NCBI GenBank assembly: GCA_914767715.1
Contig: OU612072.1
Span: 7,254,001-7,318,000, forward strand
Direction: 5' to 3'
Source: Membranipora membranacea
Lineage: Eukaryota > Bryozoa > Gymnolaemata > Cheilostomatida > Membraniporidae
DNA length: 64,000 nt
How positions within the stretch are numbered: position 1 is the first letter of the stretch; each line of letters starts with the position of its first letter. The notes under the pieces were generated by a model. It saw only the letters and a list, made by a program, of their open reading frames with translations. It was not told the origin of the DNA and made no database searches. Below are positions 1 through 64,000 of the stretch, piece after piece. The translations under genes were made by a program, and so were the position numbers.

Positions 1-2413
1 CAGAGAATCGACTGCCTCCACTATTTTAGGTGTCGGTACAGATGAATTAGTAGAAGCTACAGATAATGGTGACATGTAATCATACTGCTCTGACGCCCCA
101 AACAGCGGTTCACCTGTACAGAGAGAGAGAAAATTAAGTGGGATCCATGAGAAACCCATAAACAGTGTTTTGTCTATGGAGAAACCTATCAATATTATTG
201 CAATTACCCAAACACAATACTCAAGAGGAGGTATACCCATGAGGAAACTTTTGCCATTGCTACAATCTTGAAGTAGTGAAATTTATAATTAGCTAACATT
301 CTATCAACCTAACTAAATTTATAAACTCCAATTTTGGCTCAAAAAGGTGCATTTCAGAAGTTGTGTTCATTGGGTTATGAATATTGATTTATGATCATAA
401 TCTAGGTCAATTTTCATCGTTTAATTGACTCTTACCTGGAAATTGTGAGTCAGTTGCAGACATCAGTCCCACATCTTCTAACGCTTGGTTAAGCCTAGGT
501 GTAGGTACAGACATATCACTAGAGACTGACAGTGGTCCTGTGTTCATGCAATGTTCTGACTGTAGTAAGACTTCCTGTTTGCGTCCTGTAATAAATATGG
601 ATGACTCAGATGTATGAATGAAGAGACTGCTGATAACCCTCCATATACTTTTTTAGTAATATAGTGTGATCTCAAGTTGGGCTGGCGGGTGCTCTGGTCT
701 AGTGGTGGATAGCACGTGAGGGCATGTTTTGTCTGGGCTCTTCATGATATTTTGGTGTTCCTTGATAGCAGAATACAAAAAAATCAGCTTTGTTTTTACT
801 TTATTTATCGCCAGAATTTTGCAAAATGGTGACTCCAAATCCCGGAGGTCCACAGGGTTTATAGTTCACCAACCACCGAGATCTACGGCAGGTAAGGGTA
901 CATAATACAGCTAGAGTCCTTCAGCATTTCTGTACACTGGAGGAGATAAATCTCTGTATGGAAGACTACTGGCTTATTTTGTTAGATTCAGTTTTTGGTG
1001 TATAAACTTGCATGCCACTTGTTTCGCAGCAACTGAATCTAAGAAAAAATTCAAACCTTGCTGAGGAGAGTTGAGAGACAGGATTGCCTCTGCTGCATGG
1101 ATGGCTTCTGGTGTAGGAACACATAGATCACTAGATGATACTGAAAATGGTGCAGTGAAATTAATATCATCCTCTTCATTATCCTCCTCCTCAATATCAA
1201 GTTGTGACATTCTGGTCTTATTATGATCTGTGAAAGACAACGATGACAACAATAAATAGATCAATGGTGAACTTGGGACAACAAATCTCGAACTGAACCT
1301 TCCGCTTTTGCCGTAATGTGCATTGGATGACCCTGGGTTAGATTATATTGCATGCATCAGTCATTGCTTATAGTTACTCAGAAGCTAGCTCAAATTTAAC
1401 AGTAGCCCCGCCCACTACCTGTATGCAGTAACTTCATGTGATTTGAGCATTGAGTATATGAATGTCTACAAACATTGTTGTCTTCGTCACCTCGCTTTCT
1501 CAATTGATTGAGAAATGATTGAGAAAGGGAGGTGTAAGAGGCAACAACTCTTGTTTACAAATCACATCACAGTCTTGGCAAACTTTTCCGGCTAGGGGTG
1601 GAATGAAGTTTGCCAATTTGTTCCTTCACAACTGACAAAGTTTGCCAAAGCAGGCTTAGGACCACCATGAAAAGACAAAACGCAAAGTTACTGTCACTGA
1701 TTAGTATAAACTGATATACCCTGGTCTGAATTTTAAGTCAGTACTGCTGGTAACATCTTTTACTTACCTGTGTAATCATGTAAACCAACACTTGCCGTAG
1801 CTGGCTCTCTGGGCTCTTGGATGGCCATTGGGATTGTTGTAGCTTTGCTGGTGGTTCCGGTCTGTCCGGGGTCAAATAGAACTTCTTTGATAACTGAAAA
1901 TAATAGGAGCAGATATAATAGTGACTGTCAGAATCTCAGAGTTAACTACAAGATACAAAATCAGCTCTGCTTATCAGAACTTACCTCCAGGCATCCGGAC
2001 TTTTCCGCCACATCAAGACTTACCTGTCACATCAAGAGTTATTCGTCACATCAGGACTTATCCGTCACATCAGGACTTACCCGTCAAATCAGGACTTACC
2101 CCTCACATCAGGACTTACCCATCACATTGTCCTCAGAATTATCAAGTTGTATTTTTGGCTTCACTTCAATCACAGAACCAGTGACCTCTGGTTCTGATTC
2201 TTCAATATTATTAGTATTGTCTCTGTGTTCTTCTGGTTTGTGTCTCTTTACTTTCTCTCGGTTAGGTGCTGCCCAGTTCATCCGCTTTCTCAAAGGTTTG
2301 GTTGTAGGTGCTGCTGATATAGCTGCACGGATCGTCTGCTCTTGTCTTCTTAGTTTATACACTTGACGCCTTTGTAGGCCGTTCTCCCGAGCAAACTCTG
2401 AGACATTGAGCAA
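1..2413 (-). CDS. 5' part of a gene made of repeated PLSVSS/VPTP exons (continues beyond window start)
   Basis: Proposed exons on the minus strand: 2413-2119 (ATG at 2413), 1893-1768, 1227-1057, 585-436 and 113 to the window edge. Each junction is GT-AG and every intron is phase 1, so the frame runs through without a stop. Exon 1 starts MLNVSEFARENGL and looks like a short helix-turn-helix followed by a basic and acidic linker. Exons 3, 4 and 5 each carry the same short pattern: APFSVSSSDLCVPTPEA, GPLSVSSDMSVPTPR and SPLSVASTNSSVPTPK. Exon 6 of the tandem genes downstream has the same pattern (APLSISSIDLCNPPTPEA), so this is a related gene in the same orientation. The rest, including any OTU or propeller part, would lie to the left. 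No known function can be named for the motif. The donor of exon 3 (GTTTGA) is weak. Confidence 0.55.
1985..2122 (-). repeat. 19-bp minisatellite made of 5' splice-site-like units
   Basis: About seven tandem copies of a roughly 19-bp unit; on the minus strand most contain GGTAAGT or a close variant (GGATAAGT). The array starts exactly at the exon 1 donor of the gene at 1-2413, so that donor is the first unit of a ladder of possible donors. Confidence 0.75.
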
Positions 2414-2716
2414 TAGTACATCGTGTGTAAGGGAACAATCATGTATCGTCCCTCAAAAAATTAAAATAGCCTAAGATCTCAGTCTACATAACAGGGAAGT
2501 TGGATTTTCCATGATGAGTCATAACTATAAGGCTCACAAACAATCCAATAAGTGGAACGTAATGAAACAAAGGCAAATTCATATCACAAGACCTAGTTAT
2601 AATTTTTAAGGCCCACAACCCACACGCTCTTTCGAAATGAAACTGCATTGATAGTGAAATGTGACAATAAATGTATATTTCTGGCCCAATCAGTTACATA
2701 TTGATAATTTCTTAGC
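2414..2716. other. Spacer, no feature seen
   Basis: AT-rich sequence between the start codon of the left-edge gene and the broken end of the unit A propeller exon. It should hold the promoter of the left-edge gene, but I see no clear TATA box or other element. Confidence 0.4.
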
Positions 2717-3345
2717 ATGCAGTCACATCTATCCAGGACCATCTATCCTACTAACCATCATGGCTATCGTGTGGCTTACGGATGGTTACAGCAAAATGCT
2801 GACCTAACATATTATACAAAGTCTTCTCTCACTCTTATAATTTTGAATAACAAATATTTGATTATTTTTAGCTCTGATACTCTCTACACGTTCCCCTGAA
2901 TGTAAAGCAGCAAAAATTTTCTGATTTCCCTGAGAATCAATCTGTGATATTGACCAAATGGATCCTACATATGTAACCCCTTTATACTGACAGATGGCCC
3001 AGGGAGTGTAGCCTAAAGATAATGTTTTGATTGTATTTATAACAGAGGGTGGTTTGATATTTTTGAGCACAGACTGATTGTTGAGGCTGATTATGAGACT
3101 CTCTGCTGCTGTAAGCTTCACCTCCATGTCTCTACACTCGGTAACTGGAAAACAAGAATCTTTTAACAATCCCTGAGCTGATTGGTAAGACACTATGACT
3201 AAAATCATTATTTACATGACAAATATGGTGATTATAATACAATAGTTATTATCAACGGTAATCCTGCAGCTGTTTCTCTCAATAATCCAAATGGAAAAAC
3301 ATAAAAGAACAGTGCTGACTTTTTGACAAGCAAGCATTCAAATAC

Positions 3346-4350
3346 GGTGGCAGCCTATGCAAAATGTGGCTAGAAATACAACTTCAGTTACGAGTTTGCA
3401 TGGATAAGGTGGTCAGTTGTTTCTGGAACAATTTTTCACACTGAACACGATGGTAATAAGTACCTTACACTTAGTTACACAAGAGGCCGCTAATTGTCAA
3501 AAACGCTGCCAGTAAAAGGGAAAGTGATCAAAATATGATGATATGGTTTGAAAATATTCAAAATGTGAAAGAGCATGTCATAATTAGTGGATCTACAACT
3601 TTACAAGGGTCTGCTATCATAGATAGCCGAGATGCGTCCAACAACGGCTGCAATACCCCTTGCATCACCTGTATAATTATCATTGAAATTTCAATTTTGT
3701 AGTCGCCTCTAAAACTGACTTCAAATGTGTGTATCGTGCATCAAAGACCAAAAATATATTTTTTCAGCACTACGCACCTTTATGGTGATACTTGAAGGAG
3801 TTAATATTTGCTTTACACGCTATAAAACCTCATAGGAACCTACTATAATGGAAACTTAAAAATACACGCTATTCGAAAAACGACACAATCAGATCATTGA
3901 AAACTGTTATGCGATGGGAGAATCAATACAAAGTCACTATAAAAAAATGAGATCAGTACGAACATTCGAAGCCAGTTTTTTAGGCAGCAGCATTATTGAA
4001 AAAGTAGTTTTGCTTTAATGATAGTTATATACAGGTGATATAAGGATTATTTCAACCGTTGTTGGCCGGATTTTGGCTAATTATGATAGCAGACCAATGT
4101 TAAGTTGTAGATCCACTAAATATGACATGCTCTGTCAGACTCTGAGTGTTTTGTATCCATATCATCATTTTTCGATCACTTTCCCTTTTACCGGCAGGGC
4201 TTGTGGCAATTAGCGCCCTTTTGTGCAGCTTAGTGTAACGTACAATATTACCATTGCGATCGGTGTGAAAAATTGTATCAGAAACAACTGATAAACCTTA
4301 TCCATCCGAAATTGTAAATGGCAGTGATAAGATAGGAGGGGGCTACCACC
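3346..4350. mobile_element. Foldback MITE-like element, copy 1
   Basis: The ends are inverted copies: it starts GGTGGCAGCC and ends GGCTACCACC, and roughly 300-350 bp at each side are inverted versions of each other (for example AAAGGGAAAGTGATCAAAA near 3516 and its complement near 4173). It lies in the intron between the propeller and the last coiled-coil exon of unit A. More diverged than copies 2 and 3. Confidence 0.7.
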
Positions 4351-7300
4351 CTACTAAAATATGTAAGCAAATTGAATTGTTGACTTCTTAAGCATCCAAT
4401 GTTACATAAAGACACCGTTGCCAATAAATCTAACCTGTCTGAAGAGGTTCTATAACAGCGTTTGGTACAATAAGATCTCTGTGCTGACTCTCCATCATTT
4501 CTGACAGCCTTCTCTCTATCTGGGTTTTCTCCTTCAGTAGAGAGATCTGATGAAAAGAGAGTTTATATTACAGTAATACAGAGCTGCACAGGACCAGTTC
4601 CCCCATACCTTGATACTCAAAAAGATTTGTGTTCTATAGTGTGGTAGTTTGATTTGTCTTCTCATTTGTCACATGGAGCCCACAGCTACAGGCTTCATAA
4701 TAAATAACATCAGGATTTTGTTGAAGATGAATTAATACAGTTGAAATGGAGAGATCGGCAAATATAAAATTCCCATGATAATCACTGATATATTTGAAAG
4801 ATTGTATACAGGAGATTTAACCAAAAACACAGGATTATTGCGAAAGAATGAAAGGCAATATGCAGACCCGCACTGTGTCCAGGACGGGACTACTTTGAGA
4901 GATATGCATTGCTTGAAAAAGACAAGAAGAATCTTTGTTCCACATGCATCAACGTCTCAAGTTACATGTAACTTGAGTTAACAACTTACCCGATTGCAGG
5001 GATCAAACATATCTCTGATCTCTTCATAGACACCAGTATACTTGATATTGTACTGAGATACTGACTCCTTACTTTCTCTTCTTCTCTGTATATATTCAGC
5101 TTCCAGCTGTTTGTATTTCTCATTTATTGCCTGGATCTACAAACATTAGCAGGTGAATGAATCTAAGTGATGATGAACCATATCGTCATGAGAAAAAACT
5201 GCGCTCATATCCTTACTCCTTGTAGCTGCCGACCATAACACCAAAACCATTACAGTTCAGATCAACGAAATCAGAGACCAAAAACTAATCAATCAGAGTT
5301 TTCTTGCCAAAGTTGTCATTGTCAACAAAAGAAATTGAGATTAATCTATAAAGTCTGGTAGAGAACAAAACTCTTCACCCTACAAGTTTGGCCCAGTGAT
5401 TCCGCGGTCTAATGCTGAGTCATTTCCCAAGATTGACAATTTATGAGAAACAGCTAACTTTTTCCTTCCAACAGATCTAAGATCACTATAGTAATATTGT
5501 TTCAGTCTTTGAGGTTTTTTGATGTCCATGCACCCATTGTTTTCCGACAATCTAAATCCTTGAGACGAATGGTCCCTCAGCAGTGCCTGCAGACAATTCA
5601 GAGGCAAATTTTCACACAAACCTGCTGATCACGAGTGTGCTGTATAGATCTTACTCCATCACCAGTCTCTTCATCCCATCGAGTCAGTGAATCTGAAGTC
5701 TGACTTTTAACTTCAGTGAACCCTTCGAGTTTCCCTTCTGCACAAGATTTCAAAGGCTCCAGTTTGGACCGAATCCTTTCTGCAAGCTGGAAGAGTGGTA
5801 TGTACTTGTGTGATGAGCCTGTAACTATAACAAAAATAAAGTTTCGGATTCGGTAATAAAATTTTATCAATAGCAGCAATTTAGTTAAATTATGACATTT
5901 CTTGAATTATATTGACATGGCGCTGGTCAAACCCAATTCAATAGTTTGAGATGCAAAATTAGGAAGAATATAAATTATGTGCCTCTTGCTAATATTTGGG
6001 AAATAAATGCAACAAATGTTGCAAAATTATTATTACCCAAACAGAATGTGGTTGGTGAGTTTAGGCAGCTACAACAGAACATCTCACAACAGTTTTCACA
6101 TCCCACAGATGATTGTTCTGTGCTGTGTATGCTACAAAATGTCCCCTCTTGTAGTGATATTGTGTCCGTGGACTGCGTATGATGAGCTGATGTTCTCCAG
6201 TTGTCTGTCCGGCCAACCATTGCAGCTTCATCTGTAAGCGATGGTGACTGGGCTATACCCCCTATTGGTCGAACCAACAGCACTACCTGGTGAAGAGACA
6301 CAATAAGCACGATGAATTTCAGGCTATTATTGTGGTGGCAACTGTACATATAAAACAAAGACAAGGCATCAATTTTTATGAGGTAGAAGCGGATATTTCA
6401 TCGACTTCTTTCAACATGAAGCTTACGGCCATGCATGGATACAAGACATTTGATAAGCTGGTGGTAGAATTTAACATTTTTGGAAAAAGGTGGCTCATTA
6501 TTGACAGTTTATTACTTCTACCTTGCTCGCTGGCTTGATGACTGTTTGTCCATACGGCAGACGACTTTGACCATCCTCGGTCTGTGAAGATTCATGTTGT
6601 CTCCAGTCGATATCAACTACAGCTTTAGGATGAAAATCTGTAAAAATCAACAAGGATCATTTAATCGAGAACAAAAAACTATGTGGGAAATCCTGATGGC
6701 TGCATTTGTGGTTTTTGAAGTGTGTAGAGTGCATATGAGATTGGGCACTGTGGTGCACTACAGCATGACTGTGCAAATCTTATCGAATACAGGAAAAAAG
6801 AGAGGCAACTAGGAGTTCATTTCAATGTAGGAGACCAGTCACCTCATATGGTGGAGAGTGTTACCAGTTTAAATCGAAGACAGAATACAATAAAATTGTG
6901 AAAATTGTCTATCGAGTATTTAAAATTTGAGCTTTTGAAAAGATGCAATGATCTCTGCCTTAAATAAAAAAACAAGTTTCACCAGCTTACGCTTTAGTCT
7001 GCTTATTGTGAAATGAGCGCAGCAGCAAGAAAGAGCATGCTCTGCACTAATGTTATTTTGAGATTATGTTGATTTAAAATAGGCGCCTCCAATTACGGTT
7101 GATAAATTGATAAAGTGAATACATAATGATGGCGAGTCTCTAACTAGCACTACATAAGCTGATGTTCTTCAAGACATAAAGATGACAATGGCAACAGGTG
7201 AATCAATTTTTTTCAAGGTAATAATATTTAACTATATGTAAAGTGTTATAACCTTGATGTGGAGAGGTGAGAGCAATGAGGCCTTCTGCTGCAAGAGTGT

Positions 7301-8624
7301 TCAGAGGGTGATAATGATAGATTCTTATCATCTGATAATGTCTCATCTGTCACCTGATGATGGAACTCATCTGATGACAAGCTGAAGTTGGGCTGTGGTA
7401 AGAAAGAGTAAAAAAATCAGGGTAAGGGTTAAGACTTATCGAACATTGTAATTAAAAGGACAACTCCAGACTGCCTGTCATTATATACCATGGGACATGC
7501 ACAAGTGATTTTGGAGAATTGTACCAAACTCCCTAGAACAAGTTTAATCCGATTGCCTGCATTCCTGTTGCTCCATTCCACTGGTCACGCCGTGGATCGG
7601 GAGCGACTCGGAATGCAGTCAAATAGACCAAAGTTGGTCTACAAACTCCCTAACATGTGCTGATATAAAAAGTTAGACTTGTAAGACTTCTGATAAATGA
7701 GGATTTGAATTTGAAAGTTTATATTAATCAGGGGCAGTTAGGCTAATATGGAATAATCCTCCCAAATGCAATCAAAGCATTCAAATTTGACAGATTTGAC
7801 AGATGTCATGTCACAGAAAACTTTACCTCAAGATTAAGAGCACTGTTATCATCTTCACCTTGGCATCTGCACATCTGATATTTAATGTTACGCTGCTGAC
7901 AGAGAGGTAGATTGTCATCATCACCGTCAGCGCCTTCAGGGGAAAGTTCAGTAACGGTTGTAGGCAGGTTGGAAGGTACTGTCTGTAATCAAGGGTGACA
8001 CTTTGTATACAGTTGAACATTCAAGGCAAAGGAAACTCGTATTCAAAGTAGATCACAGTATGATATCATAATATTATTTCACACTTTAACACTTTAATTC
8101 ATTTAAAAATGCTGTTGGCTAGCAGTCTATCAAAACTCCTCCAATACTAGCAAGTTATACACCCCCGACAGAAAGAGACAGATTTATAATGACAGCGATA
8201 ATTTTTCAATTTGACGAAACAAATCTGTTCCACCCGACCTCTTGCTAAGCGATAAAAAACTGCAATACTTACTTCATCTTTTTCTTCTTTACAAATACAA
8301 GGGGCGAAGTGGTTTGGCCTCCATTTCCCTTGACCCAGCAGATCAATAGAGGATTCATCGGTGCTTGTCCAGCTAATGACAATTCTTCGAACAGCTGTCT
8401 CTTCAGGCTTGATGGTCCCAGAAAAGAGTTCTCTCTTTGTGTAAGAGTTGTTGTGGCTGGGATAAATCACCTGTATTTCAACACTCAGATGTTGACTCAA
8501 AAAGAAGATGTCTACCATTGAGCTGTACTTTCAGAAATCGAGCATCGAGCTGTTGTGGTTTTTAATCGCCCTCACGGAATCTTTAGCGACAAAGTCAGCG
8601 ATGGATGATTGTAGAATCATATCT

Positions 8625-8996
8625 ATTTCCACACCGATTTCCAAGAACCATTGTACCATTGAACCATTTCCAAGAACCATTGATTTCCAAGTTCCGATTG
8701 TAGAACCACACCGATTTCCAAGAAGAGATACACACTTACTTAAACCTCCATTAGACAACTTAAACCACAAAATAGCAACAAACTTTAATATTTTACCCTC
8801 TTCATTGAGAAGCACTCTTACTTTGAATATGTTTAAGAAAAGGCTAATGCAACATTTTTTCAGTTTATTGGCATAGTCTTATATTTTTTGTTGAATCTTT
8901 GTTTGTATCATTTTTCTTTTTTGCCATTTATGTCACATCATGAAAAACATTTAAAATAATGAATTGTTGCTGACAATAAAAGTATATATATATATA
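8625..8996 (+). mobile_element. 5'-truncated non-LTR retrotransposon 3' end inserted in the unit A OTU exon
   Basis: The segment is absent from units B and C and is flanked by short ATATCT repeats. Its plus-strand reading frame ends in NILPSSLRSTLTLNMFKK and then a stop at 8876, which resembles the C-terminal end of LINE reverse transcriptase ORFs (WNxLPxxxRxxxSLxxFKxxL). It closes with a TA-repeat tail. It is opposite in orientation to the host gene and breaks the OTU reading frame. Confidence 0.7.
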
Positions 8997-9584
8997 TATC
9001 TAGGTCTTGTTCAGTAAGATCATTTCTGAATGTTTTTCTCAGCATTGTCAGCTTTAAAAGGTTGGCATTGTTGTGCATAAATATGCAGGTTCTAACTCTG
9101 AGTTCGAATGCTTTGTCTTCAGAGCCAAAGAGCAGCCAGCATACAGAGTTGAAGAGGCAACTACCATCCTTACTAACATCAATCGGTATGAGATTTGTGA
9201 CAGACTGGCGCCTAAAATGAAAGATTGATGATTTGGATAACATGCGGTTAAAATCACAAGGTTTCATATATATATATATACAATTTCATTGCATCAACCA
9301 TCACCTGAAGATGTTCTCCCTCATGTGCAAAAAAAATCAACAAAACCAAAAAAATCAAGTTAAGCGATTCGTCAGCAATACTTTGCGCAGGTTTTGGAGT
9401 ACCTAGAATCTCAAAATTCAACTGTTTTTGCATCATGTACCCGCAAATTTAGTTATCTCAAACATATAGTTATATCTTATGAAAGCTTGTCTTCCTACAA
9501 AGCTGCTCTTAGCTCGATGCTACATCAAGCAGTTTTCAATCCTGAAACTAAATTCTGCAAGTTTTGGTGTACACCAACATAATA

Positions 9585-10824
9585 GTCCAGTGGCAGCCTA
9601 CCAAAAATATGGCTAGAAAAGCAACTTCATTTACGAAACTTGATGCATAAATTCTAAGAGTGGATTCTAGGGTAGTTTTTGAGGCGGTCGCAATGGTGAT
9701 GATGTACCTTACACAAAGCTGCACAATAGGCAGCAAATTGCCAAAAACGCCAAAATTGCTGTTTTTATGATATTTCAAAGGTCTGCTCCATGCTCACCTT
9801 ATGAGTTGCGCTACTCAAACTCTGCAATCAGATTCATATATACCTTGGTCAGTTTTTGGTAAAATATCAGCATGATATCTCAAATATGGAGTGAATGACC
9901 AAGCTTATAAAAAGTGATAGAGTGAAGAACGCTGCCGAAAAAAGGGAAAGTGATGAAAAAATGATGATACGGTTCCAAAGCAGCCAAAATCTGAAAGCGC
10001 ATGTCATAATTAGTGGATCTACAACATTACAAGGGTCTGCTATCATAAATAGCCGAAATGTGGCCAACAACGGTTGCAATATCCCCTTATATCACCTGTA
10101 TATAACTATCATTGAAACGACACTACTTTTTCAATTTTGCAGGCGCCTCGAAAACTGACTTTGAATGTTCGTATCGATCTGATTTTTTATGGTGGTTTTG
10201 TATTGACTCAATCAATGACCAAAAAAATTTTCTCAGCACTACGCAACTTCTTGATGATCCTTGAAGCAGTTAACTTTTGCTTTACACGCTATATAACCTT
10301 ATAAAGACGATTTTTATGATACTATAAAGGAAACCTAAGAATACGCACTTTCTGAAAAGCGACACACTCAGAGCATTAACAACTGGTGTTATGCGATGGG
10401 AGGGTCAATACACAGTCACCATACAAAAATCAGATCAATACGAACATTCGAAGCCTGTTTTTAGGCAGAAAAAGTAGTCTCGCTTTATTGATAGTTATAC
10501 ACAGGTGATAGAAGGGGTATTGCAACTGTTGTTGGCCGCATGTCAGCTTTTTATGATAGCAGACCCATGTGAAGTTGTAGATCCACTAATCATGACATGC
10601 TCTTTCAGATTTTGGATGTTTTGAAACCATATCATCATTTTTTGATCACTTTCCCTCTTACCGGCAGCGTTTTTGGCAATTAGCGGCCCATTGTGCAACT
10701 TAGTGTAAGGTACATTGTTACCATTGCGATCAGCATGAAAAACTGTACCAGAAACAACTGACAAACCTTATCCATCCAAAAGTGCAAATGGAAGTGACAA
10801 GATAGGCAGGGGCTGCCACCGGAC
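9585..10824. mobile_element. Foldback MITE-like element, copy 2 (unit A)
   Basis: Ends read TAGTCCAGTGGCAGCC at the left and GGCTGCCACCGGACTA at the right, an imperfect terminal inverted repeat flanked by TA on both sides. Large inverted arms related to copy 1. It lies in the intron between the OTU exon and the exon at 11253-11338, exactly where unit B carries copy 3, so it predates the A/B duplication. Short open frames in the arms are not recognisable proteins. Confidence 0.75.
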
Positions 10825-12600
10825 TATAACAACATCATATATTTCCATTATTTACCATAATAATTATCAAAAGAGTCGAATGTAGCAAATTTCTTTTCAT
10901 CATCGTCTGTATAATACGAATTTTGCTGGGCATGGGTTGAATTGGACTCAAACCAAAACTTGACATACTCTAGAATTTGCAAGAGGACAACTTTAATATT
11001 CCACAGATGCTTAAAACAGCTAGATTAGGCTAGCTAACAAATACACACCTACTTTATTCTATATAAGCTCCCATGCCACCTAATGAGCTAAATTAAACTC
11101 TAGCCAACTAGCTGAACTCTAGCTAACAATTACACACCCACTTAAGCCCAGATAGACTCCAACCCCAACTAACTATGAACAAGTTAACTCAGACTCTAGG
11201 TAACATTTACTAGCATATGTAGCCCTACATATCAACAAGAACAATAATTTACCTGAATATCTTCTCAGTGACTCTATCCACATTCACATTGCGCACCGTT
11301 GTACTAACAGCGATTGGGACATGAAAAAACTGAACAGCCTGAAAATAAAAACACCTGATATAGCATGATCTCAAAGCTATGCAAGAATTTGGACATCATA
11401 TTGGCAAAGAATCTAAAAAATAAAAATACTCACTGCGGGTAGGGCGTTGGACCAGTCCTCCTGTGTTTTGAGAGTGTCTGCCAGCTCCCTATAGTCTAAC
11501 TTCCCTGGACACCTGGGACTTTGAAAACCTACAAAGGCCAAAATATTTTTCTGGTTTAGACTGGAATACAGTGTATTTAATTTTTTTCAAGGAGACAAAC
11601 TCGCTGACTTTGTAGAGCTTTCCTATATTCAATTACTTGATCATCTCTGTGGAACAATTAAAATTCCGATATCACATAAAGCATATCTACCAAAGTGTTT
11701 AAATATAAGGTACAGGATGTGAGACAGTATATACAGATGCCTTATTAGGAAGTCTATTTTTAATTGAACCAGCCGCCATACTATTCCTCTAGTGATATGG
11801 CTTCAGTGGGATTTACTAATAATGAATCTGATCTAGATCTAAATAGCAATAAATATGTGTGACCAAGGAGTTATCCTTTGATTGATTCACTGAAAAATCA
11901 CTCATTTTATCTTGGTCAGCAACCTCGACTGTTTTCATTCAAACTTTACTAAACACGCGATCTTAAATATTTACCCTCATCCTGATGTTCTCCAGATACT
12001 TTGCTCGGGACTTGCGATTTTTCCTCTTTTGGCCTCTCACCGGGTTTGTGCCTTTTCCGTGACAATAAGGCGGGAGAAGAGTCGTATTTGGCCCAAATTT
12101 CATTCCTTTTACTTTTGATATTATAAACTGTGCGCTCAGCTATTCCGTACTCCTTCGTAATGTCTTCCACAGTGAACCCCTGATTAATCTTACCCAAAAT
12201 CTCAATTTTCTGTTTACCACTTATAGATCCTTTCTTTTATGCTTTGGAGTTTTGTTGGAAGCCATGATGTTTGTTGATTCACTCGATAATCTAAAAAGAT
12301 GAAGAAAATACTTAAATATTGTTGCAAGCATTGCAAGCATTGCAAGCTACCACCGATCACAATCTAAGCGACCAATCCATTTGTAACAACTAATTATAAA
12401 TCTCTACAGGCTTTGATATGAATTTATGGATCAGCGGTGAAATACATAACGTGGCTATTTGTAAAGATTTGCCATCAGTAAAAAGCTTTGTGTGAGGATC
12501 ACACTGCTTGCAGATTGACTTTGTGATACGAGTCTCTCTGCACGGTAGCGTTTGTATTCATCCAAAGGTGCTTGAGTTCCCAGTTCTCCAGTTCTGGTGG

Positions 12601-12985
12601 GATGACTTTTCTGTTTGATAACTCCAGCACATTTGAATTGATTCAGTCGCTACGGTGCAAAGATAACCAACCTATATTGATTGGTGCACATGCGCATAGT
12701 GGTCAGGATCTAAATAAAGCTATCTGGCAGCTTTTACGTTACGCATTTGACATCCCAGTCACAACCTTGAAAAACCAAGGCAAGCTGCTTGACCAATGTT
12801 TACAACTGTCCGCAGTGATAGTTTCTAAACTTGTGGACCAATCAAAGATGCGGTCCAGCAACCAATACATAAATAGCCATAGCTTTCTCAAGATCAGTTA
12901 CATACTCCTCATCCAAATAATAAAATGTATCAGTGTCTACAGGCGTAGGATTGACCCTTTGATTGGATGTTTCCATAAGTTCTAG
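12601..12985 (+). other. Conserved plus-strand open frame upstream of the unit A gene
   Basis: An open frame beginning MTFLFDNSSTFELIQSL is shared with unit B (48601-48939), diverging in direction from the HTH gene. The two differ by a 15-bp in-frame indel (12687-12701) and several substitutions, and the frame stays open up to about LVDQSKMRSSNQYINS before the copies part. No domain is recognised. It could be the first exon of a divergent gene or simply promoter DNA without stops. Confidence 0.25.
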
Positions 12986-13042
12986 TCAAATAACTGCATC
13001 GATCGACCCAAGCAAGAAACTCCTTGATCCAAGTCAACAGAC

Positions 13043-13050
13043 AATTTTGT
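13043..13050. repeat. Target site duplication, left copy (AATTTTGT)
   Basis: AATTTTGT directly abuts the left end of the 19.75-kb element and recurs at 32801-32808 next to its right end. The preceding C is also shared, so 9 bp cannot be excluded. Eight-bp duplications are known for Zisupton/KDZ transposons. Confidence 0.85.
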
Positions 13051-13075
13051 CAGTTAGGTGCAGCTTTGGAGATTT
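13051..13075 (+). repeat. Left terminal inverted repeat
   Basis: Begins CAGTTAGGTGCAGCTTTGGA; the complement of the right end begins GAGGCAGGTGCAGCTTTGGA. Three mismatches in 25 bases, all in the first five positions. Confidence 0.85.
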
Positions 13076-13184
13076 TAAGTGTTTCATATTATCTACCAAA
13101 AAGTTTTATAGAATATAGATTATAGATAAAGGCTGGGCCATGGCGTCTATAAATCTATATATTCTTTTGTAGATTATAGATTAT

Positions 13185-13625
13185 AGTTTATAGAACCATC
13201 GTCGGTTTGTAATTTTGAATGATAGAAAACCCAATCATCACCTACAAATCTATAGAACCATCGTCGGTTTGTAGATTATAGAAAACCAAATCATCACCTA
13301 CAAATCTATGGAACTATCGTCGGTTTGTAGATTATAGAAAACCAAATCATCACCTACAAATCTATAGAACCATCGTCGGTTTGTAGTTTGTAGAAAACTC
13401 AATCATCACCTACAAATCTAAAGAGCCATCGTCGGTTTGTAGTTTGTAGAAAACTCAATCATCACCTACAAATCTATAGAACCATCGTCGGTTTGTAGAT
13501 TATAAAAAACCAAATCATCACCTATAAATCTACAGAACTATCGTCGGTTTGTAGATAATAGAAAACCAAATCATCACCTACAAATCTATAGAACCATCGT
13601 CGGTTTGTAGATTCAAGAAAACCCA
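13185..13625 (+). repeat. Left subterminal minisatellite, about 56-bp unit, about 8 copies
   Basis: Each unit contains CCATCGTCGGTTTGTAG followed by ATTATAGAAAACC and CACCTACAAATCTATAGAA with few changes. The submotif CTACAAATCTAT also occurs in every unit of the right-end array. Confidence 0.9.
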
Positions 13626-14208
13626 ATAATCTCATACAAAACTCAAAGCATAGGAGCAATTGCGAGGAGTTGCCCGCTCACTACTTGATTAAAAGAAAAA
13701 CAAGAGAAGACAGCAATCCTCTTTAGGAACCCAGACTATAATTTGTTCACCCAAACAAAGTAGTAAGAACCCAGGCACTTTGTAGGTGGAGCTTAAGATA
13801 GCCCAGGTTTTGGTAAATTTATAGGTTTATAGAAATCAATGGCATTTTATATGATTTTTATAGGAGAGTTGTAGTTATTGTAGAAACAATATTTTCCCTC
13901 AAATATCATGCTGCACATGTGCATCAGATTCTTTCACAACTTGCTGACTACTGGATAGGAACTAATCTCCTCACTGCCTACTTTTACTATCTTCCTGCTT
14001 TGGGCCTTACTTTTCTTCTCTAATATATATGACTACAACTTTTGCTTTTCACAGACTGGTAACTGCTCTCTCTAGTACTCAGCTTAAAGAGGTAAGTAGT
14101 AAGTATGTTGTTGTGTTGAATGTTGTTGGAATCACACCAAACAAGTGACTTTTTTTTACTTTCTTTATTATTATTCAACAACATCATCGTAACGTACTAA
14201 CCATAGGA
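13626..14208. other. Element spacer, no gene seen
   Basis: AT-rich sequence inside the transposon between the left minisatellite and the inverted-repeat cluster. No convincing exon on either strand. Confidence 0.4.
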
Positions 14209-15106
14209 GCACAGCCAGTGTCAGACCATTTGCTGCAGGGGGAAAGAAGTTTTAAGAGAAAAGGAAAGAAACTCATTTTATTCAAGCCCAATGGTCTGAA
14301 ACTGGCTGTGCTGGAGTTGATGAAGCCTAGTGACTAGTGTTGTTTGTAACCACATCAAAACAAACGACACTCACTAGGCTTCCTCCATAGGCATCTGGAG
14401 TTACAAGCATGTCCAGTATCAACCACCTGGACATGCTTGTAACTCCAGATGCCTATGGCTTCCTCAAGTCCTATGATCATAACAAACAACATTTATTATT
14501 ATTATTAGTTAAACAGCAATATTATTGATAGTAGTAGTAGGACCACTGTGACCACAGACAGGGGGGTCTATCAGGAGGTCAATCGGTCTTTTTATTATTC
14601 TCATGCTTGTTTGGTTGTATGGTGGGGTTGGCCACTCAAACCAGACAGCACAGCAGGTCACACACACAACACAAAGGCTGCAACTCATCAAATGTCAGTG
14701 ACCTGCTGTCTGTGCTCAAACACACAGATATAAAGACTGATTAGCCTCCTGTGGTAGGGACTCAGAAGTGAGACTGCTGGCTTGCTGGGATGGGGGTGTT
14801 TTTAATTGAAACACCCCTGACTCTGAGACAGTGAGAGACAGGCCCACCACCTCCTCAAAATCAGACAGTACCTGCTGTCAGTTAGTAATAGCAATTAGTA
14901 ATATCATAAATAGTCTCTAGCTCGCTAGCTACAGCCACCAGCTCACTATCGAGCAAGTGGGGACAACCACCAAGTCCGCTATCAACCACTCCCCAATGGG
15001 GGTTGGTTGCATGGGCACCTAGGGGATTTGTTCTGCTGGCAAATCTCCCAGGTGCCCATTGTTGGTTGATAGTCACATAGTGGACTTGGTGGTTATCCCC
15101 ACTTGC
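14209..15106. repeat. Cluster of distinct long inverted repeats (hairpins)
   Basis: Arms seen: 14209-14230 with 14290-14311 (22 bp, 1 mismatch); 14322-14347 with 14360-14382 (imperfect); 14385-14416 with 14427-14458 (32 bp, perfect, 10-base loop); about 14643-14661 with 14698-14715 (indel); 14953-14989 with 15064-15106 (imperfect), enclosing 15011-15030 with 15040-15059 (20 bp, 2 mismatches). The sequences differ from one hairpin to the next, so this is not one repeat copied. No coding exon is apparent here. Confidence 0.8.
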
Positions 15107-15905
15107 CAGTGCACACCCCTCCCCCTAAGTGGCTGTCGCCACATACCCAAGTGGTGTATGTATATATGTCCCCCATAGGCGATTGAAGAAAGCCACCAGA
15201 TCACTGGGGAGGGGAAGGGGTTGGTTGATAGCGAACTGGTCTCCCCAAGCCCGTGTGTGTGTTCCCATATTGGTCCGTGGCTGCCACCTTAGACTTGATT
15301 TCATCATGACCTTAGTAGCTAGTCAATGTATGCAGACTGAAACGCTGGGGGTAACTGATGATAATAATAATTACATAATATGTAGTCCTATGCTAATCAT
15401 ATTGTCAATAGTAAATGGAAATAGGCCCAATAAATAGGCTAATAATATGTTAATGGTTAGCAAGCAGTATGTAGTTGAGATAGCTTTTTCTAGGATTTGT
15501 TGTATAGTTAGTTGGGACAAGTTGGTCAATGCGGCTGCGCTACATAGCCTACTACTTGATAGTTTCTACTAGGCTAGAACTACTTCCTACTACTGCTGCT
15601 ACTAGCTGTTTCCGTTTTCTGTAGACCAGCATACAGTCTTGTTTTTCAGTAGCAAGGAACAAGGCCAAGACCAATCATATCATGAAACTGTCACTTAAAT
15701 CGTCTCTCCAAATTAAAGTCTCACTCTAAAAGCAGGCTGAGCTTTCCCCCTCTCCACTTTACATGTCGTTTATGCCCCCGAATCGGATTCTCAGGCCTCC
15801 CAAGTGGTTAACTAGGAAACTCCAAAGGATTATTTCTCACTCTCTTATTAAGATATTCAATGTAACATTAGCAAAAGTAGATCGTAGCTTGGGCTCGGAA
15901 CTACG

Positions 15906-16040
15906 CAGTTAGGTGCAGCTTTGGAGATTTTAAGAGTTTCATATTATCTACCAAAAAGTTTTATAGAATATAGATTATAGATAAAGGCTGGGCCATGGCG
16001 TCTATAAATCTATATATTCTTTTGTAGATTATAGTTTATA
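15906..16040 (+). repeat. Internal second copy of the element's left terminus
   Basis: Starting CAGTTAGGTGCAGCTTTGGA, this matches 13051-13180 almost base for base for about 130 bp, then departs. No AATTTTGT precedes it, so it is not the active boundary. It encloses, with the outer copy, a 2.85-kb block holding the minisatellite and the hairpins. Confidence 0.85.
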
Positions 16041-16290
16041 ACGCAGGAGAGAACAATGTTTCCAATCTCCCTGTATTGTCTAAATGTCATTTTACTCTTG
16101 TTATGGTCAATTTTTTGCCAGTTGGATTGCATACATCCTCAGTTCAAATACTTGATTATTTTTGCAGGTGTTACTCTGACTGTGTCCAGGTAACTTTGTT
16201 ATGGTGACAACAGACGTACTATAAACATGTTTCTCCTTATTTAATCTTATATACCTTTACCTTTCTAGTTAATCACATCTTCATTACGCG

Positions 16291-19200
16291 ATGCGCCTCG
16301 GAATCCCAGTCGCTTTGCTGCGGGTGATATGTTTTGCTCTGGAGTTATATACAAACGTAACACCGAATCGCCTGAACAAAATCCGCACATATGTCGGTGC
16401 GAGATTAGACGAGGACTCATCAATCTCAAATACATATATATGTGAGGTAGGTGTTAGTGGCAAAGAAATGGGTTCCGGGGACACAAACATCTTACGAGTT
16501 GTTGGCTTATTACTGTGGTGATTGAAATATTCAAGTTGTGTTACACGTGTTATCTGATTTATGATAGGAAACAATGAATGTGTACAGGCAAGCAGGCAAA
16601 AACCCACCAAGTTAATATACAAAAATGCTGAAGGTAATTTAAGCTGGCCTAAAATCCTAAACCGATAGCCTTTAAAATCATGCTGCTGGTGGGGGCGTGT
16701 CCCCAACCCTAAACGCATGTTGGGAACTTGTCATATATGTATGTCTAGTTTAGTTGGTAGTGCTGTGTAACAAGAATGATATGAGGTGGTTGTTAGTGCT
16801 TGCTGCTTTGTTGGAAGTGCTAAATATTTATGCTATAATTCAATCCCAAACTTTTGTCCTGTTCGTATCATCATTTTATTTGGATGCCCCAACCAAGCCA
16901 GAGAAGTTGATGCTTATTTCATTGGTTTTACTGTCTCTGAGGGTAGCTTAAAAAATTGGTCAATGATTTTCTTATCTGTCTCCATATTAAGGGCGACTTC
17001 TCTTGAGCTTGTAACATTTTTTGTCAATTTAAAAAAACTAGGTGTACACTTTGTAGGTTGGGACCGGTGGCAGGCGTGTCACAACCTTTGTTCTGGCTAA
17101 CAACGCACATATCAAACATGTAGCTGAAAATGTCTTGGACACAAGTGTGTATACTGCTTCGCTGCCGTTGGATATTCTGCTAATGCCAAAAGGACAAGAA
17201 TGCTGTGGACAGGTGAGACCCCTAAGATGTGCATGAATAACCGCAGGTTTTAGAAGCAAAATCTACCATTGGGGCACTAAATTATAAGTACAGTGGAGCT
17301 CACTTAACTAGAACCTCAAGGGACCAGATGTAAATGTTATGAGTTATGACTTGTTCTAGTTATAAACCCGATGATTTGTATTGTGAATCGGTTTAAAAAT
17401 GATCTGATTCTATTCTAGACTTCTCATAATATATGAACGCTTTCGCTTGGTCTAGTCCAGGGGCTCCAGGGATGTCCAACCTTTTCGCGTGAAGGGCCAA
17501 GTCGCAATATCATTAAATCCTTGTGGGCCGATTACTGCGTGACAACAGCAGTGAGATAAAAATATAACAGTCAATAACTGGAAATCAGAATTCGGTTATG
17601 CAATATCAGAGCCGCTATTTTTTTTGAGTCTGTGGTTGAAAAGTAAAAATCTTGGGTTGCATAGATAATTAAACGAAACAGATCACAAAATAATGTATTT
17701 CTCAAGCTTATGAAATTTTAGGACATAAGTGGGAAAATTACACTAAGTGCCCGAGGGCCACATAAAATAGGGCAGAGGGCATGCAGTGAAATCATGCAGT
17801 GCAGAGTATTGAAATTTGGGTTTTAAAGATGCTTGATGAGAAGAGTTTGTTTGTTTGCAATTAAAATAAATTGCAATGGAAATTTAGGTCTATAAAAATG
17901 TTTGTTTATAGTAGGGTTTGTTCCATACCACAGATCTTATATTTATCAACATAGGGACAGTAAACATGCCTGGAAAATCATAATAAAATTTAACTAATTA
18001 GTCATAGTAGGGTTTCTTTCACACCACAGATCTTAGATTTATCAGCATAGGGACAGTAAACATGCCTGGAAAATCATAATAAAATTTAACTAATTAGTCA
18101 TAGTAGGGTTTCTTTCACACCACAGATCTTAGATTTATCAGCATAGGGACAGTAAACAAGCCTGGATAATCTTGATGAAATTTACCTAATTATTGATAGA
18201 ACATTACAAGTGGAACTAAATATTGGCTAATTTTTCATTTCCTTTTTTTAATCATTATTATTGCATTTCAATCCATCAAAATAAAATTCTCTACCAATGA
18301 AGTGAAAGGGTAAGCCAAATATATTAATTGCTCTAAGTAACCTTCCCTCCATCGTCAAACTCATCTGAAGATTACCAAAACCCCCTTACTCCTCTCTTCT
18401 GCCAAGGGTTTCAAAATCATGGTGTCACCAATGAGTGAGGCAGATTTTTATTCTATTCGTGCCTATTTTGAGACACAGCAATGTAAGTCTGAAATGCTGA
18501 TAGTGAGGAAAGGAACAATATTTTGGGTAATCATGTTGTATGTTTGCTACATAGTCGCCCTTATCCAACCACAAATGAGATGACCCTCAAATCAAAAAGT
18601 CACCTTGATGTGGTGAAAAAGTATAAAGAATTCCCTCCCCAAATAAATAAACAAAACATTAACTCCATAATTTGCTCCTCCAGCTTGTAGCCGCAAATGT
18701 GTTGCTTTGATCAAGAAATAAATTTGGTGTGGCCTTATAGTATTTTATTTCTCAATTATTCAGATATTGCGATTCGACAAAGACAGATGGAGTGAAGTTT
18801 CGCTATACATGATTGACGGGGTGGTGCCAGCCAAGGCATACCATTTCACGTGCTCCAAATGTGCAACACAATATTGGCACTCATACAAGGAAAAAACATC
18901 AACGAACAACCCGAATGCACGGACATACTACTACAATCCTGCTCTACCAGAATACATACTAACATCTCGTACTACCGCCTTTCAGACTAGATACATTAAA
19001 GAAGTGGCTGTTGATATGGAACTGGGGCGTAGTTTTGAGGATGTCACTGAGAGATATAACAGACTGTATGGTACATCACAAATTCGCGGTGAGCTACATA
19101 AAACCCGAATTGAAGACGCCTACCTTATGTTTAAATTACTAGCATTCTTTAAGGGGAATGTAACTGTGAATGTAGACACCATATCAAATAGGATCGATAT

Positions 19201-20125
19201 CGACGATGTCTGTGACGAAGCCGTGCAGATTGTTTTCACTTCAGAGAACAGCTGGAAAGGTCATCGATGTGATGTAGCTGGATGTGCTGAGGGGTTTGTA
19301 GTTTGTGATGGTAACGAGAAGTTGTCACGGCGTATCTGCGCAGCACCTCGGGAGACCTTTAAACTAGCCGGAAACATGCCAAGAATAGTTTCAAAATGTG
19401 GAAACAGCCCAATCTTAGGTGGTCAACATCAGAAAGCCTCTAAGTTTTGCAAACAGCATGTTGGGTGTATAAGTGAAGAGCCGGCTCCAAAGAAGCATCT
19501 TATGACTCTTAGAATTCCTGACCAAATCGTCTCTTCGCGTATCGTAGACATTAGCTCAACTCTCCCTCCTAATTCGGACACCTCAATGCATAAAGCGTGT
19601 AAAAGCGCCAACAATGTCAAGCGGTTTCATGAAAAAACTGCGGGCGTAATGGCTGTTGTGAGGCCATGTGGCATCATCTTGGACTGCAGAGAGCTATACA
19701 CTTGCGAAAGTTCCAGCCAACTTTTCGTCCAGCTGCTGAAGCTGGTGGACGAGCCTGGCATGAATATTAAATTCATTGGATACGACAGAGCGTGTGAGTT
19801 CAAGCCATTCCTCAAAAACCTAACAGGCAACGTCGGAGCTGAGAAGTTATTGGAAGTTGAGTACTTGGTAGACAATTTTCATATTGCTGGCCATCGTAGA
19901 GCAGAATGTGATCCAAATGACCCAAAGTGCGAGTTTCACCACAGTCTTCCAAAGTTCGCACCGATTGCCAATGCTAACACCGAGTGCGCTGAACAGACAT
20001 TTTCATGGATTAAGCGATACAAGACGATAGTGAAATACATGACAGCCTCCAGATTCCGCTTCTTCCTGCATCTAGTCATTTCTGCTCACAACCAGGCTAT
20101 AGAGAGGAGATCAAAAAAACATTGA
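16291..20125 (+). CDS. KDZ-superfamily transposase (CxC5/CxC6-like type), three exons
   Basis: Exons 16291-16446, 17057-17212 and 18764-20125, all phase 0 with GT-AG borders, give 557 residues. The last exon holds the recognisable protein: a zinc-knuckle-like HFTCSKCATQYWHSY (about 111-125), RTYYYNPALPEYI, a second Cys cluster HRCDVAGC...VVCDG (about 271-287), then the RNase H-like core. Core motifs: VVRPCGIILDCRELY (D411), FIGYDRACEF (D445), VDNFHIAGH (H477), NTECAEQTFSWIKRYK (E511) and a C-terminal HLVISAHNQA. These match the KDZ pattern (YDxxC, FHxxGH, NTEvxEQxFSW) shared by animal and fungal members. The protein should cut and join the element's ends. Exons 1 and 2 rest on splice signals and frame only; extra upstream exons are possible, since many relatives are longer. 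Intron 2 contains a 96-bp tandem repeat and a hAT-like fragment. Confidence 0.85.
17458..17800. mobile_element. Possible hAT-like MITE fragment in transposase intron 2
   Basis: The stretch beginning CAGGGGCTCCAGGG and continuing CCAACCTTTTCGCG..AAGGGCC resembles hAT-type termini (CAGgGGTTCcCAAaCTTT...GGGCC), and GAGGGCCACATAAAAT near the right could be the inverted part. Ends and target duplication were not resolved. Confidence 0.4.
17909..18195 (+). repeat. 96-bp tandem repeat, three copies
   Basis: Copies start TAGTAGGGTTT at 17909, 18005 and 18101; the second and third are nearly identical and the first slightly diverged. Lies in the second intron of the transposase gene. Confidence 0.9.
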
Positions 20126-20848
20126 CTTGATATGTCATGTCTACAATCATACCTGCATTACAAAACATGACTACCAACACTGGGTAGGTTAGTACCAACA
20201 GTAGTTGTTAAAATCGACAGTAGTTGTTAAAATCGTATCAAGAATCGCCCACCTAGTTGGTCAATTAACTCAAAAACTGTGTGAATGCTGTCCCATGTGT
20301 TATGTTTTCTATGTTGTTTCTGTGGGAGTGGTTTTTTGGTTAGGCTTGTCATTTAGCTTTGTAACCTTTGTGTCATGTCTTCAGATATTATCACAGAATT
20401 CTATAATAGAGCTTCGTGTGGCATTATAATAATTACTATTTTGTATGTGTATTGACTGGCTTTTACAGCTGATAAAGGCCTGTTTTCGCTGCCAACTTTG
20501 TGGCTAATAAGGATGGTCTAAGATTTCAGTATATTAAAGTGATACCATATCGCTAATGTGAAATATGCTAAAATAATATATCAACCAATTATTAAATTTC
20601 ATACATTAATTCTTTTTGGAGGGTAAGCGAAGAACAGAAGCCCATGACAGTGACGGAGACAGAAAGGACTATCAGAATAAGATAAGTTGATTTCCGATTA
20701 CTTGTAGTACTAAATGTAAACCTTTACCCGTTAGATGTTCGTGGTATATCAAAGTCGTATAAGCTAATTAGTGGTGAATTGTGTGTGTTAGGAAACCTAG
20801 TATTGACAAAGATTATAAATACTAAATTGATAAATCATAAATAAGTCA
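20126..20848. other. Spacer after the transposase gene
   Basis: AT-rich; contains a short direct repeat of TAGTTGTTAAAATCG at about 20205-20235. No exon or clear polyadenylation signal recognised. Confidence 0.4.
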
Positions 20849-21520
20849 TTGGTATTGAGAGGCAGCAGAATAGTCATACCCTCTCAACTCAGACCACATG
20901 TTTTAAATTTGGCTCATACAGGACATCTAGGGATTGTTGGTACTAAGAGGAATTTGAGGACTAAGGTTTGGTGGCCAAACATTGATAGCGATGTGGACAA
21001 ACACATCACAGCATGTCATGAGTGTCAATTAGTAGGTAAACCAAGTTCTCCGGAACCCATGTTGAGTTCTGACCCCCAAAAGATTGGGGAAGTGAACTCC
21101 ACAAGTATTTATTTTCTTATAGAAATACACCCCATCCTGCGACTGGTAAGAGTCCAGCAGAATTATTATTTGGTCGTAAGCTGCGTACCAAATTACCCAT
21201 GTATGATAATGAAATTAAGTTGTCCTCAGATGGACGAGAATAACAGCTCTCATCTGAGACCCTACAAGAGACCCCATGAAATCATACACTCTTCTATTGT
21301 AGATGCCGGTATCGTAGGCACCGCAGAGGAAGAAAAGAGGGAAAATAGTGTCAGAAGATCGCCACGCCATAAGAACACTCCAGACAGATACACTAACTAT
21401 CTAAGCAGTCTCAAGGATTACTACGACTTCTGCTACACGTATTATCAAGGAGCTCAGCCTAATACGTCATGTCAAAAGTGCCTGATGCACTGCAGCACAA
21501 CAGAGTCGAAAGGAGAGTGA
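20849..21520 (+). pseudogene. Ty3/Gypsy integrase remnant with internal deletion
   Basis: The frame opens with the integrase zinc-binding domain: HTGHLG, KVWWPNIDSDVDKH and CHECQ give the HH-CC set. The catalytic DDE core that should follow is gone: about 80 residues in, the sequence jumps (near 21100) to RNTPHPATGKSPAELLFGRK in another frame, the segment normally just after the core, then returns to the C-terminal tail. This is a deletion derivative unable to integrate. It is nested inside the KDZ element, so it was inserted there or carried in from elsewhere. Confidence 0.85.
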
Positions 21521-21822
21521 ACTCCTGCGGTTTCAGGCCAAGGCAAATCCTACCCCCACTGACAACGCGAATATCAGTGGTGCTTGTTCTCTATTTTCCC
21601 ATAAATTATGGTTTTTTTGAGGCAAGGATGGCACGGTAGCTCTTGGCCGCAATTGACTCTGAACATCTCTACACTATAAAGAGATTCCATTGACATATCA
21701 TTTACATACTAAAATATATTATTGCTGACAAATTTTATAAATAAGACATTTATGTTGCTGTAATATTTTATGCTCGCTTTTTGTATGATAAGTTTTCAGA
21801 TAATTACTCATTCAAGTTTAAT

Positions 21823-22015
21823 GAGGAAGAGAGGGATGTTGTGTCCTCATATGCAGTGACCACTAATTAAGTCACTTGCTCATTTACCATGCTGCCGATA
21901 GTATAAATAAGGCATGCCATCACAATTATAATCAGTTGATGTACAGTTGATATACAGTCATTTATAAGTCATTGACACAATGGTCACATAATAAATGTAC
22001 ACACTCCAACAACAA
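21823..22015 (+). mobile_element. Polypurine tract and 3' LTR of the Gypsy remnant
   Basis: A purine run (GAGGAAGAGAGGGA, 21823-21836) is followed by TGTTGTGTCC, a typical LTR start. Within it are TATAAATA at 21902-21909 and AATAAA at 21990-21995, spaced like an LTR promoter and polyadenylation signal. The right end is uncertain and no 5' LTR was found in the window. Confidence 0.65.
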
Positions 22016-22629
22016 ATCAAACAGCTTGATTTATATACAACCAACAAAATACAAAATAAACAGGGCATTGCTGGATGTTTTTCCCCATGAATCATTGATA
22101 CAACAAGGCTTAATGTAATGAAATTTATATGGAGTGGATTGGGATTTTGGATATTGCAGTCTATGTGTACTTTTGATATAAGATTTAAGTTCTTGGTACT
22201 TGCTGCATATTGTGTTTCTATTTCCGATTATATCTGAAATGTTGTGACCACAAGTAGGATTTGGGAAGTCGAAATGCCTAGAAGTCTTCAATTTTTGTTC
22301 TTATCTGATTCAAGTTTTTCATATGTGACTGATTTCGGCCCATCAGTAAAACGTCGACATTATACAGGCAGTACAAATTTCTCTACAAGTGTAGTAGCCT
22401 ATAGGAGATCGTGCTTTGGGTGCTACACTGTCAGACTGTGTAGCACCCGTAGCAATTCTGTAAGTGAACCATCTAGCCTACTTACAGCGAGGCAATCAAT
22501 GATTTGTGGGTGGGACTGAGATTCTGGCATCAGGCTTGCTCGACGAATCAGATTGCAAGAGCCCATAATTACCTCAGCTCAGTGTTTGGTTACATGACCA
22601 GAATATTATTTGCAGAATAAATACTGCTC
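22016..22629. other. Spacer between the LTR and the DUF3987-like gene
   Basis: No exon seen. A perfect 11-bp inverted repeat with a 9-base loop (GGGTGCTACAC at 22418 and GTGTAGCACCC at 22438) stands about 330 bp before the start codon and could be a protein-binding site. Confidence 0.4.
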
Positions 22630-22638
22630 TATAAAAAG
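22630..22638 (+). promoter_or_regulatory. Putative TATA box of the DUF3987-like gene
   Basis: TATAAAAAG lies 115-123 bp upstream of the proposed ATG at 22753, suitable for a transcript start near 22660 and a short leader. Confidence 0.45.
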
Positions 22639-22752
22639 GTGTGAGGAAAGTTTTTGCTGTTAATTATCATTGATCTGCTCTGTGTCTTATATTGGAATCC
22701 ACATCACTGTCTGTACTATACACCCATCTGTGCTGAATACCATAGCATTATT

Positions 22753-25700
22753 ATGGAGAGTCAAAAAGAAATGCAACCCTCATCCTCGTCTACACCTTCC
22801 GCTGCTGATGGTGAGTATTGACAGATTAAGCTTTTATTACTGAGTGAATAACTTTTTCAATCTTTCTTTGTGCATTATTAAGAACAATTTTTTCTAGTGG
22901 AATTCTCTCCAGTGCATCATTTTTATAAAGATTTTAGGAGAAAATTATTTAAGTTCAATTAATTTTTTTTGGTACAATTGATATTGATATTGATTTAATT
23001 TGCCACATAGGAATGCCTAGCATTATATAAATGTGTACGTACAATGAAAAATTTAGACTTTTGAAAAAAAGGAGAAAAAAAACAGTTGTATTAAAAATGA
23101 TTGGATCAGGCGGTGAAAAACGATAAAATCCACGCTGCATGAGAAAGAAATATATTGTTGAGACATTACAGGCGCCTGTTCATACCAGAAACTAAAAACA
23201 ATAGATTATCACAGCCACTTACAGACCCGGTGAAATATATCCAGGTATTTTATATACCTACAATTTCGGTTTTTTGTTACCCAAAAGTAACAAAAGCCAG
23301 TTTTTTTATATTTACTTTAGCATGACTAGGAAAAGTGAGTTTATCATGTCTTTGGCAGCTGTGATAATTATTCTCAGTTTATATTCTTGGGTAAATTATA
23401 AGACCACCTATATTGTGGTTACAGATATTCACAGCACTCCTTCTAAACCATCACCTGATGGTGCCAGAAAATCTGGCAGAAGCGTGACCCGAACAGAACT
23501 CTATCAAAGCCCTCTGAAGTCCACAATGAGGTCGCCGTCCAAAAGACCTCACCCTGAGAGTACCCCATCATTTCCGGATTACCTACATGAAGAGCAGTAA
23601 GTGATATAATCATTAAAAAAAGGTTAAATCGTTTCCACCCCAAGTGGGGTATTAGGCTGAACCCTGATTCTATGACCTGCAGCTTCACAGCCACTATAGT
23701 GGTAAACATCATAGTAGGTGGTCAGCGCAGTGATGACGCTGTGAATGAACCTTCCCAACTCTAACCCTTTATGCTGAGTACCAAGCAGGGTAGCAGATGG
23801 TACCATTTTTAAAGACTTTGGTATGTCTCGATATAATCATACGTATATAAATAAAAAATATTACAAGTTTTTGGTTCAGTTCATTTGAGTTAGTAATGGT
23901 GGCTCGTCTGACGGAACTGGGCTTTCTCTGTCTAGGATTCGTAGCCGCACAATGATTTTGTGTTATGACAAACTATCAGTGCCAAGTAACTGCACTTCAG
24001 TTGTGTTTTTTACTGTATAAATAGTGCTATTAAGTTACTGGGGACAATGATAAGTATTAATAATAACAAAACATTTTTGATATTGTGCAATTTCTATGTT
24101 CCATGTTTTTGAGGATGTGGATTATATTTTTAGATACAGAACCCATGAATATGATATAGCTAGTAAGGGAAGGATAAGGTTGATGATAAAAAGTTCAATT
24201 TCACAGTATGATCAAATGAAAATATGAATCACTGTTTAACAGTTAAACTCTAATTTTTAGGTCTGAACCTGTGACTGCAACTGTACAACCTGACTCAAAC
24301 ACTCTTCTGCTCTCTGCTCTCATCGAGGATCAGTTTAAATCCACATTGTGTGTAGCAGCTGGACTGACAGCAAATCACGAGATCCAGCTATTCCTACCTA
24401 TACTGACTGTTATCGCAGGATTAATGGGAATCTCTACTATCAGAACACACAGGGATATCGAGATGGAAGAACCCAACATATTGTGGACAGTCGTCGCCTC
24501 ACCCCCTGGTAAGACACAACAAAACTTGCTGTATTACATAGGTGGGCATTGTCGTAGGCTACCAATGGTTTATGCATGACACTGTCTATACATGTATTTG
24601 AAACAGTGTTGGATGAGAACTGACCAACAACCAGAACAAAAAATTGAACACTACGTATAAAAAATACGCATGAGAAGCTAACTCCTATTTTAGAATTAAA
24701 ATTGCTATGCCTGTCGAGTGTACCACCCTTGAGAGTTCATTTTGTGAACATACAAATTTGCCATGTTTATAGACATAGTTCAGCCATCCATGTAGGCCTG
24801 CATTCTAGTTATTTTATCAGATTTTTCAATTGATTTGTTTGCTGGATGATGAAGGGATTATGTTGATTTTATCGCGTTTCTCTCCGAGAATCCAACTCAA
24901 TTGCTCATTATGCATCACTGTAGTTTCGTAAAGGTCCAGTGGTTGCTTATATTAAGCATGCACACAATTGAGTAGATTCTGTGTGCATAATGTTAAATAG
25001 TTAAATGAGTTCTAAAAAATGATCTTAAGTATCAGTTGAGAGATATTTACAGCAGTCCATATCCCATGAATATAAAAATCCTAGTATTGGTTCAGAACAC
25101 CAGTACCGTTGAGTTATTATTGCTTTTTAAATATACTGGACAATCATCTGCATGCGATAAAAAATGTTGATTGTGACTCGAAATTTTTGACTTACTTTTA
25201 GTAGTGAACTTGAATTTGATTCAGTATCTATCAGCTTTGTATTTAACCCTTGTCTCAGTTTTGCCGCTTACTAGTACTACAATGTTATTCTTTTCCGTGC
25301 GCTTTCAAGCTGGCTGGTCACCTTTTAATTTGTTCATTGATCCAGCCTGATGAGACTGTCGATTTATGTTCTGTTGTTCAGTAAACAGGTTGAACCGGAA
25401 CACTGCATTGAAAATATTGTTGATTGTTGCAGAAACAGTAACTAAGTTATCTCCAAACATGTCCTTAAGAAATTCCTGACGGTTTTGTTTCATTATTGCA
25501 GGTTCAAAAAAGAGTGTTGCCATGAAATACCTATTGAAGGCGCTTAAGGCAGTTCAAGACACCATTTCTACAGTAACTGAGACATCTTTATCAGGAGATG
25601 TACTGGCAAGCTCCGCTCCGGGTGCGCTATACAGTGCCAACGAAACGATAACAACACCGAGACTGGCTGCACAGCTTTGTGCCAATGATGGCGTATACTT

Positions 25701-28700
25701 GAACCTCATAGATGAGATCGAGGGGTTATTTGAAACCCTCGATGGGAAGTCGCGGGATAACCTCGACAGAAGACTCTGGCTATCCCTCAATACCGGAGCC
25801 CCAGTGACCCGTGCTACTAGCAACAAGATCTTGACCGTGGACGAAACTCGGCTTAACTACACTGGTAAGTGACAGTTCTAGTGGCACACTTGTGTCTTGT
25901 TACATAGTGTTTGTGAATCAGTTGACACATGTTCACCTTAGTGTACTGACCAGTTTAAAAAGCTTGATTTCACTATTCAATATTTAACATGATATGGCTA
26001 CTTGTTGAAATGTTAGTATTCCCAGGGTAATTAATTTCCTTCCTTAGTTCCAAAACCTGAACCCCAAACCCCCAAACACATGTTATGAAGTAAGTATAAG
26101 TAACCGAAAATCAACTTGGGCATGAAAATATAGCCTACTTTTTCTACAAGCCGAGCCTCCATAATCACTTGTTCCGGTAGTACGTAGACCAATAACATAC
26201 TAAAAATAAAATTTATTTTGAGTATGTTTATGACAAAGGGTCGTAGACTAGTGTCAAGTAAAGTAAAGAATAACCATAACTGATTGCTCCGTAGCCTGGG
26301 TTGTCTCCTCTTTGGGATGTTAGATTATTAGATATACCCTACAGGACCCTGATCTAAACTATGGAGCTGTCCTCCCTCGCGATGTGTTGATCCCATGGAA
26401 AATTTCTTGTTGGAAATTGTCTCCTCTATATCATTGAACAATTTTGGAAAATAGGACAGCTCGCGATTTGTTTCAACCATGCATAGTGAGTAGGAGAAAG
26501 GCAACTCACGATTTTTAAGCCCATGAATTTTATCGACCTGTCAGGTAGATATGTTATGAGATATAGTTCTCACAACAATAGTTGGCCTGTCCCAACTTTT
26601 TCTTCAAACAGAACGAAGAGGAGACTACTAAGGCTAAGTGCATAGGGTGTTAGTTGGAATGTGAACCCTTTGGCATGGATTTTCATGTGCTATTGTCTTA
26701 CAGGTTATATACAACCTGGACTGTTAGAGAAACGGTTTGAGAAGCAGGACTATGATGGGTTTTTGGATCGGCACCTGGTAGTGACAACATATCGCAAGAC
26801 TGTTTTATTTGGTGATATTGAGACAAAGACTGACAATGGGACCAACCTCACAGCACTATTTCAGGAGGTGTACAGGCGTCATCACAATGAAGACCACAGG
26901 GTACGTGAAAATTTTTTATCTTAAAGCTTGGTGTAACAATATGATGTGCTATATCTATAGTTTCCGTGACAGAACTCCTTGACAACCCAGGCACATCACA
27001 CGCACATTAATTTGATGACTATTGCAACACTCATCGTATGCAGGGGCTTGGTCGAGTTCAGTTGATGTAATATATATATGTGCTCATGGGTCTTGCCAAT
27101 GTGTGCCTGCATAGGCCCCCCTGATCAGACGTAGTTAACTTAAGTTCAAATATTCACAATGAGGAATATAATGACTAAGCGATGGCTTACAATAAACAAC
27201 TTTCACCAATTTAATTTGGCCTACTTGAGATAATATTACAGTAGATTTGCAGTAAATATACCATCCACCACTCATGAATGCAAAATGTGAAGTCTGACAA
27301 ACAAGGAGGCGTATTGAATTCATAAATTGCATTCCAGGAGCAATAGAATGGGAGCAACACTTTAGAAATTTTGGAGAAACTCCCAAAAATTAAGGAAAGA
27401 CTCTGTTGCTTTGAATGGCTGCAAATGGTTCATACTATTAAGCTGCCAAAAGTGAATTGTTGCAGTCTATCAACATTATGAAAGTAATTATGCTGTTGCA
27501 GAGCTTGCAATCAACATACAGACTGTCGGAGGAAGCCGGGGCGTTGTTTGAGAAGTTTTTCAACAGTATGGAAGAAACCTATGAACAGCAGGAAAGGAAA
27601 GGGAAAACCGGGGTTCTTGGACTGATCGGGAAAGCCTCGGTAAGATTTGTTAATAATGCCTCCACAAATCATCGCCGATCGCCGGAGTCAATTTTAAATC
27701 TCGGACAATAAGCTGTGGGCCAAATCTGGAACCATAACAATATATCTTAGCTTTGTTAACATATACCATTGAATGTAATTGTACACAGAAATGGTATGAT
27801 CATGTGCAACTCCAAAATTTCACCATCATTGCACCATTGTTCTTGATCGCACTGACATATTCATATAGGCTATTTGTTGATTGATTAATATAATATCTCT
27901 TAACTTGAAAAAAACATATACCAACTCGCTTTGTATGATCTCCGGTGTACGTAATACAGAGATTTAACCCAAATTCGTAACATCACGGTCCCGGCTTGAA
28001 AATTGTACCGCTACCAGTATTGATATCTGTTCCTATCAGGGTGTAGATTTAGACCATGATCTGTTCTGTCGCCATAAATAGGAAGCAAAAGGTACCGTCC
28101 TAAGGTCACATGCACATGGATGGTTTGACCCATGACTTCCATAAAGAGGAGGTCATTGGTTTTGCAAAGATTCATCACTATGGTTATTGAACACACTGCT
28201 TGGTTTTCAGGGTCAACTGCTGAGGATAGCCATGGTTCTACAAGCAGCTCACAATGCCGCTAACAATTCAGACGGATTTCAAGTAACGGCTGAAGTCATG
28301 AAGGAGGCCACAGCAGTCATCAACCTACTCACATCAGAAAAGCTCAAATTATTGGGCGAGACCCTGGAACAGGTATGACTCATAGTACATGTACTATACA
28401 TACTGCCGAGGCCTAATCATTCCTTGCACACTCACAGTAGCACAGAAATTCTTTTTAAACCTTTGATTCCGACTGCTGTGCAAAGTTGTATTGGTACTAA
28501 ATCAGTGGGTTAACTTCCAAGTTTCATACAAAACCATCAACACAATCTTGATTGTCACTGGATTTGAAGTCCAAGTGAGACCATTGCTGCTATTGCAGTT
28601 TTGGGCAATCATGAACTGTGACGTGTACCCTGCCTTCATGATAAATTAATTAAAATGGTTAGTGCTCAGGTATGGATGTTAGATGCTCAGGTATTTAGAT

Positions 28701-29388
28701 GTTTTGAACTAAAGCCACTTTGATGGGACATATGAGGTCACCATGGTCTACGGCATATAACTATTAGGTTCCGGTCCCAATCGAAATATATGCAATTGTC
28801 GGGAGATGTGTTTGCGGAATGATATGGTAGCACAACTCCCAACGTGTTGGAATCGCTCCAATAGCATTTTGTTTCCGAAGACCATATATGCCTACCGCTT
28901 ACTTAGTGACTGTGACCCGATACAACCCACCTCATTTAAAATCCTTCTCGGTTATGAGACTAGGACAGACAGCATAATTTGGCATGAAAAACTGGGCCAG
29001 TGGTATTTCATTTCAGCTTTGTATAATAATGCTGAATTATTTTTGATAGAACAACGCTACAGCAGATGTGAGCGAGTTTGGCACAGATGAGGAGGTTATG
29101 GCACTACCTGTGCTTCGGAAGCTGCTGTCGTTTGAAATCCAGCTAACAACAGCACAAATGATGCAGAAGGACCTTGTGCCTGATGTTGCAAAGGGTGATG
29201 CCGAAACAACAAAGAGATGGATGAGGAAATTGGCCGCGTTAGGTTTCGGAGAATGTCTGAGTGGCAAACAAATAAGGTCACTGAAATTTAGAAGATATCC
29301 TATACACAAGATGTCTAAAGACTGCCAGCAGGTAGCCAGGCAAGTCCCTACCAAGTCCAAGTCCAAAAAAAGTCAAAAGTCAGAATAG
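22753..29388 (+). CDS. DUF3987-like P-loop protein, eight exons, transposon cargo
   Basis: Exons: 22753-22810, 23425-23596, 24261-24508, 25502-25864, 26704-26900, 27502-27639, 28211-28372, 29050-29388. All junctions are GT-AG and frames join without a stop, giving 558 residues. The middle matches DUF3987, a family known mainly from phage and mobile-element primase/helicase proteins: NILWTVVASPPGSKKS (P-loop region about 157-164), YLNLIDEIEGLFETL (Walker B-like, D230-E231), NYTGYIQPGLLEK (about 279-290) and GFLDRHLVV. The usual GxxxxGKS is altered to SPPGSKKS: K and S remain, both glycines are replaced. The N-terminal 90 residues are Ser/Pro/Lys rich and probably disordered; the C-terminus is basic (KSKSKKSQKSE) and may bind DNA. 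It follows the transposase on the same strand inside the same termini. An ATP-driven accessory role in transposition or replication is inference. Confidence 0.8.
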
Positions 29389-29757
29389 CTGCAGATGTCG
29401 TCTCATTACTGTCAGGCAATTACACTGTTTGTACTCTAGGACTTGTACTTGGTTTGTTCACTCTCTATTATTTTACTTAGTTTAGACAAGGATTTTCATC
29501 TGAATGAACTTCTTTGGTTTCGTATAGCGAGTTACATTTTTTATATTTTATATTTAAGTTGCTGGAAAACCTATCATGTGTGTACAACTCCCAAATACTA
29601 TTATTTTCACTTTAGGTCATTGCTCACTCACTCGCCTTGTTGGTTGACTTTTTCTGAAAGTTAGCTCGTTATACATTCATTGTGGCAGTGCCGATGTTTG
29701 TTATCACAGTTCATATTACATGTGCCAGTATTCTTTCAGGTGTATGCTCCTAACTAA

Positions 29758-29764
29758 CCTAAAT
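29758..29764 (+). terminator. Possible polyadenylation signal of the DUF3987-like gene
   Basis: AAATAAA about 370 bp after the stop codon, in AT-rich sequence. Position is plausible for a 3' UTR but other AT-rich signals nearby could serve. Confidence 0.3.
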
Positions 29765-30620
29765 AAAAAGTATAATACTCACTAAATACCATGCAGCATT
29801 GTATCAATAGACCCACGCTTTGTAAATTTACTAGCATAGCAGAACATACTCTCGTTTGAATCAAAGTCTTGCTCATTGTTGTAGAACAGTATTTTGAATT
29901 GGTTATTGTTGTTTGATCCGCTGGTGGCCGACACTTATCAAGGTTTTGATGGTCATTGCCACTTGTCTCATGTCTTTGTTGTTTACAACTTTGGTAGCCT
30001 GGACAGGTTATTTCTCTGGCATAATGGCTTCCTAGTGTGTATGTGATGCCATCACTTGGTGGATTGAGTAATTGATAGACAACATGACATAACGGAGGCA
30101 CACATATATTAATGGAGCACAGAGTAATGCTGCATTTATACTAGGCCAACTTTGGTTGGCGTTGGGCGCTAAGGAATATTTACATATAATCAGGATAACA
30201 AGAACAATTTCAATCTAGTTTGTTTTCATCCAGTATGTTGGCAAGAAACTGTACCTACACCTTGGAGCTAAACTCCAGATGAAGTTGACCTCGTCTAGTA
30301 TATATGCAGCATGTCCTGTGCACAAGCCCACCAAATATGTGTTACACACCAAATATGTGCACACACATATCTGGTGGGCTTGTGAACAGGCTCATGCAGC
30401 ATGACAGTTGAAAAACTGCATAGCCCATTGTTAATGTTTTATTTTGTTCAGGACCAATATCTGATTTATCAGCTCATCAAACTATACAATACAATTTTTA
30501 TAGTACGGTGCAAGTCCCATAATTAAAATGTCGACGGACCATGATTATTTTAACTAGACAAAAAAAAAATTTTTCCGCGAAAAAATAACGGAAATCTGCA
30601 AAATTTGGTCATATGAAGGT
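29765..30620. other. Element spacer with one hairpin
   Basis: No exon recognised. Arms 30321-30341 and 30364-30384 (CACAAGCCCACCAAATATGTG and its complement, one mismatch) form a hairpin similar in style to the cluster at 14209-15106. Confidence 0.5.
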
Positions 30621-30624
30621 CAAA

Positions 30625-30865
30625 GCATGCCCTCCGATTACCCTGACATGAAATCCATCACAAACGCATAGATTGCCAGCTCGAGAAACCCCTGTGACCT
30701 ATATTACGAGCCTGCATATCTATTGCTAGCCTAAACGTCATATCACTGTCAATATACGCCCTCTGAATAACCTTGACATGAAATCCAACACAGCCATAAC
30801 ACTCACCCTCTCGAGAAACCCATGTGAGCTGTATCACTAGCCTGTATATCCAATGCTCACACGAT
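30625..30865 (+). repeat. Diverged tandem pair of about 115 bp
   Basis: Two copies share GCCCTC..A..ACC(C/T)TGACATGAAATCCA, CTCGAGAAACCC and ACTAGCCTG..TAT-type segments (near 30630 and 30745). Confidence 0.7.
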
Positions 30866-30959
30866 CCTTAAAAATTTGAACTAGCCCCAGTTCCATGAGT
30901 TGGGGATGGTTACCAGTCCTTTGGCCATGCCTTATTAGTATATTAGGCTATGGACCTTA

Positions 30960-32660
30960 AATATAATCCTATAATAATCTATAAAACTACAAATCTATTA
31001 TACAATCTATAGAATTCATATAAGTTATCATTAAAATTCTACAAATCTACAGAAACTACAATACCCAAGCAAAGCTGCTTTCCTACAATCCTAAAATAAT
31101 CTATAAAACTACAAATCTATTATACAATCTATAGAATTCATATAATTTATCATTAAAATTCTACAAATCTACAGAAACTACAATACCCGAGCAAAGTTGC
31201 TTTCCTACAATCCTATAATAATCTATAAAACTACAAATCTATTATACAATCTATAGAATTCATATAAGTTATCATTAAAATTCTACAAATCTACAGAAAC
31301 TACAATACCCGAGCAAAGTTGCTTTCCTACAATCCTATAATAATCTATAAAACTACAAATCTATTATACAATCTATAGAATTCATATAAGTTATCATTAA
31401 AATTCTACAAATCTACAGAAACTACAATACCCGAGCAAAGTGACTTTCCTACAATCCTATAATAATCTATAAAACTACAAATCTATTATACAATCTATAG
31501 AATTCATATAAGTTATCATTAAAATTCTACAAATCTACAGAAACTTCAATACCCGAGCAAAGTTGCTTTCCTACAATCCTATAATAATCTATAAAACTAC
31601 AAATCTATTATACAATCTATAAAATTCATATAAGTTATCATTAAAATTCTACAAATCTACAGAAACTACAATACCCGAGCAAAGTGACTTTCCTACAATC
31701 CTATAATAATCTATAAAACTACAAATCTATTATACAATCTATAAAATTCATATAATTTATCATTAAAATTCTACAAATCTACAGAAACTACAATACCCAA
31801 GCAAAGTTGCTTTCCTACAATCCTATAATAATCTATAAAACTACAAATCTATTATACAATCTATAAAATTCATATAAGTTATCATTAAAAATCTACAAAT
31901 CTACAGAAACTACAATACCCGAGCAAAGTTGCTTTCCTACAATCCTATAATAATCTATAAAACTACAAATCTATTATACAATCTATAGAATTCATATAAG
32001 TTATCATTAAAATTCTACAAATCTACAGAAACTACAATACCCGAGCAAAGTTGCTTTCCTACAATCCTATAATAATCTATAAAACTACAAATCTATTATA
32101 CAATCTATAAAATTCATATAAGTTATCATTAAAATTCTACAAATCTACAGAAACTACAATACCCGAGCAAAGTGACTTTCCTACAATCCTATAATAATCT
32201 ATAAAACTACAAATCTTTTATACAATCTATAAAATTCATATAAGTTATCATTAAAATTCTACAAATCTACAGAAACTACAATACCCGAGCAAAGTTGCTT
32301 TCCTACAATCCTATAATAATCTATAAAACTACAAATCTATTATACAATCTATAGAATTCATATAAGTTATCATTAAAATTCTACAAATCTACAGAAACTA
32401 CAATACCCGAGCAAAGTTGCTTTCCTACAATCCTATAATAATCTATAAAACTACAAATCTATTATACAATCTATAGAATTCATATAAGTTATCATTAAAA
32501 TTCTACAAATCTACAGAAACTACAATACCCGAGCAAAGTTGCTTTCCTACAATCCTATAATAATCTATAAAACTACAAATCTATTATACAATCTATAAAA
32601 TTCATATAAGTTATCATTAAAATTCTACAAATCTACAGAAACTACAATCCTGAGCAAAGT
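30960..32660 (+). repeat. Right subterminal tandem array, 122-bp unit, about 14 copies
   Basis: Units recur every 122 bp (for example CTACAATCCTATAATAATC at about 31205, 31327 and 31449) with only scattered single-base variants such as AAAGTGACTTT for AAAGTTGCTTT. Every unit includes ACTACAAATCTAT and TTCTACAAATCTACAG, related to the left-end minisatellite. The high identity between units indicates recent homogenisation. Confidence 0.95.
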
Positions 32661-32775
32661 GAGCAGTAATCTATAATCTACAATGGATCATCTATAAACC
32701 TCTACAGAATTCATATAAGTTATAATGTGGAGATTTTTGAAAATTAGATAGGAAATTTACATGGACTACCTCAGG

Positions 32776-32800
32776 AAATCTCCAAAGCTGCACCTGCCTC
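32776..32800 (-). repeat. Right terminal inverted repeat
   Basis: Complement begins GAGGCAGGTGCAGCTTTGGA, matching the left terminus at 13051 except at positions 1, 4 and 5. Confidence 0.85.
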
Positions 32801-32808
32801 AATTTTGT
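32801..32808. repeat. Target site duplication, right copy (AATTTTGT)
   Basis: Identical to 13043-13050. Beyond it the sequence continues as in unit B (TAGGTTGCCCCTCAATATC there, TAGGCTGCCCCTCAATATC here). Confidence 0.85.
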
Positions 32809-34079
32809 ATTATGATAAGTAAACTAGGCTGCCCCTCAATATCAAACACAGACAGCACGTCACTGACAGTTGATTTGATCAGTGACCCGTCTTTCAGTGC
32901 CACAAGCTGCCGCCTTACTTACTGAACAGCTGCGGTACAGGGAGTACGAGCTTGATTCATTTCTTTGAATAGCATTGTAGGGAGAAACCTTAAAATCAAG
33001 GCAAATATTATCTAGCCTACCTCCACCTGACCTAGATATATCAGCTGATAAGAAGCTCAGTTGATGATCTCCCTCCCCAAAACCCTCCCCCCCCACCCTC
33101 CCGCAATGTATGTGTTAGAGAAAGCAATCAAATAAACGAACAGAATGTGTAGCTTTGTGAAGACACATCAGATATCACTGATTCACGGCTTACCGTCTGA
33201 CTTACTGTGGTCTCAGAGCTTCCTAAGCTATTGAATCCTCAGTGTAACGTTTGACATACAGAAGCCTGATGCTACTCAGTACAAGCAATGAGTATTTATA
33301 ATCTTTGGTACAAGTGTTGGCCTAACTCTGTGCGGTCTACTAACACGATAAATAGAACACTACTATGTGACTGTGAACTGTGAAGTGAGCTATAAAGTCA
33401 ATGATGCAGTAATAGACTTTGGTCCAACAGGAACATGTAATACAGGATTGTTAGTGATGAAAAACGGATTATTATAGCAACTTTTTATACAGTGTTATCA
33501 AATCTTAGGCTAGAAAAGTGAGTCAGGGGATTTCCCATATAGATGACGCCATCCATTGAACAACATTCTAAATGTGACAAAGAAGTTTAATGCCAATAGA
33601 CAGATAATATTCAGTTAATCTTCATTCATTCTGCCAGTGTAATCCATACTTCATATTGACAAGGATAGAATCTAATTGTTGTTGATGGTATATCATTGCC
33701 CCTGTACGCTAAAACCTATCAACGGACAACGGCTAATGTACCATCCGGAAACAGCCCCTGACCAATTTGAAATATTGCATATGTTCCATCAGTTTATTAT
33801 ATTGTGAGGCATTCCAACAGGTTACAATATTGTAAGTTTTATACGGAGGAAAATGTGCAATGCTTCAACAGCACCACAGTAGCCAGAAAAGTGAAGCATA
33901 TGTATCTGAGTTGAAGTGATCCTTCAACATTTTTAGTTACAATTCCTTCAAACCCATACAAACACCTTTTATTTTCTTAGAATTCACTGCAAGGCTGCTA
34001 AAATACTGGAGTCATCAGTTTAATTCCCAGATTTTTAGCAACACATGGATGGCGATGCTCTAGAATAGTTATCTACTCG

Positions 34080-34420
34080 GGCTAAGCCTTCTCCATAGTC
34101 CTTGCTCTGGTCTAGTATGTTCAGTGCTAGGTATTTCAGTTTTCTCTATTCCTTGTCATTGTTCTTGTGACATGATAGAGAACCATGAGGAGCATGCGTA
34201 GGTGATGATTGGTCGAATACAAGCCACATATAATTGTCTTATAGTAAGAACAGGAACACCGGAGTGTTTGAAGTCAATAAGAGTGTGTCAATCAGAGGTA
34301 GGGGGGGGGGTTTTTCTTGACGATGATGTCAAGAGGATTTTTCAAGTCGGACGGTTATCTATCACCACCTTCAGGAATTAGGTTCTTTCAACACGTTGAA
34401 TCATCTTCCCATTCATAATG
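34080..34420 (-). mobile_element. Decayed LINE reverse transcriptase fragment (unit A copy)
   Basis: On the minus strand one frame reads VPVLTIRQLYVACIRPIITY then ACSSWFSIM (about 34262-34170), which resembles the thumb region of LINE reverse transcriptases (LYKaxIRPxLxYaxxxW). Stops and frameshifts follow. Present at the same place in unit B. Confidence 0.6.
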
Positions 34421-35691
34421 AAGTTTGTTGCATGCGGAACATGACATTTGCGTATGTTGGAAAATTGTACTGTCATAGATTTTTCGCATTTTCTATCATG
34501 TTGTGATTCTCACAACATCATCAATTGTATGCTGTTAATCTGTTTAGCCCTACCAGCGCTGTTTGGTCGTCAGCGGTTTTTGTCAGGCTTCCATGTTCTG
34601 TCGCTAAAGTGCCAACAATGCAACCAGAAGAGAGGCCTGAGGAGAGTGCCTTGGAGACCTGTGTCTTTTTTGCAAATTTTTTTGGAAAATTCTGCTGACG
34701 TACCTAAAGAGGGTAAAGTATTAGCAGAAGGAGAAGTTTGAGCACATGTATGGGATAGTAAAATAACAGCAATCATTCACTCAACCTAATAACTTTAAAT
34801 TAACTCCATTCAATGCAAGTGAACATTTGTGCTAATTAACATCAAATTATCTCCAAACTTGCTAAACTTAACTTAACCAATATTAACCCCTATATGGTAG
34901 CTGTCTGTGTATTTCCTACACCAATCCTCTTCAAATATAAAAACCTGTACCTCAATAGTTTAAAATGCTCAAAAACTCTTTGTTGATACAAAAGGCTGTC
35001 CTGTGTCTTGTACAGAAACACCTCAAAGACAATTTATAATAATGTAATATTTTCCAACAGGGAAATTTACACCGCTGTACTTAGAAAATGGTCCATGAGA
35101 TTGGATGTGAGTTCATCCTTTGAATTCTCAATAGATCAAGACTTCCTTGAAACCCGGGACACTTTACGCATTCTGAGAGTCAATTAAGTCAAGAGTAATA
35201 TATTTGGGGGATGTGAGTGAAACGTTATAAAAGTTACGCCAAAAATGGAAAGTCTCAGATGCAACACTTTTATGTCTAATCTGTCTGACAGCCAACTTTT
35301 TTTTGGCAGTTACTCCATTACAATAAGTGTGAACCCAACAAATCATAAACAAACACATTGGTATGGTGATAAGACCTGCATAAACATTGAAACCCATATC
35401 AGGTTACTGCAGTTGACAGTTGAGTACACACAATGTTAACACTTTTGTTATCACTATATACAGGTAATGTGCAGAAGAATCTTATTATTCATGGAAATCC
35501 CACATTAAGTGCACTATAAAGTGACCTCTATACTGCAGTGTTCTAATCAGCATTGGAGCAAAGACTGTCAAGACTATATTGTATTCATCAGTGTATGACA
35601 AAGTGTATGATAAATAAGTGCACATACACCAATGGTATAAATAGGTTGAGTTCCCAACAGTGGGATCAGTGATCAAAAATTTCTGCCAGTG

Positions 35692-35960
35692 TCAAATATA
35701 GGCAGAGTCAAACAAAGCTTTGCTGCAGTCAAAATTGGTGGATTGAATGTTTATAAATATGACAACTTTGAGCCGACTATTATTAGGTGAGGAAAATAAT
35801 TCTTGGAAATACTTTTTTTTATTCTTGATCATTATTCTCTTCTCGTAACCCTTTCGGCTATGCTGTTTGGTTGAATCTGACAACAAAGCCTCGGACATCT
35901 GGTTGATAAATTGTTCAGCACCCTTAGTCCCAATATCCGTCTGCAACAAACTTACAGTAT
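35692..35960 (-). other. Conserved candidate exon (TDIGTKGAEQF frame), unit A copy
   Basis: A minus-strand frame following an acceptor-like TTGTTGCAG reads TDIGTKGAEQFINQMSEALL and on to a Lys-rich stretch ending KKKYFQELFSS. The unit B copy (52525-52793) keeps the frame with conservative changes (I/F, A/G). No family recognised and no partner exon proven. Confidence 0.3.
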
Positions 35961-36060
35961 TGAAATGGCAACTCAATCCTTAGTAGGTTTACTAATCACA
36001 ATAGTAACCTTTTAAACTTTCCTGCAAGGTGAATAACCTCATGTACACTATACTCTGTAG

Positions 36061-36138
36061 ATTTCCAGTTTGCTGCTCGAGCTGAACCTGACAAGATACA
36101 ACAGCCTGTAGATGACAGTGACGAAGAGGACGAATAGT
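36061..36138 (+). other. Candidate terminal exon with acidic tail
   Basis: After CTCTGTAG, the plus strand reads FQFAARAEPDKIQQPVDDSD then EEDE and a stop; identical in unit B at about 52895-52970. An acidic end like this often closes nuclear proteins, but no upstream exon was found, and the opposite strand is also open here. Confidence 0.25.
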
Positions 36139-37850
36139 CAACAGCAGTGATCAATATATCTTCGATGTGTCTGGACAATCTCAGAACTATATAGGCATAT
36201 TTGTCCGTTTATACATCAGCAAGAAACACAGCATTGCATAACAGCCTGTAACTTCAAGTTACTTTAAGTATGAAGACTGAATATTTATAAAAAATCTCTT
36301 CCATCCTCCCAGACACTACTCTTCAGGTATATCTGCACTGACTTGTATCTACACATAGATTGTGATGATCTGGAGAAGTTGTCTACTCCGACTCATATTA
36401 CTATTATTTTGTATATTCCGAATATTTTTTTTGTCTTTTTATTGACTTTTAATGATTGCATGAATGCCAATAAAATGTAACTTACCCGTTTAATACTTAA
36501 TAAAAGTTTGATAAAGACTTACTACTTGGTATTTTCGGAAGGTAAAAAGATACATGATTGGTGTTTGACATACAGCGCTGACAGGTGTGATGTATTTGTG
36601 AGGCAAACTCAAGAATGCTGACTTACAACAGTAAATATAGTGCTAGAGGAAGGTGTCATAGGTATTTATAACTTATGTGTCAGAGCACGATTTAATGCTA
36701 TGCACAGAACGATGCAAATAATTTGTAGCTGATAGAAAATTGATTCGTACAGAAAGAGGTTGCCGACTGTTTGCGATATTGTAACTTTCCCAACCGCTAA
36801 CATTATTTTTAAGTGATCAGCCTCATTTTCAGGAGGGACAATATGCACTGATGTAGCAGAAAACTATCCACATGGATTAGATTTGAGATCATGGCTTTGT
36901 TACCAGCTCATTTCTTCCTTGGAAGCTAAATACTTTTTGCTTCCGGAATCATATCAAACACAAGTTATATACTTCGGAGATGAAGCAAGGCAAATAACTT
37001 TAAATATTTCCATTACAATGTGTGCAGACCCAGTCAGGAGTCGTCTGAAGGTTAAGGGTAAGGATTTATGATCCAGGTTCAATTACTGGCGTTGGCTGTG
37101 AATTTTGATTTGGCACTGGCAAGCTATTCATCCTGGCCAGGTCTGATCAGAGCAGGACCATGAATACAGGAGGTCTGCTGAGTGCTTGCAGGCAGGACAA
37201 AGTACTGCCTCTTCAAAAAAGAATAGCTGGCAACGGCAGGCAAGGGTAACAGGTTTCTACCCCACACAAGCCACCTGCCCTTAAGATTGGCCGTGAAATA
37301 GGGTGGTCAAATAAAGACCTAGTGTATAGAATGTTAACAATAACATTTAATAGACATATTATATTGTATTGTGATGAGGTATGCAGAAAATATCCAATCC
37401 AGTTGATGCAGTTTACACAATGCCAACTGAAGGAAGTCCCTGATTATCACAATATACATACTATATTATAAACAAGCTTATGTGCACTTCCATGTAAAGT
37501 AGAATTTTATTACTCATGGAAATCCCACATTAAGTGCACTAAAACGGGACCTCAATTACAGGAGGATTCCTCTCATCTTCTGAGCAATGTGTTAAACTGC
37601 ATTATTCATTGCATTATAGTAGTATCGTGTAAGTGTATCTTTCATGTACATATATAAAAGGAAGTATATGCTTTATGTTACGATCTGTTGATGTAGCCTG
37701 TCTCAAATACAGTGGTGATAATCTGTTTAGAATACTTCACATTGGTCTGTTTATCCGCCTGCATCAAGCCTAAACTTAACCCTCAGTAGGTTGACTTATT
37801 TATTCAGGTGGTATTAATAGTCCATGGGGACTTTTGTTTTAGAACAAATG

Positions 37851-38177
37851 TTAAAATGGTCGAAGCAACACAAAACAACTTCCCAGGAAAAAATACTGTC
37901 TAAAATATTTGTCAGTATTTATTTTTTTATTTGGTTCCTGCATCCAGTAAATATTGAAATTCAGGCATAAACTGGCGACTAAAAAAAAATTGCAGCGCAT
38001 TGTCATGTACTCAGGTCTTTGGTCTATAAGCTTTCGCTCTGATTCTAGGGAATCTATTATTTTATTAACTTTATTGACAGCCTGTATGAGGTTTGGTATT
38101 GAGCATCCGAAGTTCTCTTCATCACATCTAATATTTGAAAAACTTGCTGTGTGTATAACAGTATAGTCGGTCCTCAA
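37851..38177 (-). other. Conserved candidate exon (NIRCDEENFG frame), unit A copy
   Basis: Minus-strand frame with HTASFSNIRCDEENFGCSIP and NKIIDSLESERKLIDQ. The unit B copy (54635-54930) differs by a 9-bp in-frame indel (VNK) and conservative changes, which is what a coding exon would show. No family recognised. Confidence 0.35.
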
Positions 38178-39007
38178 ATTGCACCATTTCAGCAGAATTT
38201 GTCTCTAACCTAGCTTGGTAAATAAATATACAAGACCTCAACTAACTTGATTTGGTCCTCAGTTGTTGTGTTATTCCTGGTTGCGGATTGACTCTAAATT
38301 AAAAAAAAAACATTCAAATTTAACATGTATTGAGCCTTTCAAGATTAAAATTGAACTATCGAAATGGCCAACTGACTGTGGTATCATGGTATTTTATTGA
38401 AGGCTTATCCGTGGCCTGTAAGATTACAAACATTGTTACGACAGAACAGGACAAAATTAAAACATTATAAAATAAGTAATTAAGAGCCTTGTGGTCATTC
38501 GAAAATAGCATATAATTAAAGTGCACATATAAGGAAATGTCAAGATAAAGATCTCAAAGATTAATAAAAGTTCTCACAGATAAACCACTCTATCAAGCGA
38601 AACATTAGCCACCTACAGATGTAAATACAAAACACTCCACTCAATATAAACCTCTTTGGCCTACCAGATTGTGTCTGAATCGAGTAACACTAGTAGCATG
38701 AAGATTTGAGTGGATGGATTACTATTCCTATCTGATTAAGCAAGAGCTCTGAGTTAAAAATCTACGAAATAGTTGTGTACACTTAATGTGCCATCTATAT
38801 TATGGTCTAAAACTGAATTTTGATTTTATCAAAAATCTTAATCATATATCTTCCCTCTCGTCAAAAAAAAACAATTGAAGATGGATGATACAGTAAGTTT
38901 ATTATCATAGTCAGTGAAAAGACAACTACCGTCTCTGGTTATATAGATGTATGCTGTTATAATTATTGTATAAATATCGATATAAAATAATTTAATCATT
39001 GTATAAA

Positions 39008-42000
39008 CTATTTCAGTCTGCAGTAAATAATCTCATCTGAATCAATCTGATCTAGATCCTCGGAAGACAATACCAGCTGATCACCTTCTAGTTGGATATC
39101 CGTAAGCCTAGTAGATGAATTACCAAGATCTAGGTCCAGATTCTTCACATAATTACCTTCAAAAAGAAATTAAAATTATCATAAATCCCTAATATCCAGG
39201 TAAATTTGGTAACCAAGGATTAGGCTTTGTATTTAGAGTGTATTGTAGAGTGGAAAAATTCTTCAGCTGTCAGGTGTTAAGAAAGAGCATGTATTAGTTA
39301 ATATTTTGTTGCATCTTGAAAATACAGAGTTAACGATGCCTTATTATTATTATGTCAGAGCTTAATTGTCTAATAATCTTGGTAATCCAGGAACTTCGGA
39401 GCATTTTGCGACAATCTTTAACTTGAGCAGACAGAAAAGCATTGCATAACAATAATATGCTCCCTACAATAATTTATCAGACATACCTGTGTTGATATCC
39501 AGTACAGAGATAGATGTGCTGTAGAAATCTTTTACCAGCACATAGCGCTTAGCGTAATTAACTACAGAGGCCGGGCGCATCACATGAGTAGATGTCCACT
39601 CTATCTCTTCTGTAGTCAGGTTTAGCTTGTATACTTTGCTGGTCCAACAGCTAGTGATGATAACAGAGTCATCTCCAGCCTCACATATACATGAGGTCCA
39701 GCTAAGCTGAGTACAGGGAATGTGTCTGATGATGTCACCAGTTAGTGAATACACAATGAGCCTCTTATTAGATACATCACCTGCTATCACATGAGATCCT
39801 AATAAAGCTAACATATTATGGCAATTAAAGTGACTACTGTCAGGATGATACCATGAGGTAATAAGCTGACCTAGCATATTATAAATGCATAGTCTTCTCT
39901 TATCCTGAATCTCCTGAATTACAAATATTTGATTATTTTTAGCTCTGATACTCTCTACACGTTCCCCTGATTGTAAAGAAGTAAATATTGTCTCATTTCC
40001 CTGAGAATCAATCTGTGATATTGACCCATTGGATCCTACATATGTAACCCCTTTATACTGGCAAATGGTCATGGGAAAGCAGCCTAAAGATAATGTTTTG
40101 ATTGTATTTATAGCAGACGGTGGTTTGATATTTTTGAGCACAGACTGATTGTTGAGGCTGATTATGAAACTCTCTGCTGCTGTAAGCTTCACCTCTATGT
40201 CTCTACTCTCATTCTCTGGAAAAAAAATCTTAGAGTGATTACCAATGCCTGAGTTGATTGTCAAATGACCAAAATAATCTAAATAATATATTACAATACA
40301 TAATTTTAATTATTTGTATTAAAAGGATCTTTGAAATGTGTATTTACCAGTATTAACCCATACCTTTGATAGTAAAGAAAAAAAGAGTAAAATGAACGTT
40401 TTTAGATAAATATTGATTCAAATGGTGCACAAATTTTGGAAATCACTTTGAATGCGTAAAAAAATTGGAATTTTGGTGTCCACTCAATTGGATTCAAAGC
40501 TAAGTTATATAAACACACCTTGGATAACAAATATTACCTGTTAGGAGAGGTTCTATAACAGTGTTCGGTACAATAAGATCCCTGTGCTGACTCTCCATCA
40601 TTTCTGACAGCTTTCTCTCTATCTGGGTTTTCTCCTTCAGCAGGGAGATCTGATGAAAAGAGAGTTTACATTACAGTGATACAGAGCTGCACAGGACCAG
40701 TACTCCCATATTTTAATCCCCGAAAATGATTTGTGATCTAAAGTGTGGAAATTGGATTTGTCTTCTCATTTGTGACAAGGAGCCAACAACTACAGTTTAT
40801 CATCATAACAGCATGATTTTGTTGAAGGTATATAGATGCAGATGAAATCGAGTGATAGACAAATATGATAATCACTGATATGTTTAAATTTTTTTGAAAA
40901 AGATTATACCCAAATCACAGGATTATTGCGAAAGTATGAAAGGAAATATGTGGACCCGCACTGTGTCCAGTATGAAACTAATTCGAGAGAGATTCGAGAA
41001 ATTCGAGAGATATGAAACTAATTCGAGAAGCTGATCTATCATTAGATATATATATATATATATAATGTATATATTTATATATATCTGTATACAATATATA
41101 TGTTACATGTTGTACCGTAGACATACAAATAGACAGTTTTCTGAGGTCTGATTTAGGCTTGAAAAAGACAAGACGAGTCTGCGTTCCACATACATCAACA
41201 TGAATCCATTTGACAATTGACTCGTCCCAAGTAACTTGTGATTTGAGTTATCAACTTACCCGATTGCAGGGATCAAACATATATCTGATTTTCTTCATCT
41301 CTTCACAGATACCAGTATACTTGATATTGTACTGCGATACTGACTCCTTACTTTCTCTTCTGTTCTGTATAAATTCAGCTTCCAGCTGTTTGTATTTCTC
41401 ATTAATTGCCTCGATCTGCAAACATTAGCAGGCGAATTAATCTAAGTAATGATTAACCATATCGTCATGAGAAAATACTTCGCTCATATCCTTACTCCTT
41501 GTAGCTGCTGACCCCAACATCAAAACCATTTCTGTTCAGAGCAACAAAATCAGCGACTAAAAACTAATCAATAACAGTTTTCTTGCCAAAGTTGTCATTG
41601 TCAACAAAAGAAATTGAGATTAATCTATAAAGGCTGGTAGAGAACAAAACTCTTCACCCTACAAGTTTGGCCCAGTGATTCCGTCTAATGCTGAGTCATG
41701 TCCCAAGATTGACAATTTATAAGATACAGCTAAAATGGAACTTTTCCCTTCCAACAGATCTAAGATCACTATAGTAATTTTGTTTCAGTCTTTGAGGTTT
41801 TTTGATGTCCATGCACCCATTGTCTTCCGACAATCTAAATCCTTGAGACGAATGGTCCCTCAGCAGTGCCTGCAGACAATTCAGAGGCAAATTTACACAC
41901 AGACCTGCTGATCACGAGTGTGATGTATAGATCTTACTCCATCACCAGTCTCTTCATCCCATTGAGTCAGTAAATCTGAAGTCTGACTTATAACTTCAGT

Positions 42001-45000
42001 GAACCCTTCGAGTTTCCCTTCTGCACAAGATTTCAAAGGCTCCAGTTTGGACCGAATCCTTTCTGCAAGCTGGGAGAGTGGTATATACTTGTGTGATGAG
42101 CCTGTAACTATAACAAAAATAAAGTTTCGGATTCGGTTGTAAAATTTTATCAATAGCAGCAATTTAGTTAAATTATGACATTTCCTGAATTATATTGACA
42201 TGGCGCTGGTCAAACCCAATTCAATAGTTTGAGATGCAAAATTAGGAAGAATACAAATTATGTGCCTCTTGTTAATATTTGGGAAATAAATGCAACAAAT
42301 GTTGCAAAATTATTATTACCCAAACAGAATGTGGTTGGTGAGTTTAGGCAGTTACAACAGAACATCTCACAACAGTTTTCACATCCCACAGATGATTGTT
42401 CTGCGCGGTGTATGCTACAAAATGTCCCTTCTTGTAGTGATATTGTGTCCGTGGACTGCGTATGATGAGCTGATGTTCTCCAGTTGTCTGTCCGGCCAAC
42501 CATTGCAGCTTCATCTGTAAGCGATGGTGACTGGGCTATATCCATTATTGGTCGAACTAACTGCACTACCTGGTGAGGAGACACAATAAGCACGATGAAT
42601 TTCAGGCTATTAGTGTGGTGGCATTTGTACATATAGAACAATGACAAGGCATCAAATTTTATGGTGTAAAACTAGAGAAGAACCCCCAGTGATTTCATCG
42701 ACTTCTATTTACTTCAAGCTGGGCTTATGGCCGTGCATAAACACAAGATATTTGTAAAGCTGGTGGTACAATTTAGAGTTTTTGGAAATAGGTGGCTCAT
42801 TATTGCCAGTTTATTACTTCTACCTTGCCCGCTGGCTTGTTGCCTGCTTGTTTACATGGCGGTCGACTCTGATTAGTCTCAATCAGCACACATTCATATT
42901 GTCTACTGTCAATGTTAGCATCAGCTTCAGGATGAAAACCTGTAAAAATCAGACAGGATTATTTAATGAGAACAATAGACCATGTGGTAAATCCTTATGG
43001 CTGCATGCCTGGCTTTTGAAGTGTGTAGAGTGCGTATGAGAGGACATTGTGGCATGTGGAAATCTTATCAAATAAAGGAAAAAAGAGAGGCAATTTGGAA
43101 TTCATTTCAATGTAGGAAACCAGTCATCTCATATGGTAGAGAGTGTTACCAGTTTAAATTGAAGACAGAATACAATAAATTTGTGAAAATTGTCTATTGA
43201 GTATTTAAAATTTGAGCCTTTGAAAAGGTGCATTGATCTCTGCCTTAAATAAAAAAGCAAGATCCACCAGCTTACGCTTTAGTCGGCTTATTGTGAAATG
43301 AGCGCAGCAGCAAGAAAGAGCATGCTCTGCAATAAAGTTATTTTGACTTTACGTTAATTTAAAATAGGCGCCTCCATTTACGGTTCGATAGATTGATAAA
43401 GTGAATACATAATGATGGCGAGTCTCTAACTAGCACTACATAAGCTGATGTTCTTTAAGACATAAAGATGACAATGGCAACAGGTGAATCAATTTTTTCC
43501 ATGGTAATAATATTTAACTACATGTAAAGTGTTATAACCTTGATGTGGAGAAGTGAGAGCAATGAGGCCTTCTGCTGCAAGGGTGGCTTCTGGTGTAGGA
43601 GGGTTACACAAATCAATGGATGATATAGAAAGGGGAGCAGGCATTCCCTCTCTGCCATACTCAGAGGGTGATATTGATAGATTTTTATCATCTGATAATG
43701 TCTCATCTGTCACCTGATGATGGAACTCATCTGATGACAAGCTGAAGTTGGGCTGTGGTAAGAAAGAGTCAAAAAATCAGGGTAAGGGTTAAGAGATATC
43801 GAACAGTGTAATTAAAAGGACAACTCCAGACTGCCTGTCATTATATACCATGGGACATGCTCAAGAGATTTTGGAGATTTGTACCAAACTCCCTAGAACA
43901 AGTTTAATCCGATTGCCTGCATTCCTGTTGCTCCATTCTACTGGTCACGCCGTGGATCGGGAGCGACTCAGAATGCAGTCAAATAGACCAAAGTTGGTCT
44001 ACAAACTCCCTAACATGCACTGATAAAAAAGTTAGACTTGTAAGACTTCTGATAAATGAGGATTTGAATTTGAAAGTTTATATTAATCAGGGGCAGTTAG
44101 GCTAATATGGAATAATCCTCCCAAATGCAATCAAAGCGTTCAAATTTGACAGATTTGACAGATGTCAAATGTCACAGAAAACTTTACCTCAAGATTAAGA
44201 GCACTGTTATCATCTTCACCTTGGCATCTGCACATCTGATATTTAATGTTACACCGCTGACAGAGAGGTAGATTGTCATCATCACCGTCAGCGCCTTCAG
44301 GGGAAAGTTCAGTAACGGTTGTAGGCAGGTTGGAAGGTACTGTCTGTAATCAAGGGTTACACTTTGTATACAGTTGAACATTCAAGGGAAAGGAAACTTG
44401 TATTCAAAGTTGATCGCGGTATGATATCATAATATTATTTCACACTTTAACACTTTAATTTATTTAAAAATGCTGTTGGCTAGCAGTCTATCAAAACTCC
44501 TCCCATACTAGCAAGTTATGCACCCCCGACAGAAAGAGACAGATTTATAATGACAGCGATAATTTTTCAATTTGACGAAACAAATCTGTTCCACCCGACC
44601 TCTTGCTAAGCGATAAAAAACTGCAATACTTACTTCATCTTTTTTTTCTTTACAAATACAAGGTACGAAGTGGTTTGGCCTCCATTTCCCTTGATCCAGC
44701 AGATCAAAAGAGGATTCATCGGTGCTTGTCCAGCTAATGACAATTCTTCGAACAGCTGTCCCTTCAGGCTTGATGGTCCCAGAAAAGAGTTCTCTTTTTG
44801 TGTAAGAGTTGTTGTGGCTGGGATAAATCACCTGTATTTCAACACTCAGATGTTGACTCAAAAAGAAGATGTCTACCATTGAGCTGTACTTTCTGGAATC
44901 GAGCATCGATCTGCTGTGGTTTTTAATCGCCCTCACGGAATCTTTAGCGACAAAGTCAGCGATGGATGATTGTAGAATCATATCTAGGTCTTGTTCAGTA

Positions 45001-48000
45001 AGATCATTTCTGAATGTTTTTCTCAGCATTGTCAGGTTTAAAAGGTTGGCATTGTTGTGCATAAATATGCAGTTTCTAACTCTGAGCTCGAATGCTTTGT
45101 CTTCAGAGCCAAAGAGCAACCAGCATACAGAGTTGAAGAGGCAACTACCATCCTTACTAACATCAATCGGTATGAGATTTGTGACAGACTGGCGCCTAAA
45201 ATAAAATATTGATGATTTGGTTAAAATGCGGTTAAAATCACAAGGTTTCATATATATATATATATAAATATATATATATATACAATTTTATTGCATCAAC
45301 CACCACCTGAAAATGTTCTCCCTCATGTGCAAAAAAAATCAACAAAAACCAAGAAAATCAAGTTTAGCGATTCGTCAGAAATACTTTGCGCAGGTTTTGG
45401 AGTACCTAGAATCTCAAAACTCAACTTTTTTCGCATCACGTACCCGCAAATTTAGTTATCTCAAACATATAGTTATATCTTATGAAATCTTGTCTTCCTA
45501 TAAAGCTGCTCTTAGCTTGATGCTACATCAGGCAGTTTTCAATCCTGAAACTAAATTCTGCAAGTTTTGGTGTACACCAACATAATAGTCCAGTGGCAGC
45601 CTACCAAAAATATGGCTAAAAACGCAAATTCATTTACGAAATTGGATGCATAAATTCCAAGAGTGGATTCTAGGGTAGTTTTTTGAGGCGGTCGCAATGG
45701 TGATGATTTACCTTACACAAAGTTGCACAATAGGCAGCAAATTGCCAAAAACGCTGCCAAAAATGGCCAAAATTGCTGTTCTTATGATATTTCAAAGGTC
45801 TGTCCCTCGCTCACCTTATGAGTTGCGCTGCTCAAACTCTGCAATCAGATTCATACATACCTTGGTCAGTTTTTGGTAAAATATCAGCATAATATCTCAA
45901 ATATTGAGTGAATAACCAAGCTTATAAAAAGTGATAGAGTGAAAAACGCTGCCAAAAAAAGGGAAAGTGATGAAAGAATGATGATATGGTTTCAAAACAG
46001 CCAAAATCTGAAAGCGCATGTCATAATTAGTGGATCTACAACTTTACATGGGTCTGCTATCATAAATAGCCGAGATGTGGCCAACAACGGTTGCAATACC
46101 CCCTTATATCACCTGTATATAACTATCATTGAAACGACACTACTTTTTCAATTTTGCAGACGCCTCGAGATCTGACTTTGAATATTCGTATTGATCTGAT
46201 TTTATTATGGTGGTTTTGTATTGACTCAATCAATGACAAAATAATTTTCTCTCAGCACTACGCAACTTCCTGATGATCCTTGAGGGAGTGAACTTTTGCT
46301 TTACACACTATATAACCTTGTAAAGACGACTATTATGATACTATAAAGGAATCCTAAGAATACGCACTATCTCAAAAAAGACACACTCAGAGCATTGAAA
46401 ACTGGTGTTATGCAATGGGAGGGTCAATACACAGTCACCATACAAAAATCAGATCAATACAAACATTTGAAGCCTGTTTTTTAGGCAGAAAAAGTAGTTT
46501 CACTTTAATGATAGTTATACACAGGTGATAGAAGGGGCATTGCAACTGTTGTTGACCGCATCTCAGCTTTTTATGATAGCAGACCCATGTAAAGTTGTAG
46601 ATCCACTATATTATGACATGCTCTTTCAGATTTTGGATGTTTTGAAACCATATCATCATTTTTTGATCACTTTCCCTTTTACCGGCAGCGTTTTTGGCAA
46701 TTAGCGACCCATTGTGCAACTTAGTGTAAGGTACATTGTTACCATTGCGATCAGCGTGAAAAACTGTACCAGTAACAACTGACAAACCTTATCCATCCAA
46801 AAGTGCAAATGGAAGTGACAAGATAGGCAGGGGCTGCCACCGGACTATAACAACATCAATATTCCCAATTATTTACCATAATAATTATCAAAAGAGTCGA
46901 ATGTAGCAAATTTCTTTTCATCATTGTCTGTATAATACGAATGTTGCTGGGCATAGGTTGAATTGGATTCAAACCAAAACTTGACATACTCTAGAATTTG
47001 CAAGAGGACAACTTTACCATTCCACAGATGCTTGAAACAGCTAGATTAGGCTAGCTAACAAATAAACACCTACTTTATAGGCTCCCATGCCACCTAATGA
47101 GCTAAATTAAACTCTAGCCAACTAGACAAACTCTAGCTAACAATTACACACCCACTTAAGCCCAGATAGACTCCAACCCCAACTAACTATTAACAAGTTA
47201 ACTCAGACTCTAGCTAACATTAACTAGCATATGTAGCCCTACATATAAGCAAGAAAAATACTTTACCTGAATATCTTCTCAGTGACTCTATCCACATTTA
47301 CATTGCGCGCCTTTGTACTAACAGCGATTGGGACGTGAAAAAACTGATCAGCCTGAAAATAAAAACACCTGATATAGCATGATCTCAAAGCTAAGCAAGA
47401 ATTTGGACATCATATTGGCTAAGAATCTAATAAATAAAAATACTCACTGCGGGTAGGGCGTTGGCCCAGTCCTCCTGTGTTTTGAGAGTGTCTGCCAGCT
47501 CCCTAAAGTCTAACTTCCCCGGACATCTGGGACTTTGAAAACCTACAGAGGCCAAAATATTTTTCTGGTTTAGACTGGAATACAGAATAATTAATTTTTT
47601 TCAAGGAGACAAACTCGCTGACTTTGTAGAGCTTTCCTATATTCAATTACTTGATCATCTCTGTGGAACCATTAAAATTCCGATATCACATAAAGCATAT
47701 CTACCAAAGTGTTTAATTATAAGGTACAGGATGTGAGATAGTATATACAGATGCCTTATTAGGAAGTCTATTTTTAATTGGACCAGCTGCCATACTATTC
47801 CTCTAGTGATATGGCTTCAGTGGGATTTACTAGATCTAGATCTAAAGAGCAATAAAAATGTGTGACCAAGGAGTTATCCTTTGATTGATTCACTGAAAAG
47901 TCACTCATTTTATCTTGGTCAGCAACCTCGACTGTTTTTATTCAAACTTTACTAAACACACGAATCTTAAATATTTACCCTCATCCTGATGTTCTCCAGA

Positions 48001-48267
48001 TACTTTGCTCGGGACTCGCGATTTTTCTTCTTTTGGCCTATCACCGGGTTTGTGCCTTTTCCGTGACAATAAGGCGGGAGATGAGTCGTATTTGGCCCAA
48101 ATTTCATTCCTTTTACTTTTGATATTATAAACTGTGCGCTCAGCTATTCCGTACTCCTTCGTAATGTCATCCACAGTGAACCCCTGATTAATCTTACCCA
48201 AAATCTCAATTTTCTGTTTACCACTTAGATCCTTTCTTTTATGCTTTGGAGTTTTGTTGGAAGCCAT
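39008..48267 (-). CDS. Unit B HTH-OTU-B-box-coiled-coil-propeller gene, intact, 13 exons
   Basis: Exons: 48267-47979, 47542-47448, 47352-47267, 45195-44634, 44343-44188, 43752-43539, 42939-42824, 42569-42320, 42101-41905, 41415-41260, 40649-40538, 40215-39487, 39156-39008. All borders are GT-AG and phases join, giving 1036 residues. Order: pogo/CENP-B-like HTH (about 14-60, LSGKQKIEILGKINQGFTV); OTU protease (about 158-344) with DGSC (D172, C175) and WRPNHF (H332); CxxC...CxC segment (345-396); acidic PLS/PTP segment (397-467); B-box-like finger (C557, H560, C569, C572, C577, C580); helical coiled coils (590-744); beta-propeller (745-987); acidic tail. This suggests a deubiquitinase placed on a TRIM-like, RING-less scaffold whose propeller recognises a target. 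One gene is inferred from phase continuity; two adjacent genes remain possible. The exon 6 donor (GTTATA) is weak. Confidence 0.75.
39487..40215 (-). other. Hypervariable propeller exon of the unit B gene
   Basis: One exon of 243 codons with repeated blade-like strands: VTYVGSNGSISQIDSQGN, IRAKNNQIFVIQ, RRLCIYNMLGQLITSWYHP, RLIVYSLTGDIIRHI and KVYKLNLTTEEIEWTSTHV. It differs from the unit C exon (57004-56273) at about 45 residues, clustered in the segments joining the strands, while flanking introns hardly differ. Confidence 0.8.
40981..41080. repeat. Short ATTCGAGA and TA repeats in an intron of unit B
   Basis: ATTCGAGAGA-type copies followed by a TA microsatellite; the same tract occurs in unit C at about 57768-57870 with a shorter TA run. 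Confidence 0.7.
45586..46847. mobile_element. Foldback MITE-like element, copy 3 (unit B)
   Basis: Same termini and place as copy 2 in unit A: TAGTCCAGTGGCAGCC at the left, GGCTGCCACCGGACTA at the right, TA on both sides. It occupies the intron upstream of the OTU exon. Unit C lacks it, its corresponding intron being only about 206 bp. Confidence 0.75.
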
Positions 48268-48600
48268 GATGTTTGTTGATTCACTCTATAATCTAAAAAG
48301 ATGAAGAAAATACTTAAATATTGTTGCAAGCATTGCAAGCATTGCAAGCTACCACCGATCACAATCTAAGCGACCAATCCATTTGTAACAACTAATTACA
48401 ACTCTCTACAGGCTTTGATATGAATTTATGGATCAGTGGTGAAATACATAAAGTGGCTATTTGTAAAGATTTGCCATCAGTAAAAAGCTTTGTGTGAGGA
48501 TCACACTGCTTGCAGATTGACTTTGTGATACGAGTCTCTCTGCACGGTAGCGTTTGTATTCATCCAAAGGTGCTTGAGTTCCCAGTTCTCCAGTTCTGGT

Positions 48601-48939
48601 GGGATGACTTTTCTGTTTGAGAACTCCAGCACATTTGAATTGATTCAGTCACTACGGTGCAAAGATAACCAACCTATATTGATTGGTCAGGATCTAAATA
48701 AAGCTATCTGGCAGCTTTTACGTTATGCATTTGACGTCCCAGTAACAGCCTTGAAAAACCCAGGCAAGCTGCTTGACCAATGTTTACAACAGCCAGCAAT
48801 GATAGTTTCTAAACTTGTGGACCAATCAAAGATGCGGTCCAGCAACCAATACATAAATAGCATTGAATTCCATATCTGTAATAGCATCATTAGCTTTCTT
48901 TTGCAAAACAAAGGGCTTGCAAAAATAGCCAGTCCCTAG
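48601..48939 (+). other. Conserved plus-strand open frame upstream of the unit B gene
   Basis: Counterpart of 12601-12985, starting MTFLFENSSTFELIQSL and diverging from the HTH gene 330 bp away. The two copies keep the frame over about 80 codons despite a 15-bp indel, then end differently. No domain recognised. Confidence 0.25.
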
Positions 48940-49980
48940 TACCAATCTAGAAATGCCCTAATCATCGACACTGTATGGGGTATAATTACTGTTTGCAATT
49001 TTGTAAACAAGACAATTTCTCAGGCTAATTATCCATGCTACTAGGGACAGCCAATCAGATAACAGTCAGATGGGACCCTGTGTTTAGTGTCCTAACCGTA
49101 TAACGCTATGATACTATTTCCATTCTAAGAGAAGAATCTAATTCAGTGATAAATAGCCATCGCTTTCTCATGATCAGTTACATACTCCTCATCCAAATAA
49201 TGAAATGTATCAGTGTCTACAGGCATATGGATTGACCCTTTGATTGGATGTTTCCATAAGTTCTAGTCAAATTACTGCATCGATCGACCCAAACAAGAAA
49301 AGTATACTAGGTTGCCCCTCAATATCAAAATTCAAATAATACGCATTACATCTGATAGGACGCCCGGTCCACATTTCAACTTGACCAGTCATCATTTTGA
49401 TGTCAGAATAGTGTATTATGAACTCTAGTGTTTGTCTTTGATTTTTCTTTTTATTGAAGAGAGACACCTATTTTTACCCTACTAAGCTATAGGCCCTTTC
49501 CATAGACATTCTTAAATCAAAGTTTCTCACACAGAGCTATTTGTGTCCCATGTGGAAGGAGTATATCTAATACCTCATGAGCAGAGGTTGTACAGGTGGT
49601 GACCCGTCTTTCAGTGCCACAAGCTGCCGCCATACTTACTGAACTGCGGCGGTACAGGGAGTACGAGCTTGATTCATTTACTTTGAATAGCATTGTTACT
49701 GTAGGGAGAAACCTTAAAATCTAGACAAATATTATCTAGCCTATCTCCACCTGACCTAGATATATAAGCTGATAAGAAGCTCAGTTGATGATCTACCTCC
49801 CAAAAACCCTCCCCCCCCCCCCCGCAATGTATGTGTTAGAGAAGCTATCAAATATAAACGAATAGAATGTGTAGCCTTGTGTAGACACATCAGTTATCAC
49901 TGATGGCTTACCGTCTGACTTACTATGGTCTCAGAGCTACCTAAGCTATAGAATTCTCAGTGTAACGTTTGACATACAGA

Positions 49981-50005
49981 AGCTGCTGCTGCTGCTGCTG
50001 CTGCT
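49981..50005 (+). repeat. CTG/GCT trinucleotide run
   Basis: AGCTGCTGCTGCTGCTGCTG and on to TACTCAG; the unit A copy reads AGCCTGATGCTACTCAG, so the run expanded in unit B after duplication. Confidence 0.9.
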
Positions 50006-50889
50006 ACTCAGTACAAGTGTTGGTCTAACTCTGTGCGGTCTACTAACACGATAAATAGAACACTGCTATGTGACTGTGAATGTTTAACTGAGCTATAAAG
50101 TTAATGATGCAATAATAGACTTTGGTCCAACAGGAACATGTAATACAGGATTGTGAGTAAGGAAAAACTGCTTATTATAGCAACTGTTTACACAGTGTTA
50201 TCAAATCTTAGGCCAGAAAAGTGAGTCAGGGGATTTCCCAAATAGATGACGCCATCCATGGAACAACATTTTAAACATGGCAAAGCAGTTTAATGCCATT
50301 ATTGCCTCATTTTTTTCATTCAATACACAGTTAATATTCAGTTAATCTTCATTCACACTGCCAGTGTAATCCATACTTCATATTGACAAGGATAGAATCA
50401 AATTGTCGTTGATGGTATGTCATTGCCCCTGTACCCTAAAGATGGAGCACTTTCTTAACAACTGATCTTTTGGTTCCAATACTCGCCCTAATATATTTCC
50501 AAGGTTTACTCATAATAGACTGGCAATGTTGACCTCAATAGTTTGAAATGTTGCAAAACCTATCAACGGCTAAGGTACCATGCGGAAACAGACAGCACCG
50601 GACCAATTTGAAATATTGCAGTTCCATCAGTTTATTATATTGTAAGGCATTCCAACGGGTTAGAATATTGTAAGCTTTTTACGGAGAAAAATGTGCAATG
50701 CTTCAACAGCACCGCTGTAGCCAGAAAAGCGAAGCATATGTATCTGAGTTGAAGTGATCATTCAACATTTCTAGTTACAATTCCTTCAAACCCATACAAA
50801 CACCTTTTATTTCCTTAGAATTCACTGCAAGGCTGCTAAAATACTGGAGTCATCAGTTAAATTCCCAGATTTGTAGCAACACATGGATG

Positions 50890-51230
50890 GCGATGCTCTA
50901 GAATAGTTATCTACTCGGGCTAAGCCTTCTCCATAGTTCTTGCCCTGGGTATAATATGTTCAGTGCTAGGTATTTCAGTTCTCTCTATTCCTTGTCATTG
51001 TTCTTGTGACATGATAGAGAACCATGAGGAGCATGCGTAGGTGATGATTGGTCGAATACAAGCCTTATATAATTGTCTTATAGTAAGTACAGCAACTCCG
51101 GAGTGTTTGAAGTCGATAAGAGTGTGTCAATCAGGGGTGGGGGGGGGGGGGTGTTTTCTTGACGATGATACCAAGATGATTTTTCAAGTCAGATGGTTAT
51201 CTATCACCACCTTCAGGAATAAGGTTCTTT
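50890..51230 (-). mobile_element. Decayed LINE reverse transcriptase fragment (unit B copy)
   Basis: Minus strand reads TIRQLYKACIRPIITYACSS then WFSIM, slightly closer to the LINE consensus than the unit A copy (K for V). The insertion therefore predates the duplication. Confidence 0.6.
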
Positions 51231-52524
51231 CCACACATTGAATCATCTTCCCCATTCATAATGAAGTTAGTTGCAGGCGGAACATGATGTTTGTGCATGT
51301 TGGAAAATTGTACTGTCACAGATTTTTTCGCATTTGCTATCAGGTTGTGATTCTCACACCGGTTCTAAACATCATCAATTGTATGCTGTAAATCTGTTTA
51401 GCCCTACCAGCGCTGTTTGGTGTTATGATGAGGTCGTCAGTGGTTTTTATCAGGCTTCCATGTTCATTCGCTAAAGTGCCAACAATGCAACCAGAAGAGA
51501 GGCCCGCGGAGAGTGCCTTGGAGACCTGTGTTTTTTTTTGCAAATTGTTTTTCAAAATTCTGCTGACGTACCTAAGAGGGTAAAGTAATAGCAGAAGGAT
51601 AAGTTTGAGCACATGTATGGGATAGTAAAATAACAGCTATCATTCACTCAACCTAATAACTTTAAATTAACTCCATTCAATGCAAGTGAACATTTGTGCT
51701 AATTAACATCAAATTATCTCCAAACTTGCTAAACTTCACTTAACCAATATTAACCCCTATATGGTAGCTGGCTGTGTATTTCCTACACCAATCCTCTTCA
51801 AATATAAAAACCTGTACATCAATAGTTTAAAAAGCTCATAAACTCCTTGTTGATACAAAAGGATGGCCTGTGTCTTGTACAGAAACACCTCAAAGACAAT
51901 ATATAATAATGTAAAATTTTCCAACAGGAAAATTTGCACCGCTGTACTTATAGAAAATGGTGATGTGAGTTTGAATTCTCGATAGATCAAGACTTCTTTG
52001 AAACCCGAGACACTTTACGCATTCTAAGAGTCAATTAAGTCAAGAGTAATATATTTGGTGGATGTGAGTGAAACGTTATAAAAGTTACGCCAAAAGTCTC
52101 AGATGCAACACTTTAATGTCTAATCTGTCTGACAGCCAACTAATTTTTGGCAGTTACTCCATTACAATAAGTGTGAACCCAACAAATCATAAACAAATAC
52201 ATTGGTATGGTGATAAGACCTGCATAAACATTGAAACCCATATCAAGTTACTGCAGTTTACAGTTGAGTAGACACAATGTTAACACTTTGGTTATCACTA
52301 TATACAGGTAATGTGCAGAAGAATCTTATTATTCATGGAAATCCCACTATAAAGTGACCTCTATACTGCAGTGTTCTAATCAGCATTGGAGCAAAGACTG
52401 TCAAGACTATATTGTATTCATGAGTGTATGACAAAGTGTATGATAAATAAGTGCACATACACCAATGGTATAAATAAGTTGAGTTACCAACAGTGGGATC
52501 AGTGATCAAAAATTTCTGCCAGTG

Positions 52525-52793
52525 TCAAATATAGGCAGAGTCAAACAAAGCGTTGCTGCAGTCAAAATTGGTGGATTGAATGTTTTTGTATATGACAACT
52601 TCGAGCCGACTATTATTAGATAAGGAAAATAATTCTTGGAAATATTTCTTTTTATTCTTGATCATTATTCTCTTCTCGTAACCCTTTCGGCTATGCTGTT
52701 TGGTTGAATCTGACAACAAACCCTCAGACATCTGGTTGAAAAACTGTTCAGCACCCTTAGTCCCAATATCCGTCTGCAACAAACTTAAAGTAT
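52525..52793 (-). other. Conserved candidate exon (TDIGTKGAEQF frame), unit B copy
   Basis: Frame reads TDIGTKGAEQFFNQMSEGLL and the same Lys-rich continuation as 35692-35960. Conservation of the frame between copies is the only evidence of coding. Confidence 0.3.
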
Positions 52794-53189
52794 TGAAATG
52801 GCAACTCAATCCTTAGTAGGTTTACTAATCACAATAGTAACCTTTTAAACTTTCCTGCAAGGTGAATAACCTCATGTACACTATACTCTGTAGATTTCCA
52901 GTTTGCTGCTCGAGCTGAACCTGACAAGATACAACAGCCTGTAGATGACAGTGACGAAGAGGACGAATAGTCAACAGCAGTGATCAATATATCTTCGATG
53001 TGGCTGGTCAATCTTAGAATTATATAGGCGTATTTGTCCGTATATACATCAGCGAGAAACACAGCATTCCATAACAGCCTGTTACCTCAAGTTACTTTAA
53101 GTATAAAGACTGAAAATTTATAAAATCTCTCCCATCCTCCCAGCCACTACTCTCATATACTCTTCAGGTACATCTGCACTGAGTTGTAT

Positions 53190-53216
53190 CAGGGAGTTTG
53201 GCACCCAAACTCCCTG
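53190..53216. mobile_element. 27-bp palindromic micro-insertion
   Basis: CAGGGAGTTTGG, a 3-base loop and CCAAACTCCCTG, flanked by TTGTAT on both sides. The unit A counterpart at about 36340 has a single TTGTAT and no insert. The CAGGG end resembles hAT termini. Confidence 0.75.
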
Positions 53217-54634
53217 CTTGTATCTACACACAGTTGTGATGATCTTGAGAAGTTGTCTACTCCGACTCATATTACTATTATTTTGTATATTCCGAATATT
53301 GTCTTTTTATTGTCTTTTTATTGACTTTTAACGATTGTATGAATGCCGATAAAGTATAACTTACCCGTTTAATAATTAATAAAAGTTTGGTAAAGACTTA
53401 CTACTTGGTATTTTTGGAAGGTAAAAAGATACATGATTAGTGTTCGACATACAGTGCTGACAGGTGGATGGTGACTGACAACAGTGAATATAATGCTAGA
53501 GGAAGATGACATAGGTATTTATAACTTATGTGTCAGAGGACGATTTAACGCTATGCACAGAACGATGTAAATTATTTCTAGCTAATAGAAAAAATGATTG
53601 GTACAGATAGAGCTTGCGGACTGTTTGCGATATTGTAACTTTTCCAACCGCTAACATTATTTTAAGTGATCAGGCTCCTTCTCAGGAGAGACAAGTTGCA
53701 CTGATGTAGCAGAAAACTGGCCACATGGATTAGATTTGAGATCATTGCTTAACTTTGTTAGCAGCTCATTTCTTCCTTGGAAGCTAAATACTTTATGCTT
53801 CCTGAATCATATCAAACACAAGTTATATACTTCTATTCGGAGATGAAGCAAGGCAAATAACTTTAAATATTTCCATTACAATGTGTGTAGATCAAGTCAG
53901 GAGTCATCTGACAGTTAAGGGTAAGGATTTGTGATCTTATGATCCAGGTTCAATTACTGGCGTTGGCTGTGAATTTTGATTTGGCACTGGCAAGCTATTC
54001 ATCCTGGCCAGGTGTGATCAGAGCAGGCCATGAATACAGGAGGTCTGCTGAGTGCTTGCAGGCAGGACAAAGTACTGCCTCTTCAAAAAAGAATAGCTGG
54101 CAACGGCAGGCAAGGGTAACAGGTTTCTACCCCACACAAGCCACCTGCCCTTAAGATTGGCCCTGAAATAGGGTGGTCAAATAGAGACCTAGAGTATAGA
54201 ACAGTCACAATAACATTTAATTAACATATTATATTGTATTGTGATGAGGTATGCAGAAAATATCCAATCCAGTTGATGCAGTTTACACAATGCCAACTGA
54301 AGGAAGTCCCTTGGTTATCACAATATACATACTATATTATAAACAAGCTTATGTGCACTTCCATCTAAAGTAGAATCTTATTACTCATGGAAATCCCTCA
54401 TTAAGTGCACTATACGATCTGTTGATGTAGCCTGTCTCAAATACAGTGGTGATAATCTTTTTAGAATACTTCACATTGGTCTGTTTATCCGCCTGCATCA
54501 AGCCTAAACTAAACCCACAGTAGGTTTACTTATTTATTCAGGTGGTATTAATAGTCCATGGGGACTTTTGTTAAGAAAACGAATTAGAAAGAATGTCTTT
54601 TAAATCATGTTATCCTTCCTTTTTAGAACAAATG

Positions 54635-54930
54635 TTAAAATGGTCGAAGCAACACAAAACATCTTCCCAGGAAAAAATACTGTCTAAAATATTTGTCAGT
54701 ATTTATTTTTTTATTTGGTTCCTGCGTCCAGTAAATATTGAAATTCAGGCATAAACTGGCGACTAAAAAAATATTGCAGCTTATTGTCATGTACTCAGGT
54801 CCTTGGTCTATAAGCTTTCGCTCTGATTCTAGGGAATCTATTATTTTATTAACAGCCTGTAAGAGGTTTGGTATTGAGCGTCCGAAGTTGTCTTCGTCAC
54901 ATCTAATATTTGAAAAACTTGCCGTGTGTA
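54635..54930 (-). other. Conserved candidate exon (NIRCDEDNFG frame), unit B copy
   Basis: HTASFSNIRCDEDNFGRSIP and NKIIDSLESERKLIDQ, colinear with 37851-38177 apart from three missing codons. Confidence 0.35.
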
Positions 54931-55808
54931 TTACACCACTTGTCACTGACAGATTTAGATGATTTACTCCTGGTAATTGCGACAATGTATGAGTATAGTC
55001 AGTCCTCAAATTGCACCATTTCAGCAGAATTTATCTCTAACCTAGCTTGGTAAATAAATATGCAAGACCTCAACTAACTTGATTTGGTCCTCAGTTGTTG
55101 TGTTATTCCTGGTTGCGGATTGACTCTAAATTAAAAAAAAAACATTCAAATTTAACATGTAGGCCTAATTATTATTGAGCCTTTCAAGATTAAAATTGAA
55201 CTATCGAAATGGCCAACTGACTGTGGTATCATGGTATTTTATTGAAGGCGTAACCGTGGCCTGTAAGATTACAAACATTGTTACGACAGAACGGGACAAA
55301 ATTAAAACATTATAAAATAAGTAATTAAGAGCCTTCTGGACATTCGAAAATAGCATATAATTAAAGTGCACATATAAGGAAATGTCAAGATAAAGATCTC
55401 AAAGATTAATAACAGTTCTCACAGATAAACCACTCTATCAAGCGAAACATTAGCCACCTACAGATGTAAATACAAAACACTCCACTCAACCTCTTTGGCC
55501 TGCCAGACTGTGTCTGAATCGAGTAACACTAGTAGCACGAAGATTTGAGTTCTGAGTTAAAAATCTACGAAATAGTTGTGTACACTTAATGTGCTATTCT
55601 ATTATGGTCTAAAAGTGAATTTTGATTTAATCAAAAATCTTAATCATATATCTTCCCTCTCGTCAAAAAAGACAATTGAAGATGGATGGTACAGTAAATT
55701 TATTATCATAGTCAGTGAAAAGACATCTACCGTCTCTGGTTATATATATGTGTGCTGTTATAATTATTGTATAAATAACGATATAAAATAGTTTAATCAT
55801 TGTATAAA

Positions 55809-58800
55809 CTACTTCAGTCTGTAGTATATAATCTGATCTGGATCCCTGGAAGACAATACCAGCTGATCACCTTCTAGTTGGATACCCGTAAGCCTAGTAG
55901 ATGAATTACCAAGATCTAGGTCCAGATTCTTCACATAATTACCTTCAAAAAGAAATTAAAATTATCATAAATCCCTAATATCCAGGTAAATTTGGTAACC
56001 AAGGATTAGGCTTTGTATTTAGAGTGTATTGTAGAGTGGAAAAATTATTCAGCTGTCAGGTGTTAAGAAAGAGCATGTATTAGTTAATATTTTGTTGCAT
56101 CTTGAAAATACAGAGTTAACGATGCCTTATTATTATTATGTCAGAGCTTAATTGTCTAATAATCTTGGTAATCCAGGAACTTCGGAGCATTTTGCGACAA
56201 TCTTTAACTTGAGCAGACAGAAAAGCATTGCATAACAATAATATGCTCCCTACAATAATTTATCAGACATACCTGTGTTAATATCCAGTACAGAGATAGA
56301 TATGCTGGAGAAATCTGCTACCAGCACATAGCGCTTAGCGTAACGTACTACAGCTGTTGGGTCCTCCACATGAGTAGATGTCCACTCTATCTCTTCTGTA
56401 GTCAGGTTTAGCTTGTATACTTTGCAGGTCCACCGGCTATTGATGATAACAGAGTCATCTCCAGCCTCACATATATACGAGGTATAACTAAGCTGAGTAC
56501 AGGGAATGTGTCTGATGATGTCACCAGTTAGTGAATACACAATGAGCCTACCATTATATACATCACATACTATCACATGAGATCCTACTAAAGCTAACTT
56601 ATTACCGCAATTAAGAAAGATATGACTGTTAGGATGATACCATGAGGTAATAGGCTGACCTAACATATTATAAATGCATAGTCTTCTCTCCCTCTTATAA
56701 TTCTGAATTACAAATATTTGATTATCTTTAGCTCTGATACAATCTACAAATTCCCCTGATTGTAAAGAAGTAAATCTTGTCTGATTTCCCTGAGAATCGA
56801 TCTGTAATATTGACCCAATGGATCCTACATATGTCACACCTTTATACTGACAGATGGCACAGGGATAGTCGTCTAACGATAATGTTTTGATTGTATCTAT
56901 AGCAGATGGTGGTTTGATATTTTTGAGCACAATGTGATTGTTGAGGCTGATTATGAAACTCTCTGCTGCTGCAAGCTTCACCTCTATGTCTCTACTCTCA
57001 TTCTCTGGAAAAAAATCTTAGAGTGATTACCAATGCCTGAGTTGATTGTCAAATGACCAAAATAATCTAAATAATATATTACAATACATAATTTCAATTA
57101 TTTGTATTAAAAGGATCTTTGAAATGTGTATTTACCAGTATTAACCCATACCTTTGATAGTAAAGAAAAAAAGAGTAAAATGAACGTTTTTAGATAAATA
57201 TTGATTCAAATGGTGCACAAATTTTGGAAATCACTTTGAATGCGTAAAAAAATTGGAATTTTGGTGTCCACTCAATTGGATTCAAAGCTAAGTTATATAA
57301 ACACACCTTGGATAACAAATATTACCTGTTAGGAGAGGTTCTATAACAGTGTTCGGTACAATAAGATCCCTGTGCTGACTCTCCATCATTTCTGACAGCT
57401 TTCTCTCTATCTGGGTTTTCTCCTTCAGCAGGGAGATCTGATGAAAAGAGAGTTTACATTACAGTGATACAGAGCTGCACAGGACCAGTACTCCCATATT
57501 TTAATCCCCGAAAATGATTTGTGATCTATAGTGTGGAAATTGGATTTGTCTTCTCATTTGTGACAAGGAGCCAACAACTACAGTTTATCATCATAACAGC
57601 ATGATTTTGTTGAAGGTATATAGATGCAGATGAAATCGAGTGATAGACAAATATGATAATCACTGATATGTTTAAAATATTTTTGAAAAAGATTATACCC
57701 AAATCACAGGATTATTGCGAAAGTATGAAAGGAAATATGTGGACCCGCACTGTGTCCAGTATGAAACTAATTCGAGAGAGATTCGAGAAATTCGAGAGAT
57801 ATGAAACTAATTCGAGAAGCTGATCTATCATTAGATATATATATATATATAATGTATATATTTATATATATCTGTATACAATATATATGTTACATGTTGT
57901 ACCGTAGACATACAAATAGACAGTTTTCTGAGCTCTGATTTAGGCTTGAAAAAGACAAGACGAGTCTGCGTTCCACATACATCAACATGAATCCATTTGA
58001 CAATTGACTCGTCCCAAGTAACTTGTGATTTGAGTTATCAACTTACCCGATTGCAGGGATCAAACATATCTCTGATTTTCTTCATCTCTTCACAGATACC
58101 AGTATACTTGATATTGTACTGCGATACTGACTCCTTACTTTCTCTTCTGTTCTGTATAAATTCAGCTTCCAGCTGTTTGTATTTCTCATTTATTTCCTGG
58201 ATCTACAAACATTAGCAGGCGAATGAATCTAAGTAATGATTGACCATATCGTCATGAGAAAATACTTCGCTCATATCCTTACTCCTTGTAGCTGCCGAAA
58301 CCAACATCAAAACCATTTCAGTTCAGATCAACGAAATCAGAGACCAAAAACTAATCAATCACAGTTTTCTTGCCCAAGTTGTCATTGTCAACAAACGAAA
58401 TTGAGATTAATCTATAAAGGCTGGTAGAGAACAAAACTCTTCACCCTACAAGTTTGGCCCAGTGATTCCGTCTAATGCTGAGTCATGTCCCAAGATTGAC
58501 AATTTATAAGATACAGCTAAAATGGAACTTTTCCCTTCCAACAGATCTAAGATCACTATAGTAATTTTGTTTCAGTCTTTGAGGTTTTTTGATGTCCATG
58601 CACCCATTGTCTTCCGACAATCTAAATCCTTGAGACGAATGGTCCCTCAGCAGTGCCTGCAGACAATTCAGAGGCAAATTTACACACAGACCTGCTGATC
58701 ACGAGTGTGATGTATAGATCTTACTCCATCACCAGTCTCTTCATCCCATTGAGTCAGTAAATCTGAAGTCTGACTTATAACTTCAGTGAACCCTTCGAGT

Positions 58801-61800
58801 TTCCCTTCTGCACAAGATTTCAAAGGCTCCAGTTTGGACCGAATCCTTTCTGCAAGCTGGGAGAGTGGAATATACTTGTGTGATGAGCCTGTAACTATAA
58901 CAAAAATAAAGTTTCGGATTCGGTAGTAAAATTTTATCAATAGCAGCAATTTAGTTAAATTATGACATTTCCTGAATTATATTGACATGGCGCTGGTCAA
59001 ACCCAATTCAATAGTTTGAGATGCAAAATTAGGAAGAATACAAATTATGTGCCTCTTGCTAATATTTGGGAAATAAATGCAACAAATGTTGCAAAATTAT
59101 TATTACCCAAACAGAATGTGGTTGGTGAGTTTAGGCAGTTACAACAGAACATCTCACAACAGTTTTCACATCCCACAGATGATTGTTCTGCGCGGTGTAT
59201 GCTACAAAATGTCCCTTCTTGTAGTGATATTGTGTCCGTGGACTGCGTATGATGAGCTGATGTTCTCCAGTTGTCTGTCCGGCCAACCATTGCAGCTTCA
59301 TCTGTAAGCGATGGTGACTGGGCTATATCCATTATTGGTCGAACTAACTGCACTACCTGGTGAGGAGACACAATAAGCACGATGAATTTCAGGCTATTAT
59401 TGTGGTGGCATTTGTACATATAGAACAATGACAAGGCATCAAATTTTATGGTGTAAAACTAGAGAAGAACCCCCAGTGATTTCATCGACTTCTATTTACT
59501 TCAAGCTGGGCTTATGGCCGTGCATAAACACAAGATATTTGTAAAGCTGGTGGTACAATTTAGAGTTTTTGGAAATAGGTGGCTCATTATTGCCAGTTTA
59601 TTACTTCTACCTTGCCCGCTGGCTTGTTGCCTGCTTGTTTACATGGCGGTCGACTCTGATTAGTCTCAATCAGCACACATTCATATTGTCTACTGTCAAT
59701 GTTAGCATCAGCTTCAGGATGAAAACCTGTAAAAATCAGACAGGATTATTTAATGAGAACAATAGACCATGTGGTAAATCCTTATGGCTGCATGCCTGGC
59801 TTTTGAAGTGTGTAGAGTGCGTATGAGAGGACATTGTGGCATGTGGAAATCTTATCAAATAAAGGAAAAAAGATAGGCAATTTGGAATTCATTTCAATGT
59901 AGGAAACCAGTCATCTCATATGGTAGAGAGTGTTACCAGTTTAAATTGAAGACAGAATACAATAAAATTGTGAAAATTGTCTATTGAGTATTTAAAATTT
60001 GAGCCTTTGAAAAGGTGCATTGATCTCTGCCTTAAATAAAAAAGCAAGATCCACCAGCTTACACTTTAGTTGGCTTATTGTGAAATGAGCGCAGCAGCAA
60101 GAAAGAGCATGCTCTGCAATAAAGTTATTTTGACTTTACGTTAATTTAAAATAGGCGCCTCCATTTACGGTTCGATAGATTGATAAAGTGAATACATAAT
60201 GATGGCGAGTCTCTAACTAGCACTACATAAGCTGATGTTCTTTAAGACATAAAGATGACAATGGCAACAGGTGAATCAATTTTTTCCATGGTAATAATAT
60301 TTAACTACATGTAAAGTGTTATAACCTTGATGTGGAGAAGTGAGAGCAATGAGGCCTTCTGCTGCAAGGGTGGCTTCTGGTGTAGGAGGGTTACACAAAT
60401 CAATGGATGATATAGAAAGGGGAGCAGGCATTCCCTCTCTGCCATACTCAGAGGGTGATATTGATAGATTTTTATCATCTGATAATGTCTCATCTGTCAC
60501 CTGATGATGGAACTCATCTGATGACAAGCTGAAGTTGGGCTGTGGTAAGAAAGAGTCAAAAAATCAGGGTAAGGGTTAAGAGATATCGAACAGTGTAATT
60601 AAAAGGACAACTCCAGACTGCCTGTCATTATATACCATGGGACATGCACAAGAGATTTTGGAGATTTGTACCAAACTCCCTAGAACAAGTTTAATCCGAT
60701 TGCCTGCATTCCTGTTGCTCCATTCTACTGGTCACGCCGTGGATCGGGAGCGACTCAGAATGCAGTCAAATAGACCAAAGTTGGTCTACAAACTCCCTAA
60801 CATGCACTGATAAAAAAGTTAGACTTGTAAGACTTCTGATAAATGAGGATTTGAATTTGAAAGTTTATATTAATCAGGGGCAGTTAGGCTAATATGGAAT
60901 AATCCTCCCAAATGCAATCAAAGCGTTCAAATTTGACAGATTTGACAGATGTCAAATGTCACAGAAAACTTTACCTCAAGATTAAGAGCACTGTTATCAT
61001 CTTCACCTTGGCATCTGCACATCTGATATTTAATGTTACACCGCTGACAGAGAGGTAGATTGTCATCATCACCGTCAGCGCCTTCAGGGGAAAGTTCAGT
61101 AACGGTTGTAGGCAGGTTGGAAGGTACTGTCTGTAATCAAGGGTTACACTTTGTATACAGTTGAACATTCAAGGGAAAGGAAACTTGTATTCAAAGTTGA
61201 TCGCGGTATGATATCATAATATTATTTCACACTTTAACACTTTAATTTATTTAAAAATGCTGTTGGCTAGCAGTCTATCAAAACTCCTCCCATACTAGCA
61301 AGTTATGCACCCCCGACAGAAAGAGACAGATTTATAATGACAGCGATCATATTTAAATCTGACGAAATAAATCAGTTCCACCCGACCTCTTGTTAAGCGA
61401 TAAAAAACTGCAATACTTACTTCATCCATGTCTTCTTTATAAATACAAGGTACGAAGTGGTTTGGCCTCCATTTCCCTTGACCCAGAAGTTCAATAGAGG
61501 ATTCATCAGTGCTTGTCCAGCTAATCACAACTCTTCGAACAGCTGTCCCTTCAGGCTTGATGGCCCCAGAAAAGAGCTCTCTCTTTGTGTAGGGGTTGTT
61601 ATTGCTGGGGTAAATAACTTCTATTTCAACACTCAGAAGTTGACTTAAAAAGAAGATGTCTACCATTGAGCTGTACTTTCCGGAATCGAGCATCGATCTG
61701 CTGTGGTTTTTGATCGCCCTCATGGAATCCTTAGCGACAAAGTCATGTTCAGCAATGGATGATTGTAGAATTATATCTAGGTCTTTTTCAGTAAGATCAC

Positions 61801-63056
61801 TTCTGAATGTTTTTCTCAGCTTTGGCAGGTTAAAAAGATTGGCATTGTTTTGCATAAAAATGCAGTTTCTAACTCTGAGTTCGAATGCTTTGTCTTCAGA
61901 GCCAAAGAGCAACCAGCATACAGAGTTGAAGAGGCAACTGCCATCTTTACTAACATCCATAGGTAAGAGATTTGTGACAGACTGGCGCCTAAAATAAAAG
62001 ATAATGGATGATAATCAAGTCATCACCATCAGATCTAGAATGTTGAAGAATGTGTGAATAAAACTTTTGGGAGTTGCCCTCTCAAAATAGCAAACTTGGG
62101 GTTTGGCTAAGCTCAGGGCCTAACGATTTTTTACAACTTTACCAATCTAACCAATGAAGAGGAAGAAGAAGAAGAAGAAAGAACATTAATTTACCTGAAT
62201 ATCTTCTCAGTTATTAGGTCCACCCTTTCCATACAATTCTGGGCCTTTGTACTAACAGCAATCGGGATGTGGAAATGCTGATCATCCTGCAAAAAAAAAC
62301 ATTTTTTTTCCTCGTCCTTCAACTTAATTTTACAACAATATGGTTTTTCAAGACATCAAACAACAATAGGTGAAAACAATCACTGTCATGACTGCTTGAC
62401 ATGGTATCTGAATTCTCAGCGATTAAATCGATAGATGGAAGAGATGAACCCTAGACTTAATAATAAATAATAATAAAAAAAGTAATAATAAATAATAATA
62501 ATAGTAATAATAATTAATATTATTAAGTCTATGGATGTATTAGACTAAATTCATAGAGTGTACTTTAAGCGTGATCATGGAACTAAAGTGTGTGTTTGCA
62601 ACACTTATAATTTAATCGCTGTGTTTCCATGAGATTGAACTGAGCAAATTTCGGGACGGTTCGATCTATGATAATGCATCCTGGTTCGCGCTGAGCTCGA
62701 AGGTTCAGTACACGCTGTGTTGAGAGATCTACAGCGAGTCCCCGTGGCAGAGCATCATCAAAGGCTGCCGATCGAGAGACCCGGGATCAAGGCCCGAATG
62801 TGGCAGGTAACTTTTGAAGTTTCAGCTCGACCTTAACCCATGGAATTGGATGCATATTCTGAGGGCGAGCCAAAAGTGACAACTCAGCTCGAGCTCAAAA
62901 TTTACATGGAAACATGCAGTGATTTACCTTATCATGGAATGTTGTAAATTAAAAAACTTACCACTGGCAGGGAGTTGGTCCAGTCATCCTGTGGTTTCAA
63001 AGTGTCTGCTAGCACCCTGAAATCTAGTTTCGTTGGTTGCTTTGGTTGTTGAAAAC
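55809..63056 (-). CDS. Unit C HTH-OTU-B-box-coiled-coil-propeller gene, 5' end not in window
   Basis: Exons 2 to 13 by comparison with unit B: 63056-62962, 62286-62195, 61988-61421 (OTU), 61130-60975, 60539-60326, 59726-59611, 59356-59107 (B-box), 58888-58692, 58202-58047, 57437-57326, 57004-56273 (propeller), 55942-55809. All frames are open and GT-AG borders are kept. The OTU exon has DGSC and WRPNHF and two extra residues (EH) compared with unit B. The propeller exon has one extra codon. No counterpart of the HTH exon was found in 63057-64000, so it lies beyond the window or is missing. From about 61345 leftward to 57010 the sequence is nearly identical to unit B; to the right it is clearly diverged. 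Confidence 0.75.
62458..62525. repeat. TAA/AAT microsatellite
   Basis: Interrupted runs of TAATAA-type triplets in the intron between exons 2 and 3 of the unit C gene; absent from unit B. Confidence 0.85.
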
Positions 63057-64000
63057 CTGAAAACAATCGAAAGTTGAAATTAGGTATTGAAAGCGAACGA
63101 AAATGCTTTCCGGAAGAAAATTACCAACGAGAAGATAAAAATGTGCAACGAGGATCATGAGGAGCCCCACAAGCTCTTGCAGACCCATGATATCTTACCA
63201 ATCATTGCTTTTGCATTAGCAAAATGCGAAGGTCTTTCAGGGCCGGAGTTTAGAAGGAATTATAGGGGAGGAAAAAGTCCGAGGCGAGTGCAAATTATTA
63301 CAAGGCGAGGTGTTGTTAGCTGCTTTCCAATCAATTTAAGGTAAATAATTAGCAAATGGTACTCCAAGAGGAGCTGATTCTGACATGGATTATCCAAATA
63401 TAGTGTTTTCAGGCCACTGCATTTAGCTATCAAGGGGAGGCAGTGCCTCTCTGCCTCCCCTAGAACCACGGGCCTGTCTTTACATTTCTTACTTACTACG
63501 TCAATTTTGTTGAAGATGCCAATCATATAGATAGCTAGAAAGCCAAAACACCAGTAACCGAAGCAATATTATAGATAAGCAGACTAATAATTGAAACTGA
63601 ATATTCTATTACTGATTTTCTATCTAGGCTTTGATCAGGCAAGTAAAGAGACTTGCTTGTGGTCAAAGACAGCTTGTTATGCTCTATGATTTCGTAAATT
63701 CATTAAATAAGCAGTAGCCAGACTACATTTGTTGTATTTTTGTTTCACTCATACCAGGGGGATTCAAATCCTGAGCTTTGCATATAATGTGTTGCGCGCA
63801 GTGGCACATCGCCCTGGGCATGAACAGCTTAGGGCTTTCAGGGCTCTGCTAGCTTTCCCAGCGAGAAATTTGGAGAGTAATTTAGGGTCTACAGGTGAAT
63901 TCCATTGTCAGTTTGCATATATAAGCGGCTAGATCATCAATAAAAATCAACTCTATATTCTGGAATTCCCCACCTTAGATGAATATAAGGGGAAATCTGA
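63057..64000. other. Right edge, no supported gene
   Basis: Expected position of exon 1 of the unit C gene on the minus strand, but no helix-turn-helix frame is visible. Open frames here show no recognisable protein, and the sequence does not match the corresponding part of unit B. Confidence 0.4.

Follow-up and report, generated by a model that had tools for sequence, protein, structure and literature searches.

Organization of the propeller-gene cluster

The window (the whole 64-kb stretch of Membranipora membranacea DNA analysed here) falls inside a tandem cluster of 15 units, of which A, B (u14) and C (u15) lie in the window, with B and C both on the minus strand. Related propeller exons are numerous, 149 having been scored on many chromosomes of the 339 Mb genome. 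The features of the window are as follows.

61421..61988, minus: unit C OTU-protease-like exon (PF02338)
60975..61130, minus: unit C exon 2
60326..60539, minus: unit C exon 3
59107..59356, minus: unit C exon 4, with a Cys/His pattern that looks B-box-like by eye
58692..58888, minus: unit C exon 5, coil-like by eye, whose residues would make the B-box-like set of zinc ligands complete
58047..58202, minus: unit C exon 6, coil-like by eye
57326..57437, minus: unit C exon 7, coil-like by eye
57005..57325, minus: unit C intron 7, near-identical to unit B
56273..57004, minus: unit C exon 8, hypervariable propeller exon
55943..56272, minus: unit C intron 8, near-identical to unit B and belonging to one of the cluster's three deep types
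55809..55942, minus: unit C exon 9, carrying the final propeller strands, the C terminus and the stop codon
47941..48267, minus: unit B possible first exon, CENP-B/HTH-like, putatively part of this gene
44634..45195, minus: unit B OTU-protease-like exon (PF02338)
44188..44343, minus: unit B exon 2
43539..43752, minus: unit B exon 3
42320..42569, minus: unit B exon 4, B-box-like by eye
41905..42101, minus: unit B exon 5, coil-like by eye
41260..41415, minus: unit B exon 6, coil-like by eye
40538..40649, minus: unit B exon 7, coil-like by eye
39487..40215, minus: unit B exon 8, hypervariable propeller exon
39008..39156, minus: unit B exon 9 with stop codon
4436..9210, minus: unit A exons 7 to OTU, with exon 3 and the OTU exon in two pieces each
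2810..3142, minus: unit A exon 8 fragment, breaking off after about residue 110
2111..2452, minus: HTH-like exon (weak Pfam HTH matches, E 0.03), presumed N-terminal exon of neighbouring unit u12, second N-terminal class
977..1342, minus: exon-3-like exon, presumed second N-terminal exon of u12

The initial annotation had set the variable exons between 39487 (unit B) and 57004 (unit C), which is correct, and exon 8 is bounded by the acceptor ttccag/AGAATGAG and the donor ACACAG/gtatgt. The CENP-B/HTH-like exon recurs upstream in 10 of the 11 OTU-class units, which are all those whose upstream sequence was covered, the eleventh being unit C. Eight other open reading frames of the window had no Pfam match at E 0.01.

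The OTU-like exon scored just below the PF02338 cut-off of 23.3 bits (unit B, E 1.2e-4, 23.0 bits; joined unit C protein, E 2.3e-4, 22.1 bits), and carries DGSCLF and NHF motifs that resemble the OTU Cys and His boxes. A zinc-ligand pattern of B-box type, recognized by eye, spans exons 4 and 5, and exons 5–7 appear coil-like, as judged by sequence only. Pfam searches of the joined unit C exons yielded no B-box, SPRY, RING finger or NACHT/NB-ARC match, the first exons, which matter for the last two, being uncertain. A gene of the sibling array C10 has a RING upstream of the propeller (26.2 bits, cut-off 21) and a zf-B_box score below threshold (17.9 bits, cut-off 24.1). At the C terminus lies an NHL-type propeller, as in TRIM-NHL proteins: the AlphaFold2 model of exon 8 is a confident propeller (pLDDT 85) of five blades, with a sixth presumably supplied by exon 9 (an exon-9-like stretch is contiguous with exon 8 in the relatives P0007 and P0008), and its top structural matches are the NHL domains of the TRIM-family proteins Brat, Mei-P26, TRIM2, TRIM3, TRIM71 and Thin. 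Overall, these genes resemble TRIM-NHL proteins plus an OTU-like exon, with no RING detected.

An exon-level profile search recovered 41 relatives from separate sequence collections. The relatives P0001, P0007 and P0008 reach at most 88% identity to full cluster copies over the whole aligned length. Whole-protein searches with the 838-residue joined model returned no relatives, although a length limit probably excluded single-exon proteins, and none were found in the viral contig and genome contig collections searched.

Divergence between units B and C

Units B and C differ at 80 of 729 nucleotides in exon 8, and at 47 of 243 aligned residues of its protein (one of them an indel), in agreement with the ~45 of 240 first claimed. 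Around it, differences amount to 1 of 321 positions in intron 7 (2 in an alignment trimmed differently), 1 of 330 in intron 8 and 0 of 112 in exon 7. The introns beside the propeller are thus near-identical as described, but their real divergence of ~0.3–0.6% is lower than the "base or so per hundred" given for them. Exon 8 is a hypervariable island between these units but not the sole one: the OTU exon forms a second (45 of 562 differences, with an ordinary dN/dS of 0.30), and divergence is also seen in the stretch 41379–41579 (15 of 200) and in exon 9 (7 of 134, at seemingly homologous blade positions). The residues preceding ICQYKGVTYVGS read GYTPWA, GCFPMT and DDYPCA in units A, B and C, as had been noted, but since exon 8 of unit A ends at about residue 110, all three units can be compared over only the smaller part of the exon, under half of its length.

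The B–C replacement sites fall predominantly in the structure-defined top half of the propeller (37 of 43, with 110 of 201 residues in that half, p = 1.4e-6), a placement that is not due to chance. The exon 8 dS between the two units is 0.095, far above the divergence of the adjacent introns, so that the island cannot be the product of selection acting only on point mutations.

Selection and exchange in exon 8

Dividing the propeller into top and bottom halves from its structure (top, 110–111 of 201 residues) placed in the top half 40 of the 43 positions with at least three residues among the 11 full cluster copies, and all 20 positions with at least four. Across the 10 distinct copies, dN/dS was 2.61 in the top half and 0.31 in the bottom half, with dN exceeding dS in 44 and 3 of 45 pairs, respectively, and a codon bootstrap of pN/pS on nine copies gave 95% intervals of 1.55–3.87 and 0.14–0.76. 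Within the cluster, selection thus promotes amino acid changes in the top half and weeds them out elsewhere. This bears out the diversifying selection proposed in the initial annotation: dN/dS is uneven, rather than near 1 and evenly spread, and variable sites avoid the bottom half. Exon 8 differs by 5.9–11.5% in 53 of 55 pairs, and S, N, Y, C, R, F and W are over-represented in the loops.

An island common to the whole family was not supported, as it is absent from the C2 array (13 copies, top-half dN/dS 0.78), and dN/dS above 1 was found only in the window's cluster. In a 9-kb piece upstream of the C2 copy L047, tblastn with the cluster OTU and exon 3–7 sequences found nothing at E 0.05, with one weak HTH match. 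Nor was there support for synonymous changes clustering next to replacement sites (p 0.25 and 0.21).

Exon 8 is also a mosaic among the cluster copies, as indicated by the PHI test (p = 0.001, the floor of 1000 shuffles) and by tracts held in common. Copies u04 and u06, for example, show no difference over codons 1–150 and then 26 differences, and have unrelated intron 8 types. Exon 8 distances correlate with those of the upstream intron (rho 0.50) but track neither the downstream intron type (three deep types among 11 copies) nor the N-terminal class. Mean exon 8 dS is 0.073, and mean intron 7 divergence 2.6%. Homogenisation of the flanking introns has gone on within groups of copies, and exon 8 does not respect these groups. 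The templated exchange that had been offered as the other possible origin of the pattern is thus found as well, and the mosaic, together with the contrast between the two halves, indicates that diversifying selection and exchange act together.

A candidate germ-line recognition surface

Taken together, we think it likely that this is a tandem cluster of TRIM-like receptors in which the propeller top face serves as a germ-line recognition surface, diversified by selection and exchange. From the substitution pattern and the domains, the products are probably innate-immune recognition receptors, whose targets would most likely be microbes or viruses. In each unit, exons 8 and 9 would encode the NHL-type propeller, preceded by coil-like exons, by a B-box-like exon where the unit is of the OTU class, and by an N-terminal part that is either OTU-protease-like or of another kind. 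The conserved framework strands may offer enough homology for gene conversion or crossover within exon 8, possibly even between units with unrelated intron 8 or N-terminal parts, so that one propeller pool would be joined to different N-terminal parts, while selection would retain new loop combinations and purge conversion events that make the loops alike. Whatever the propeller binds would have its ubiquitin edited by the OTU part, where a RING sibling would attach ubiquitin to it. It is tempting to go further and speculate, although we rate this as less likely than not, that these are germ-line combinatorial receptors, with loop cassettes swapped blade by blade through the framework, and modules moved between the OTU-like protease, the second N-terminal class and the RING ligase of the sibling array.

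Several other readings were weighed. Exon 8 could be an older segment spared the homogenisation that converted the introns, with loops merely weakly constrained and no special selection; the excess of mean exon 8 dS over intron 7 divergence does make the exon older than its upstream flank, and the top-half value in C2 is below 1, but relaxed constraint brings dN/dS to 1 at most, and the cluster's value of 2.6, its near-unanimous pairs and its bootstrap interval make this improbable. False duplication of alleles or misjoined units might be suspected from the near-identical introns of B and C, yet ~4 kb beyond the OTU exon is common to A and B and absent from C within the window, intron 8 falls into its three deep types, and further variants occur in separate sequence collections; we give this very little credence. 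Allorecognition or another self-marker system, diversified by balancing selection rather than by pathogen defence, would fit the tandem arrangement, the exon 8 differences of 5.9–11.5% in nearly all pairs, the strong top-face selection and the limited identity of P0001, P0007 and P0008, as expected of variable alleles. We regard it as distinctly unlikely, given that a protein with TRIM-like and OTU-like parts would be expected in the cytosol and that the genome-wide copy number seems above what is usual for an allorecognition locus.

The propeller could also bind nucleic acid, like several TRIM-NHL proteins, in an arms race with viral RNA or transposons, which is compatible with the receptor reading and seems unlikely rather than implausible. 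RNA-binding NHL domains are among its closest folds, RNA contacts are reported on the NHL top surface (PMC9070667), restriction of Zika virus by TRIM56 is described as RNA-binding-dependent (PMC6623546), and OTU-class units have an HTH exon of CENP-B-like type upstream. The residues enriched in the loops, however, fit protein binding at least as well.

Among known systems, TRIM-NHL proteins provide the best structural matches to the propeller, and the cluster has, like them, B-box-like and coil-like exons (by eye) ahead of it. Those named above are conserved regulators of low copy number, whereas the present family is large, its top face is hypervariable, and in the window it shows an OTU-like exon but no RING match. 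The zebrafish NLR-B30.2 family and finTRIMs are, as summarized in their reports, likewise large families with positively selected surface loops in the recognition domain, and with gene conversion that differs between recognition and other parts and can combine substitutions inside the recognition exon (PMC4852459, PMC2657112); their module is B30.2/SPRY rather than an NHL-type propeller, and the portions of these reports considered mention no OTU part. In the fungal NWD/HET NLRs, four positions per WD repeat diversify on the propeller's interaction face and family members exchange sequence, as here, according to the account considered (PMC4986451). Those proteins are, however, NLRs whose WD repeats are ~85% alike and shuffled as repeats, whereas the cluster's blades are dissimilar by eye and NHL-like in fold. 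Tachylectin-2 is also a propeller. In corals it resembles the cluster as a putative invertebrate recognition protein under positive selection, but is a lectin homologue surveyed as alleles, and its abstract mentions neither TRIM nor OTU parts, nor a tandem array, nor an island confined to one exon (PMC2880987). No report of a hypervariable NHL family appeared among the matches listed from the open-licence literature, as judged by title and abstract opening.

The NHL propeller thus becomes a candidate hypervariable recognition module in animals, beside B30.2, leucine-rich repeats and immunoglobulin-like domains, and the near-identical flanks and clear top-face pattern make this cluster well suited to quantifying the parts that gene conversion and selection play in building up a germ-line repertoire. 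The cluster also raises the question of what an OTU protease does when aimed by a variable receptor; if recognition modules are indeed swapped between effector parts, a single binding repertoire would be able to drive opposite ubiquitin outcomes.

Divergence between neighbouring copies

The initial annotation had described a variable propeller exon amid near-identical introns of units B and C (u14 and u15 of the 15-unit cluster), and this was borne out, with 80/729 differences in E8 (the propeller exon), 1/321 in intron 7, 1/330 in intron 8 and 0/112 in E7. Units A, B and C are minus-strand copies of one gene, and most of the B-C alignment at 39.1-44.5 kb has 0-2 differences per 100 bases, against 6-14 per 100 in the propeller exon. 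The OTU-protease-like exon (OTU) is likewise divergent between B and C (45/562; dN/dS 0.30). Separately, a second small B-C divergence island (15/200), at 41379-41579, takes in the beginning of exon 6 as well as sequence of the intron next to it. The synonymous divergence of E8 (dN 0.127, dS 0.095) far exceeds that of the introns, and thus point mutation and selection are insufficient alone to account for the main island; E8 is either older than its flanking sequence or imported from elsewhere.

Exon calls, based on splice-like sites and homology, give the order CENP-B/HTH-like (HTH; possibly first), OTU, E2, E3, B-box-like, three coil-like, E8 and finally E9, which contains the stop codon. 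OTU scores 23.0 bits in Pfam, slightly below the cut-off of 23.3, and the window proteins have no Pfam call for B-box or NHL. In the related proteins P0007 and P0008 (other source, marked jgi), E8 runs without an intron into an E9-like end, as would be expected of a spliced transcript. Both, together with P0001, share at most 88% identity over the aligned length with full cluster copies; these are new variants, from other individuals or a related species.

The window (G000:C8:7254001-7318000) also holds:
13167-13702: tandem repeat, 56-base period, copies 71-94% alike to the reference copy
18722-20125, plus strand: Kyakuja-Dileera-Zisupton transposase including its CxC5 zinc cluster, in a frame that stays open for 467 codons; single copy in the 224 kb cluster stretch
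20834-21520, plus strand: integrase zinc-binding (H2C2) domain, retroelement-like fragment
30840-32725: tandem array, 122-base period, most copies 97-98% alike, both ends less
3381-4359, 9582-10888 and 45939-46909: inverted and direct repeat blocks that units have in common, perhaps mobile elements

Selection on the propeller

Rather than being evenly spread near 1, an outcome that would run against the proposed diversifying selection, dN/dS across ten distinct copies was 2.61 in the top half of the predicted propeller (dN 0.195, dS 0.075; dN > dS in 44/45 pairs) and 0.31 in the bottom half (3/45 pairs), with 0.58 for the pre-propeller part. Dropping u09 as well, a full E8 copy with an internal stop, gave 2.5 and 0.31, and codon bootstraps of pN/pS for these nine copies spanned 1.55-3.87 (top) and 0.14-0.76 (bottom). 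Control exons, each compared across 5 to 10 units with u07 and broken units excluded and E5 used only if 195 bases long, yielded 0.30 for OTU, 0.36 for E3, 0.46 for E5, 0.34 for E7, 0.80 for E4 and 0.81 for E6; E9 yielded 0.73 (18/45 pairs), and E2 had zero synonymous changes among the units compared. Relative to the remaining propeller, the 40 hypervariable top positions are richer in S, N, Y, C, R, F and W, and poorer in I, V and L.

Sequence exchange and N-terminal classes

Across the 15 cluster units, E8 is full in 11, has an internal gap in two and is truncated in two, including unit A. Units u04, u06, u10 and u12 show no match to OTU, E2 or E4; their E5 is of another kind (47-50% alike), their upstream exons also differ, and they make up a second N-terminal class. 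The other 11 have full-length (7), broken (2) or no (2) OTU matches, with an HTH exon upstream in each of the 10 whose upstream sequence was covered (all but unit C). At 977-2452 (minus strand), the window contains probable N-terminal exons of the neighbour u12, with an HTH-like exon, of the OTU-free second class.

Mean pairwise difference is 2.6% in intron 7, 8.5% in E8 and 16.5% in intron 8, which falls into three deep types. In 4 of 55 pairs both flanking introns differ by at most 0.6%; E8 divergence is 6.5-11% for three of these pairs and 0.3% for the remaining one (u08/u02). Between u04 and u06, E8 has no differences in codons 1-150 and 26 thereafter, and intron 8 is unrelated. E8 distance did not track intron-8 type (p 0.60) or N-terminal class (p 0.53); its correlation was 0.50 (rho) for intron 7, and weak for E7 (0.26) and intron 6 (0.21). 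The PHI test gave p=0.001 (93 informative sites), and in 5 of 45 pairs tracts were shared at an uncorrected p=0.001, the floor value. Exon 8 thus undergoes recombination with the flank downstream of it and between N-terminal classes, and the OTU class and the second class share one propeller pool. Breakpoints lie within E8, probably because homology is retained in its framework strands and not in intron 8.

The wider family and known systems

The genome (339 Mb, 18 contigs) carries at least 149 related propeller exons (149/149 scored candidates matched, from 393 at first look): 58 on C2 at 20.84-22.60 Mb, 15 belonging to the cluster of the window, and the rest mainly on contigs C10, C11 and C6. 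Several copies in the C11 arrays have one in-frame stop each, mostly TAA at 2.21-2.46 Mb and TAG at 9.75-9.90 Mb, perhaps reflecting duplication after inactivation or a short intron. In 13 copies of the C2 array (14 of 58 fetched, one twin removed), 18 of 19 columns with at least 4 residues fell in the top half (p 1e-4), top dN/dS was 0.78, and the exon was less divergent than the introns. Top enrichment was weaker among 13 collection proteins (27/35 columns with at least 5 residues, p 0.002). In the C10 array, a 9 kb stretch carries a RING exon that scores higher than its Pfam cut-off, followed on the same strand by exons that are B-box-like and coil-like and then by a related propeller exon; together these are probably a single gene. 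This exon set makes the wider family TRIM-like, and OTU appears to take in the window's branch the place that RING has in this sibling.

No hypervariable NHL family was reported among the matches listed in open-licence literature, by title and abstract start. NHL domains bind RNA on their top surface (PMC9070667), and coral tachylectin-2, a putative recognition protein, is also under positive selection (PMC2880987). The window's family matches fungal NWD NLRs in selection on the propeller face (PMC4986451) and follows the same logic as zebrafish NLR-B30.2 genes and finTRIMs (PMC4852459, PMC2657112). We infer the function of the window's propeller genes, with the top half as the proposed recognition face.
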